Source: Lineus longissimus (lineage: Eukaryota > Nemertea > Pilidiophora > Heteronemertea > Lineidae). From it: a stretch of DNA of 64,000 nucleotides. Below, piece after piece: positions 1 through 64,000 of the stretch (within the stretch, counting starts at the first letter, position 1; each line of letters starts with the position of its first letter). The stretch covers positions 2,106,001 through 2,170,000 of the forward strand of contig NC_088321.1 of NCBI RefSeq assembly GCF_910592395.1. Direction: 5' to 3'. A program made the translations under genes and the position numbers. Under the pieces are notes generated by a model. It was given only the letters and a program-made list of their open reading frames with translations. It was not told the origin of the DNA and did no database searches.

Positions 1-143
1 GAGGCTCTCCCGGCGCTCGAGGCGGCCATTAAGGCGCTGGACGCGCTGGATAAGAACGATATTTCTGAGATCCGTGTGTTTACGAAGCCGCCGGAGTTGG
101 TGCAGACGGTGATGGAGGCCGTCTGCGTCTTGATGGGTCAGAA
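1..143 (+). CDS. DNAH6: Dynein exon a (window-truncated): distal stalk helix
   Basis: Open in frame 1 from the window edge; reads [20 protein letters not shown], the conserved end of the outgoing stalk helix. Ends with two bases of a lysine codon before donor GTGAGT at 144. The true 5' end of the exon is outside the window. Confidence 0.93.
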
Positions 144-3100
144 GTGAGTAGTGGGTGTGTCGCTGGGGTGTTGTGTTGGCGCCGTTTATGGCTTTGTGAG
201 ACCGAAATTCACTTGGGGGTGAAACTTTAGAAACAACCAATTTGAGATCAAAACTAGTGTCCTTAATAGAGAGGTTGTCCTTATTAGAGAGGTTTCTGCT
301 ATAGAGAGGTGCCCTTTATAGAGTGGTTTCCACTATAGAGAGGTTTCCGCTATTTAGAGGTTTCCGCTATCGAGAGGTTTCCGCTATATAGAGGTTTCCG
401 CTATAGAGAGGTTTCCGCTATAGAGAGGTTTCTGCTATAGAGAGGTTTCTGCTATAGAGAGGTCTCCGCTATAGAGAGGTTTCCGCTATAGAGAGGTTTC
501 CACTATAGAGAGGTTTCCGCTAGAGAGGTGTCCTTTATAGATAGGTTTCCGCTATAGAGAGGTTTCCGCTATATAGAGGTTTCCGCTATAGAGAGGTTTC
601 CGCTATAGAGAGGTTTCTGCTATAGAGAGGTTTCTGCTATAGAGAGGTCTCCGCTATAGAGAGGTTTCCGCTATAGAGAGGTCTCCGCTATAGAGAGGTT
701 TCCGCTAGAGAGGTTTCTGCTATAGACAGGTTTCCGCTATAGAGAGGTTTACACTATAGAGAGGTGTCCGCTATTAGAGAGGTTCTACTGTATTTTCAAT
801 GTGCATTGAATTTGATTTGCTTTTCCAGGCCTGATTGGGCGTCTGCCAAGGTGGTGCTGGGCGACGGACAATTCTTGAAGAAGCTGATGGATTATGACAA
901 GGACAACATCGCCCCCGCCAAGCTAAAACAACTCCAGAAGTACATCAACAACCCGAAGTTTACTGTTGAGTCAGTCGCCAAGGTTTGTACTGGGTCAGCT
1001 CTGCCTTCCTTGAGGAATTTGAGTGCGTTGGGCTTACACGTTTATAAGGGAGTTGACTCGTTCAAAGAAAAGTTTAAAAACACATTTTTCTTGAGAAATC
1101 ATCAGTCATATCGGTAGATCGCATTTAGAATTTTACCTGCGACACACGCGGCAAGATAGATCACAACTGACTAAATTTCTGTTCTGAAATATTGCCACGT
1201 GAAATGCGTAATGATTCAAATTGGCTGCTCAAGGGATAACTTTCGGCGCCAAATTTCATGGCCATCTTGGCAAAAATGACGTCATGCCTTGCAAAATCCA
1301 AGATAGAGGTCGTGGCGGTGTCCCGCTGCAAGAAAGACCGGTATGATGCTTTAGACCTCTCGTGGTGCCTCAATTGATCAGGTCCTTTTGTGGGAGCGGC
1401 CAGCCTAACATGAATGGGCCCAAGTAGCCGAATCCGCCGAGGAGTTTTTTGGGTCGTTACGAGTGCCCATTGCAACTGAAGTGATGAAAGGCAGTGTACA
1501 GTAGAACCTCTCTATTAAGGACACCCACGTATCACCATTTTCTAAAGTGTACGAAACATTGTCTTTGCCAGCCTCGTCCCCATGGATCAGTGCAGGTTCT
1601 TGGGCGGGAATCGTCAACCAAACATAAGAGGGCCTATAGTAGCCATACACAGTAGAACCTCTCTATTAAGGACACCCTCGCGACTGACAAGTGCTGTCCT
1701 TAATAGAGAGGCGTCCTGATTAGAGAGGTCAAATTGAATGGAAACAACCAATTCGGGACCAAACCTAGTGTCCTTAATTGAGAGGTTGTCCTTAATAGAG
1801 AGGTGTCCGCTAAGGGAGGTTCCACTGTATTTCCCTTCTAGTTACTCTTTGAAACCTGCCGGAGTAAAAGAAAAAATCTTGCAGTACACCCAGTTGTCTC
1901 AAAAGGCGTTTAATTGCATTTGAATGCCATAAAACCGTCAAGATATTCCTTATTAAAAGTATCAGATAGTATAAGCAATTGAATGCTGGTGTGACTCATT
2001 CGAATCAATTTTCATTTTTCTGATTCCGGGTTTTTCATGAAATCTGCAAAAATGAAACACCAGGAAAAATCGTGTATACAGTAGAACCTCTCTATTAAGG
2101 ACACCCTCAGTACTGACAAATGCTGTCCTTAATAGAGAGGTGTCCTGATTAGAGAGGTCAAATTGAATGGAAACAACCAAGTTGGGACCAAAACTAGTGT
2201 CCTTAATAGAGAGGTTGTCCTTAATAGAGAGGTTGTCCTTAATAGAGAGGTTGTCCTTAATAGAGAGGTTGTCCTTAATAGAGAGGTGCCCGCTAAGGGA
2301 GGTTCCACTGTATCAATTTATGATAATTGAAATGATTATGGTAAATGGGCTGACTGACTCTTTTTCTTCCCTACAGGTGTCCAAGGCCTGTAAGTCGCTG
2401 TGCATGTGGGTACGAGCCATGGATTTATACGCCCACGTCTTCAAGACTGTCGAACCCAAGAAAGAGAAGTAAGTCTGTCGTCACAGTCTGAAAAGACGTC
2501 CTTTGTTAAGTACAATTAGGCCTCTCTATTAAGGACACCCTTCGGACTGTCCTTAAGCTGTCCTTAAAGGGTAACTCGTGTCAAATTTCACCATATAATG
2601 TTTTAGCTGTTTTTGACAAATGACTACGTCACTTTCTCATAAATCGGTAAGGTTTTCGAATCGAAATGCACATTTTCTAGAAATTGATGGTTTAATCCCG
2701 CCTGGACGGCTCGCTTCGATGCCGTTGAAATTGCGCTACGCCGACGACATTTTTGTTGATGACGTCACAACATGAACATTTTCGCGGCCGCGGTGGTTTA
2801 CATTCAGCGATTTTATAATAGATCTAATCAAAAATGGAAAATTTGAGCTTTACATTTGTGATCAACAATTAAAAATGGACGTATTTCCGCAAAGTTGTAA
2901 ATCACATCATAGTATCACTTTAATACAGAGGTGTCCTTATAAGAGAGGTCAAATTGAATGGAAAGAACCAATTGTGAGCAAAACTAGTGTCCTTTATAGA
3001 CAAGGTGTCCCTAATAGAGAGGTGTCCGCTAAGGGAGGGCCACCGTATCACCATTTTCAAAAGTGTACAAAACATTGTCTTTTTGCCAGTCTCGTGCCCA

Positions 3101-6100
3101 TGGACCAGTATAGATTTTTGGCGAGAATCGTCACCCAAACATAAGAGGGCCTATAATAGCTATATACAGTAGAACCTCTCTATTAAGGACACCCTCGGGA
3201 CTAAGTGCTGTCCTTAATAGAGAGGTGTCCTGATTAGAGAGGTCAAATTGAATGGAAACTACCAATTTGGGACCAAAACTAGTGTCCTTGATAGAGAGGT
3301 TGTCCTTAATAGAGAGGTTGTCCTTAATAGAGAGGTTGTCCTTAATAGAGAGGTTGTCCTTAATAGAGAGGTTGTCCTTAATAGAGAGGTTGTCCTTAAT
3401 AGAGAGGTTGTCCTTAATAGAGAGGTTGTCCTTAATAGAGAGGTTGTCCTTAATAGAGAGGTTGTCCTTAATAGAGAGGTTGTCCTTAATAGAGAGGTTG
3501 TCCTTAATAGAGAGGTTGTCCTTAATAGAGAGGTTGTCCTTAATAGAGAGGTTGTCCTTAATAGAGAGGTTGTCCTTAATAGAGAGGTTGTCCTTAATAG
3601 AGAGGTTGTCCTTAATAGAGAGGTTGTCCTTAATAGAGAGGTTGTCCTTAATAGAGAGGTTGTCCTTAATAGAGAGGTTGTCCTTAATAGAGAGGTTGTC
3701 CTTAATAGAGAGGTTGTCCTTAATAGAGAGGTTGTCCTTAATAGAGAGGTTGTCCTTAATAGAGAGGTTGTCCTTAATAGAGAGGTTGTCCTTAATAGAG
3801 AGGTTGTCCTTAATAGAGAGGTTGTCCTTAATAGAGAGGTTTCCTGATTAGAGAGGTCAAATTGAATGGAAACTACCAATTTGGGACCAAAACTAGTGTC
3901 CTTAATAGAGAGGTTGTCCTTAATAGAGAGGTTGTCCTCAATAGAGAGGTTGTCCTCAATAGAGAGGTTGACCTCAATAGAGAGGTTGTCCTCAATAGAG
4001 AGGTTGTCCTCAATAGAGAGGTTGTCCTTAATAGGGAGGTTGTCCTTAATAGAGAGGTTGTTCTTAATAGAGAGGTCGTCCTTAATAGAGAGGTGTCCAC
4101 TAAGGGAGTTCCACTGTTTGTGCCACTGATATCTGCTCAGGAGTTCCTGTGTCTTTTCAAATGTTCATTGTGATTACAGAGGAGTACAACTCCTATCTTC
4201 TTGCTCATCGAATAATGATTTATTTCCCTTCAGACTGAAGACGGCCCAGTCCGAGTTGGACTCCGTCATGCGACTATTGAAAGAGAAGCAGGACAAACTC
4301 GCCGCCGTCGAAGACCAGATTGCGATGTTACAGAAACAATACGACGACAGCGTGTCGGAGAAACACAAATTGGAGAAGAATATCGCGCAGACGGCATCGC
4401 GATTGAAACGTGCGTCAAAGTTGACGACTGCTCTTGCTGACGAGCAGGGACGATGGGAAGAGAATGTCGTGGTAAGGAAAAGTTCCATTCTTCCATGTGA
4501 GGTGCTCCCACAAGATCAGTCACTTGTTGGCAAATTTTGAAATGACGTATTGGTATGGGCTGATTATGCAGGAAATGACCTTTAAAATAAGGTATGCTAC
4601 AAGCTGGATGTAGGGAGCCTCATAGCCTAGTGGTTAACACTGCTGGCTACCACGCAATAGGCCCCGGGTTCGATCCCGGGGAGAACCCAGGATTGTATTT
4701 CTGGATGAACCGGCGTGGCTTTCAAGGAACGAAAATTCCTGGCCCTTCACAACAAGTTTGAGGCTCTGAGTCGAGGAGCCTCATAGCCTGGTGGTTAACA
4801 CTGCTGGCTACCACGCAATAGGCCCCGGGTTCGATCCCGGGGAGAACTCAGGATTGTATTTCTGGATGAACCGGCGTGGCTTTCAAGGAACGAAAATTCC
4901 TGGCTCTTCACCGTCCTTCGAATGAGACTTAACACCGAGGTTCCTTGTATCTGGTGTCTATGCCAGGGCAGGTTAAATACCCCACGAAGTGAGAAACATG
5001 AGTAGCCTGCATGGACTCTATCTCTCAACCTCTCAACCTCTCGCACGAATTCAAAACTTGCTGCGTCTAAGAAATAAAAGTGGATCGGTGAAAGAACTTT
5101 GAATACCGAGTGACCCTTGGTCATTGATCAGCTTAGAAACCAATGATGTTGTGGCCTCTTTCTCGGATAAATAGCAATTCGTAATTCCTGAGATTTACTG
5201 AAACTCGCTACTACATCATGTGTTTCAAATTCCGATTCTCGTTTTCAGGAATTTGAAAAAGAAATCGGCAACGTCGTCGGCGACGTCTTCATCGCCGCGG
5301 CGTGCGTGGCATACTACGGCGCATTCACTAGCGTCTATCGTCAAGAGCTGATGGACGGGTGGATCGAGTATTGCAGGAAGCTCGGTATCCCGGTATCCGG
5401 CAACATTACCCTGGTCAAAGTTTTGGCCGACCCGTTCGAGATTCGCCAGTGGAATACGGACGGTCTTCCACGGGATCAGGTGTCGACGGAGAACGCCATT
5501 TTGGTGACGAGAGGACGCCGTTGGCCGCTTATGATTGATCCTCAGGTGAGTTAAGTATCCAGTTACCGTAACATTGGCTCGGCTGGAATAGTGTTTCAGG
5601 TGGTGTCTTATGAGCAGGGCTGAAACGAGCACCGCTTGTGATAACAGGCAGGGCTAGAAGTGAAAATTGATAAATGCAGGATGCTGGAGCCTGCTCAATC
5701 TCTTTACCTGAAGTGCTATATAACAACACAATTGAAATCAATCTATAAACGAAATGCAGAGCAGAGTTGGGATTCAGACCCGATGGGCGACAAGGTAGTT
5801 TGACTAGCAAAGGGTTAAATGGAATCATTTACTATCACAGTTTCATACTTATGCCAAGAAATTACTTTTGAATTCCTATCGTCTGTCAATTTCATTTTAC
5901 TTAAAGGAAACCTATCATGAAACGCTTTTGAAAATGAGTAGTTTTGAACGGCCCGGTTAAAATCTGAGGCGGGTGTAAGCTTCCATTGATAAATCTTAGC
6001 AGTTTTGAGTTCTCCACAGGTGTGCCACGACTGGATCTTGTTTAACCTTTTATCTTCCCTCCCAGGAACAAGCGAACCGCTGGATCAGAAACAAGGAAAC

Positions 6101-9100
6101 ACGCAACGGCCTCAAGGTCATCAAACTGACCGACGGCTCCTTCTTACGGACGCTCGAGAACTGCATCCGTATCGGAATGCCGGTGCTGCTCGAGGACATA
6201 GAGGAGCAGTTGGATCCGGCGCTGGAACCGGTCCTGCTCAAGCAGACGTTCATTTCGGTAAGATTGCGACGAAAGTTCGAAATATTTTAAAAGTTGTCCG
6301 CGGAAACGGTGTTGGAACATGACTAGTGGCCTCAGGCATTGATAACCAGCTAGCAGAGTTAAATAGGCTTGGTTGATAACCAGCTGGAAGAGTCAAATGG
6401 GTGTCGTTAATAACCAGCTGGAAACGTGAAATTATCTGGTATTTGGTTCAGAATTGATAACCAGCTGGAAGAGTCAAATGGGCCACGTTGATAAGCAGCT
6501 GGAAGAGTGAAATTAGCTGGTATTTGGTTTAGAATTGATAACCAGCTGGAAGAATCAAATAGGTTTGGTTGATAACCAGCTGGAAGAGTGAAATTATCTG
6601 GTGTTGGGTTTAGAATTGATAACCAGCTGGAAGAGTGAAAATATCTTGATAGTTGATAAGCAACAAGAAGAGGTGAAACGTCTTTAGAATTGATAACTGC
6701 TGAAAATAACCAGCTGGAAGAGTGGAAGTACTGTTACACACAATAACCAGCCGTCAGTAACCACACGAATGTCAGATTTTCAAAAATGTATAGAGAAGTC
6801 TTTTTGGTGGATAACCAGCTGGAAGAGTGAACCTATCTTGATCATTGATAACCAGCAGGAAGAGGTAAAATGCCTCGAACTGGAAGAGTAGAACTACGTT
6901 GACAATCAACACCCAGTCTAAAGTTAGATTTCAAAAAATGTAGGAATTCAAATTTTTTCCTCCAGGGCGGCCGAATGTTGATCCGTCTGGGAGACAGTGA
7001 CATTGAGTATGATAAGGACTTCCGATTCTACATGACGACCAAGATGTCAAACCCACACTACTTGCCTGAAGTCTGCATCAAGGTGACCATCATCAACTTC
7101 ACCGTGACGCTGTCGGGTCTCGAGGACCAGTTGCTCGGGTAAGAGAAAGAAATTTTTAAAAATAACCATTTTGATTATCCACTGAATACTAAAACAATAA
7201 AACCTCTCTATTGGTATTAAAGACAATCTTGACAATGACAGATGCTGTCCTTAATAGAGAGGTGTCCTGATTAGAGAGGTCAAATTGAATGGGAACAACC
7301 AATTTGGCAGCAAAACGAGTGTCCTTAATGGAGAGGTTGTCCTTATTAGAGAGGTTAAATTGAACGGGAACAACCAATTTGGGAGCAAACCTAGTGTCCT
7401 TAATAGAGAGGTGTCCTGATTAGAGAGGTCAAATTGAATGGGAACAACCAATTCTGGAGCAGAACTAGTGTCCTTAATGGAGAGGTTGTCCTTATTAGAG
7501 AGGTGTCCTGATTAGAGAGGTCAAATTGAATGGGAACAACGAATTTGGCAGCAAAACTAGTGTCCTTAATCGAGAGGTTGTCCCTAATAGAGAAGTGTCC
7601 TGATTAGAGAGGTCAAATTGAATGGGAACAACCAATTTGGCGGCAAAACTAGTGTCCTTGATGGAGAGGTTGTCCTATTAGAGAGGTGTCCTGATTAGAG
7701 AGGTCAAATTGAATGGGAACAACGAATTTGGCAGCAAAACTAGTGTCCTTAATGGAGAGGTTGTCCTTAATAGAGAGGTGTCCGCTACGGGAGGTTCCAC
7801 TGTGACTAGAAAAACCTACAGAAAACACGCAAAAAACCTTAACATGAAGGAGTGATATGTCAGTGTCATATGTCGTGTGTGTCGGTCAATCCTGTGCCGA
7901 AGAATCGGTACGAATAGTTACCGTAAGAGGGCATATATCGTTATCTTTGCCTTTGTTTATTTTCCAGGGATACAGTGCGTCTCGAAAGACCTGATTTGGA
8001 AGAACAGAGGAACCAGCTCATCGTCCGTATCAACACCGACAAGAACCAACTGAAGGCAATCGAGGATCGTATCCTAAAATTGTTGTTTGAATCCGAGGGC
8101 AATATTCTCGATAACGAGGAACTCATTAATATGTTGAACGAGTCCAAGGTAAGTTACTCTGTCGTTTCTTGGGACATTGTCTTCTGGATTCGTTCTGAGG
8201 TGGTCGGGTGTATCACTGCTGTTTCATGCACATTAAAGGCTGTTCGTTGAAAACGTTGAATTTGTAATTGAATTCTCGACAACGAGGAACTCATTAATAT
8301 GTTGAACGAGTCCAAGGTAAGTTACTCTGTCGTTTCTTGGGACATTGTCTTCTGGATTCGTTCCGAGGTGGTCGGGTGTATCACTGCTGTTTCATGCACA
8401 TTAAAGGCCTACGCTGTTCTTGAAAACGTTGAATTTGTAATTGAATTCTCGACAACGAGGAACTCATTAATATGTTGAACGAGTCCAAGGTAAGTTACTC
8501 TGTCGTTTCTTGGGACATTGTCTTCTGGATTCGTTCCGAGGTGGTCGGGTGTATCACTGCTGTTTCATGCACGTTAAAGGCCTACGCTGTTTGTTGAAAA
8601 TTTTGAATTTGTAATTGAATTTATAAATGTCCCATTGCGGAAATACGTACTAAATATGAATTTCGACATTGCCGTTGTGAAGACTGATATACAAATACTA
8701 TGAATGCCAAGTTTCAACAAATTTGTATTCACAATAACTGCGCTACGGCATTGTGTATTAGTGGATTTCTATTCAACTGGACCACAAGTGATTACGAATG
8801 GCATTACCCTTTAAGGTCCAATTGTGGCAAAGTTGACTCAGAAATGTCAAGTTGCGGGAGTGAGTAGGTGAGCGGCCCAACAACTCTCTCTTAAGCCAAT
8901 ATGCCCTTCTACATAACTCAATCAGTAGTCTTGACAAAATATGTCATTTTCTGGTGTAGAGCGCAATTTCAGAGACATCCTTTAAATTCATAGACATCCT
9001 TTAAATTTTCGCCACTGAAATTACAAATACAGTAGAACCTCTCTATTAAGGACACCCTCGGGACTGACAAGTGCTGTCCTTAATAGAGAGGTGTCCTGAT

Positions 9101-12100
9101 AAGAGAGGTAAAATTAAATTGAAACAACCAATTTGGGACTAAAACTAGTGTCCTCAATAGAGAGGTTGTCCTTAATAGAGAGGTTGTCCTTAATAGAGAG
9201 GTTGTCCTTAATAGAGAGGTTGTCCTCAATAGAGAGGGTGTCCTCAATAGAGAGGGTGTCCCTAATTGAGAAGTTGTCCTTAATAGAGAGGTTGTCCTTA
9301 ACAGAGAGGTTGTCCTTAATAGAGAGGTTGTCCTTAATAGAGAGGTTGTCCTTAATAGAGAGGTTGTCCTTAATAGAGAGGTTGTCCTTAATATAGAGGG
9401 TGTCCTTGATAGAGAGGTTGTCCTTAATAGAGAGGTGTCCACTAAGGGAGGTTCCACTGTAACAACAGCTTGCCCTGCCAAACTCTTCCCAAATTAAGCT
9501 AAATAGCAAAAAAATGTGTCCCAAAAAAAATAGGCAAAGAATTACAAGTTGTATTTAGTAAACAATACATTTACTTGTAATTGAAAGACCTGGAAAGTCG
9601 TCTGCTCACAATAACCAAAATATTATTACCGTGGAACCTCTGTTAGCGGACACCTCTCTATTAAGGACACTTGTTTTGGTCCCAAATTGGTTGTTTCCAT
9701 TCAATTTGACCTCTCTAATCAGGACACCTCTCTATTAAGGACAGTACTTGTCAGTCCCGAGAGTGTCCTTAATAGAGAGGTTCTACTGTACTTCAAAGAA
9801 ACCTCATTGTCGAAAAAACTTTTTAAAGTGGTTTCTTCAAGCAGCCATTTCTCTCACGCTACTGGACAGATAATTTCAAACTTGGTCTCATCCGAAAGCA
9901 TTTACTCTCAGTTATTCAAATAGAGCAATGAATTTTTGCGATAACACTATGAAAGAGACGGTAATAGCTAGCACTGTTGATAATTGTAACATTCCACTCC
10001 TCCAGACGACCGATTTATTAACCGAAATCTCTTATCTTCCAGGTGACCTCTGGCGTCATCAACGAACGTCTCGCCGAAGCCGAAAAGACGGAAGAAATGA
10101 TCACAGTCTCCCGCGAGAAATATCGCCCGGTCGCGGCACGCGGCTCCGTCATGTATTTCGTGGTCGCAAATATGGGCGAGGTGGACCCGATGTACCAATT
10201 CTCGTTGAAGTATTTCAAGCAGTTGTTCAGCAATACGATCGATTTGTCTGAGAAGTCGTCGGATTTGGAAAAACGTCTGGCTATTCTGCTGGAGCAGACG
10301 ACACGGGCTGTTTACAATAACGTCGCACGTGGACTGTTCGAAAAAGATAAATTGGTTTTCTCGTTCATGTTGTGCGGTGACATCATGCGGCAGGAGAAAC
10401 GTATTTCCGACGTCACGTGGAACTTCTTCCTGCGCGGCGCCGCCGGAATGGACAAGGTGCGCCCGCCGAAACCGGACGTGGCGTGGCTGACTCAGCAGAC
10501 GTGGAACACGGCGGTGGATTTGAGCGATAATTTGCCCATCTTCAAAGGCCTCGAGAAGGACATCGTGGCGACGCCGATATTTGTCAAGATTGGCGATTTA
10601 GTGGTGAGTTAGGAGTAGTTTTTTGGAATGCAGCTTTTTTGGTCAATGCAAAAGATGCTGCGTGCATCACTGACAAGGTGGATTCAGCTTTATCTATATA
10701 TTTCTTCTCCTTGAAGCACTTTTTCACCAATTAGAGTCAAAATGTGATTTGGTTTCATTCTTGGGTTGATCTATATTCCATTCAGGTCTAACCCCCCCAC
10801 CCCCCCCCCACTCTCCACCCATCCGTTTGACATCGATTCAGCGGGGCGTGTGACTGACCCAAGTTACTAGTCCAGTAGGCCTACTGAAGTACGGAGGGGC
10901 GGGAAATAATAAGATTAAGGGGACTTTTTTCTTCATCTTCTTCAGCGTTCGCTCTGCACTTGGAGGGGTCATTCTCCTAGGAGTAATCCTCCTCCAAGGC
11001 GGGATGAGCGTATCCTGTGTGCCACTACGGTTAGGCGCCAATCGGGTTTATTGACCTAGTGGTCCGACTTTGGCGAGAGAGATAGAGTCCACGCAAGCTA
11101 CTCATGTTTCTCACTTGGTGGGGTCTTAGCTTGCCCTGGCATAGACACCAGATACAAGGAACCTCGGTTTTGAGTCTCATTCGAAGGACTGTGAAGAGCC
11201 AGGAATTTTAGTTCCTTGAAAGCCACGCCGGTTCATCCAGACATATGATCCTGGGTTCTCCCCGGGATCGAACCCGGGCCCTATTGCGTGGTGGCCAGCA
11301 GTGTAAACCACTAGGCCATGGGGGTACTTTTGTTTTATTTCATTTTTTATACCATTCCAGATTCGACCGAACCCCGAGAAGGCTGATGAATACGGCCCTG
11401 TGCCCCCTGAGCCTAATTGTGAGCCTGGCATCCCGACAGAGGAAAATGGAAAGGTCAAAGGTCATTGGGATAAGCGTCTGTCGCAGTTCCAGAAGTTGGT
11501 GCTGACGAAAGCTTTCAAAGAAGAAAAGGTGAGTTGGAAGTTTTTTTAACGAATTTCGGTCCGTTCTTGGATCCTGTGTAGTGTCATTGCCTCAATCTGA
11601 CAAAAAAAATTGAAGAAAAGTTGTTCAGAATGTCAAATAAACCAACTTTTGTTCAAATATTTTAGAAAATGATTGAAGGAAAGTTGTTCAAAATATCAAT
11701 AATTAACAACTTTTGTTCAAATATTTTAGCAAAAAACTGCAGAAAAGTTGTTTAGAATGTCAAATAAACCAACTTTTGTTCAAATATTTTAGTAAAAATA
11801 TTGAATAAAGGTTGTTCAGAATGTCAAATAAACAACTTTTGTTGAAATATTTTACAAAAACCTGAAGAAAAGTTGTTCAAAATATCAATAATTAACAACT
11901 TTTGTTCAAATATTTTAGCAAAAAACTGAAGAAAACTTGTTCAGAATGTCAAATAAATCAACTTTTGTTCAAATATTTTAGAAAAATTTGAAGAAAAGTT
12001 GTTCAGAATGTCAAATAAACCAACTTTTTTTCAAATATTTTAGTAAAAATATTGAATAAAGGTTGTTCAGAATGTCAAATAAACAACTTTTGTTGAAATA

Positions 12101-15100
12101 TTTTAGCAAAAACCTGAAGAAAAGTTGTTCAAAATATCAATAATTAACAACTTTTGTTCAAATATTTTAGCAAAAAACTGCAGAAAAGTTGTTTAGAATG
12201 TCAAATAAACCAACTTTTGTTCAAATATTTTAGTAAAAATATTGAATAAAGGTTGTTCAGAATGTCAAATAAACAACTTTTGTTGAAATATTTTAGCAAA
12301 AACCTAAAGAAAAGTTGTTCAGAATATCAAATAAATCAACTTTTGTTCAAATATTTTAGAAAAAATTGAATAAAGGTTGTTTAGAATGTCAAATAAACAA
12401 CTTTTGTTCAAATATTTTAGAAAAAATTGAAGAAAAGTTGTTCAGAATGTCAAATAAACCAATTTTTGTACAAATATTTTAGCAAACCTTTGAAGAAAAG
12501 TTGTTCAAAATATCAATAATTAACAACTTTTGTTGAAATGTTTTAGCAAAAAACTGAAGAAAACTTCTTCAGAATGTCAAATAAATCAACTTTTGTTCAA
12601 ATATTTTAGAAAAAATTGAATAAAGGTTGTTTAGAATGTCAAATAAACAACTTTTGTTCAAATATTTTAGAAAAATATTGAATAAAGGTTGTTCAGAATG
12701 TCAAATAAACAACTTTTGTTGAAATATTTTAGAGAAAATTTAAGAAAAGTTGTTTAGACTGTAAAAAAAAAACATTTGTGAAAAATTGAAGAGAAGTTCT
12801 TCAGAATGTCAATATAACAAACTTTCGTTGAATTTTCTCCCTAAACACAGCGTCATCTTTCAATTTTTTCAGGTCACCCTCGCTGTGACGGACTTCGTCA
12901 AAAACAACCTCGGACAAGAGTTCGTCGAAAGTCCCATCGCTGATCTGCATACGTTGTACGCAGACATGGCAAAGGTGGTGCCGCTGGTGTTCGTCCTCAG
13001 TACCGGTTCTGATCCAATGGGAGCGTTCCTGAGATTCGCCAAGGAGAAGAATTACAGCGATAAGTAAGGTTGCTTTTGGATTTCTTGATTTCATGGCAAC
13101 CATTTTATCTTTGAATTGAGAACAATGAACTGTCTGTTTTTCGTTTTAAAGGGTAACTCGTGCCAAATTTCACCATATAATGTTTTAGCTGTTTTTGACA
13201 AATGACTACGTCACTTTCTCATAAATCGGTAAGGTTTTCGAATCGAAATGCACATTTTCTAGAAATTGATGGTTTAATCCCGCCCAGACGGCTCACTTCG
13301 ATGCCGTTGAAATTGTGCTACACCGACGACGTTTTCGTTGATGACGTCACAACATGAACACTATCGTGGTCGCGGTGGTTTACATAAAGCGATTTTATTA
13401 TAATAAATCTAATCAAAAATGGAAAATTCGAGCTTTACATTTGTGATCAAAAATTAAAAACGGACGTATTTCCGCAAAGTTGTAAATCACATCATAGAAC
13501 CACTTTAAGTGAATATTGCCCAGCATTATGTAATAACATACAATAATATTGAATGCTTGGTTCATTTTATTGCGTTCTTCAAATGCGTTACTACAGTAGA
13601 ACCTCTCTATTAAGGACACCCTCGGGACTGACAAGTGCTGTCCTTAATAGATAGGTGTCCTGATTAGAGAGGTCAAATTGAATGGAAAGTACAAATTTGG
13701 GACCAAACTGGTGTCCTTAATAGAGAGGTTGTCCTCAATAGAGAGATGTCCTGATTAGAGAGGTCAAATTGAAAGGAAAGTACCAATTTGGGACCAAACT
13801 AGTGTCCTTAATAGAGAGGTTGTCCTTAATAGAGAGGTTGTCCTTAATAGAGAGGTTGTCCTTAATAGAGAGGGTGTCATTAATAGAGAGGTTGTCCTTA
13901 ATAGAGAGGTTGTCCTTAATAGAGAGGTTGTCCTTAATAGAGAGGTTGTCCTTAATAGAGAGGTTGTCCTTAATAGAGAGGTTGTCCTTAATAGAGAGGT
14001 TGTCCTTAATAGAGAGGTTGTCCTTAATAGAGAGGGTGTCATTAATAGAGAGGCTGTCCTTAATAGAGAGGTGTCCGCTAAGGGAGGTTCCACTGTACAT
14101 CCAATGATACTATTGGGAATTGAAATGCTCGTCGAGATGATATGTTGTCTAGCTTTAGATAATGTGATATCTAATATTGTAAGGCTCTATGAGGTTTAAA
14201 GAGAAAGTCTATAAGACTAATAACACTGCCCTGTGGAGGCCATTACTTTCGTGTTGTGGCGTTCAAAAGATTGTTTGTGTTACGTCTTAACACCCTGTGT
14301 TGCGATGAGGTGCGACACTTTCCCTGGTGCCCAACTATTGACGTCACAGGGACGTCTTTCTTGGGATATTACATGGTATGACGTCATTTTCACCAAACAG
14401 GGCCACGGTATCTTTTTAGCACCAAGACGTTAGTCGCCTTGAACTGCCGATTTTAACGCCCGATGTGGCAATATCTCGACTCAGAAATTGGGTCAGTTTT
14501 GATCTGTCGCACTGGTATTAAACTGTCTTCCAAAATATTTCAAATGAGGCCTACTTAATCAGTAACATGTGACGTCTCTTTTCAGGCTCCAGGCCATCTC
14601 CCTCGGTCAAGGCCAAGGTCCCGTGGCTGAAAAACTAATGGCAAACGCAGCCAAGTCGGGCGAGTGGGTCTTCCTACAGAATTGCCACCTCGCCGCATCG
14701 TGGATGATCGCCATGGAAAACACCGTCAAAAACATGTCGGAAACGCCGAACGATATTCACGACGACTATCGTCTGTTTTTGAGTTCGATGCCGTCCAAGG
14801 CGTTCCCCGTCAGCGTCCTACAGAACAGTGTCAAGGTCACGAATGAGCCGCCTAAAGGCCTACGAGCGAATACGCGACGCGCCTTCACGGAAATGACGCC
14901 GAACTTCTTTGAGAATAACAGTAAGTAAAAAATACAGAAATCATTTTCTTCATGCCTGGCTTCAGTGTAATGGAGCAATCAATCGTTCCCCGCAGTCCCT
15001 AAGAGTTTTTGGTCGGTTACCACTGAAAAAACAAGATGGCAGCACTGCACTCAATGAAGACCTCGTCCCTAGGATTGGGTAATGATAGCTACTTCACAGT

Positions 15101-18100
15101 GAAAGTTTTCCAAGGCCAAGTTGGGATCCAGGGCGCCCGGTTTGTACCGGATGCGGGCCAGGGGTTCGGTACACTTCAAAAACCCTGTGATAGTGAAAGG
15201 GTTAAAGGCAACATTCGTCCTCTCTGATAGGGTGCTATCCAACGCAGACTCACTTTCTGTACTTAACACTGGTTTCTCTGATCATGGATAGAGAAAAGCA
15301 ATGTTGGATGAAGTGTCTTAATACTCGAGGCCACAGATATTTTTAAAGCAATTGTGGTCAAACGAGAAACTTTTTCTTCTCTCTTCCAGTTCTCGGCATC
15401 GAATGGCGTAAGATCATCTTTGGCGTCTGCTTCTTCCACGCCATTATCCAAGAGCGGAAGAAATTCGGCCCGCTAGGCTGGAACATCAAATACGAATTCA
15501 ACGACAGTGACCGCGAATGCGCTTTGCTTAACATGCAGATGTTCTGTTCTGACGGAGCGATTCCGTGGGACGCGTTGATTTACATCACAGGACAGGTACG
15601 TTTATCGTCAGTTGCGGTGATTGAAGTCTCTGGTGGCTGGAAAGACCAGCACAGATTGATATTTAAGGAGAACAAAAATTATAGTAGAACCTCCCTATTA
15701 AGGACATCCTCGGGACTGACAAGTGTTGTCCTTAATAGAGAGGTGTCCTGATTAGAGAGGTCAAATTGAATAGAAACAACCATTTTAGGACCAGAACTAG
15801 TGTCCTTAATAGAGAGGTGTCCTGATTAGAGAGGTCAAATTGAATGAAAACGACCTAGTTGGGACCAGAACCAGTGTCTTCAATAGAGAGGTTGTCCTTA
15901 ATAGAGAGGTTGTCCTTAATAGAGAGGTTGTCCTTAATAGAGAGTTTGTCCTTAATAGAGAGGTGTCCGCTAAGGGAGCTTCTACTGTATTTCATGTTAA
16001 AAAAGTCACGTAATGTCTTTTCCTAGCCACTGTTAACTCTTTGAGTGTCCGTCGAGTTTTGCGATTTGTCCCTGAAATGCCCATGAGCCGGAAGCACTCG
16101 AAAAGTACATCTGGGCAATCCCTCTCTATTGAGGACCCAAATTGGTCATTTCCTATCATTTCGACCTCTCTAATCAGGACACCTCTCTATTAAGGACAGC
16201 ACTTGTCAATCCCAAGAGTGTCCTTAATGCAAAGGTTCTGGTGTGTATCGAGCAAGTTCAAGTGAACGAAATTAAAACAGTTTTACACGTTTTGAGATTA
16301 CAGTAGAACCTCTCTTAAAAGGACACCATTGGGAGTGACAAGTGCTGTCCTTAATAGAGAGGTGTCCTGATTAGAGAGGTCGAATTGAATAGAAACACCC
16401 AATTTGGGACCAAAACTAGTGTCCTTAATAGAGAGGTTGTCCTCAATAGAACGGTGTCCGCTAAGGGAGGTTCCACTGTATTTTCGTTTTTTCAGATTAC
16501 GTACGGCGGCCGAGTGACAGATAATTGGGACCAGCGCTGCCTGAGTACGATCCTGACGCGCTTCTTTGCCCCGAACACCATCGAGGATGGATACACGTTC
16601 TCCGACTCCGGCATTTATTACGCACCGATCGCCGACACCCTCCAGGAGTATAGGACGTACATCGAGTCGCTCCCGCTGATCGACGATCCAGAGATCTTCG
16701 GCATGCACGACAATGCTAATATAGCCTTCCAGGTGAGGATTTCGTGTTTTTGCTTTTTTTTTTACTTTGGGTCACTTTGAGGAGTCTCATGGCCTTGTCT
16801 AGCAACATGAGGACCTTCATAGCCCAGTAGTTAACACCGCTGGCTACCACGCACTAGGGCCCAAATTTATCTTTTTTTGGCAGATTTCAGACCTTTTCCT
16901 CTTCCTAAAGGCTAAGTTTGATAGCTGGAATACACGTTTCTTAACTGCTAGGGCTATGAATTTGAAACTTTGTACACAGGACCCCCAGGTCAGGTGACCT
17001 CTGACACTGAATTTCGGTCTGATCTGATTCTTGACTTAGCCACCAGGAGGCCAAAAGTAAAAACCTAAAAAGTGTGATGTCTCTCAGCTCTTTGAAGACA
17101 CTTGAGTTTTCAAAATTGGACCAGAAATAAGCAAGTTAGTGCTGATCAAGGGAAGATTTTTACCAAAAAAAACTTTCAGACTTGTCGTCTGAGTTATTGG
17201 CATCCCTGGATCCGGTTGTAAGAAAACATGTTAGCTCATAAACATCATGTTGCACATGTCACATCATGTTGACATGTTGTTTCATGTACATCAATGCACA
17301 TGTAACAACATGTCAACATGATGTTTCATGTACATCAATGCACGTGTAACATCATGTTAACATGTTGTTTCATGTACATCAATGCACGTGTAACATCAGG
17401 TTGACATGTTGTTTCATGTACATCAATGCACATGTAACATCATGTTGACATGTTGTTTCATGTACATCAATGCACGTGTCACATCATGTTGACATGTTGT
17501 TTCATGTACATCAATGCACGTGTCACATCATGTTGACATGTTGTTTCATGCACATCAATGCACGTGTAACATCATGTTGACATGTTGTTTCATGTACATC
17601 AATGCACGTATAACAACATGTCAGCATTAGGCTATAAGCTAACATGCTTTCCAACAACCATGCTTTCCAACAACCCTGGTTGTTGGATAATGTGATTTTA
17701 GACCAAATTCGCGGTGTGAAATATCACTTTCTTCCCGATTCCAGACACAAGAAACGCTAGCCCTGATCAACACCATCCTCGAGGTTCAGCCGCGCATGTC
17801 GTCGGGTGGCGGCGGGAAGTCAAACGATGACATCGTTTACGAACTCGCCGAGAGCATCGAGGCTAAACTCATGGACAAGCTGAATATAGAGAATGCCCAT
17901 GAAGATATGTTCGAGGTGAGTGAAGCGGTTTCATGATCCACTGTGGTTTCTTACCTCAATTTTCATCAGCAGAATAATAGTGATAATGATTTTGAGATTT
18001 ACATAGCGCTGAATTCAACTGGTTTCAGTCGCTCAAAGCGCTTCACATTATTATCCCTAACAGTCTCAGAGCACTTTGTATTTTTTAAGAATATAGAGAA

Positions 18101-21100
18101 TAATAATGATAATAATCATGGGACTTATATAGTGCTAAATCTAACTGGTTTCAGTCGCTCAAAGCGCTTCACATTATTATCCCTAACAGTCTCAGAGCAC
18201 TTTATATTTTTTACAGAACATAGAGAATAATAATGATAATAATCATGGGACTTATATAGCGCTAAATCTAACTGGTTTCAGTCGCTCAAAGCGCTTCACA
18301 TTATTATCCCTAACAGTCTCAGAGCACTTTATATTTTTTACAGAACATAGAGAATAATAATGATAATAATCATGGGACTTATATAGCGCTAAATCTAACT
18401 GGTTTCAGTCGCTCAAAGCGCTTCACATTATCACCCCTAGCTATTGGTCTGTCATTAGTTGTACAGTAGAACCACTCTATCAAGGACACCCTCGGGACTG
18501 GCAAGTGCTGTCCTACATAGAGATGTGTCCTGATTAGAGAGGTCAAATTGAATGGAAACAACCAATTTGGGACCAAAACTAGTGTCCTTAATAGAGAGAT
18601 TGTCCTTAATAGAGAGGTTGTTCTTAATAGAGAGGTGTCCGGTAAGGGAGGTTCTACTGTATTTTTGAACTACCGGTACCCTTCCGATCCAAAAATGACG
18701 CGACGAAATTTACAACCTTCTCTTTAATACATGGATATCTGTAAAAATTGCAACCGTCGTCCTGTTGAGATTTCTCTTGATAACATAATGATGCTCAACC
18801 GAAGATGTACGGCTGTTATTGTGACAAAATTGTATCCAAGTTTTATTCTGAAATATCATGCAAGTCCCGCCGAGATAGGCGAGAACAACTCCTCGTATCC
18901 AAGTGAAACCAACAACGATCGTGGACGTTGATATCGTTACGTCACGTCATCCCCTCTATTGAGATACGAGTATGCACGCGCAGCCAACGGTAATGACGTC
19001 AGAATGACGTCATTTTGTAAACAAAGTTATCCATCTATATGACAAAATATTATCGTATTTTATTTCTAGCCGGACGAGAAAGGACGGCTAAACTCGCTGA
19101 CGACGGTGCTGACACAGGAAGTGGATCGCTTCAACAAACTTCTCAAAGTCATCAAGGTAGGGGGTGCATTATTTCAATCTCTCCCGAGTAAACGGACAAA
19201 TTTTCAGAAGCGATTTGTTTTGGTGAAGTTCAGGAACTACCTAAATCTAGAAGATAAATTTGAAAATTGATGTTTTTTAATTCGCCAACCTGAAAAGGGA
19301 CCTGTGGTGGTTTTTGGTGGGTTGATAACGATAATGACCAGTTGTGCAGCTCTAATCTTCCTAGATATAGAAGATAAATTTGAAAATTGATGCTTTTTAA
19401 TTCGCCAACCTGAAAAGGGACCTGTGCAGGTTTTTGGTGGGTTGATAACGATAATGACCAGTTGTGCAGCTCTAATCTTCCTAGATATAGAAGATAAATT
19501 TGAAAATTGATGCTTTTTAATTCGCCAACCTGAAAAGGGACCTGTGCAGGTTTTTGGTGGGTTGATAACGATAATGACCAGTTGTGCAGCTCTAATCTTC
19601 CTAGATCTAGAAGATAAATTTGAAAATAGATGTTTTTTAATTCGCCAACCTGAAAAGGGACCTGTGCAGGTTTTTGGTGGGTTGATGACGATAATGACCA
19701 GTTGTGCAGCTCTAATCTTCCTAGATCTGGAAGATAAATTTGAAAATTGATGTTTTTTAATTCACCAACCTGAAAAGGGACCTGTGCAGGTTTTTGGTGG
19801 GTTGATGACGATAATGACCAGTTGTGCAGCTCTAATCTTCCTAGATATAGAAGATAAATTTGAAAATTGATGCTTTTTAATTCGCCAACCTGAAAAGGGA
19901 CCTGTGCAGGTTTTTGGTGGGTTGATAACGATAATGACCAGCAGTGCAGCTCTAATCTTCTAACTTTTTATAGGCCCCAGATCCCATCTGGGGCCTATAT
20001 TGATATCACTGGCATTCTCGAAACTGTTATTTTCTTCCACCAAATTAACACATTTATTGCGGTAGTCCAGCAAAACGGCTAAATAAACCAGATATCAATC
20101 ACCCTTACACCACCAAACCCAATTCCATCTATGGACTATCGCAAAAGTATTTTAAAAATCCTGAGTATTTCGATATTTTTGAAGCATTTTTTGCTGAGAT
20201 ATGATACCGTCTTCTCCCAACATGCCGAAGCCGCGATTCAATCTGACATGCGCTGTGACATGCGCAGAGGCGAGACGCTGATACATTAGCATAAGCTCCG
20301 CCCCGTCATAATGACGTCATTATTCTCAATCTCAGGAGTTGGTCGAGCGATGGGACGATGGAGGTATTATAAAGAAACCCAATTCGATTCATGGACTATC
20401 GCAAAACGATTTTTCAAAACTCAGAATATTTCGATGCTTTAGATGTGTTTTTGTGCTGCGATTTTGACGAGAGTTTCGGGTCAAGGTCAATTACTACACT
20501 CGGGCTGTTAATTCGAACGCGTTCAACTCGAGTATTTGCACGCGTTCTTCTTTGTAGTTTGACTACAGTTGAGTTTGTTACTCGGTTTCTACTCGGTTGA
20601 CATGACGACTACCTGGGGACTATCAAATTTGCTACCAGCAAATTTCGGAATTCTAGCTATATGCTGCATTTTCCCTCAATCGTCAAGAAAGGAATGTAAC
20701 AATATTTTTGAAGCTGAAACCATTTAATGGCCAATAGAGAGCTTTGTTCACACCAGATATCGCTGAAATAGAATGTTTTGAAGTACAGCGTGAGAAAATG
20801 GACACTTGGTGTTTACATTCTGATCAAATCTTTGCCAAGAAGATTAGATCAGAATGAAAAAGGCCTATCAGTGCCAATAGTGTTCTGTTTTTGAGTACAA
20901 AACTAACAAACTTATCACAGTATCAATGTTATTTACATTGCAAACGACATTTGTGGCCTGTCAGTGTTAAAAAGCATGTTAGCTCATAACATAATGCTGA
21001 CCTGTTGTTACATGTGCATTGATGTACATGAAACAACATGTCAACATGATGTTACACGTGCATTGATGTACATGAAACAACATGTCAACATGATGTTACA

Positions 21101-24100
21101 CGTGCATTGATGTACATGAAACAACATGTCAACATGATGTTACGTGTGCATTGATGTACATGAAACAACATGTCAACATGATGTTACACGTGCATTGATG
21201 TACATGAAACAACATGTCAACATGATGTTACACGTGCATTGATGTACATGAAACAACATGTCAACATGATGTCACACGTGCATTGATGTACATGAAACAA
21301 CATGTCAACATGATGTGACTCGTGCATTGATGTACATGAAACAACATGTCAACATGATGTTACACGTGCATTGATGTACATGAAACAACATGTCAACATG
21401 ATGTTACACGTGCATTGATGTACATGAAACAACATGTCAACATGATGTTACACGTGCATTGATGTACATGAAACAACATGTCAACATGATGTTACGCGTG
21501 CATTGATGTACATGAAACAACATGTCAACATGATGTTACACGTGCATTGATGTACATGAAACAACATGTCAACATGATGTTAGGAGCTAACATGCTAACA
21601 ACCGGCCCCTAGGGTTCTCCACAGGGTGTCCTCAAGGTGGGGTGGTACCCTAACAGGCGGAGGGTGGCCAGCATTTTAAAGGGGGACTATAGGCAGGAGC
21701 AGAGGGCTAACTTGGCCATCTTCAGGTGATTTATATACACAGTAAGGGCACTGGGTCATGTCAGATTCAGCACTAAATATATTCCTCGCACAAGCGTCAA
21801 TTATTTCAACGTACTGTGAGATGTGAGAGACCCCTATTGGCAACTGCAGTAACTTATCTTTAACCCTTAAGATCCCGCTAGCGTTAACCTGTTTTGAAAA
21901 CCAGGCCCTGTTTTATCAAATACAGAGCATTGAAAACTGGACAAACCTAGTTACATCAAGACATTTTAAGGGGTCCCTTCTCTCAGGGTACCGGTACGGA
22001 AAATGCATGAGTGGTATGACATGTGACTTCGAATATTACAAATGAGCTTTATAGAGCCCGGAGCGTCGAAAACTACACAATTATAGTTACATCAAGATTA
22101 CTCAGTAATCGTTTGGACTTTAGCACAGACTGTTAACCAATCTTAAAATCACGTCAAGGATACCTCCGGAAATGCATAACGGTGGATTTCTGATGAAACA
22201 GTTAAAGTCTACAATATTCATTTTTACACATTCCTCAGAGAAATGGCACATTTTGGGAATTAACCCATTAACTGCTACCGTGAGGCAAGACCACCATTGA
22301 ATATTCATAGGTTGGAGGTTCCAGGCCTATCAATTAGACGCGAGTATGTTTTTACCTGTCACATGCATATTTGGAGAGGTATTGAAAAGATATTTGATGT
22401 GGCAAGTCTACAGATATAAAGAAATTATTTAATGAAAAATTGATTTTGAATTTTGCTAATTTGGCAATAGGGGGCGTGTTTTGAGATTTTTCTGCCAGTT
22501 GGCTGAAAAGAGTGGAAATATCAACGTCTGTCCAATTTGTCCGATTATCAAAATATTTCCAAATTCAACTACCACAGTTTATTTTTCACCATTTACTTGC
22601 CCGACTGTCCGGAATATCATATCAAAATTTCAGATTCACAACCCCACACAGTATTTGATGCGTCGCGGTCAAACATTGACAATTGAACTGCTAAAAGGCT
22701 TAAAAAATCAATGGTGGTCTTGTCTCTCGTCGCCGAATTGCGGTGAGGGCCTATTTATATAGCGTTGACATCATTGAAAAGACGTCTGCTTTGCAGTTTT
22801 CCCGCCTACTGATAGATGGCGTACAGATGATCATTTCTATGGCAGTTTCAAGGAATCGAACTCTTCTCTGTTCAAGCAAGTCTTTTGAGTTGAACAGGTT
22901 ATGAAAATTCGAAAAAATATTCGTCAGTTGGAGGGTTGAATTACACGTAACGAGCCTTGTGCCATTCAAGAAGTCCAATCTAGCCACTTATGATAACACC
23001 CTAATTATAGACGGAGTTCCGGTATCATCCTTGAAAGCACACTCAAAACACTGCATGGCACATATAAAAAGATTCTGTGAAAACGTCGAAATATCGTGAC
23101 TAGAATTTGTCACTGAAAAACGTCGAAGTCTGCCTACCGTAGCATATGCATAAAAGACATGGACAAGAAGCTACTGAAGTAGTTAGCACAGAAGTGTCTG
23201 CCCACTACTCTCCCCCACACAGACCCGGGTGCCTGAGCCGGCACCAGACCCCCGGGCGCCAGACCCCCGGGCACCAGACCCCCGGGCGCCAGACCCCCGG
23301 GCACCAGACCCCCGGGCACCAGACCCCCGGGCACCAGACCCCCGGGCGCCAGACCCCCGGGCACCAGACCCCCGGGCGCCAGACCCCCGGGCGCCAGACC
23401 CCCGGGCGCCAGACCCCCGGGCGCCAGACCCCCGGGCACCAGACCCCCGGGCACCAGACCCCCGGGCGCCAGACCCCCGGGCGCCAGACCCCGAGCGCCA
23501 GACCCCCGGGCAACAGACCCCCGGGCACCAGACCTCCGGGCGCCAGACCCCCGGGCGCCAGAACCCCGGGCGCCAGACCCCGGGCACCAGACCCCGGGCA
23601 CCAGACCCCCGGGCGCCAGACCCCGGGCACCAGACCCCGGGCACCAGACCCCGGGCACCAGACCCCGGGCGCCAGACCCCGGGCACCAGACCCCCGGGCG
23701 CCAGGCCCCTGGGCGCCAGACATGGGCACCTGTACCGGGCGCCAGACATGTGTGCCAGACCCAGGCACCAGACCCCCGGGCGCCAGACATGTGTGCCAGA
23801 CTCGGGCACCAGACCCACTCCTTACGTCTCAATGTAAACATCTCCCATAGTGACCGGTGTGATTTCCCGTAGATTCAGGACGCTCCCCTTCCGATCCCTG
23901 TCGCCAAGCTTCTGCTGGACCGCCAACCAAAATCGGTGCTGGTTGTTCGTCATCTGAGCGCTGTCATGGGTCTCGACGATCATCAACGGCGATGTCGTGT
24001 TCGCTAATACGTCCGCCGGATCAGGACCGTATTGAATTTTCCCGATTCCGCGGGAATAATCGTACAGCGCGATACCCAATTTCTCCGCCAGAATCCCAAA

Positions 24101-27100
24101 GTATATGTCGTCGGGAAAAACCCACGGCGTCCGCCGCGACATGAGATTCATGTCTTGAATTGTTTTGATTGACATAATGATATGCGGACGGATGCAATAC
24201 GGCGGGAACGTCTTTCCCGTCCATGTGACGTTGGACGCATAGCGATCTTGGCCGGCGATTTTATCCTGGGGCGTGTCGAGGTAAACGACTTTACCCCAGT
24301 ATAGATCCTTGGCGTGCAACTTTTTCAAGTAGCGTAAAATTTTGAACGGGTTTATCATGACGTTGTCGTTGAGCTTTAAAACGTATTTCGCATTCGAGCA
24401 GAATTTCGAAGTCCATTTCAGCATCATTAACGCTTTGTCTGTTAATTTGTTGTACGCTTCTAAAAACGATCCTTGGACAATGTCGTGGTATTGTGCGGCC
24501 TCGGCCTCAATCAGCGACTGATGATACGTGCTCCCCGTTGACCCTAACAGAAACACAAAGCGTATATCCTGTCCGTTGGCACGTTGCAATCGCCCCCAAG
24601 TGGCGCGAATCGCCATCCGCATCGGCGTCGCCGACGGCTCTGATGAAATCGCGATCAACAAATACATATCTTTACAATTACAAATATGCGGCTGGTTGAT
24701 CAAGTAGTGCATATCTCGACGGTTAACCTCCGACGTTATCCCGAAAAACTCCATCGGAGTCGGCGATTTATACTCGCGCGGTCTCTCCCGTGGGAACGGG
24801 TGGGTTTTCCGCGGGAAGTTGTACCACCACGGTTTTATCGTCTTGCTTTCCAAATAATCCGACTCCATGTCGACCTTTTGATTCAGTTTCTCGATCAACT
24901 GCCAACTCTGCTGAATCGTCATGCGTTGGATTTCCACGCGTTTTATGTAGACGATTTCCGTGTCGTTAGGTTTCCGTCGGAAATAATTAAACAGCGTTTC
25001 GTAGTCCTTCCTCGGTGTGACTGGCCGGGTGATCAGTACCGGCGGTCTCTGCGTGATTTGAACTTGCTGAATTTTTTCCGGGTACATGTAGGAGTACTGT
25101 TGTCCGACGATTATAACAAGCAGCATGAGAATTGCATAAAGAAGCACTGTCCGTAACTTTACTCTCATTTTGAAATCGTGGCGTTCGGCGGAAAATGTTC
25201 CAAAATTGAATCTGATTTTCAGTGCGGTTTTCAGTTCAAACTGACTTAGTTGTGTCAAATTGAAGAAATTCTGTATGCCGCGAGTTTCTGCTCAGGTTGA
25301 TGGGTAGTCATAGTCTTGGCATTCAACCACCATCTCTGTAGAGCTGGAAATATAAACACAAAATAGAGTTTTAAGAATGAACCGTTTGGGAAATAATGAC
25401 AGATTTTAGACTTTTTTCATTGGCAATAGCATTCCGCGACGTTACTATTTATAGCTCATAAGGTCATTTGAATAAGATATTGATGACGTTTTAGTCACGT
25501 GACAGTCGGACATCGACACTTATTTCTACGCATTTGAGCTTATTTCAAAGTCAATTATCTTTGACCCTGCATTGTTTTTAGCGTGAATGATACCATAGAG
25601 TCAGAGAGAGAAATATTCAGAACAATTATGTAGTATTTCCATCGCTCGACATGTGCCAGATTGAATCTAACTGCCCTAGTTAGAAAGCCTGAATCCATTA
25701 CGAAACCGCATGTTTGTCCGACATTGCCTGTAATTCAGCGATGGGGAAATAGAGGGTAGCAGCTGCAGTGACGACATCTTCGCGGAATGCTATTGCTCTC
25801 AAAATATCCCCGTTCATCAAGGGTTTATACATAAACATCCTTTGGAAAATTCTCTTGGTTCCATTTCCAAATGATACCTTTTATGAAATACAGTAAAACC
25901 TCTCTGTTAAGGACACCCTCGGGACTGACAAGTAGCGGACACCTCTCTATTAAGGACACCCTCACGACTGACAAGTGTCGTCCTTAATAGAGAGGTGTCC
26001 TGATTAGAGAGGTCAAATTGAATGGAAATCACCAATTTGGGATCAAAACTAGTGTCCTTAATAGAGAGGTGTCCGGTAAGGGAGGTTCTACTGTACAGTG
26101 GAACCTCCCTTAGCGGACACCTCTCTATAAAGGACCATTTTTCACCCCACAGCCTCAGCGACAAGTGGTTAATTTGTTATTTCGACTGAATTATTGTGCA
26201 AAAACATGTTGAAAGAAAACTCAGTGAGCTGAAGTATTCATAGTCTGGTCTAAATATGATCCTGGGAGGTGGGTCATTATACCCCCAGGGCCACTTTTAC
26301 CCCACTTTACGGTACATTGTGTTTTGTTGAATGAAGCACTTAAACTAATTGCCATTTGCTAAATCTGTGCAATTGCTGCATTAATCAATCAGATGATTGA
26401 TACAGTACATTAGAACCTCTCTAATAAGGACACGTGAGGGACTGACTATGCTGTCCTTATTAGAGAGGTGTTCAGAAAAAGAAAGTCAAACCAACCTCGT
26501 GGTTGAGAGAATGTTGTCCTTATTAGAGAGGTGTCTGTATTGAAGGAGTGAAATCACCCTAAGGATTGACAAAATGTTGTCCTTATTAGAGAGGTGTCCG
26601 GCTAGCTGAAGTCAAACAACCTATTTAGGGTTAACGTAATGTTGTCCTTATTACAGAGGTGTCCATATTGAAGGAGTGAAATTACCCTATTGGTTGACAA
26701 TATGTTGTCCTTATAAGGGAGATGTCCATATACCTGAGGTCAAACCACCTGTTAAGGGTTGACGTAATGTTGAGTTCAAACTGACGTAATGTTGTCCTTA
26801 TAAGAGAGGTGTCCAGATAGCTGAAGTCAAACCACCTATTAAGGGTTGACGTAACGTTGAGTTCAAACTGACGTAATGTTGTCCTTATAAGAGAGGTGTC
26901 CAGTTAGCTGAGGTCAAACCATTCTTAGGTTGTCCTTATTAGAGAGGTGTCCAGATATCTGAGCTCAAACCACCCTATGGAGGGTTAACAGAATGTTGCA
27001 CTTACAAGAGAGGTGTGAGGTAGATTGAGAGGATAACTAATGTAAATGGTGTGCGTCAGACTGATGGGTCCTCTAAGGGAGGTTTCACTGTGTACTGTCG

Positions 27101-30100
27101 GTATAACAAGCATTGAAAGCCGTGTAAATGATACATCGATATCCGCTAGCGATCATTGATACTGGCTAACGGATTAGCATCAAATAGCGCAGCATAATCC
27201 GCTTAATTCCAAAAATAACGACAAACGTCACAAAAATCGTTAGAATAATCCGAACAGATCAACAAGCAATAATCTCATTTTTCTCGTCAATCTTTACAAA
27301 TGCCATTTTCCCGTGAAACCTAATGCGACGTTTTGGACGAAAGCCATTTTATCGGTTGCCGTGGCAACGAGAAGCAGACATCAGATTTTCCCGTACTTTC
27401 CGAGACAAAGGAAGTGACTCTGTAATCTGGTGTTTTATTGATTCTGAGATGAGGCTGTAGCATACAGCCATCATGTCGGTTGCAGTCGGCCTCATCGACT
27501 GATGTAGCGGTACAACCATGCTAATGACTGTCAGCTGAAAATTTTTTTTCAGTGCTAACAGTTGACAAAACCTCCCTTAGCGGACACCTCTCTATTAGGG
27601 ACACTAGTTCTGGTCGCAAATTGGCTGTTTTCATTCAATTTGACCTCTCTAATCAGGACACCTCTCTATTAAGAACACTAGTTCTGGTCCCAAATTGTTT
27701 GTTTTCATTCAATTTGACCTCTCTAATCAGGACACCTCTCTATTAAGGACACTAGTTCTGGTCCTAAATTGTTTGTTTTCATTCAATTTGACCTCTCTAA
27801 TCAGGACACCTCTCTATTAAGGACACTAGTTCTGGTCGCAAATTGGCTGTTTTCATTCAATTTGACCTCTCTAATCAGGACACCTCTCTATTGAGGACAC
27901 TAGTTCTGGTCCCAAATTGGCTGTTTTCATTCAATTTGACCTCTCTAATCAGGACACCTCTCTATTAAGGACACTAGTTCTGGTCCCAAATTGGCTGTTT
28001 TCATTCAATTTGACCTCTCTAGTCAGGACACCTCTCCATTAAGGACAGCACTGTCAGTCCCGAGGGTGTCCTTAATAGAGAGGTTCTACTGTAAGTGTTG
28101 ATCAAAAGGACAAGATTTTGACTGTGGAAACAATTTCGACTTCTTGCCTTAGCTGGTTGGCATCCCTAGCAAAAGCTATGTACAAATTGGTTTTGCCTAG
28201 CTTCAACTTTGACCTTTGTCAGTCTCCATGACATCATGAAACTAAACAGATACAGTAGAACCTCTCTATTGAGGACACCTTCGGGACTGACAAGTGCTGT
28301 CCTTAATAGAGAGGTGTCTGGATTAGAGAGGTCAAATTGAATGGAAACGTCCTAGGTGGGACCAGAACCAGTGTCCTTAATAGAGTGGTTGTCCTTAATA
28401 GAGAGGTTGTCCTTAATAGAGAGGTTGTCCTTAATAGAGAGGTGTCCGCTAAGGGAGGTTCCACTGTATTGGTCAGCGTAGGCTATTAAACTGAACAGAG
28501 TCTGTTAGCATCAAATCCCCTGGCTACCCGCATGATGTTTACGCCATTTAGCGTCAGACTTGATGGCTGCAGTTTAAAACCAGGGGTCTCCTTGGACACA
28601 TCGACTGATATAGCGACACAACTATGCTAATGTCTGTCAGCTGAAAAAAATCTTTCAGCGCTAACAGTTGACAAAACCTCCCTTAGCGGACGCCTCTCTA
28701 TTAAGGACACTAGTTCTGGTCCCAAATTGGCTGTTTTCATTTAATTTGACCTCTCTAGTCAGGACACCTCCCTTAGTGGAAAACAGTTCTTTAGGCAACT
28801 GTAATCCAGGGTCTCGTTTTTGTCGGGTGAAATTAACATTGGTTAATGTGACCTGTAATTTAAACATGGGTTGAAACACGATCATGGTAGCGTACACCTT
28901 ATCACCGAGGTGTCAGTGTCGAGAACACAGTCAATGAATTCGACAAGCCTAATTGAAATCGACACCATAAGAGGTTTTGTATATTTATAACGGAATACAT
29001 TGTCATAAGTGGTACAGTAGAACCTCTCTATTAAGGACACCTTCGGGGCTGACAAGTACTGTCCACAATAGAGAGGTGTCCTGATTAGATAGGTCAAATT
29101 GAATGGAAACAACCAACTTGGGACCAAACATAGTGTCCTTAATTGAGAGGTTGTCCTTAATAGAGAGGTGTCCTGACTAGATAGGTCAAATTAAATGGAA
29201 ACAACCAACTTGGGGCCAAAACTAGTGTCCTTAATAGAGAGGTGTCCTGATTATAGAGGTCAAATTGAATGGAAACAACCAACTTCGGACCAAACCTAGT
29301 GTCCTTAATTGAGAGGTTGTCCTTAATAGAGAGGTGTCCGCTAAGGGAGGTTCCACTGTAGTTGATCTTACCTTTGTAGAAATAGGTGATAGGTCTTCAT
29401 CACGATCCAACTCATGGTTAAGAAATACACAGAAATTATCAAGACGGTTTAAAGGGGGTTGACCATAGGTACTGCAAGATTTTTATCAAAACAGCGTGAG
29501 GTGTCTCCCCTTCAAGTTCCGTGGCTAACTACATGTAAATTCCCCGGTATAAATGATGGTGTCGGGGTACTTCACGAGTGTAGCATTTCACACACACCCT
29601 TGCTATTCATCTAGCGCCATTCACGCGTGATATCCAAACGTAATTGATATTGTCTGACGTGGTCTCCATTAATCTCCGCGTGATGGGGTGCTATTTTTAG
29701 GTCATGCATCATGAGGTGGCAGGGTCTGTCTGTCATTGTGCCGGGTCCTTAACCCTTTAGGAGGGGAGACGTGTCGGGCTTTAACGTTTGAAAATTGCCT
29801 AAGGAACTGTTTTTTACTCCCAGGTTTTTTGATTTTGAGGATAAAACCAGTCTCCATTCCACGATATATTGTGGAACGTCCCTTAGCGGACACCTCTCTA
29901 TTAAGGACAACCTCTCTATTAAGGACAACCTCTCTATTAAGGACAACCTCTCTATTAAGGATAACCTCTCTATTAAGGATAACCCCTCTATTAAGGACAA
30001 CCTCTCTATTAAGGACAACCTCTCTATTAAGGACAACCTCTCTATTAAGGACAACCTCTCTATTAAGGACAACCTCTCTATTAAGGACAACCTCTCTATT

Positions 30101-33100
30101 AAGGACACTATTTTTGGTCCCAAATAGGTTGTTTCCATTCAATTTGACCTCTCTAATCAGGACACCTCTCTCTTAAGGACAGCACTTCTCAATCCCAAGG
30201 GTGTCCTTAATATAGAGGTTCTACTGTACTTGTGGATATTGCATATTGCGTTTTGCAATAAAAGTCGCAATTTCCGCTAATCACACTGTACACTGCCCTC
30301 GAAAGTTTCCCACTCATCGACAGATGGACGTTGAACGAACCCACTCAGGAGAGGCCGACATTTATCAAAACGTATTTAGGCCGCTCGTCAGGTCGTCATG
30401 TCGATAGCTATTAACTAACGCCATCACCGCCGCTTTGTGGTAATAATGGCGGCCGTTAGTCGAATCGAATATCGATAAGTACCATCATGACCATAATACT
30501 CCTCGAGCCGTGAATCGTTGCGCTGGGGTTTGTATACAGGGTGGTCCAGAAAATAATGCAACCGGATGCTTCCACTACCAGGGGGTTAACGCCGTTGGTG
30601 TCAGTGGATGGGGAATCTTTCTAGGAGAGGAATGATACCAAGATGCCTGATTTGGTTCAGTAGTTTTTGTGTACAGGGTGGGCCAGAAAATGACGCAATG
30701 GGATACTTCCACTACCAGAGGGTTAACACTATTGACATCAGTGGATGGGGAATCTTACTAGGAGAGGTTTGATACCAAGATCGTCCGATTTGGTTCAGTA
30801 GTTTTTGTGTACAGGGTGGTCCAGAAAATAACGCAACCGGATACTTCCACTACCAGGGGGTTAACACTGTTGGTGTCAATGGATGGGGAATCTTACTAGG
30901 AGAGGAATGATACCAAGATCGTCCGATTCGGTACAGTAGTTTTTGTTTTAGGGCCTATTTTGTGAAGCACAGGCTTTATTCAGGTATAGGAAAAATCGAA
31001 CTGTGCCGGTAAATTGAACTAAATGAACTGGGTTAAGGAAGTAGGTGATTAAATGTTAATAGCGAGTTTCGGCATCGCTTACGATTACGATTACGATTTG
31101 TGTCTGACGTCATCGATTTTTGGTGCTACGTCATCCCCAGCGAAATCGTCGATGGTACTTTCGTCTCGTTCTTACGAGGATTCCGGCTGATCTTCGTAAG
31201 TCGAAAACGATTACATGGATCAGCGAAAAGCCTATTTTCCACGCTACATATCAAATTCAAGGTGAAATATTCATTGAAGAATACTTTAGAACATATCTGT
31301 CAAACATAGGAACCGCATTTAATGTGATCAACGGCGATTTTGATCATGTTTTAGCGCCGAGAAAAGTGCACCCAGAGCATGAGAGCAGAGTATAGGGCCT
31401 ATACTACAGTACACCAAGTCTTTGGTGTGAATGCGGAAACAAAATTTCTGGTTCATGCCGGTTTTGAGAGTATTACGATTACGACTTTGAAATCGTAATC
31501 GCAATCGTAAGCGATGCGGAAACTCCCTAATGTTGACAATGTTCCTAGTGACCATTTGCAACTGAGTAAAGGTCGTGTAATGCAAGTATCAATTCGTGTC
31601 TTGTACCCCCCCTCCTCAAGGGTACAACACCTTATCACCCTATAACGACATCTTAAGGCTCAAGCGTCACCCTTTTTTCACCAATGCTACTTTTTCTTTC
31701 GTCAAGACATCACCATCAACAATATATCAGTTATCACCGTCATATAAAGTAACCGGACTAATTTTACTGGGTAAGGCTGTATGTTCGACAAGACATCGAC
31801 ACATTAGCATCCTTATTCTTTCCAGCTTCGCCAAATTTTCACTAAAGGAAAAATAAATACTACTCAAGCATCGGCAAAGATTAGTGGTGATAGCTTAACT
31901 ACCCTTGAGGAGGGGGGGTACAAGAAACGAATTGATACTTGCATAAGCATTGCCAGGCCTCAGCACACCGCCGAGATGTTTGTGACCTTCAACAGAAGCG
32001 TATTCAACCTGGCCAAGGGACTCCAACCTTGCTTCAAAAAATTCTCTCTACAGCAAAAACTACTGAACAGAATCAATCAACCTTGGTATCATTCTTCAAT
32101 CTGAAATTCCAAAGTTGGTGCTGGGGTATAAATTCTTCAAAAGGGTAAATCAATCTGAAATTCTGAAGTTTGTACTGGGGAATAAAAAATTCGAAAGGGT
32201 AAGTCAATCTGAAATTCTGAAGTTTGCACTGGGGTATAAATAATTCAAAAGGGTAAATCAATCTGAAATTCTGAAGTTTGCACTGGGGTATAAATAATTC
32301 GAAAGGGTAAATCAATCTGAAATTCTGAAGTTTGCACTGGGGTATAAATTCTTCAAAAGGGTAAATCAATCTGAAATTCTGAAGTTTGCACTGGGGAATA
32401 AATAATTCAAAAGGGTAAATCAATCTGAAATTCTGAAGTTTGCACTGAGGTTTACATATTGGAAAAGTCTGAAATTACCGAAGTTTGCACTCATTCTAAG
32501 AAACGGGTTTACAGTCGTTTATTAATATCCCGTGAATCCAATGAAGCAATAACCTTGGCCTACTCACCAAAGTTACCATAACGCTCTTCACGCTGTGTCA
32601 ATAGTTGCTATTATTTCACAAAATGTTATCGTTAGCAGGAGGAATATATCACTCCGGTTGGTGCAAGGATAATCGAGCTGCATTATAGTTCATCAGATGG
32701 TGTTGTTATTGATATTTTCTTGGTCTGATTAACCCCTCTAGTTCTGTTGTGGCTTAAATTGTACATTATGGCCTAGCTAGATGGGGGGAGGGGGAAATAC
32801 CCCCCAGAGCAGAGGTAAAAAAGGGGTTGCAGTTTTGTAAACAGGGGTTTAGCTAACCTTTTGGTCTTGGGGGAGGTAAAAGGCTCACTGGGGGAATCAC
32901 ACTTTTTGAAAAATGTTGCCTAAAAATCACGGTCAAAACACATTTGTTGGTTCCCCCCCCCCTTGCTAGCTATGCTAATGCTATGTGTTGGGGGGGGGGG
33001 ACAGTAATAGTATCATTAGGAAAAATTTCTGTCTAAACCGTTGTTGAGCAAACTAAAACTCCCGGATGGAATTTAAAACGTACAAAGCTACATGAAAGAC

Positions 33101-36100
33101 TAAGTAAAGATATTAAAACTTTACCTGCGCGCCAACGAGATGCAATTGTAGGGCAATAGCTAATCCAATCCTAGACAGCATCAATACACACTGTTGTGCA
33201 CAGTGATCCCAGACAGCATCAATACGCACTGTTGTGCACAGTGATCCTACACAGCATCAATACGCACTGTTGTGCACAGTGATCCTACACAGCATCAATA
33301 CGCACTGTTGTGTACAGTGATCCTACACAGCATCAATACGCACTGTTGTGTACAGTGATCCTACACAGCATCAATACGCACTGTTGTGCACAGTGATCCT
33401 ACACAGCATCAATACGCACTGTTGTGTACAGTTATCCTACACAGCATCAATACGCACTGTTGTGTACAGTGATCCCAGACAGCATCAATACGCACTGTTG
33501 TGCACAGTGATCCTACACAGCATCAATACGCACTGTTGTGTACAGTGATCCTACACAGCATCAATACGCACCATTGTGTACATTGAACCTACATCGATAG
33601 CACATCAGAACGACCCAATTTCCGAACCTTAAAAGCGTCTCGTTTTATGTGCTCTGCGTTATCATTTCATATATCGCGATGGAAGTTAGCAGTTGCCAAA
33701 CCTTTTTGTAACGAGATGGTAATTACGGCAATTATAGTCTGTAATTAGGGCAATTATAGTTGTTAGCGTGAGACTCATTTGTTACGGCCTGTTTCAAACT
33801 TATTGGAAAACCTCGAGAATTGCGATACAAACCGCTTTTTGTCCCTTGTCGATTTCAAAGTTATATTGACCGGTACATCATAAATAATTCAAAATCATTA
33901 GAACCGAAATCTGACTTAAAGTTTTTTAAAGGGGTATTACACTGTCGGTGATTACTGGTGGTCCAGGAAAATAGAAATGCAGTTATGTACAATGCCGTAG
34001 TGCAGTTATTATGCATGCAAATTGGCTGAAACTTGGTATGTTAAGTATTAGTATATCTGTTTACGCAATGACAATGTTGAAATTTATTTTTAGGACATAT
34101 TCATGAGAGTGGAACGTTTCAAATTCAATTACAAGTTCAAAACGAACGGCATAGGCCTTTAAAGGGTAACTCGTGTCAAATTTCACCATATAATGTTTTA
34201 GCTGTTTTTGACAAATGACTACGTCACTTTCTCATAAATCGGTAAGGTTTTCGAATCGAAATGCACATTTTCTAGAAATTGATGGTTTAATCCCGCCCGG
34301 ACGGCTCGCTTCAATGCCGTTTTCGTCGATGACGTCACAACATGAACATTTTCGCGGTCGCGGTGGTTTACATTCAGCGATTTTATAATAAATCTAATCA
34401 AAAATGGAAAATTTGAGCTTTACATTTGTGATCAACAATTAAAAACGGACGTATTTCCGCAAAGTTGTAAATCAGATCATAGTATGACTTTAACTTACAA
34501 ATGGAAATAGATTTTCAAAGCTGGTGCAAGTACAGAAAGTTTTATAGAAAGGTAATCTTCAAGATCATTCTAGAATAGTGATACAAGCACTGCCCCCCTT
34601 TGAATTTACTGAGTGTGTGTGTGGGGGGGGGGCTTGCATAAGCACTGAAGCCATGCAACGCTCACCTATATTTTTCTACGCTGCTCGAGTCGATTTCAGT
34701 GCAATGTACTCAAGCACACCAGCTAAAGCGTTAAGGCAACTCGATAATTTTATCGTAATTATCTCCAAATAAAACATGGAGTCCTCTTCACGTCCGAGGA
34801 CTGTACTCTCAACGTGATTGAGTGCTGTTGTTGGGCTCTGTTAGATTGGTTCCCATCCCCTTCTCAGTTTAACCCCTAAGGAACGAATTGCAAATTGGTT
34901 CCGAACTTGCGTGATGCACTTGTAACACTCGTTTCAGTGAGAGCAGGGGTCAATCTCGGGGGGGGGGGGGGGGGGGGATTTTAAAGAGTTGGATGTGAAC
35001 AACTAAATCTACTTTACATGTAGGTCTTTTTGAAAAAGTAATTCATCAAAATTCCATTTGATTCAAATGGGAGTTTTTTTTACCTTCATTTTGCAATCAT
35101 GCATGTATGACTTTGCTCTGGTGCCATTGCATTTTGATATTAAAATATGCATTTGTTGTAACAGTGTGACCTCTCTTAGCGGACACCTCTCTATTAAGGA
35201 CAACCTCTTTATTAAGGACACTAGTTTTTGTCCCAAATTGGTTGTTGCCATTCAATTTGACCTCTCTAATCAGGACACCTCTCTATAAAGGACAGCACTT
35301 GTCAGACCCAAGGTAGTCCTTAATACAGAGGTTCTACTGTAGTTTGGTGTTAGAATATAATTATACACGCTTATGCATATTCCATGATCGAATTTCAAAT
35401 AAAATAGAACCTCTCTATTAAGGACACCCTTGGGACTGATAAATGCTGTCTGTAATTAAGAGGTGTCTTGATTACAGAGGTCAATTTCAATGCAAAAATG
35501 ACCAATTTGGGACCAAATGCAGTGCTCTAATAGAAAGACTCCTTAACTCTTTCAGTGCCAAGGACGTACATGTACGTCCTAAATATTAAGGTATTTTAGT
35601 TCCTCCAGACGACACCAGATGTCCCCAGCTACTCAAATGTGGTTCATATGGTTTCTCTGGCCTGGGGCGTCCAAATTGAATAATTTTTTCGACTGAGAGG
35701 GTGGGGTGGGGTTTGCCACCCCTCATTTTAGGTGAAAAATGGTGAAAATCGGCCAAAAATACCACTCCCTCAAAAAAATTTAGAACATAATCCTAGTATG
35801 CCCCTACTTATTACTGCTGTTTTATTGAAACAGGAGGTAAAGACAAAGGTTTTGAAGAATTTTGATGAGTGTATCTCAATTATTTTTGTGAGATTTTGGG
35901 TAGTGACAATGCCCAAAAATGCCCAAATCCTGGGCACTGAAAGAGTTAATAGAGAGAGAGTCCTTAATAGAGAGTGTCCTTAATAGAGAGAGTGTCCTTA
36001 ATAGAGAGAGTGTCCTTAATAGAGAGAGTGTCCTTAATAGAGAGTGTCCTTAATAGAGAGAGTGTCCTTAATAGAGAGTGTCCTTAATAGAGAGAGTGTC

Positions 36101-39100
36101 CTTAATAGAGAGAGTGTCCTTAATAGAGAGAGTGTCCTTAATAGAGAGTGTCCTTAATAGAGAGAGTGTCCTTAATAGAGAGTGTCCTTAATAGAGAGAG
36201 TGTCCTTAATAGAGAGAGTGTCCTTAATAGAGAGAGTGTCCTTAATAGAGAGTGTCCTTAATAGAGAGAGTGTCCTTAATAGAGAGTGTCCTTAATAGAG
36301 AGAGTGTCCTTAATAGAGAGGTGTTCACGAAGGGAGGTGGCACTGTACCTAGCGCTATATTTTTAACCTGATGCTTTTAGTGTAATTTTACTGTGTGATT
36401 AATCATTCATTGGCGACGTTTTATTACATTTTACCCGAGTTGTGATTCATATTTCCGATATTATCCTGGGAAATTCAATGGTTGCCTGGGTTGTGGTATG
36501 AGAGTATAGGATCCATGGATCATATTGCCATCAAGAGTTTCGGGGGGGGGGGGCGAGCAGTTTATCACAATCCTCAAACAGTGGTACCATTAGAAAGTTC
36601 ACATCAGGAGCTTTCCAATGAATGGTCATGTCAATAGGTTTACAAATGGTACCATCTGAAAGTGCTCATCAAGAGCTTTCCGATGAATGGTCATGTCGAT
36701 AGGTTTCAATGATCCATTAAAGAGTGAGCCATGTATCGTGTTCATGAAAAAATGGTACCATTAGAAAGTTCTCACCAAGGGATTTCCAATGAAGGGTCAT
36801 GTCCAGAGGTTTACAAATGGTACCATTAGGAAGTACTCATCAAGAGCTTTCCAATGAATGGTCATGTCAATGGGTTCATTAAAAATCGAGCTATGCATCA
36901 TGGTCATGAAGAAATGGTACCATTAGAAAGTTCTCATCAGGAGCTTTTCAATAAATGGTCATGTCAAGAGGTTTACAAATGGTACCATTAGGAAGTTCTC
37001 ATCAAGAGCTTTCTGATGAATGGTCATGTCAATGGGTTTCAACAATTCATTAAAAATCGAGCTATGCATCACTGTCATGAAGAAATGGTACCATTAGAAA
37101 GTTCTCATCATGAGCTTTCCAATGAATGGTCATGTCAATAGGTTCAGCGATTCATAGAAAAGCGAGCCATGTGTTATAGTGTTCATGAAAAAATGGAAAG
37201 TTCTCACCAAGCGCTTTCCAGTGACTGATCACGCATATAGGTCTTGACAATTCATGACTGAGGCGAAATTTCTGTTTGTCTCAAAGATCCATAACTAAGG
37301 CCAAATCATGTTGCCATCAAGTTTATTGAGAGAAACAGCCATTTATCGTGTTCATGAACAAAGAATTTTTTGGCACAACTCAATTTGCACCAATCCAACA
37401 TACCATGGTATTATCCATATCATGTCTAATCTGTCCTCCAAATTTCTGAGCAATCTGGCCTACATTAAAGGTTTAATGATAAAAAATGTCAAAAAATTCC
37501 TATGCATTTTCATTTAAATTCCAAAATTTGAAGCCATTTTTCTCAAAGTGATTACAGTAGAACCTCCCTTAGCGGACACCTCTCTATTAAGGACACCCTC
37601 TCTATTAAGGACACCATCTCTATTAAGGACACCCTCTCTATTAAGGAAACCCTCTCTATTAAGGACACCCTCTCTATTAAGGATACCCTCTCTATTAAGG
37701 ACATTCGTTTTGGTCCCAAATTGGGTGTTTCCATTCAATTTTGACCTCTCCAATCAGGACACCTCTAATTTAAGGACAACACTTGTCAGTCCCAAGGGTG
37801 CCCTTAATAGAGAGGTTCTACAGTATATACCAGAAAAGTTATGCATTAAATCCCTCTTATGTAGCCAAAATTACTTTTATGATGCATCTCGTTCTGCAAT
37901 GACTCTCTTCAAATTGGACGAGGAAAAGCAAAAAAAGTGAGACATTTATCGCGTATTGCGTTGAAAAACCGCTTGTGACTCACTGTAACCAGACCATCGG
38001 GCAGCTACTGCTATCTTAATCATTAGCTTGGTCACGTTACCATGGTAATAATACATCCCTTAGCGTGGGTATCAGCGGTTTTCACGCATTTCACCATTGT
38101 CGCATTTTTATATTGTCGAAGGCTCGGGTTAAGCTATCGGTCGTATTACGAGAAATCGAGGTTGGGTTTTTTGCAGGGGTCAACGTCAAAGCGGAAACGT
38201 AATTCCAGCTCATAATACAGGGATTCAAATGTCTGAGTTTTAGCTGAATTTAAAGGGTAACTCGTGTCAAATTTCACCATATAATGTTTTAGCTGTTTTT
38301 GACAAATGACTACGTCACTTTCTCATAAATCGGTAAGGTTTTCGAATCGAAATGCACATTTTCTAGAAATTGATGGTTTAATCCCGCCCGGACGGCTCGC
38401 TTCGATGCCGTTTTCGTTGATGACGTCACAACATGAACATTTTCGCGGTCGCGGTGGTTTACATTCAGCGATTTTATAATAAATCTAATCAAAAATGGAA
38501 AATTTGAGCTTTACATTTGTGATCAACAATTAAAAACGGTTGTATTTCCGCAAAGTTGTAAATCACATCATAGTATCACTTTAAGGGTTCCGCTAAGTTT
38601 AGTAGCAGTCACTAAAACTTAGCAGTCGCTAAGCTAGCTGGGCTTTGAACAACCGGACCTGGCTGCTTCATTCTGCACCGTTTGAATTGGAGCAATGACT
38701 ACACAAGAGCAAAGCTAAAATGTGTATCTCGTACGTATTTATGCAGCGGGATATTTTCAAATTCGATTACGAATTTTCGAATTTTTTACGAACCGTGTAG
38801 GCCTTTAAGAAATAGGAAAACAATTGCTGACGTCTCTTCATACACTTACCTTTCAGTCTTAACGAATTATCAAACTCGAGCCAGCATTCCCACCGTCAAA
38901 ATAAACACAAGTCCCTACGCTGGTTGTATCAGTATCATGACTCTCGCTCCGTGTATAAACATTCCTTTATCTGCGAAATCAATGATAGAATGAACTGTTC
39001 CGTAGCAGTGGGTTGTACCATGTGTTTAGGGGAGAAGGTTGTTTGGATCAGTATTTTTGATTGGATTCTTTGTGCGTCCGTCCGTCTGTCTGTAAGTTGA

Positions 39101-42100
39101 TGTCGGTCCTTACGAGGTTGGGTGTGCCATCTGTCTGTCTGTCTGTCTGTCTGTCTCAACAATGGATCAAACTGTTCTGGAGGGGGTTCTGTTTTTGGAT
39201 GGTGTTGCATGGGATCATGGCAAACATCTGTCTCATGTCTGTCTGTCCGTCTGTTCTAGTCTGGGGGCATTTTCCAAAAACGACGTCCTTCCAATTTCGT
39301 TTCAACACCCTTTACATGAGGTTTGACTTGCTTGCTTGATAATATGATAATAGCACATGAAATTATCGCTAGCACAATGCTAACGTCTTTACCATTGCCA
39401 TGTAAACAGTCTTAGCATCTTCTCCCGCTAGGATAAAGTGGATTGAGAGGCAGACGCGCATCTTCAACGATATTGATATCTTGTCAGAAAGTCTGAAGGA
39501 GCCGCTTTGTTATTCTTAGCGAGATATTTGAACATTCTGAACATACAAAGGCAAACAAGATATGAAGTACAGTAGAACCTCTCTATTAAGGACACCCTCG
39601 GGACTGACTAGTGCTGTCGTTAATAGAGAGGTGTCCTGATTAGAGAGGTCAAAATGAATGGAAGCTACCAATCTGGGACCAAAGCTAGTGTCCTTGATAG
39701 AGAGTTTGTCCTTAATAGAGAGGTGTCCTGATTAAAGAGGTCAACATAAATTGAAGCTACCAATTTGGGATCAAAGCTAGTGTCCATAATAGAGAGGTTG
39801 TCTCTATTAAGGACACTCTCTATTAAGGACATCCCCTCTCTATTAAGGACCCTCTCTATTAAGGACATCACCTCTCTTTTAAGGACATCACTTGTTAGTC
39901 CCGAGGTTGTCATTAATAGATAGATGTCCACTAATAGTGGTTCCACTATATATTTAATATTGCATGCTGGGAATCATGTTGGGTTGAGAAAATGGCACAC
40001 ATCCTCAGCAATATTGTAACAGTCGGTAAGGGGTTAACCAATTGAGGGATCTGTCTTATAAATCTGATCGTTGTGTCTGACATATATTGGAGTAAATACC
40101 CACTTATCTCTTATCTAGCAACAGCAGTATATCTCAGGGGATAGTCACATATTCAGATTGGTTAGAGAGGGTCGGATTTCGATTCGAGAACGCGGTGATT
40201 TTTTTCTCTGGTTGACGACGTCAAGCAAGTTTAATATTTTGTACCAGAGTTGTTATTTCCCATCCTGAACCTCATGGTCTTATGGTCAGTGTTCTCCACA
40301 AGGCTATTTATTTGTCAGGGTGGCCCACCCTACCTTTGCAGCATACCACTCTACCTTAAAAGAGCCACCCTACCTTGCTCTAGAACTTTGTAGAGGGTTC
40401 CTATAGGGCCACCCTATCTCAAATTGCTGGCCACCCTACCTTGGAAGAGCCACCCTACCTTGCTCTAGAACTTTGTAGAGGGTTCCTATAGGGCCACCCG
40501 ACCTCAAATTGCTGGCCACCCTACCTTGTGTTGCACACTGGTAAAACGTCATGCAAATCATGGGTATCACCCTTACCACCCTACCTTGGAAGAGCCACCC
40601 TACCTTGCTCTAGAACTTTGTAGAGGGTTCCTATAGGGCCACCCGACCTCAAATTGCTGGTCACCCTACCTTGTGTTGCACACTGGCAAAACGTCATGCA
40701 AATCAAGGGTATCACCCTACCTTGAGAAAACCCTGTGGAGAACACTGAACACTGAAAACCTTGGTGGTGGTTTCTAGGCACACAAGACATTAAGGACTCA
40801 CTGTTTTACTGCGTTTTAGACAAGAGGTATCAACCGTGATATCTGCCGTCTATAAAACTATAAACCTCTCTATTGGCTATGGTAGGGATTAAAGAGCTTG
40901 TCTGGCCGTAGGGGGTTAACCAATTGACCTGTTCTGAAGGAGTTGCACTGGCTGCCGGTAGAGCAAAGGATTACCTACAAGTCTTCGGAGCCATACATGG
41001 CACTGCCCCTAGGTACCTTGCAGGCCTTTCAATTACATGGAGACCTCTACACCCTGTATTTTTTTGGCCTATTTTGGGGACATGTTTTTTTTGCTTTTTA
41101 GCTTAATTTGGGGACATTTCATCGCGCCAATTTGCCTGAACAGCGACGTCATAAATCAAAGTAAGTGACTGTTATCACCACATACACATGAACAATCATA
41201 ATTTTTAGGGTAAAACTATAAAATTAGGCCATTTGGATGAGATTTGGTTATGTTAGGGGTCAAAAAACGCTTCAGGGGGTCATATTATTAAAAAAAAAAA
41301 AAAAAAAAAAAAAGACGACCTCATTTGGGGACATCCGTTATACGGTGTAGGAATCATGTAATTGAGAGGCCTGCCTTGGTAGCCTCTTCACTCTCCACGT
41401 ACCGGTTCGCCCTCTTAGATCAGGGGCACAGGACCTACTGATTCAGCCCGATTATAGACCCAAGACTTTCGGTGGCAGATCGTTCCAAATTCTTGCTCCT
41501 GGCATGCGGAACGCACTTGACGCCACACTGCGGCAGGAGACTTCATTGGTCTCATTTAAAAAGGACCTAAAGACGCATCTTTTCCGTCGTCATTTTGGGG
41601 AGTGAGGAACTACAGTGGAACCTCCCTTAGCGGACACCTCTCTATTAAGGACAACCTCTCTGTTAAGGACAACCTCTCTATTAAGGACAACCTCTCTATT
41701 AAGGACACTAGTTTTGGTCCCAAATTGGTAGTTTTTATTCAATTTGACCTCTCTAATCAGGACACCTCTCTATTACGGACAGCACTTGCCAGTCCGGAAG
41801 GTGGCCTTAATAGAGAGGTTCTACTGTATGTGGGGAGCGCCGTAGAACATTGCTGCAGTGGAATAGGGCGCTATAAAAATTTTATTTTCATTCATTCAAT
41901 TGACCTCCCCATCTTATAAATCTGGTGGTCATGCCTGAGGTATTGGCATAACAGGGTCAATAACCACTTACCTCTGATCCGGCAACCGCAGTCATCATGA
42001 GAGAATGTACACGTATTCTCAACAGAATTGATTGGCTGTGGCAGATCAAAGAGGTCTGTAGGCCCTGGAGCGGGAGGGGGGTTAATAAATCTGGGATTGT

Positions 42101-45100
42101 CTCATATCAACATCGCAGAACCTCTTATCTTTAATCCAGCAACTACAGTAATAGCATTCCGCAAAGTTACTATTTATAGCTCACAAGGTCATTTGCATAA
42201 GATATTGATGACGTTTTAGTCACGTGACAGTCGGACATCGACACTTATTTCTACGCATTTGAGCTTATTTCAAAGTCAATTATCTTTGACCCTGCATTGT
42301 TTTTAGCATGAATGATACCATAGAGTCAGAGAGAGAAATATTTAGAACAATTATGTAGTATTTCCAACACTCGGACATGTGCCAGATTGAATCTAACTGC
42401 CCCAGTTAGAAAGCCTGAAGCCATTACGAAACCGCATGTTTGTCCGACATTGCCTGTAATTCAGCGATGGGGAAATAGAGGGCAGCAGCTGCAGTGACGT
42501 CATCTTCGCGGAATGCTATGCTGAGAGGATCTTCACATATTCTGAACAGTATTCATTGGCTAATGGCAGGACTAGAGGTCGCTAGCCTGTCGTAGGGGAA
42601 TAAAGAATTGACCGCCCCGTCTTATGAATCTGGTGGTCCCATTTGACATATTGACATTGCAGGTCAATAACCGCTAAACTCTGATCCGGCAACAATAGCC
42701 TAGCCTAGCGCTGAGATTGGTTGGCTAAGGCAGAAGGGGTGAAGCTTTAACGCTAATTGCAGTTGCAATAAAGACACTTTTACAGCTGGGAAGGTTCTGT
42801 ATTTAAAGGTGCATGCCGTTCGTTAAAAATTTTGAATTTGTATTCGAATTTAAAAATGTCCAATTGCAGAAATACCTACGAAATATAAATTTCAACATTG
42901 CCGTTGTGTAGACTGATATATAAATACAGTGGAACCTCTGTTAGCGGACACCTCTCTATTAAGGACAACCTCTCTATTAAGGACAACCTCTCTATTAAGG
43001 ACAACCTCTCTATTAAGGACACTAGTTTTTGTCCCAAATTGGTTGTTTCCATTCAATTTGACCTCTCTAATCAGGACACCTCTCTATTAAGGACAGCACT
43101 TGTCAGTCCTGAGGGTGTCTTTATCAGAGAGGTTCTACTGTAAAATAGATTCGCAACAATAAAATTGGAGAAAAAAAATTTATTTGAAAAAAACAAAGGA
43201 AATTTTGTAACATTGTTTTATCTTAAAGGGAGACTATAGGCAGGAGCAGAGGGGCAAATTTGGCCATCTTCAGGTGACTGATATCAATACACAGTAAGGG
43301 GCCTGGGTTATATCAGACTCAGCACTAAATATATTCCTCGTACAAGCGTGAATCATTTCCACCTACTGTGAGATGTGAGAGACCCCTATTGGCGGCTTTG
43401 TGTAACTTTATCTTTCCTGCCTAGCTGCTGCCTATATTGTCCCTTTAAATGACATATGCCCTAAGCTAGTACGAATCGTGGTCACGGCCATCTTCAGTAC
43501 GATTATACTACGCAATCACAATGTTTGATGTACAGTGACTTATGCAACATGGAATCTAATACTGCTGGAGAAAATATACTTGAATATCATGTATGCTTTC
43601 GAGAATGTATAAATGATTCATAGATTAGTCGCAGGGCGATCTTTTCTACAAGACGAAGAAGGTTTGGAGAGTTTAGCGCATCCTAAGAATATCGATATTG
43701 TGTCATAACGTTTGAGAAGAGAATGTCAAGGATGTGCTTGAGTGCTATGTTTCATAGCCAAGAATATCAGAGATACGTGTATGATTTTAAGTAGAGGAGG
43801 GGCCCTTAGTAGAAAAGGGTGTCCTTAGTAGAAAAGGGTGTCCTTAGTAGAAAAGGGTGTCCTTAGTAGAAAAGGGTGTCCTTAGTAGAAAAGGGTGTCC
43901 TTAGTAGAAAAGGGTGTCCTTATTAGAGAAGGGTGTCCTTAGTAGAGAAGGGTGTGCTTAGTAGAAAAGGGTGTCCTTAGTAGAGAATTGTGTCCTTGTA
44001 GAGAATTGTGTCCTTAATAGAAAAGGGTGTCCTTAGTAAAAAAGGGTGTCCTTAGTAGAAAAGGGTGTCCTTAGTAGAGAAGGGTGTCCTTAGAAGAAAA
44101 GGGTGTCTCAGTATAGCAGTGTCCTTAGTAGAAAAGGTTGTCCTTAGAAGAAAAGGGTGTCTCAGTGTAGGGATGTCCTTAGGAGAAAAGGGTGTCCTTA
44201 GAAGAAAAGGGTGTCTCAGTATAGGGGTGAACTTAGTAGAAAAGGGTTTCCTTAGAAGAAAAGGGTGTCTCAGTATAGGGGTGTCCTTAGTAGAGAAGGG
44301 TGTCCTTAGGGTGGTTTCGCTGTAATAATTGGCTAAACTAGGAAACTGCACCAACACAATCTCTTGCCAAACCAGACTGTGATATCCTCTATTTGCCATA
44401 GCCATGGGCTATAACGTCATAACAACCCACAACTAACCTCAGTTGATATTTTTACCGTTTTCCATCCACTCTCTTCCGGCCCAATGAAATGTTGTATTTA
44501 CTTTCTTGTTACCATGGTAACTGGGCAGCCAGGGTGGATATAAATGCAGGCATCCGTATATCACTGCTGACCAGCTTTGTTGCGGAAATTAACTGACGGA
44601 ACGTCTGGAAGGGCAGATTATTGATGGGTCTAGCGGTAATGGGCGGTGTGCCTTTGTTGTTGCGATAATGATGGTTATTAAGACGCTCGCAGGACCACCA
44701 GTGACACCTATTGACCAGACAGGAGAACTGCGATGACGCCTATAAAATCATGAATTTCAATCATCGAGTTCTATTGACTTGCTTGCTATTGGGAGGGTTT
44801 TATTCCAGTCGGTTAGAACCTTTAAAAGCCTCAAGCATTCGCTAAAAATTTGAAATTCAGAAGTGAATTTGAAAATTTCCAGCCATCAAGGGTTTTGTTG
44901 TCATGAGTGACATGTTTGAGACCGTCAACCACGCTTTCCTCAACAGCCAGGTCCCTGAGCTCTGACCAGACGCGGCCTTCCCCTCACTCAAACCCCCCAG
45001 TCACCCAGCAACTTATCATTAAATCTATATTTCCAGAACTCCCTGGAACAACTCAAGAAAGCCATCAAGATCAAGGGTTTCGTAGTCATGAGTGACGTGC

Positions 45101-48100
45101 TTGAGACCGTCTACCACGCTTTCCTCAACAGCCAGGTCCCCGAGCTCTGGGCAGACGCGGCCTACCCCTCACTCAAACCCCCCAGTCACCCAGCAACTTA
45201 TCATTAAATCTATATTTCCAGAACTCCCTGGAACAACTCAAGAAAGCCATCAAGGGTTTCGTAGTCATGAGTGACGTGCTTGAGACCGTCTACCATGCGT
45301 TCCTCAACAGCCAGGTCCCCGAGCTCTGGGCAGACACGGCCTACCCCTCACTCAAACCCCCCAGTCACCCAGCAACTTATCATTAAATCTATATTTCCAG
45401 AACTCCCTGGAACAACTCAAGAAAGCCATCAAGGGTTTCGTAGTCATGAGTGACGTGCTTGAGACTGTCTACCACGCATTCCTCAACAGCCAGGTCCCGG
45501 AGCTCTGGGCAGACGCGGCCTACCCCTCACTCAAACCCCCCAGTCACCCAGCAACTTATCATTAAATCTATATTTCCAGAACTCCCTCGAACAACTCAAG
45601 AAAGCCATCAAGGGTTTCGTAGTCATGAGTGACGTGCTTGAGACTGTCTACCATGCGTTCCTCAACAGCCAGGTCCCCGAGCTCTGGGCAGACGTGGCCT
45701 ACCCCTCACTCAAACCCCCCAGTCACCCAGCAACTTATCATTAAATCTATATTTCCAGAACTCCCTCGAACAACTCAAGAAAGCCATCAAGGGTTTTGTA
45801 GTCATGAGTGACGTGCTTGAGACCGTCTACCATGCGTTCCTCAACAGCCAGGTCCCCGAGCTCTGGGCAGACGCGGCCTACCCCTCACTCAAACCCCCCA
45901 GTCACCCAGCAACTTATCATTAAATCTATATTTCCAGAACTCTCTGGAACAACTCAAGAAAGCCATCAAGGGTTTCGTAGTCATGAGTGACGTGCTTGAG
46001 ACTGTCTACCACGCGTTCCTCAACAGCCAGGTCCCCGAGCTCTGGGCAGACGCGGCCTACCCCTCACTCAAACCCCCCAGTCACCCAGCAACTTATCATT
46101 AAATCTATATTTCCAGAACTCCCTCGAACAACTCAAGAAAGCCATCAAGGGCTTCGTAGTCATGAGTGACGTGCTTGAGACTGTCTACCATGCGTTCCTC
46201 AACAGCCAGGTCCCCGAGCTCTGGGCTGACGCGGCCTACCCCTCACTCAAACCCCCCAGTCACCCAGCAACTTATCATTAAATCTATATTTCCAGAACTC
46301 CCTCGAACAACTCAAGAAAGCCATCAAGGGCTTTGTAGTCATGAGTGACGTGCTGGAGACCGTCTACCACGCTTTCCTCAACAGCCAGGTCCCGGAGCTC
46401 TGGGCAGACGCGGCCTACCCCTCACTCAAACCGCTGGGGAGCTGGGTGACTGATCTGGTTCTCCGCTGTGCCTTCATCGACTCATGGATCTCCCACGGAC
46501 CGCCGAAATCGTTTTGGCTCTCCGGATTCTTCTTCCCACAAGGTATGAAACAGATGCTTTATCGTTTATCTTCTATCGTAAGGCAGATCAATGTCCGCCA
46601 CCTGAAGTGAATACTCCAGTGCGCATTGATGAGACAAGACCACCATTGATTTTTTAAGCCTTTTAGCAGTTCAATTGTCAATGTTTGACCGCGACGCATC
46701 AAATACTGCGTGGGGTTGTGAATCTGAAATTTTGTTATGATATTCCGGACAGTCGGGCAAGTAAATGGTGAAAAGTAAACTGGTAGTTGATTTCGGAAAT
46801 CTTTTGATAATCGACAAATTGGACAGACGTTGATATTTCCACTCGTTTCAGCCAACTGGCAGAAAAGTCTCAAAACAAAATTAGCAAAATTCTAAATTAA
46901 TTTTTCATCAAATAATTTCTTTATATCTGTAGACTTGCCACACCAAATGTCTTTCAATACCTCTCCAAATATGCATGTGGCAGTTAAAAACATACTCGCG
47001 TCTAATTGATAGCTCTGGAACCTCCAAACCTATGAATATTCAAACCTATGAATATTCAAACCTATGAATATTCAATGGTGGTCTTGTCTCCTATGATGAC
47101 ATCACGTGACACATTGGAGCGCTTTATAAACACAAATATTAGGGCCGTTTAGACGACAGGCGAAAAGACCGCATTCGGATCGAATCTGGATGAATCCGGA
47201 TTAAAACCACCCAAGGCGATGGTACCTTTTTAGTCCGGATGCAACCACATTGATCCGGATCTTTTTGCGTTTACACGACGAAAAATTAATCCGGATTCGG
47301 GACGCATCCGGATTTTTTCGCGTCGTCTAAACGGCCCTATTGATTGATTGATTGATGGATACATCTGGGAATGAACTTTTCAGTAATTGAGAGAACGTTT
47401 TTCGTATTTTCACAAGTTTCTTTTCGACCTTAGGTTTCCTGACCGGCACCCTCCAGAATCACGCTAGAAAATACAATCTCCCGATCGATCATTTGTCGTT
47501 CGAGTTCCACGTCTTGACGCAGTTCCGTGATCAAGCAGACGTCGCCGCTGCAATGGCCGAGCTCAAGTTCGGTGAGGAGTTGGAAATGGACAAAGAGGTA
47601 TGTATCTAAAGTGAAACCTCTCTATTAAGGACACCCTCGGGACTGACAAGTGCTGTCCCGAATAGAGAGGTGTCCTGATTAGAGAGGTCGAATCGCATGA
47701 CAATAACCAGTTTAAGTCCAAAACTAGTTTCCTTTATAGTCTATCGAATGGAGAGGGTGTCCTTAATAGAGAGGTGTCCGCTAAGGGACGTTCCACCATA
47801 TTCTATTTATTCTTTTAGGAATTTGCATTCACTAGCAGGTCTGCGCTAAATTTTTGTCAGGGATGATGAAGCTAAAATGTAGGTCAAACCTGAAGCGCTC
47901 TGGTAAAAGCTCGGGGGCAGAATTGGCGCTGATGCGTAGCTGACGCGAAGCAGAGAGTACGTCAGTTGTGACTGTGACTGTAAAAGCCATGTCTTAAATA
48001 ATGTGTCCTTTCTTGCAGCTCCCAGCAATCACCGACGGCGTTTTCGTCCACGGGTTATTCATGGATGGTTTCCGTTGGAACACGGAGACGACCACTGTCG

Positions 48101-48778
48101 CAGATTCGCTTCCCGGCGAGATGATGGCCGTATTACCCATGCTGCACATGGAGCCGAAAATCGACTTCGTCCCGGACGAGGCAGATTATGTTGCGCCGTT
48201 ATACAAGACGGCGCTGAGAGCAGGCACACTCTCTACAACAGGTAATCATTGTTCACTTCTTCTTCTTCTTCAGAGTGTGAAATCTGTGACCGAGTGTCCT
48301 GCATGCACAGTGGAACCTCCCTTAGCGGACACCTCTGTATAAAGGACAACCTCTCTATTAAGGACGCTAATTTTGGTCCCTAATTGGTCATTTCCATTCA
48401 ATTTGACCTCTCTAATCAGGACACCTCTGTATAAAGGACAACTTCTCTATTAAGGACACTAGTTTTGGTCCCAATGTGGCTGTTTCCATTCAATTTGACC
48501 TCTCTAAATCAGGACACCTCTATAAAGGACAGCACTTATCAGTCCAGAGGGTGTCCTTAATAGAGAGGTTCTACTGCATATGAATGAAAAGATCTTTAAA
48601 TTGACTTGAAAAATCGTTTTAATAGTTCAGACAGTTCTTCAACTTACGTTAACCCACCTCCTTGTACATTTCAGGACACTCCACTAACTTTGTCGTGGCC
48701 ACCCATCTCCCGTCTGACAGACCTCAGGACTATTGGATCGCCAAAGGATCTGCTCTGCTCTGTCAGCTCAGCGAATAG
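1..48778 (+). CDS. DNAH6: Axonemal dynein heavy chain, DNAH6-like, 3' part (20 coding exons)
   Basis: Inner-arm axonemal dynein heavy chain, the ATP-driven motor that slides ciliary doublet microtubules. The joined exons 1-143, 829-982, 2377-2468, 4234-4471, 5249-5545, 6066-6257, 6966-7138, 7968-8148, 10043-10603, 11361-11528, 12873-13063, 14586-14920, 15390-15595, 16496-16732, 17745-17915, 19070-19156, 46296-46542, 47434-47597, 48019-48241 and 48675-48778 total 4,164 nt, divisible by 3, with no internal stop and GT/AG at every junction. In window residues: stalk helix and microtubule-binding domain about 1-130, return stalk helix about 131-209, AAA5 from about 210, AAA6 from about 490, C-terminal domain from about 910. 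Recognisable pieces are [60 protein letters not shown] and the tail [16 protein letters not shown]. These recall DNAH6 best; DNAH3, DNAH7, DNAH12 and DNAH1 are the alternatives. About two thirds of a roughly 4,150-residue protein lies upstream of the window. Confidence 0.93.
229..791 (+). mobile_element. Pogo-like MITE, 5'-truncated, with diverged 17/18-bp array
   Basis: Core CAACCAATTTGAGATCAAAACT and right end GGTTCTACTG/TA, but no left end. The internal array has drifted to about 28 units of GCTATAGAGAGGTTTCC type, unlike other copies. Confidence 0.75.
829..982 (+). CDS. DNAH6: Dynein exon b: microtubule-binding domain
   Basis: Acceptor TTTTCCAG at 821-828. Begins [19 protein letters not shown] after completing the split codon and ends VESVAK. 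The donor GTTTGT is weak, but the next exon continues the family sequence exactly. Confidence 0.92.
1498..1650 (+). repeat. Composite repeat between two pogo left ends
   Basis: A pogo left end (CAGTAGAACCTCTCTATT) at 1499 runs into a non-pogo segment beginning ATCACCATTTTC. The same segment reappears at 3046-3166, again just before a pogo left end, so it is a separate dispersed repeat. Confidence 0.5.
1650..1827 (+). mobile_element. Pogo-like MITE
   Basis: Left end CAGTAGAACCTCTCTATT, short array, right end GGTTCCACTG followed by TA. Confidence 0.85.
2079..2310 (+). mobile_element. Pogo-like MITE
   Basis: TA-flanked; both ends complete; five units of the GTCCTTAATAGAGAGGTT array. A good short reference copy. 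Confidence 0.88.
2377..2468 (+). CDS. DNAH6: Dynein exon c: end of microtubule-binding domain
   Basis: Acceptor CTACAG. Reads [19 protein letters not shown], the strongly conserved turn from the microtubule-binding domain into the return helix. Donor GTAAGT follows at 2469, leaving a split lysine codon. Confidence 0.93.
2516..3045 (+). mobile_element. Degenerate pogo-like MITE split by a TTAA element
   Basis: Left part 2516-2567 and right part 2920-3045 are continuous pogo sequence (TGTCCTTAA / TACAGAGGTGTCC) once the intervening element is removed; the TTAA at the junction is duplicated. Confidence 0.78.
2564..2923 (+). mobile_element. TTAA-flanked MITE, family B, copy 1
   Basis: About 352 bp between duplicated TTAA; begins AGGGTAACTCGTGTC and ends ATAGTATCACT. 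Further copies at 13,149, 34,157 and 38,251. TTAA target duplication is the piggyBac signature, though the terminal repeats are weak. Confidence 0.8.
3167..4116 (+). mobile_element. Pogo-like MITE with the longest array (31 identical 18-mers)
   Basis: Left end at 3167, right end GAGTTCCACTG at 4116. The first array block, 3282-3841, has about 31 near-identical GTCCTTAATAGAGAGGTT units. A second core (TCAAATTGAATGG) at 3856 starts another block of about 11 more variable units. Confidence 0.9.
4234..4471 (+). CDS. DNAH6: Dynein exon d: returning stalk coiled coil
   Basis: Acceptor CCCTTCAG. Encodes a long charged heptad helix ([17 protein letters not shown] onward) ending [11 protein letters not shown]. 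Donor GTAAGG. Confidence 0.94.
4616..4769 (+). mobile_element. tRNA-derived SINE, copy 1 (short)
   Basis: Box A-like TAGCCTAGTGGTTAAC and box B GGTTCGATCCC within a tRNA-like head, then a shared body (TTTCTGGATGAACCGG). Followed directly by a second copy. Confidence 0.8.
4771..5060 (+). mobile_element. tRNA-derived SINE, copy 2 (longer)
   Basis: Same tRNA-like head as copy 1, continuing through CATTCGAAGGAC-type and TGGTGTCTATGCCAGGGCAG segments also present in the reverse copy near 11.1 kb. The full element is therefore about 270-300 bp. Confidence 0.8.
5249..5545 (+). CDS. DNAH6: Dynein exon e: start of AAA5
   Basis: Acceptor GTTTTCAG, phase 0, 99 codons. Contains [19 protein letters not shown] and the AAA5 hallmark [15 protein letters not shown], then [10 protein letters not shown]. 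Donor GTGAGT. Confidence 0.95.
5546..6065 (+). other. Intron e/f: no recognised element
   Basis: About 520 bp of unique-looking intron. No TIR, array or open frame beyond chance was seen. Confidence 0.6.
6066..6257 (+). CDS. DNAH6: Dynein exon f: AAA5
   Basis: Acceptor CCTCCCAG, 64 codons, phase 0. Begins [11 protein letters not shown], completing the [13 protein letters not shown] motif started in the previous exon, and includes [15 protein letters not shown]. Donor GTAAGA. Confidence 0.95.
6310..6900 (+). repeat. Irregular minisatellite, GATAACCAGCTGGAAGAGT units
   Basis: About 14 occurrences of TTGATAACCAGCTGGAAGAG at irregular 25-60 bp spacing, centred on the palindrome CCAGCTGG. The reverse complement of the same unit occurs at 55,010-55,640. 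Confidence 0.85.
6966..7138 (+). CDS. DNAH6: Dynein exon g: AAA5
   Basis: Acceptor TTCCTCCAG. Reads [20 protein letters not shown] and then [14 protein letters not shown], highly conserved in dyneins. Ends in a split glycine codon before GTAAGA. Confidence 0.95.
7193..7802 (+). mobile_element. Pogo-like MITE with repeated core
   Basis: Degenerate left end (AAAACCTCTCTATT); right end GGTTCCACTG. The whole core plus array unit (TCAAATTGAATGGGAACAAC...) is itself repeated five to six times, unlike the 18-mer expansions. Confidence 0.8.
7968..8148 (+). CDS. DNAH6: Dynein exon h: AAA5-AAA6 helices; 3' end duplicated downstream
   Basis: Acceptor TATTTTCCAG. Encodes [17 protein letters not shown] through [11 protein letters not shown], the helical segment leading to the buttress. 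Donor GTAAGT at 8149. The last 45 bases and the donor recur twice more inside the following intron. Confidence 0.94.
8104..8620 (+). repeat. Tandem triplication of the exon h 3' end and its splice donor
   Basis: The segment from ATTCTCGAT in exon h through the donor and about 120 bp of intron recurs from 8272 and from 8445 (periods 168 and 173). Each repeat carries 45 exon bases followed by GTAAGTTACTCTG. The copies differ from the exon by one synonymous change (GAT to GAC). Confidence 0.93.
8574..8817 (+). mobile_element. TTAA-ended dispersed element, family A, copy 1
   Basis: TTAAAGGCCTACGCTG to CATTACCCTTTAA, about 244 bp. Reverse copy at 33,934-34,160; partial copies at 42,805-42,925 and 44,817-44,878. 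Its left end is fused into the exon h tandem repeat. Confidence 0.65.
9030..9459 (+). mobile_element. Pogo-like MITE with 15-unit array
   Basis: TA-flanked complete ends; array at 9150-9440. A reverse-oriented copy lies 170 bp downstream in the same intron. Confidence 0.88.
9630..9788 (-). mobile_element. Pogo-like MITE, reverse, short
   Basis: Reads CGTGGAACCTCTGTTAGCGG to GGTTCTACTG/TA. No array expansion; about 160 bp, near the minimal element size. Confidence 0.85.
10043..10603 (+). CDS. DNAH6: Dynein exon i: AAA5-AAA6 linker (largest exon)
   Basis: Acceptor TCTTCCAG; 187 codons, phase 0. Contains [35 protein letters not shown] and the stretch from [13 protein letters not shown] to IFKGLEKDI, all standard dynein landmarks between AAA5 and AAA6. 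Donor GTGAGT. Confidence 0.95.
11081..11330 (-). mobile_element. tRNA-derived SINE, copy 3, reverse
   Basis: Reverse complement of the copy 2 body and head (GGGATCGAACCCGGG, box B reversed; ACTAGGCCATG, box A reversed). Ends about 30 bp before the acceptor of exon j. Confidence 0.78.
11361..11528 (+). CDS. DNAH6: Dynein exon j
   Basis: Acceptor CATTCCAG, 56 codons, phase 0. A proline/acidic, family-variable loop ([14 protein letters not shown]) precedes the conserved [21 protein letters not shown]. Donor GTGAGT. Confidence 0.93.
11590..12800 (+). repeat. Roughly 59-bp minisatellite filling most of intron j/k
   Basis: About 20 copies of GAAAAGTTGTTCAGAATGTC followed by AAATAAACAACTTTTGTTCA and AATATTTTAG. 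Each unit contains an inverted pair (AAAAGTTGTT / AACAACTTTT) and ends TATTTTAG, resembling a 3' splice site. Confidence 0.9.
12873..13063 (+). CDS. DNAH6: Dynein exon k: AAA6
   Basis: Acceptor TTTTTTCAG follows a long TTTTAG-rich tandem array. Encodes [15 protein letters not shown] and the AAA6 strand [14 protein letters not shown]. Donor GTAAGG; split lysine codon. Confidence 0.94.
13149..13507 (+). mobile_element. TTAA-flanked MITE, family B, copy 2
   Basis: TTAAAGGGTAACTCGTG to CATAGAACCACTTTAA, about 355 bp, closely matching the copy at 2,564. Confidence 0.85.
13594..14095 (+). mobile_element. Pogo-like MITE with 17-unit array
   Basis: TA-flanked; duplicated core at 13,680 and 13,767; array 13,802-14,065 includes two GGTGTCATTAATAGAGA variant units in register 10 units apart, showing block duplication. 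Confidence 0.88.
14586..14920 (+). CDS. DNAH6: Dynein exon l: AAA6
   Basis: Acceptor TCTTTTCAG. Contains [30 protein letters not shown], the stretch from [12 protein letters not shown], and [15 protein letters not shown], the core of dynein AAA6. Donor GTAAGT. Confidence 0.95.
15390..15595 (+). CDS. DNAH6: Dynein exon m: AAA6 / C-terminal domain
   Basis: Acceptor CTCTTCCAG. Reads [20 protein letters not shown], then [16 protein letters not shown] and [12 protein letters not shown]. Donor GTACGT. Confidence 0.95.
15682..15987 (+). mobile_element. Pogo-like MITE
   Basis: Left end TAGTAGAACCTCCCTATT, two cores, five array units, right end GCTTCTACTG/TA. Confidence 0.82.
16110..16243 (-). mobile_element. 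Pogo-like MITE fragment, reverse
   Basis: Starts ATCCCTCTCTATTGAGG, contains TCAGGACACCTCTCTATTAA, ends AAAGGTTCTGGTGTG. Both termini are eroded. Confidence 0.6.
16301..16478 (+). mobile_element. Pogo-like MITE abutting the acceptor of exon n
   Basis: Left end CAGTAGAACCTCTCTTAA; right end GGTTCCACTG, TA at 16,479-16,480. Exon n starts at 16,496, so only the pyrimidine tract separates them. Confidence 0.88.
16496..16732 (+). CDS. DNAH6: Dynein exon n: C-terminal domain
   Basis: Acceptor TTTTTTCAG; a pogo-like MITE ends 17 nt upstream, so the branch point probably lies in the element. Encodes [14 protein letters not shown] and [19 protein letters not shown]. Donor GTGAGG. Confidence 0.95.
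16797..16862 (+). mobile_element. tRNA-derived SINE head fragment
   Basis: CATAGCCCAGTAGTTAACACCG and GGCTACCACGCACTAGGGCC match the SINE head; box B and body are missing. Confidence 0.6.
17226..17646 (+). mobile_element. TIR-bounded element with 44-bp minisatellite, family F, copy 1
   Basis: Ends CATGTTAGCTCATAA and TTATAGCTAACATG-like (ATAAGCTAACATGC) enclose about 8 units of TGTTTCATGTACATCAATGC ACGTGTAACATCATGTTGAC AT. The other copy lies at 20,974 in the opposite orientation. Confidence 0.82.
17745..17915 (+). CDS. DNAH6: Dynein exon o: C-terminal domain
   Basis: Acceptor GATTCCAG, 57 codons. Reads [20 protein letters not shown], a glycine-rich loop ([11 protein letters not shown]) and helices to HEDMFE. 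Donor GTGAGT. Confidence 0.93.
17950..18440 (+). repeat. Roughly 125-bp tandem repeat, 4 units
   Basis: Units contain an AATAATGATAATAATCATGG microsatellite-like part, TATATAGCGCTAAATCTAAC, and TTTCAGTCGCTCAAAGCGCTTC. The end resembles a retroelement tail adjoining a simple repeat. Confidence 0.85.
18464..18659 (+). mobile_element. Pogo-like MITE
   Basis: Left end CAGTAGAACCACTCTATC, right end GGTTCTACTG; inserted into the edge of the preceding tandem repeat. Confidence 0.85.
19070..19156 (+). CDS. DNAH6: Dynein exon p: C-terminal domain, precedes a 27-kb intron
   Basis: Acceptor TATTTCTAG, 29 codons. Reads [20 protein letters not shown] and ends LLKVIK. Donor GTAGGG. The continuation [13 protein letters not shown] is first found at 45,037 and, with a full downstream exon, only at 46,296. 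Confidence 0.93.
19250..19960 (+). repeat. 120-bp tandem repeat, about 6 units, start of the giant intron
   Basis: Unit AGATAAATTTGAAAATTGAT followed by GTTTTTTAATTCGCCAACCT and GATAACGATAATGACCAGTT. Units are over 95% alike by eye. Confidence 0.92.
19969..19999. repeat. Perfect 14-bp inverted repeat with 3-nt loop
   Basis: TATAGGCCCCAGAT - CCC - ATCTGGGGCCTATA, directly after the 120-bp array. Confidence 0.9.
20000..20970 (+). other. Giant-intron segment with a two-copy dispersed motif
   Basis: AAACCCAATTC(C/G)AT and ATGGACTATCGCAAAA recur at about 20,117 and 20,376, suggesting a duplicated roughly 100-bp unit. Otherwise no recognised element or gene. Confidence 0.5.
20974..21595 (-). mobile_element. 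TIR-bounded element with 44-bp minisatellite, family F, copy 2
   Basis: GCATGTTAGCTCATAA to GAGCTAACATGC enclosing about 13 units of CGTGCATTGATGTACATGAA ACAACATGTCAACATGATGT TACA. The array is the reverse complement of the one at 17,226. Confidence 0.87.
21676..21865 (+). mobile_element. TTAA-ended MITE, family G, copy 1 (3' eroded)
   Basis: TTAAAGGGGGACTATAGGCA at the left; body GTAAGGGCACTGGGTCATGT; the right inverted end is largely lost. Confidence 0.75.
22282..22726 (+). mobile_element. MITE with AAGACCACCATTGA inverted ends, copy 1
   Basis: GAGGCAAGACCACCATTGA to TCAATGGTGGTCTTGTCTC, about 445 bp. The same element is present in reverse at 46,631-47,090. Confidence 0.85.
23225..23815. 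repeat. GC-rich 14/15-bp minisatellite next to the GT31 stop codon
   Basis: About 35 units of CAGACCCCCGGGCGC with G/A variants (CGCC or CACC) and 14-bp forms lacking one C. It begins 7 bp beyond the GT31 stop, in its 3' UTR direction. All frames stay open because 15 is a multiple of 3; these frames are not taken as genes. Confidence 0.93.
23822..25168 (-). CDS. GT31-family beta-1,3-glycosyltransferase-like protein, divergent metal site
   Basis: Intronless CDS, 448 residues from the preferred Met at 25,168; the frame is open 30 codons further up, to a Met at 25,258. The chosen start leaves a short basic tail (MRVKLR) before a hydrophobic anchor ([14 protein letters not shown]), as in Golgi type II enzymes. 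In residues numbered from the upstream Met: RMAIRATWG 214-222, FVFLLG 234-239, [19 protein letters not shown] 264-282, [17 protein letters not shown] 287-303, FPPYC 351-355, DDIYFG 383-388. These match the GT31 (beta-3-GalT/GnT) block order. The usual DDD metal motif is N297-D298-N299, and the glycine-rich block after PPYC is replaced by IRPHIIMS, so activity is uncertain. NxT sites fall at 98, 343 and 420. The gene lies on the opposite strand inside dynein intron 16. Confidence 0.88.
   Translation of the reverse strand: MRVKLRTVLLYAILMLLVIIVGQQYSYMYPEKIQQVQITQRPPVLITRPVTPRKDYETLFNYFRRKPNDTEIVYIKRVEIQRMTIQQSWQLIEKLNQKVDMESDYLESKTIKPWWYNFPRKTHPFPRERPREYKSPTPMEFFGITSEVNRRDMHYLINQPHICNCKDMYLLIAISSEPSATPMRMAIRATWGRLQRANGQDIRFVFLLGSTGSTYHQSLIEAEAAQYHDIVQGSFLEAYNKLTDKALMMLKWTSKFCSNAKYVLKLNDNVMINPFKILRYLKKLHAKDLYWGKVVYLDTPQDKIAGQDRYASNVTWTGKTFPPYCIRPHIIMSIKTIQDMNLMSRRTPWVFPDDIYFGILAEKLGIALYDYSRGIGKIQYGPDPADVLANTTSPLMIVETHDSAQMTNNQHRFWLAVQQKLGDRDRKGSVLNLREITPVTMGDVYIET
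25169..25337 (-). other. 5' UTR part of the GT31 coding exon, with upstream splice acceptor
   Basis: Read on the minus strand, GTTTATATTTCCAG immediately precedes the segment starting near 25,337, so the single coding exon is probably joined to an upstream untranslated exon that was not located. The extra N-terminal 30 codons of the long frame fall here. Confidence 0.5.
25426..25793 (+). mobile_element. MITE with ATAGCATTCCGCG inverted ends, copy 1
   Basis: ATAGCATTCCGCGA to TCGCGGAATGCTAT, 368 bp; a second copy of almost identical length lies at 42,151. It sits just upstream of the GT31 gene. Confidence 0.88.
25891..26093 (+). mobile_element. Pogo-like MITE followed by a reverse fragment
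   Basis: Left end CAGTAAAACCTCTCTGTT, right end GGTTCTACTG/TA. A reverse pogo start (CAGTGGAACCTCCCTTAG) begins at 26,096 and breaks off near 26,145. Confidence 0.82.
26403..27090 (+). mobile_element. Diverged pogo-like MITE with long-period array
   Basis: Left CATTAGAACCTCTCTAATAA, right GGTTTCACTG. Internal units of about 60 bp contain GTTGTCCTTATTAGAGAGGT plus TGACGTAATG; a different subfamily from the 18-mer copies. Confidence 0.75.
27095..27560 (+). other. Giant-intron segment without recognised elements
   Basis: Between two pogo-like elements. AATCCGCTTAATTCC-type AT-rich sequence and no array. CGACTGATGTAGCGGTACAA recurs in altered form at 28,602, and CAGTGCTAACAGTTGACAAA at 28,657, so its last part is a two-copy dispersed repeat ending at a pogo insertion. 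Confidence 0.5.
27568..28091 (-). mobile_element. Pogo-like MITE, reverse, with five to six whole-core repeats
   Basis: AAAACCTCCCTTAGCGG to GGTTCTACTG. The repeated unit is about 85 bp (core plus one array unit), as in the copy at 7,193. Confidence 0.85.
28253..28466 (+). mobile_element. Pogo-like MITE
   Basis: TA-flanked; left CAGTAGAACCTCTCTATT, four array units, right GGTTCCACTG. Confidence 0.87.
28672..28780 (-). mobile_element. Pogo-like MITE fragment, reverse
   Basis: ACAAAACCTCCCTTAGCGG start; core present; ends in a second CCTCCCTTAGTGG, i.e. recombined. It shares its 5' flank with the copy at 27,568. Confidence 0.65.
29014..29358 (+). mobile_element. Pogo-like MITE with tripled core
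   Basis: CAGTAGAACCTCTCTATT to GGTTCCACTG/TA; three successive core copies. Confidence 0.87.
29870..30226 (-). mobile_element. Pogo-like MITE, reverse, 13-unit array
   Basis: TGTGGAACGTCCCTTAGCGG to GGTTCTACTG/TA; array 29,895-30,110 of AACCTCTCTATTAAGGAC. Confidence 0.88.
30537..30950 (+). repeat. Roughly 130-bp tandem repeat, 3 units, starting with a mariner-type end motif
   Basis: Each unit begins TACAGGGTGGTCCAGAAAAT and continues CTTCCACTACCAG(G/A)GGGTTAAC. The first bases resemble mariner-family terminal repeats, but no opposite end was seen. Confidence 0.75.
31061..31528 (+). mobile_element. MITE with 36-bp imperfect TIRs
   Basis: AGCGAGTTTCGGCATCGCTT... at the left pairs with ...AAGCGATGCGGAAACTCCCT at the right (about 33 of 36 match), both with TTACGATTACGA repeats. 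Interior frames show no transposase. Confidence 0.82.
31581..31943 (+). mobile_element. MITE with roughly 44-bp TIRs and TAA flanks
   Basis: TGCAAGTATCAATTCGTGTC then TTGTACCCCCCCTCCTCAAG at the left; its reverse complement, with few changes, at 31,900-31,943. Flanked by TAA on both sides, a 3-bp target duplication of the PIF/Harbinger type. Confidence 0.88.
32100..32460 (+). repeat. 54-bp tandem repeat, about 6.5 units
   Basis: AAGGGTAAATCAATCTGAAA followed by TTCTGAAGTTTGCACTGGGG. Exact 54-bp spacing keeps a minus-strand frame open, which is not a gene. Confidence 0.92.
32460..33170 (+). other. Giant-intron segment with G/C homopolymer runs
   Basis: No gene or TIR recognised. Contains CCCCCCCCC at about 32,955 and a G run at about 32,990. 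Confidence 0.5.
33175..33590 (+). repeat. 38-bp tandem repeat, 11 units
   Basis: GTGATCCTACACAGCATCAA followed by TACGCACTGTTGTGCACA; some units have TGTACA in place of TGCACA. Confidence 0.93.
33934..34160 (-). mobile_element. Family A element, reverse copy
   Basis: AAGGGGTATTACACTG to GGCATAGGCCTTTAA, reverse complement of the 8,574 element. It shares its TTAA with the family B element that follows directly. Confidence 0.62.
34157..34494 (+). mobile_element. TTAA-flanked MITE, family B, copy 3
   Basis: TTAAAGGGTAACTCGTG to TATGACTTTAA; lacks about 20 bp (TGAAATTGCGCTACGCCGAC) present in copies 1 and 2, as does copy 4. Confidence 0.87.
34495..35160 (+). other. Giant-intron segment, simple repeats only
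   Basis: GTGTGTGTGGGGGGGGG at about 34,614 and a roughly 18-base G run at 34,960. No element or gene recognised. Confidence 0.5.
35162..35339 (-). mobile_element. Pogo-like MITE, reverse
   Basis: CAGTGTGACCTCTCTTAGCG to GGTTCTACTG/TA; two array units. Confidence 0.86.
35399..36345 (+). mobile_element. Pogo-like MITE interrupted by a TTAA element, with 16/18-bp array
   Basis: Left part 35,399-35,555, then a foreign insert, then about 22 units of AGAGAGTGTCCTTAAT and AGAGTGTCCTTAAT type to 36,318, right end GAGGTGGCACTG. Confidence 0.82.
35553..35949 (+). mobile_element. TTAA-flanked MITE nested in a pogo-like MITE
   Basis: Perfect inverted ends TTAACTCTTTCAGTGCC / GGCACTGAAAGAGTTAA; about 397 bp. 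Removing it restores the pogo unit TCCTTAATAGAGAG, so TTAA is the target duplication. Confidence 0.9.
36580..37240 (+). repeat. Irregular tandem repeat with AAATGGTACCATTAGAAAGT
   Basis: At least seven units of the motif plus TCTCATCAAGAGCTTTCCAA and TGAATGGTCATGTCAATAGG, in alternating short (about 80 bp) and long (about 150 bp) forms. Each carries the KpnI-type palindrome GGTACC. Confidence 0.88.
37555..37823 (-). mobile_element. Pogo-like MITE, reverse, six-unit array
   Basis: CAGTAGAACCTCCCTTAGCG to GGTTCTACAG/TA; array of ACCCTCTCTATTAAGGAC. Confidence 0.87.
38251..38583 (+). mobile_element. TTAA-flanked MITE, family B, copy 4
   Basis: TTAAAGGGTAACTCGTG to ATAGTATCACTTTAA, nearly identical to the copy at 34,157. 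Confidence 0.88.
38590..39560 (+). other. Giant-intron segment with CTGT microsatellite
   Basis: (CTGT)n tracts at about 39,085-39,160 and 39,230-39,255 flanking the similar text GTGTGCCATCTGTCTG. A partial family A end (GTGTAGGCCTTTAAG) lies at about 38,800. No gene recognised. Confidence 0.6.
39570..39948 (+). mobile_element. Rearranged pogo-like MITE with internal inversion
   Basis: CAGTAGAACCTCTCTATT to GGTTCCACTA. Array units run GTCCTTAATAGAG up to about 39,800 and then switch to the complementary CTCTCTATTAAGGAC, so the element is inverted internally. Confidence 0.8.
40287..40746 (+). mobile_element. MITE with CAGTGTTCTCCACA ends and internal repeats
   Basis: CAGTGTTCTCCACAAGG to CCCTGTGGAGAACACTG. 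Interior holds three units of GCCACCCTACCTTGCTCTAG plus AACTTTGTAGAGGGTTCCTA. A related fragment (GGTTCTCCACAGGGTGTCCT) lies at 21,612. Confidence 0.85.
40930..41606 (+). pseudogene. Non-LTR retrotransposon (CR1/L2-like) ORF2 C-terminal remnant
   Basis: [13 protein letters not shown] at about 40,944 and, further on, [37 protein letters not shown] and HFGE before TGA at 41,602-41,604 are the standard reverse-transcriptase-ORF tail of CR1/L2-type elements. Frameshifts and an inserted element (about 41,047-41,352) break it. The 3' UTR resumes after a pogo insertion and ends near 41,899 in TTTTCATTCATTCA, a microsatellite tail usual for this clade. Confidence 0.82.
41047..41352 (+). mobile_element. 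Insertion with CTACACC ends inside the retrotransposon remnant
   Basis: CTACACCCTGTATTTTT at the left and TTATACGGTGTAG at the right form short inverted ends. An A run of about 24 lies at 41,289. It splits the remnant between APRYLAGL and the ACCGGTTCGCC segment. Confidence 0.6.
41613..41826 (-). mobile_element. Pogo-like MITE, reverse, inside the retrotransposon 3' UTR
   Basis: CAGTGGAACCTCCCTTAGCG to GGTTCTACTG, TA on both sides; inserted 8 bp after the remnant stop codon. Confidence 0.88.
42151..42519 (+). mobile_element. MITE with ATAGCATTCCGCG inverted ends, copy 2
   Basis: 369 bp, over 95% like the copy at 25,426 by eye, same orientation. Confidence 0.88.
42805..42925 (+). mobile_element. 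Family A element, partial, interrupted by pogo
   Basis: TTTAAAGGTGCATGCCGTTC through AGACTGATATATAAATA matches 8,574-8,692; the pogo element begins at the next base and the remainder was not found after it. Confidence 0.65.
42927..43140 (-). mobile_element. Pogo-like MITE, reverse
   Basis: CAGTGGAACCTCTGTTAGCG to GGTTCTACTG/TA; four array units. Confidence 0.88.
43223..43448 (+). mobile_element. TTAA-ended MITE, family G, copy 2 (complete)
   Basis: TTAAAGGGAGACTATAGGCA to TGCCTATATTGTCCCTTTAA; 226 bp with long, clear inverted ends. Confidence 0.88.
43795..44325 (+). repeat. 19-bp tandem array, pogo-related
   Basis: About 25 units of GTCCTTAGTAGAAAAGGGT. The flank GGTGGTTTCGCTG/TA resembles a degraded pogo right end, so this is probably an older or sister array. 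Confidence 0.82.
44330..44815 (+). other. Giant-intron segment without recognised elements
   Basis: No TIR, array or gene seen. A TATAAAT at about 44,538 has no supporting context. Confidence 0.5.
44879..46295 (+). repeat. 179-bp tandem array of partial dynein exon q copies with splice acceptors
   Basis: Eight copies of the first 137 bases of exon q, plus a 42-base spacer containing TATATTTCCAG, precede the authentic exon. Acceptor AGs fall at 45036, 45221, 45400, 45579, 45758, 45937 and 46116, then the real one at 46295. The first copy is truncated and lacks its own acceptor; the second carries a 6-bp insertion. Each copy lacks a donor and reaches an in-frame TAA in the spacer (after a PPSHPATYH tail). 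Confidence 0.95.
46296..46542 (+). CDS. DNAH6: Dynein exon q: authentic copy at the end of a partial-exon array
   Basis: Acceptor ATATTTCCAG. Reads [60 protein letters not shown] and [12 protein letters not shown], all dynein C-terminal landmarks. It is the only copy in the array that continues past SLKP and has a donor (GTATGA). Confidence 0.95.
46631..47090 (-). mobile_element. MITE with AAGACCACCATTGA inverted ends, copy 2
   Basis: GAGACAAGACCACCATTGA to TCAATGGTGGTCTTGTCTC, reverse complement of the element at 22,282. Its distal end has CCTATGAATATTCAAA repeated three times. Confidence 0.88.
47141..47338 (+). mobile_element. MITE with AGGGCCGTTTAGACGAC TIRs
   Basis: AGGGCCGTTTAGACGAC to GTCGTCTAAACGGCCCT, 198 bp, rich in ATCCGGAT. 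Sits in intron q/r. Confidence 0.9.
47434..47597 (+). CDS. DNAH6: Dynein exon r: C-terminal domain
   Basis: Acceptor CGACCTTAG. Reads [20 protein letters not shown], then FEFHVLTQ and [10 protein letters not shown]. Donor GTATGT. Confidence 0.95.
47611..47801 (+). mobile_element. Pogo-like MITE, diverged
   Basis: AGTGAAACCTCTCTATTAAG to GACGTTCCACCATA, in intron r/s. Confidence 0.75.
48019..48241 (+). CDS. DNAH6: Dynein exon s: C-terminal domain
   Basis: Acceptor TTCTTGCAG. Contains [25 protein letters not shown] and [18 protein letters not shown], typical of the C-terminal beta-barrel. Donor GTAATC. Confidence 0.95.
48307..48576 (-). mobile_element. Pogo-like MITE, reverse
   Basis: CACAGTGGAACCTCCCTTAG to GGTTCTACTG; two cores; in the last intron. 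Confidence 0.86.
48675..48778 (+). CDS. DNAH6: Dynein terminal coding exon
   Basis: Acceptor ACATTTCAG. Reads [20 protein letters not shown] and [14 protein letters not shown], then TAG at 48776-48778. This is the universal axonemal dynein C-terminus. Confidence 0.96.
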
Positions 48779-49435
48779 AGACGAATTCGAGACGTTTAAT
48801 AGTATTTTGTCAAAGATAAACAATTCTATCAAATACGTGGACATTTCGGTGAGGAAATACAAGGATATTCTTATAGTGGAGTGGATTTTCTTAAAATACG
48901 AGAATTTTGTGGATTTTCTAAATATTTTTGAATATTTAATCGAATACAGAGACAATTGGTGTATTTTCTAAAATACGGAGGCATTCAGTGTATTTTCTAA
49001 AATACGGCGACATTTTGTGGATTTACTGAAATACGGTGACATTCAGTGTATTTTCTAAAATACGGAGACATTTTGTGGATTTTCTGAAATACGGAGACAT
49101 TCAGTGTATTTTCTAAAATACGGAGACATTTTGTGGATTTTCTGAAATACATGGACGTTCAATTGATTTAAAAAGAGAGAAAAGGGAAGAGACTTGCATG
49201 TTTGAAAATACAACATTACCTTTCTAAACAACAAAGACAACAGTGTATTTTCTAAAATACGGAGAGAGCGGATTTTCTGAAATACAGGATCATCAACGGA
49301 TTTCGAAAAAATACACGAGGAAAAAGACTTTGCAACCAAGGACAATGAACTGTGGATTTTCTACTAAATATTTTGTTAAACGTGAAATAAATTTATGATT
49401 TTTGTTGTACAATAAATAGAGTTTAAATTTAGTGC
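48779..49435 (+). other. Probable 3' UTR of the dynein gene with tandem hairpin repeats
   Basis: AT-rich sequence between the TAG and two poly(A) signals, AATAAA at 49386-49391 and 49411-49416. It carries repeated motifs of about 29 nt, alternating GTATTTTCTAAAATAC (a near-perfect 7-bp hairpin with a 2-nt loop) and GGATTTTCTGAAATAC, mainly 48,890-49,160 and again near 49,240-49,290. Confidence 0.65.
49386..49416 (+). promoter_or_regulatory. Two candidate poly(A) signals for the dynein gene
   Basis: AATAAA at 49386 and 49411, the first such signals downstream of the stop codon. A TA-rich cleavage region follows. Which one is used cannot be read. Confidence 0.55.
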
Positions 49436-49506
49436 TCACGTTGAGATTAACACATAAACAACAACTACTAGTCTCAGTCCGTCCAGTGTTGAAGATATAA
49501 TGCTAT

Positions 49507-49721
49507 ACAGTAGAACCTCTCTATTAAGGACACCCTCGGGACTGACAAATGCTGTCCTTAATAGAGAGGTGTCCTGATTACAGAGGTCAAATTGAATGGA
49601 AATAACCAATTTAGGACCAAAAATAGTGTCCTTAATAGAGAGGTTGTCCTCAATAGAGAGGGTGTCCTTAATAGAGAGGGTGTCCTTAATAGAGGGGTGT
49701 CCGCTGAGGGAGGTTCTACTG
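49507..49721 (+). mobile_element. Pogo-like MITE just past the dynein gene
   Basis: CAGTAGAACCTCTCTATT to GGTTCTACTG/TA, about 90 bp after the second poly(A) signal. Confidence 0.88.
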
Positions 49722-49868
49722 TAGTTTTACTGACATCAGATATATTTGATGAACTGTCCAGAGAAAGAACTGTGATATGCTCTAGTTTCATCGATGTAAG
49801 ACCAGTTTTAAATACCAGATTCCAGCCAGATATCGTTATTATTATCATAATTATATTGCTTATAAGTA

Positions 49869-50046
49869 CAGTAGAACCTCTCTATTAAGGACACCCTTGG
49901 GCCTGACCTATGCTGTCCTTAATAGAGAGGTGTCTTGATTACAGAGGTCAAATTCAATGGAAGTGACAGGTTTGGGACCAAAATCTGTGTCCCTATTAGA
50001 GAGGGTGTCCTTCATGGAGAGGTGTCCGCTAAGGGAGGTTCCACTG
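49869..50046 (+). mobile_element. Pogo-like MITE, last copy in the window
   Basis: CAGTAGAACCTCTCTATT to GGTTCCACTG/TA. No further copy was seen to 64,000. Confidence 0.88.
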
Positions 50047-50604
50047 TAAATGGTTGTTTGCTTCTGTGACGTCATATTCTGGTTTTTCCATTGATTCGAT
50101 TTTGAAGAAATCAACTGGTCTTAAATTGGTGAAACTGGGGTAATGAGATTGGAATGTCTTATCTTATATTGTGATATAAGTAATTGTAAATATTTACGAT
50201 ATTTTGCTTGCTTTATAAATAGATATAACCGTTATTTTGCATAACTTATTCCGATCAAAACCGTCCAGTGCAAGAACAGTAAGTGCCAAGGGTGTAAATT
50301 GCATATTATACATGGTGTCTCAAAAAACTACTTGACTTCTTCAGATTTAATGCCTTTGGAGTTGGGTATGGATTTTGGAAACGATTTTGTCCCAATCTTC
50401 CTCAGTTCTTCAAGATATATCATTATTATTACCGTCCAGTTATTCGAGGTGGTGATTGCGGGCTCCCTAGGCTTTTTTCTGTCCCCAGGCAACCAACCTG
50501 GGAACCACAATGCTCGAATGTACGCAATGTATTACAAGACAACTAATTTAACCCTTAGACCCCTGAATCCCCATCACCTTAGCTTTCATTTGGAACTACA
50601 TATT

Positions 50605-50795
50605 TGTGACCCACTACAGCAAAATGAGTCGCATGTCGCTTCGAGCTTGACAGGTTGAGACGGACTGGTTGTTCATTTCACTATTGTCTGCCTCTTGTGA
50701 AATCTGAGCACATCAATTTCTTCCATTGTCTCCTGGTGTCATTTTAGACTCCTCTTCTGTGAGACATGCGACCCATTTTGCTGTGGTGGGTCACA
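50605..50795 (+). mobile_element. MITE with roughly 33-bp TIRs
   Basis: TGTGACCCACTACAGCAAAA then TGAGTCGCATGTC at the left pairs with GACATGCGACCCATTTTGCT then GTGGTGGGTCACA at the right; about 191 bp. Confidence 0.88.
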
Positions 50796-50799
50796 TTTT

Positions 50800-51360
50800 G
50801 GCACAATTGGTTGATTTTGGCCTGTTTGAGATTTATTTGGTGTACAAAAGTTTAGTTTGTTAATTTAGCACCAGGTGGCATCGGTTTTCAATATAAGAAC
50901 AATGCAACTTACACCAGTTTACTTAACTTAGACCCTCTTCAACTATACCTACTTATTTGTGGAAAATTTACCAATTTATACGAATTTTGAACATTGTTTC
51001 AGGTAGAAACCTTGTGTCTTAAATTGAGGAACATCATAAAATATACACCACAGAATTATTGTGTGGTAAAAATAGCCTCAGTCTTGAAAGGGTTAAAAAT
51101 GCATGTTCTGTGATTATTTGAAGTCGGCACCCACTTGTATTAATTAAGATGACGTTTTGTATTTTGACAGCAAATAAAATGACTTATATCAGATTTTATC
51201 TTTTCCTTAGTCACGTTTGTCATTTATAAGGTCCATATCCGCTCTTCTAAAGCCAAACCCCCCCCTCAACCAGCGATTTTTGTTGCTGGGACTTGTGTTT
51301 ATTATTGCTGCTCTGTGGGACAGAAAGATCTCTCGTCTGCGGGCAATGCGGGTTTGACAT
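50800..51360 (+). other. Intergenic segment without recognised elements
   Basis: AT-rich, no TIR, no coding frame seen. Confidence 0.5.
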
Positions 51361-51364
51361 TGAT

Positions 51365-51470
51365 TGCAGGTTGCTGCGACCACTGATTTTTGTCGCTGCA
51401 ACCACTGATTTTTGTTGCTGCGACCACAGGTTTTTGTCGCTGCGACCACAGATTTTTGTCGCAGGCACCT
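51365..51470 (+). repeat. Roughly 24-bp tandem repeat
   Basis: Four to five units of CGACCACTGATTTTTGTCGC TGC(A/G). Confidence 0.85.
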
Positions 51471-51553
51471 GTGATGACTGCTGCAAACAAGCGATTTTTG
51501 ATGCATGCAATCTAAAGGTTGCAGCATTTTCAATCGCTTGTGTGAAGGGGTGC

Positions 51554-52047
51554 TTAAAGGGGGACTATAGGCAGGACCAGCAGGGTGAAATTGGCCATCG
51601 TCAGCTGACTAATTTGCACAGTAAGGGCAATGGGTCATGTTAGATTCAACACTAAATATATTCTCTGTATGAACATGAATAGTTTTTTGAACTGAGAGAG
51701 GGGAGAGACCCCTATAGGTGACTCTGTTTAACTTTATCTTGCCTGCCTAGCAGCTGCCTATAGTGTCCAGTACTAAATTGAACTGTGAGAGGGGAGAGAC
51801 CCCTATTGGTGACTCTGTTTAACTTAATCTTGCCTGCCTAGCAGCTGCCCAGAGTGTCCAGTACTAAATTGAACTGTGAGAGGGGAGAGACCCCTATTGG
51901 TGACTCTGTTTAACTTTATCTTGCCTGCCTAGCAGCTGCCTATTGTGTCCAGTACTAAATTGAACTGTGAGAGGGGAGAGACCCCTATTGGTGACTTTGT
52001 TTAACTTTATCTTGCCTGCCTAGCTGCTGCCTATAGTTTCCCTTTAA
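51554..52047 (+). mobile_element. TTAA-ended MITE, family G, copy 3 with internal amplification
   Basis: TTAAAGGGGGACTATAGGCA to CTGCCTATAGTTTCCCTTTAA ends. The right-hand part (GAGAGGGGAGAGACCCCTAT to CTGCCTATAGTGTCCAGTAC) is repeated four times at about 94 bp, so the element is twice the length of copy 2. Confidence 0.9.
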
Positions 52048-52339
52048 GGTTGAGGAGGTTCACTCCTTCAAGGCTCTACGGATCCTTTTCTGAAACATCC
52101 TGTATGGCAAGGAAGATTGCAAAAGTCCATCACCTGGTCGGAGATGTGTTGTTGTGACAATGGGCGATATGAATAAAGACAGGTAAATGCTTTTACTACG
52201 ATTTTGTACAGAAAGGCCTAGTGTAAATGTACATAGAGTTTTAGATAAAAGCATTTGCTGGTCTTTATTCATATCACACAATGTTTTCAGGTCTTCAAGG
52301 CTCTACAGCAAGGAAGATTGCAAAAGTCTGTCCATTTGA

Positions 52340-53475
52340 TCAGACAACTGGTGACGATGTCTTCCAGCTGGCAGAGGGAAAATTGCAAGTAATTTCAAAT
52401 TGATTAAATCTCAACCAAATTTTGTGTACAACTTCCTGACAGTAACACAAATATATCCTGCAAATTTCAGCTCAAAATCCCAAGTCGTTCATGATATTTT
52501 GATGTATTTCCAAACTTGAAGACCCTCAAGCCACTATGGATATTCCAGCTGGCAGAGGGAAAATTACAAGTAATTTCAAATTGATTGAATCTCAACAAAT
52601 TTTGTGTACAACTTCCTGACAGTAACACAAATATATCCTGCAAATTTCAGCTCAAAATCCCAAGTCGTTCATGATATTTTGATGTATTTCCAAACTTGAA
52701 GACCCTCAAGCCACTATGGATATTCCAGCTGGCAGAGGGAAAATTACAAGTAATTTCAAATCGATTGAATCTCAACAAAATTTTGTGTACAACTTCCTGA
52801 CAGTAACACAAATATATCCTGCAAATTTCAGCTCAAAATCCCAAGTCGTTCATGATATTTTGATGTAATTCCAAACCTGAAGACCCCTAAAGCCACTATG
52901 GATATTCCAGCTGGCAGAGGGAAAATTACAAGTAATTTCAAATCGATTGAATCTCAACAAAATTTTGTGTACAACTTTCTGACAGTAACACAAATATATC
53001 CTGCAAATTTCAGCTCAAAATCCCAAGTCGTTCATGATATTTTGATGTATTTCCAAACCTGAGGACCCTAAAGCTACTATGGATATTCCAGCTGGCAGAG
53101 GGATAATCACAAGTAATTTCAAATTGATTGAATCTCAACCAAATTTTGTGTACAACTTCCTGACAGAAACACAAATATATCCTGCAAATTTCAGCTCAAA
53201 ATCCCAAGTCGTTCATGATATTTTGATGTATTTCCAAACCTGAGGACCCTTAAGCTATTATGGATATTCCAGCTGGCAGAGGGAAAATTACAAGTAATTT
53301 CAAATTGATTGAATCTCAACAAAATTTTGTGCACAACTTCCTGACAGTGACACAAATATATCCTGCAAATTTCAGCTCAAAATCACAAGTCGTTCATGAT
53401 ATTTTGATGTATTTCCAAACCCGAAGACCCTGAAGCCACTATGGATATTCCAGCTGGCAGAGGGAAAATTACACG
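52340..53475 (+). repeat. Roughly 180-bp satellite, 6 direct units
   Basis: Units contain ATTCCAGCTGGCAGAGGGAA, TTACAAGTAATTTCAAATTG, AATTTTGTGTACAACTTCCT and CAAGTCGTTCATGATATTTT. Confidence 0.93.
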
Positions 53476-53479
53476 GCAT

Positions 53480-54085
53480 TCAAAACTTTCTCGAGACACC
53501 CTGTACCTTCTTGCCATCTCCGCATACAGAAGCCGATGGAGATGAGAGCAGTCATAACCAGGCCGAATCGGATCAGAGGGGGTTGATTTTGAGAGAAAAA
53601 ATGTATATCCATGTCATAAGGCAGAAATTTTGCAAAATAAAATATTCCCACGGTCAGAGCCAAACGGGATGAGAGGGTTAATGAAAACCTTGTTCCTAGG
53701 AAAAAGTTATAAATCTCTTGATACATCACACCTACAATTTATATTCTTTGATCCTGGGTACCAGGTTGGAATATTTTTTGGGGAATTTTCATCGTTTGCG
53801 AGAGTATTTTTAACTTTTATGGCGATATCAACCCCATCTGGGTGGTCTATACTATATTGTCTCTATAAGGCATGCTGTATTGCGTTATCAAAAATCTTTT
53901 GCATCGCTGGTTTTCCCGGTCAACTGGCATGTCCTTGGTCTTGGTGAGTGGGGACAAGAATTCGCCAAGGTGAAATGGTACACGATCAGCTTTAACGGCG
54001 GTCACATTTCCCCAAACTAAATAAAAAGTGATTGCGACACCATTCAACCGTGCCGTCACACCCTGGTCAACTGGTTACCAAACCA
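53480..54085 (+). other. Intergenic segment without recognised elements
   Basis: A frame of moderate length on either strand but no splice or homology support. Confidence 0.45.
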
Positions 54086-54250
54086 TGTTCGTTACAAACA
54101 GAAACCCGGGTCACTCCCTGATTGGTCAATGCCATGGTGGGAGGCCACGTGATGTGACGTCAGTCTGAGGCCATTCCTCTCCAGCTCGCCAAGGTGGGCG
54201 GAAGCAAAATCTCGATTTTCTTCTAAATTTCGCATGGAATTACAGATATT
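54086..54250 (+). promoter_or_regulatory. Candidate promoter and first exon
   Basis: Clustered sites: inverted CCAAT (GATTGGTC), E-box CCACGTGA and the CRE palindrome TGACGTCA within 60 bp, followed by a G+C-richer segment ending ATTCTG/GTAAGT at 54,250/54,251. No TATA box. Could drive a + strand transcript toward the candidate exons at 57.3 and 58.2 kb, but no joined frame was found. Confidence 0.28.
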
Positions 54251-54608
54251 CTGGTAAGTTCAATTAAAGACATTCCATTTTGTTAGAGTAAAGTGCATAG
54301 AGCGTCAATCTTGATTTCCCCTGACCAATATATGGCAAAATGTCCTTCAAACTGTTTCCCGCCATGAAGATGGGGGCCGGCCATTTTGTTTTCTTGGACT
54401 ACACGCGTTGTCCAGAACTTCGTCGGTATTTTCCCTCCCCTCAGTGGTCGAACTCGATGATAGCATGTGTACCGAATGTATTTTGCAACATGCTGCACTC
54501 CTTTGGAGATTTTGTGCAAAAGGTGGGATGGAAAAGAAATGTCAGTCTCACTGCCTCGCGGTGCCACAAGATATTAGGGAGTTTTCGCAAATCCCCGAAA
54601 CGCCCACG

Positions 54609-54670
54609 CGAACGCCTACCCCATTGTTCGACCTCCCGATTACGATGTCAAACAATGGGATAGGCGTTCG
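54609..54670. repeat. 24-bp arm inverted repeat
   Basis: CGAACGCCTACCCCATTG and onward pairs with CAATGGGATAGGCGTTCG, two mismatches over 24 bp, loop about 13 nt. Confidence 0.8.
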
Positions 54671-55009
54671 GGAACGAGTTTACAAGCCCCGATCACACCC
54701 CAAAAAAAGGTCATCGGTTGACTAACCAAGCACCACTGTTCAATGGATTTATAGTTGAATGCGATCAAACTACGTCACTCCGATCGGGGATTCTAAAGTT
54801 TAGCCCAAGTGCCCCCGGAACCCAAGTCCGGTCATTTTGTTAAAGTGAATAGAGTCGCCGAGTTCCTTTGTTGACGATTATGTAGCTAATCCTAACCAAA
54901 CAATTAACCACATTCGTTGACAATACACAGCTATTGTATCGGGTCCTGCATTCCTAGGACGTCCATTCCTTTTACATTGGTCTCCAAACCATCAAGATTA
55001 TCAGTAATG

Positions 55010-55640
55010 TTGGTTTGACTCTTCCAGCTGGTTATTTACTACAACAATCAACATAACCCACAAGCTCGCACCCAGGTGGAAGGTGAATGGAATAGAACAC
55101 TGGTTAGTATGATCGAATTATGCCATCGGTCTGTAAACGAGATCCATTGTTGATGTGGCCTCGCGAACAGGTCATGGGGCCATTAGTCCATAACAAGTGA
55201 TGTACATTTCATTTAGCTTCCACCTGAGGGCGAGCTTGTGGGTAATTGTTGATTCATATGTTGTGGTGATATGTTGGTTTGACTCTGCCAGCTGGTTATC
55301 CACACCTTGGAGGGTCTTTTTGTGGAGTCTCCAGTTATTTTGCCTGAACCGGTTGGATATACGCTAATGTTGGTTTGACTCTGCCAGCTGGTTATCTGAC
55401 GCACCTATAACGCTTCTGAATCTGACTCTAGTTACTTGACGCTATACCAGCTGGTTATATGCTAAAGTTGGTTAGACTCTACCAGTTCTGTTAGTTTGAC
55501 TCTACTGGTTATCTACTACCCTTACTCTGCTTCCAACAGTGCCACTGGTTGTCGAGCTCCAGTCATTTTGACTCGACCAGTGGGTTATATGCTAAAGTTG
55601 GTTTGAATCAGTTATGTTGGTTTGAATATGCCAGCTGGTT
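55010..55640 (-). repeat. CCAGCTGG minisatellite, reverse of the intron f/g array, with palindromic element
   Basis: Repeats of GGTTTGACTCTGCCAGCTGG followed by TTATC at irregular spacing. Between them, 55,041-55,265 is an imperfect palindrome with long arms (AATCAACATAACCCACAAGC / GCTTGTGGGTAATTGTTGAT). Confidence 0.82.
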
Positions 55641-55975
55641 ATCTACCATACTTACTTTCAAGTTGTTCATAATATTTTGAAGCATTTAAAAAATGACCCT
55701 GAAGCCACTATGGATATTCCAGCTGGCAGAGGGAAAATTACAAGTAATTTCAAATTGATTAAATCTCAACAAAATTTTGTGTACAACTTCCTGACAGTAA
55801 CACAAATATATCCTGCAAATTTCAGCTTAAAATCCAAAGTCGTTCATGATATTTTAATGTACATGTATTTCCAAACCTGAAGAGCCTGAAGCCACTATGG
55901 ATATTCCAGCTGGCGGAGGGAAAATTACAAGTAATTTCAAATTGATTGAATCTCAACAAAATTTTGAGGACAACT
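55640..55975 (+). repeat. 180-bp satellite, second direct block (about 2 units)
   Basis: Same unit as 52,340-53,475, ending abruptly at AATTTTGAGGACAACTGGCG. Confidence 0.9.
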
Positions 55976-56310
55976 GGCGAAATTTGCAGGATATATTTGT
56001 GTTACTGTCAGGAAGTTGTACACAAAATTTTGTTGAGATTCAATCAATTTAAAATTACTTGTAATTTTCCCTCTGCCAGCTGGAATATCCACAGTGGCTT
56101 CAGGGTCATTTTTTAAATACTTCAAAATATGATGAACAACTTGAAATTCTGAGGTTAAATTTGCAAGATATATTTGTGTTACTGTCAGGAAGTTGCAAAC
56201 AAAATTTTGTTGAAAGTTAATCAATTTGAAGTTACTTGTAATTTTCCCTCTGCCAGCTGGAATATCCATGGTGGCTTTAGGGTCTTCAGGTTTGGAAATA
56301 CAATGGGCTG
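55976..56310 (-). repeat. 180-bp satellite, inverted block (about 2 units)
   Basis: Reverse-complement units (CTCTGCCAGCTGGAATATCC) run head-to-head with the block on the left, making a roughly 660-bp inverted structure. Confidence 0.9.
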
Positions 56311-56950
56311 ATCAAAATTCCAGGTGACATAGAAAGCCAAAATAAACTTTGTTAACAGGGGTCTATGCTGCCGACTTGGTGTGCTGCAAGGTCGGAATGT
56401 TATGAAGGATGGAAGAAATATATTAGCCATCGGATCCACCCTGACCCTCCCGTGATACGAATAAAAAATCTCTGTTCTGTTGCAGGATGAGTTAATTTTG
56501 GGAGGGCCTTGGTCGCTGATGACGAAGAATATCGAGAACAAAGATTGGTCTTCTCATATTTTGAAACCTTTTTCGATTTTTATCATTTTAGCTTTGGCCA
56601 CATAACTTTCCTTGATCTATGATATGAGATGACGGTCGAGGTGTCCATGGTGGTAAGAGATGACAGCCCGTGGTCCATGATGCTATAGGAGGTGAAAGGT
56701 TCTGTCCAGAAATCCCTCGGTGATCTCAATCCTAGCTAGGTGATGGACCATAATCAGCAGTCAGATCAACAATGTTCAATACAAGGCCATCGAGTCCCAG
56801 TCCTAGTCTTTCATGGTGATCGGTTCGGCAAAGAAGGATAACGCGGACACAGTACCATACGAGGCAAGTAAAGTATAGTACGGCAATGTTACTTTAAACT
56901 GGTAATCAGTAGAACAGAGAGCACATTTTCATATCACAATAAACCCGCCA
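56310..56950 (-). other. Segment with a cysteine-containing minus frame, undecided
   Basis: Minus frame from a possible acceptor (CTTCGTCATCAG) reads KINSSCNRTEIFYSYHGRVR then VDPMANIFLPSFITFRPC. Faintly like a cystine-knot growth factor block, but too short and without confirmed exon ends. Confidence 0.2.
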
Positions 56951-56974
56951 TAATGATGGTGATGGCTATTGCAT

Positions 56975-57170
56975 TACCTGTGCAGGAAGTTCCTACGCAG
57001 CCGAAAGGCTCGGAACAGAAAGTCGCCTCCTTCTCCAAACAGGTTCTCTTCCATTGACTCCGCTGACAAACAAGTTCCCTTGGGTATTTAGAATCCTGAT
57101 AGTCAGACCGTGATACAGTCAGCAACACAGAAAAGCAAAAAGCAAGTGTGGATATTTGATAATTCATCAA
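56975..57170 (-). CDS. Candidate first coding exon of a small secreted cysteine-rich protein
   Basis: Minus-strand frame starting MM at 57,170 with a signal-peptide-like start (NYQISTLAFCFSVLLTVSRS), then a short mature part with five cysteines (LVC, RTC, TFC, FGC, TSC) ending at a CACAG/GTAATG donor. Family not recognised. No downstream exon in matching phase was identified; a cysteine-containing frame near 56,540-56,380 (minus) is a possible but phase-incompatible partner. Could be a chance frame, but signal peptide, cysteine spacing and donor coincide. Confidence 0.4.
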
Positions 57171-57295
57171 AACATAGTGACCTATCCTGGGATAGAAATC
57201 GCCAGGTCGCCAGCTGCATGCGACACTGTCGGAAACACCGTGATGTCCACTTGCCCACTTACAATTCTCAAAATTGTTTTATCTTTATTTTCCAG

Positions 57296-57370
57296 GTGGG
57301 ATGTCATACACACGAAGCGGCTGAACTCCACAGGGAATCAGATGATACAGCAGATACAATACTACCCACG
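57296..57370 (+). CDS. Candidate internal exon (75 nt), unrecognised
   Basis: Strong acceptor (ATCTTTATTTTCCAG) and donor (GTAAGT) enclose 25 codons. Two frames are open: VGCHTHEAAELHRESDD onward, and WDVIHTKRLNSTGNQMIQQI onward. A similarly strong acceptor with similar following bases (GTGGAATGG) lies at 58,168. No family recognised; may be non-coding. Confidence 0.25.
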
Positions 57371-57454
57371 GTAAGTTGACTTGCGCAACTCTAAACTGGC
57401 TTTGATATCGGCAGAAACATGCCCACCACAATGACTGGAGGAAAAATACAAATG

Positions 57455-57695
57455 GATGTGACCATAATCAACATTACCCTCAAGCTCGCCCTCAGGTTGC
57501 AGCTCTATGAAATGCACAGCGCTTGGTATGGAATCATTAACAGTGGATGCCCTGGACACCAGGGCACATCAACAAAGGAACTCGTGTACAGACAGATGGC
57601 AGAATTCGATCACGCGTAGTGTTGTACATTTCATAGAGCTTCCACCTTGGTGCGAAATTGTGAGTTATGTTGATTGTTATGGTCAAATCCGTGTG
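57455..57695. repeat. Imperfect palindromic element, second copy
   Basis: Left arm GACCATAATCAACATTACCC, then CAAGCTCGCCCTCAGGTTGC; right arm is its diverged reverse complement (GTTGATTGTTATGGTC). Related to 55,041-55,265. Confidence 0.75.
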
Positions 57696-58167
57696 TTGTC
57701 GTCTTTGGTGATCTCGCCACCTTGCGACTTTAATAACCCTCTTTCCAATGGGTACACTGATGAAAAGGCGGTTTCTGATGACGCAGCCGGAAATGTCCTC
57801 ATTTGAAAGCCTTCTCCTTCTCCACACATGATACCTTCTTTTTACTCCTCTGACTGTAAGTTACTGATGAAAAATGACCCTCTTTAGTTATAGCCAGCAG
57901 TAAATTAGAGGAAGTATTCATCTGAAGACTTGCTTTCACTATGATAAGATCATGTAAGGCATTGAACTTGGCTTCTCTAATTACTGTTTGTCCATTGGAA
58001 CAAAGAGCGTTGACCATCTTTTTGTGGGAGCCATCTCAACTGCTCCACACTTTGTTCTGCCTTTGGCCACACTTGAAGCGACAAAATCCTGCAACCCTGA
58101 CAAGTTCCTTTGTTTTGTTGTTAATAAGTTTGCAAAATTCTCAAACTTCCGATATTTTCTTTTCCAG

Positions 58168-58297
58168 GTGGAATGGCGTCAATGGCGTAACCGAGTCACG
58201 TGATCTATATACGAGGGCGACATCGAAGGCATGGCATATTAGCCCCTTCTTTTTTGAGAAATCACAGGAGCATGCACGTGCGTCACAGACGTTTTGA
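58168..58297 (+). CDS. Candidate terminal exon paired with 57,296-57,370
   Basis: Acceptor TTTTCTTTTCCAG at 58,167. One frame stops after VEWRQWRNRVT; the next runs 43 codons to TGA at 58,297. Neither is recognisable. The resemblance of the two acceptors and first exon bases hints at a duplicated exon or shared repeat. Confidence 0.2.
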
Positions 58298-58299
58298 AT

Positions 58300-59270
58300 A
58301 CTTAAACGTAGGGAAAAACGTAAGATTGCGAAACCTCTCTTTTTTTGCTCTGTTGCCCAATGCATGAACCTGACATGGTACCTGAACAAGGGAAAACTCG
58401 TTTGAGTGAATCGAAAAACCAGAAATTAGAATGAACTTTGTCAGTAGCAATGTAATGATCTTTGAGTCTTTGCTTTTATTACCAGAATACTCGATGTATC
58501 AGGTGGAAATTGTAAGAAATTGATAAGAGTTGCATTGGTTATTTATGGGGGCAATCTTTCAAGCTACATGTGATCAGGTTCATGCACAGGGCCACAGTGT
58601 TGGCCATTGGTGAAACAATTGTTCCATCTCAGGTGTATCTTCATCAAGGTGAAAGTACATTTAGTCACTTGGGGAATTAGTCCTATCCTATTGTCCAATG
58701 AGTGTTCAGCGATTTACAGTTAGAGATGCCATGCCTTCATAATACGATTGTAAAAACAACGCAGACTATTTGAAAAATCAAGTTAAAAAACCCTGTCCAT
58801 TCCTGTAAACTTTCTTGGCTCAAGTAGGCCACTTTTATATATCATTTCACGAAAGTCTCCTGTTTAAAACGGGCAAAAAATACTTAAGCGAAAGAAAAGT
58901 AAAAAAAAGTTCAGTCGGGATTCATCATCGATATCTTGCACTAGAATCCGATGCTCTTACCACTACTCCATAAAACCACCCACTGCAGGGGCCGGCAATG
59001 TGAGAGTCAGTGAAAACATGTGCTCAGACCTTCATCATTGAGTTATGTCACGATCATTCAATTGTGTATACAAGTTCCAGGGCTCTTTGTCCAAATTGTG
59101 TGGATTTCACGTCACTGCCACAGACCCTTTGATAGGGCCATTGTGGTCCCTTAATCTGTATATTCCATTGAATGAGACAATACTGTGCTGGCCGAACTGT
59201 CCAATAATTTTTCCGCGTTGCTGTGTTTGCTGGGAGTTTGGTATCACAAGCTTGTGATATATCAATACAA
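58300..59270 (+). other. Intergenic segment without recognised elements
   Basis: No TIR, array or coding frame with splice support seen. Confidence 0.5.
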
Positions 59271-59273
59271 GTA

Positions 59274-59464
59274 CAGGGTGTTAATCAAAACAAGTTACAG
59301 TCTTGAGGCCTAATAGCCGTTGATCTAAATGACTTGGCCAATTTGATTGTACCATCAACAATTAGAATCCCTCAGAATTTGTTGCATACTAACTGAAATA
59401 TAATCTATCCAGTTCATGTACTTCTTACACAACTGGAATTCAAAATGTTTTAATTAACACCCTG
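59274..59464 (+). mobile_element. Mariner-like MITE
   Basis: TA-flanked inverted ends CAGGGTGTTAATCAAAAC / GTTTTAATTAACACCCTG, 191 bp. Confidence 0.9.
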
Positions 59465-59575
59465 TATACTTGATGACCATATCACGTATAAGTTCCAATT
59501 CAAAGCCGTGGCAGTTGTAGTTTGACTTGCGACGGTGCTTTCAAAATTTTTTGTGTATAAAAACCTTATCATAGT

Positions 59576-60160
59576 AGAGACCTTTCGCTACGCCGTTCCG
59601 AGAACCGCTACACCGAGAACGTTTCTTGTTCCCGATCCCGTTCCCGGAAACACTGAAACGCGTTCCGCATGGCCGTCACCGAGAAACAGTTTGGTTTCTA
59701 TGGAGATCGTCGAAATGGCGGCAAACTTGAGACGCCTTGCAAATTTCGCAATTGAAGATGATGAATTTATGGCATTTTATATCAAAAATGAAGTCTTAGG
59801 AGGCAAGGAAAATACGTTTGCGCCAGCGTGTGCATCCAATGCATGCTGCTATAAATGACTGATTTACGACCGCTTAACATGCTTAATAGGGCGATTCGGG
59901 GCAGTATGAACTTGTTTTCCCCTTCTAAAACACAGTCTCTCCACTTTACATACTACTTCGGGTGCCTTACCGCAATAGAATCCCACAAATTCGTCATTTT
60001 TTTTCTTTAACCACTGTAAACAGACGCCGAGAAAAACAGGCCTCATTCACGGAATCCAGAACGGGAACGGGCAAAGCTGCTCATCAATCGATGACGTCAT
60101 ACGCAAAACGCGATCGTTCTCGATCGATTTCTCGGCGGAACGGCGTAGCGAAAGGTCCCT
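59576..60160 (+). mobile_element. TIR element, AGRGACCTTTCGCTACGCCG ends, about 585 bp
   Basis: Left AGAGACCTTTCGCTACGCCG then TTCCG; right CGGAACGGCGTAGCGAAAGG then TCCCT. The interior has a short frame (ANLRRLANFAIEDDEFMAFY) that might be a transposase remnant, but this was not recognised. Confidence 0.85.
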
Positions 60161-60164
60161 ATTC

Positions 60165-60700
60165 TCGAACTACACCTTCCACCATGGACCACCCAGGCTC
60201 CCCAAGTCTGGTGTCCTCGAAAGCACTCATTCAGCCCCTTCCATTTTGGGAAAACATTCAATCAGAAATGGAAAACATTTGTGACACCCCGTATATGTGT
60301 ATTTATGTGAAGATGTCGGATATTCCATTGTAATTAAAAGTAGAAATTATTTTATCAACAACATCATTAAACTGCTGCAGTACGAAGTTGTTTCTTAAAA
60401 ATATCAATTCAGAAAACAAAACCCCTTTAAACTAAAAGTAACACGTGTTCACCCATTCTGAATTACATCAACAAGAATTGACCTCTCAGTCCCAAAAAAC
60501 TGATTGGTTCATTTCCAATGAGCAAGCGGAAAGCAGAATTCGACACTTTCGATAAACTGGGATCCATAATTAATTATATCTTTTAAAAAGCATAAACGAT
60601 AACCTGCTCAGTGTCAGGAGCATTTCGGCTTACTGTTTGTTGCTTTGATTTCAAGTGTCCATTTACCCTAATCAGTAATAATAACGTCGCCATTTTTTAG
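60165..60700 (+). other. Intergenic segment without recognised elements
   Basis: No repeat or coding signal seen. Confidence 0.5.
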
Positions 60701-60708
60701 GTGCGTCG

Positions 60709-60931
60709 TTAAATAACACTTTCCGCTACCCTAGCGGGCATTTTGGTAACTAAAGGTAGCACTGGATCGATTTCGGCGGCTGCTGTATCTTTGGCTTCAC
60801 AAGGTGATCCCTCATTATCTGGCTTGTTGGTGGCGGCTGTGGTCGCTTGGGTACGAATTGGTTGAGGAGATATTAGGACTCCCCAATCTGCTCTGCGATC
60901 CTTTATGGCTAGGGTACGAACAAGGGAACGA
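60709..60931 (-). CDS. Candidate C-terminal exon, unrecognised protein
   Basis: On the minus strand a pyrimidine-rich acceptor (GTTCGTACCCTAG) precedes a frame reading IKDRRADWGVLISPQPIRTQ and on to MPARVAESVI and a TAA at 60,709. Composition is hydrophilic, rich in T, A, P and E, like a cytoplasmic or disordered tail. No homologue recognised. It may be an alternative last exon to the one at 61,016-61,199. Confidence 0.3.
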
Positions 60932-61015
60932 ACGGTCGATCTTTGATCAAGGGGTATACTTCGACTCTTCAGTATCATACCTCAATGCGATTCAGCCTCA
61001 CCTTGGGTCAGACGT

Positions 61016-61199
61016 TTAGGGAGAATCAATTTGGTGATCCGATTTCTGGTTGCGGCTAACTGGGTCTACTCTGGCGTCCGATTCCAGACCATTAGCGTAC
61101 TCTTCCATATAAGGCTGCGGCTGGGAACGAACATCGCCGTACTGGGTCCTCGTTTGATAAGTGGGCAGTGACACCGCATCCAGATTTTGATGATGAGTT
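61016..61199 (-). CDS. Candidate C-terminal exon, unrecognised protein
   Basis: Minus-strand acceptor TTAGTTATTTCAG, then a frame in phase 2 reading THHQNLDAVSLPTYQTRTQY, QPQPYMEEYANGLESDARVD and NQKSDHQIDSP before a stop at 61,016. Low-complexity, polar C-terminal-tail composition. A good donor sequence (CAAG/GTGAGG) lies shortly after the stop. Upstream exons were not found. Confidence 0.3.
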
Positions 61200-61259
61200 C
61201 TGAAATAACTAATTGGTACACCCAAGAATTGTCTGTGTAATAACAGACACATTTCAATC

Positions 61260-62058
61260 GTTAGGGTAAATTAATCTACGTCATTAAAGCAACACCAACA
61301 TTCAAAATGTTTGAAAGGAATAATCAGGGCATTAAAATATCATTATCAATCGCCCTTTTTAAAAACCATACTACCAATCCAGACCTTAGATCCAAATCAA
61401 ATGAAATGTATGGAAATCCATCCCCTTCCAGACCGTTCAAGATATTCTAAAGAAACAATTAACTGACGGCAATACTCTGTACAACAGATTAAGATTTAGG
61501 CCTCAATTAACGGTACTTAATTCAGACTGTGTAATAATACTTTAATATCACTTCTATAAGACCATCTAATGAACTTTAACAAAGGAATGATTGCGACTGC
61601 GGGATATCCTTTGACTTCCGCAGCTGTAACGTAAACTGTAAGACTTCACAAGCACTGAAGCTGTCTTATCACTTTCTATTTGCTACGTATATTTGGGTTG
61701 TGTTGAAATTCACGAAAATGGTCTTATATTTGTGATTTTACAGTATTTCGCCTTCTTTGCGTGTACTGTGAAAATTGTTGGTAGTTTTTTCAATAAAACT
61801 TGTGTTTAAAACTGACGTGTTTTTGGTTCCTTCGACTTCAACTTGATCCTTTTATTTGAAACATGGAAAATAGTTGTCAGTTCAGAGTTTACTAGTTATA
61901 TCTGCAGTTTTGTTTCAAACTATTTATTAATCTTTAGCCGCAGCACGGTTTGCAAACAGCAAACTTTATTCCATGAATCTTTAATGCAGTTATCGACAGA
62001 CTTTCGAACATGCAGATTACCGGTAACTAGTTAACTTATTCTGAGCTGACGAACTATC
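61260..62058 (+). other. Intergenic segment, AT-rich, one AATAAA
   Basis: Apart from the AATAAA at 61,793 nothing was recognised. Confidence 0.5.
61793..61798 (+). promoter_or_regulatory. Candidate poly(A) signal
   Basis: AATAAA in TTTTTTCAATAAAACTTGTG followed by a GT/T-rich stretch. Suggests a + strand transcript end, but no convincing + strand terminal exon was found just upstream. Confidence 0.25.
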
Positions 62059-62060
62059 AA

Positions 62061-62277
62061 CACTCTTAGAAATAAAGGTTTTCATGATCTTCTATGGGCA
62101 CGAATCTTTCTATTCTCCAGAAAACCTTAGAGATTTCCAAGGTTTTCAGGAAAACGGAAAAGGTTCTTCGGCTTAAAATGATCTAAAATCCTTCTTGGTG
62201 CTTTTCTATCTGATTTAGAAAACCGGAAGGGGTTTGTAACACGTGCCACATTTTGAAAACCTTTAATTCTAAGAGTG
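62061..62277 (+). mobile_element. MITE with CACTCTTAGAAATAAAGGTT ends
   Basis: Left CACTCTTAGAAATAAAGGTT and right AACCTTTAATTCTAAGAGTG; 217 bp, TIR about 24 bp. Confidence 0.88.
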
Positions 62278-62279
62278 GA

Positions 62280-62960
62280 TCCAGGAGGGTATATGGCATG
62301 TTGTCCATTTGCAAACTAATTCAATTGTTGTTGTTGTGTTGAATGTTTATCTTCATGCTCAGCCATTAATACATTTTTCTTCAAAGCTTGTATTATGTGC
62401 AGCATTGAGTTTGTGAGCAAAGTTACCAGACATCGTTGGTTAATTTGCTGAACAACTTGTTTTTCACCATTTTGTATAGCGTGAACTATTCATGTGTGGC
62501 AGAAGTATTCATATTTGATGCTATTTCTGTTCAATTGCTGGTAAAATGTCAAAAAGGGTCTTTGAAACTGTTCAAATAGGCTTGCCTATTCCGAGACGAA
62601 CAGATCATTTCAAAGTTCCTCCTTTGACGTTTTCACCAGTAATTGTACACATCAAACTTGCACTCTTCAGCGCAACACATAAAAACTTTACACTATTCAC
62701 TTGGTATTACACAAGTTGTTCAGTAAACTGATCAAAGAACTCTGACGACATTGCTCACTAAACCTCAATTGGCACATAATATTAGCCTTGAAGACTAATA
62801 ATGTATTGATAGTTGAACATTAAGATAACAATTCAACTCAATAACAATAACAATTGAACTTTGCAAAGGATTACAAGCCTTATACACTCCTGGATCAACG
62901 GATTTTTCCCAAAAAAAGGGGGACCGTCAGAATATAGGCTATCTCCAAAAACGTCAAAAA
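62280..62960 (+). other. Intergenic or intronic segment without recognised elements
   Basis: AT-rich; only short frames. Confidence 0.5.
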
Positions 62961-62968
62961 AAAACTCG

Positions 62969-63115
62969 AGCGTGACCTCGCTTCGTAACTTTTCAACTAT
63001 TTAAAAGAAAAAAGTTACGAGGCGAGGTCACGCATGATTTCTTTTTCGGCATTTGTGGACTTAGCGTATTTTTCAAAAATAAAACATGGAAAAAGTTACG
63101 GAGCGGAGTCACGCT
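62969..63115. repeat. GTCACGC/GCGTGAC hairpin plus third arm
   Basis: GCGTGACCTCGCTTCGTAAC pairs with GTTACGAGGCGAGGTCACGC 20 nt away; a third copy (GTTACGGAGCGGAGTCACGC) lies at 63,096. Confidence 0.85.
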
Positions 63116-63119
63116 GATT

Positions 63120-63600
63120 ATTTTTTAGCCTGCTGTGGACTTAGTACAATTTTGAAGAAAAACGACAGAACAGAAATGGTTTTCGGACTTAGAATAATTT
63201 TAAAAACTTTATTCAGGTGTCGAAGAGAAAGTGATTTTTGGACTTAGGATATTTTCAAGAAATCGTTCAGGAGACAATCATAAAATCCAAGAAGAAAACA
63301 GATTGAATCATTAGTTTATTGATTCATTACTGTTTAATGGATTGTTGGAAGTTGTTTAGAGATTATTGAAAGACATGTCCAAAGACAAATAAGAAGAAAA
63401 TCAAAAAAGATTTTTTGATATTTGTTAGTGCGCTAACTGACCTCGTAACCTTTGGCGAAAGAAGGAAGATATGATATCAATTATAACGTTTATTAATTCA
63501 CTTTCAAAACATACAGAAGAAAGAAGAAGGTTACAGACAAAAAGGAAATATAAAGTCGGATTCGAATGGCATTCGTGTCAATTAAAACATTGTAGTAGTC
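63120..63600 (-). other. Probable 3' UTR and downstream flank of the right-hand gene
   Basis: AT-rich; minus-strand AATAAA near 63,488. A repeated GGACTTAG(A/G) motif occurs at about 63,057, 63,131, 63,187 and 63,240. Confidence 0.35.
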
Positions 63601-63616
63601 ATACGTAAGGCTTTCA

Positions 63617-63653
63617 TCATGGCGTTGGTTTGTTCAACTCGAACATGAAGGAC
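63617..63653 (-). CDS. Terminal coding exon of the same gene
   Basis: Acceptor TATATTTGCAG. The join completes an arginine codon and gives SFMFELNKPTP followed by TGA at 63,617-63,619. A minus-strand AATAAA near 63,488-63,493 could be its poly(A) signal. Confidence 0.42.
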
Positions 63654-63717
63654 CTGCAAATATACAAAATAAAACGAGAGATTAAAATACGGCAGCATAG
63701 GTAAGACGGTACTACAC

Positions 63718-63794
63718 CTGTACAGATCAAGTCTGAAGGCATCTCGCCACTGTTTGACTTGAGGAAAATCAACATCACTGGAGCGATATGGGTC
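63718..63794 (-). CDS. Penultimate exon of a gene entering from the right
   Basis: Acceptor CTATTGATTTTCAG and donor CTGTACAG/GTGTAG bound a 77-nt exon reading DPYRSSDVDFPQVKQWRDAF RLDLY in phase 0 (amphipathic, coding-like). It joins in phase to the next exon. Product not recognised. Confidence 0.45.
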
Positions 63795-64000
63795 CTGAAA
63801 ATCAATAGGCCGAATATGAAAATAAATTTCGGCCATTTTGAAAAGACCTTTTCACAGGCAGCGTCAGATTACCACGAAATATTAAAGTCATTAAAAAAAT
63901 CATCATCAAAAACATTCAGAATATCATGAACTTTGAAAGGCATGGGCAACTTCAAGTAAATTGCTTGATTAAGCTTGTCTATTTTTACTTTTATGTCCTA

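Follow-up and report, generated by a model that had tools for sequence, protein, structure and literature searches.

Which acceptor is used when eight of identical sequence precede a single exon, and why should incomplete copies of that exon look like coding sequence? Both questions arise at a DNAH6-type dynein heavy chain gene (encoding a cilia motor protein) of the ribbon worm Lineus longissimus, which we analyzed within a 64,000-nucleotide stretch of genomic DNA from one haplotype (the window). Residues 1-1387 of the 20-exon window model align to DNAH6 residues 2775-4158 at 2140.7 bits, compared with 1253 for the best DNAH7; judged by its best match over the entire modelled part, the gene is the DNAH6 orthologue. 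Its 19 introns range from 421 to 27,139 nt, and the junction of exons 16 and 17 is gapless in each of the seven relatives chosen for alignment out of 120 listed. No tRNA gene was found in the window. Feature coordinates are collected in Table 1.

At its 3′ end intron 16 carries repeats of an intron/exon unit, which joins a 42-nt intron end with its acceptor to the opening 137 nt of exon 17; seven of these repeats are full and one is truncated. The ninth copy, which belongs to the functional exon, is the sole one with a donor and an open continuation. Tandem Repeats Finder reports the array at 44881-46432 with a period of 179, 8.6 copies, 96% matches and a score of 2798. All eight genome-wide DNA matches of the unit, from a search scoring the best candidates only, fall within this array, and no further copy was found in the window at an E value of 1 or less. 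The spacer is identical in 8 of 8 occurrences (0 of 42 sites variable). The original prediction had placed the upstream exon end at 19156, as our gene model also does, and its copy count (seven full, one truncated) is confirmed, with the qualification that the first full copy carries a 6-nt in-frame duplication, the sole indel among the full copies.

Table 1. Features of the DNAH6-type gene discussed in the text (window coordinates).
Feature	Position	Strand	Basis or remark
Exon 8	7968..8148	+	donor GTAAGT at 8149
Mirror array, 2nd copy of last 44 nt of exon 8	8273..8316	+	followed by donor GTAAGT
Mirror array, 3rd copy of last 44 nt of exon 8	8446..8489	+	followed by donor GTAAGT
Exon 16	19070..19156	+	20-exon model; donor GTAGGG
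Intron 16, 27,139 nt, array at its 3′ end	19157..46295	+	gene model
Truncated edge copy, 112 nt, without first 25 nt of exon	44883..44994	+	in-frame stop, five missense changes
Decoy copy 1, 143 nt, 6-nt in-frame duplication	45037..45179	+	copy alignment
Decoy copy 2, 137 nt, with a singleton missense change at 45336	45222..45358	+	copy alignment
Decoy copy 3	45401..45537	+	copy alignment
Decoy copy 4, with a singleton missense change at 45695	45580..45716	+	copy alignment
Decoy copy 5	45759..45895	+	copy alignment
Decoy copy 6	45938..46074	+	copy alignment
Decoy copy 7	46117..46253	+	copy alignment
Final spacer (42 nt, identical to the other seven), forming the true 3′ end of intron 16	46254..46295	+	
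Spacer 12-mer	46257..46268	+	reverse complement of 46441-46452; found in every spacer
Functional exon 17	46296..46542	+	first 137 nt common to decoys; donor GTATGA at 46543
Exon 17 segment just past the copied part	46441..46452	+	complementary to spacers

Because the 42-nt spacer is the same in all of them, the eight full copies have acceptors of a single score (10.3). The truncated copy's acceptor scores only -1.2, so that the equal strength claimed at the outset applies to the full copies. Site scoring found no good donor within the repeat units: the best GT reaches 0.4, below the weakest of the gene's 19 real donors (2.5-11.8 leave-one-out; 7.2 for exon 17). This led us to reject the reading of the copies as ordinary exons that are skipped by way of their own donors, for which a donor in the spacer had been named as the telling sign, and it bears out the claim that only the last copy is productive. 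As had also been predicted, upstream acceptors read into a stop; the seven reading frames concerned, one per full decoy, share a 12-residue end before it. Splicing to the decoy at 46117 is predicted to remove 199 native residues, somewhat fewer than the 220 or so first estimated, and to add 8, for a product of 1,196 residues vs. 1,387 in the window model.

Exon 17 (247 nt) is flanked by introns of 27,139 and 891 nt and would therefore be recognized by exon definition, with the acceptor nearest the sole good donor, i.e., the last one, expected to win. Where large introns flank an exon with alternative splice sites, splicing is reported to favor the sites that lie nearest each other across that exon (PMC9225289). 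The Lineus exon is alike in having large flanking introns and its productive acceptor closest across the exon (decoy exons from full copies would measure 426 to 1,506 nt), and it differs in that eight acceptors of identical sequence would compete. Since this published, exon-centric proximity rule predicts the last acceptor, no new rule is needed; the positional rule raised in the original prediction is not new. Eight identical acceptors before one exon amount to a clean natural test of spliceosome choice when strength cannot decide.

The functional exon and its seven decoys, eight full copies in all, carry 13 exon variants, of which 11 are synonymous, an excess with P from 2.9e-6 to 1.4e-3 depending on the mutation model (12 settings), and mean dN is 0.005 vs. 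a dS of 0.17. The spare copies unexpectedly look as if they had been shaped by protein-coding selection. Variants in the edge copy (2 synonymous, 6 not) and in a control, an untranslated array in another dynein (2 synonymous, 10 not), look neutral. Variants that are CpG transitions match the neutral expectation (4/6 synonymous), and the other seven are all synonymous; with P at 1.4e-3 under the strongest setting, CpG hypermutability was rejected as the sole cause of the bias. The inner copies are mosaic: of 15 informative pairs of two-state sites, 11 fail the four-gamete test.

The explanation we favor, and hold to be moderately probable, combines a boundary "mirage" (tandem repeats spanning the intron/exon boundary of a real exon, as found here), choice of the last acceptor through exon definition, and upkeep of the copies by a shared gene-conversion pool. 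Tandem duplication of a segment joining the last part of intron 16 to the opening 137 nt of exon 17 would have produced the mirage. Variation and simulation suggest that the functional exon and the seven decoys belong to a single pool common to haplotypes, in which an amino-acid change arising in a decoy would be purged on reaching the functional exon, and synonymous variants would keep circulating. The edge copy, outside this exchange, would decay. In simulated populations with inter-haplotype exchange the synonymous share ranged from 0.19 to 0.86, and in runs without it the share was at most 0.48. Conversion within a single lineage, whether symmetric or with the functional copy as the main donor, gave 0.28-0.35 and was rejected. 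The simulations reproduce the bias without decoy expression if haplotypes exchange in a large, diverse population; many settings fail to do so, and an invariant 42-nt spacer appeared in 1 of 310 otherwise fitting samples. Fitting simulations also require about 5-6 synonymous differences between functional alleles over 45 codons. For Lineus longissimus the single diversity study found in the literature searched gives only 153 SNPs, from six animals (PMC7162527), which may indicate low diversity or thin data. Simulated pairwise differences were 3.13 with frequent exchange, 1.63 with rarer exchange and 0.63-0.78 for a single copy, and under a shared pool synonymous diversity would be raised in one stretch of the exon, the first 137 nt. 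The bias suggests that exon copies needing no translation can bear a coding-selection signature, and such a signature alone is therefore no proof of translation.

An exchange model would be unnecessary if the array were an ordinary neutral minisatellite, its bias due to chance or to unmodelled mutation bias. The window is rich in minisatellites (103 Tandem Repeats Finder rows), and the edge copy, the control array and the CpG transitions taken alone all fit neutrality, but the excess persists across all 12 mutation settings and in every variant other than a CpG transition; we regard this reading as unlikely. We think it very improbable that assembly or polishing errors account for part of the copy number or of the sequence of the copies: tandem repeats at 97% identity can be mis-assembled, and the amphioxus draft genome is reported to contain one misassembled mirage (PMC3087553), but the Lineus longissimus assembly used 79-fold long reads (PMC8593623) and such errors would not favor third codon positions.

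Use of the decoys is decidedly unlikely in our view. Some transcripts would end as truncated DNAH6 (tail PSHPATYH) or undergo nonsense-mediated decay, copy number would tune DNAH6 output, and selection would preserve the coding sequence of the copies; array length would then serve as a heritable and rapidly mutating control on a motor protein. The low dN relative to dS, the in-frame nature of the sole indel, the invariant spacer and the match in strength between decoy and real acceptors all speak for decoy use, which would explain both protein-level constraint and spacer invariance, as the shared-pool model does not. However, seven copies are redundant for one product, and selection on each would therefore be weak; the decoys have neither a donor nor a second open continuation, relatives need no such product, and amphioxus arrays are reported to be harmless to splicing (PMC3087553). 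Least probable, we believe, is selection of the acceptor by RNA pairing, with the exon segment at 46441-46452 as docking site for the 12-mers in the eight spacers. The 12-nt complementarity is perfect (duplex -26.2 kcal/mol), the helix forms in the minimum-energy fold of 46226-46480 and also in its centroid structure, and the spacer is invariant. That invariance also leaves no covariation, however, the fold is not better than shuffles (z -1.37), and any such helix would enclose the true acceptor as well; the inverted 12-mer is explained more simply as the scar of an inverted template switch. Docking and selector sequences are used by Dscam-type mutually exclusive exon arrays, which share with the Lineus array tandem exon copies and one segment complementary to one per spacer. 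In those arrays each copy is a complete exon with its own donor, whereas the Lineus decoys are incomplete exons without a good one (0.4 vs. 2.5-11.8).

As a mirage, the Lineus array is a fresh example of a rarely described but known kind. Amphioxus mirages are described in the globins BflGb6 and BflGb9 (PMC3087553) and in Adh3, troponin C and PGBD5 (PMC3902484), and RT-PCR suggests, according to the authors, that regular splicing is not disturbed (PMC3087553). The two systems are alike in their tandem, minisatellite-like boundary copies at acceptors or donors, with units of 150-160 bp in BflGb6 and a period of 179 in Lineus, and in the homogenization of inner units with edge units left out, seen here as mosaic inner copies and a decayed edge copy. 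The Lineus case differs in its host, a ribbon worm rather than a cephalochordate, in its seven full decoys plus an edge copy, in a gene that holds both acceptor and donor versions, and in its synonymous bias (the word "synonymous" is absent from the text of PMC3087553). No mirages outside amphioxus were found in the literature searched, and the present case extends them beyond cephalochordates, the sole group with mirages in that literature. PMC3087553 also discusses how introns may be gained from duplicated splice sites, a process that likewise involves intragenic duplication bearing splice signals, but the Lineus array forms no new intron because its units lack a good donor.

The donor version is a mirror-image array with two extra donors at 8105-8620, and it constitutes the opposite test of splice-site choice. 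This array, the synonymous bias and the inverted 12-mer were absent from the original prediction. Boundary arrays are found at 2 of 33 DNAH6 exon matches (41 match rows less the 8 decoy copies). Inspection of a further, weak candidate boundary repeat in the part of DNAH6 that precedes the window led us to take it for a dispersed repeat located past the exon rather than a mirage. For other dynein genes we sampled five 10-kb stretches, drawn as part of the 26 genome matches listed (9 in the window's own gene) and thus no census: none of their 61 matches has an array across a splice site, and one has a two-copy 26-nt repeat across an acceptor.

The assembly containing the window comprises 391,118,348 bases in 30 contigs; the published Lineus longissimus genome has 32 scaffolds and a size of 391 Mb (PMC8593623). 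On the plus strand, positions 1-48778 of the window carry 20 exons for the C-terminal 1,387 residues of a dynein heavy chain of the axonemal type. The top solved-structure match of this gene model is DNAH6, with an alignment spanning the entire query, and the best protein match among the 120 of 1,648 listed is from Owenia (75% identity, also across the entire query). Its 19 introns range from 421 to 27,139 nt. The original prediction placed seven decoy acceptors and a truncated copy before a dynein exon, and this array is real; it lies where intron 16 meets exon 17. Each unit consists of a 42-nt intron end, here called the spacer, followed by the first 137 nt of the exon (143 nt in the first of the full copies). 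The functional copy is accompanied by seven full decoys and a truncated edge copy, and the spacers are identical in 8 of 8 cases. Acceptors score 10.3 in each of the 8 full copies and -1.2 in the edge copy, on a scale for which the gene's 19 real acceptors (0.1 to 17.3) provide the reference range. The highest-scoring GT within a unit reaches 0.4, vs. 2.5 for the weakest of the 19 real donors.

Residues encoded by exons 16 and 17 adjoin without a gap in all seven aligned relatives, so the last copy alone suffices. Splicing to a full decoy would yield a short tail and then a stop; for the decoy at 46117, 199 native residues would be lost and 8 new ones gained. The same gene harbors a mirror array: two extra copies of the final 44 nt of exon 8, each with the donor GTAAGT and the beginning of the intron. 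The correct length of exon 8 is 181 nt, and use of the extra donors would give 349 and 522 nt. The shortest exon is the productive choice in both arrays, because of the way such duplications arise and survive. This agrees with an exon-centric proximity rule reported for large introns (PMC9225289). For the dilemma raised in the original prediction, namely how equal-strength acceptors are skipped, exon definition offers a ready answer, which we put forward as a proposal.

Coordinates of repeat and gene features (window numbering, except for stretch L032, which carries another dynein gene and has its own)
Feature	Position	Strand	Description
Intron 16	19157-46295	+	27,139 nt; array formed by intron end and exon 17 start
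Mirror array	8105-8620		exon 8 end, same gene; three copies in all
Inverted 12-mer	46257-46268 and 46441-46452		every spacer vs. exon just past the copied part; 12-nt reverse complement
TGTCCTTAATAGAGAGGT-like repeat arrays	266-784, 3283-4098, 9149-9440, 13803-14076, 35946-36324	both	
L032 array	623-991 of L032	-	102-bp unit, 3.6 copies; end of another dynein's last exon, stop codon, following sequence

Tandem repeats of exon/intron boundaries have been named “mirages” in amphioxus. The BflGb6 mirage (PMC3087553) has a 150-160 bp unit made of an intron end and an exon start, with 6 vs. 3 units on two haplotypes, and in BflGb9 an exon end is duplicated; RT-PCR suggested normal splicing, and concerted evolution affected the inner units, not the cluster boundaries. 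Further cases are Adh, troponin C and PGBD5 (PMC3902484). The exon 17 array shares every mirage feature that was tested, and our literature search found no earlier mirage report in this animal group. Boundary arrays are not ubiquitous in this genome: they accompany 2 of 33 DNAH6 exon matches, and none of 61 matches to other dynein genes in five 10-kb stretches has an array across a splice site. In one of these 61 matches, a 26-nt stretch spanning the acceptor of an exon is present twice (L032 2151-2176 and 2263-2288, minus strand, 112 nt apart, 24 of 26 positions alike), a possible two-copy decoy acceptor.

The exon 17 array is a real structure of a known kind, and its evolutionary signature is worth testing. 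If decoys are untranslated, mostly amino-acid-altering changes are expected in them. Reading 135 nt of the exon as codons in the eight full copies, we counted 13 variants, 11 synonymous and 2 non-synonymous, the latter both singletons. Mutation models with a transition bias of 1-4 and a CpG factor of 1-20 predict a synonymous share of 0.22-0.40 and give at least 11 of 13 a probability of 2.9e-6 to 1.4e-3 (1.1e-5 to 2.9e-3 when the variant found in the functional copy alone is left out). All seven variants other than CpG transitions are synonymous (P 3.3e-5); the six CpG transitions, 4 synonymous vs. 2 non-synonymous, match chance expectation. Mean dN is 0.005 and mean dS 0.17, with dS of 0.19-0.33 between decoys and the functional exon. 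The edge copy and the L032 array both look neutral, the former with private changes, counted by eye, of which 2 are synonymous and 6 are not, one of these a stop (P 0.018), the latter 2 synonymous and 10 other variants relative to its functional copy (P 0.0012).

Variants are mosaic: of the 15 pairs of two-state sites that are informative, 11 have all four combinations, so sequence is exchanged between copies. In our simulations, whose rates were chosen, not measured, unexpressed decoys could appear constrained under two conditions: that they go on exchanging sequence with functional exons across a large population, and that protein-spoiling changes are removed each time they land in a functional exon. 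One-lineage runs with conversion gave synonymous shares of 0.28-0.35, and two or fewer non-synonymous variants in 1 of 1,777 samples (9-17 variants; samples correlated within runs). Small populations gave 0.19-0.84, varying with settings, and 500 haplotypes gave 0.60-0.74 with exchange vs. 0.42 without exchange between haplotypes. When 1,000 haplotypes exchanged frequently, the share was 0.86 at one mutation rate (135 of 191 comparable samples fit) and 0.78 at another (71 of 153); functional alleles in fitting runs were 5-6 synonymous differences apart. Apparent constraint is therefore attainable without decoy expression. The exchange model predicts greater synonymous diversity in the functional exon than in a single-copy exon (simulated pairwise differences of 3.13 under frequent exchange and 1.63 when exchange is rarer, vs. 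0.63-0.78). A study with polymorphism data for L. longissimus reports 153 SNPs from six animals (PMC7162527), a count that does not support high diversity but may stem from thin data.

The spacer does not fit the exchange model as simulated: 0 of its 42 sites vary, whereas 10 of 44 synonymous ones do (P 0.001, or 0.005 if CpG transitions are excluded), and it was invariant in 1 of 310 otherwise fitting samples. Its invariance could be explained if recombination has a hotspot there, if selection acts on the branch-point and acceptor that it contains, or if the decoys are really used. Each spacer also carries the inverted 12-mer; no 12-nt reverse complement to the exon occurred in 20,000 shuffled spacers or 3,672 sampled intron 42-mers. 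The two 12-mers could in principle pair as an RNA helix, but the predicted fold around them is unexceptional (z -1.37), and the inverted 12-mer is likely a scar left when an inverted template switch accompanied the founding duplication.

Other repeats occur in the window, among them many arrays of a 17-18-bp repeat like TGTCCTTAATAGAGAGGT, found throughout the introns on both strands. At 4614-4911 lies a repeat with a 161-bp unit in 1.9 copies, and with a stretch resembling a tRNA B box it may be a short repeat derived from a tRNA; no tRNA gene was reported in the window by the tRNA finder. A tandem array 3' of the dynein gene (52362-53473) has a period of 181 and 6.1 copies, and reading frames near 55626-56050 are similar to it.
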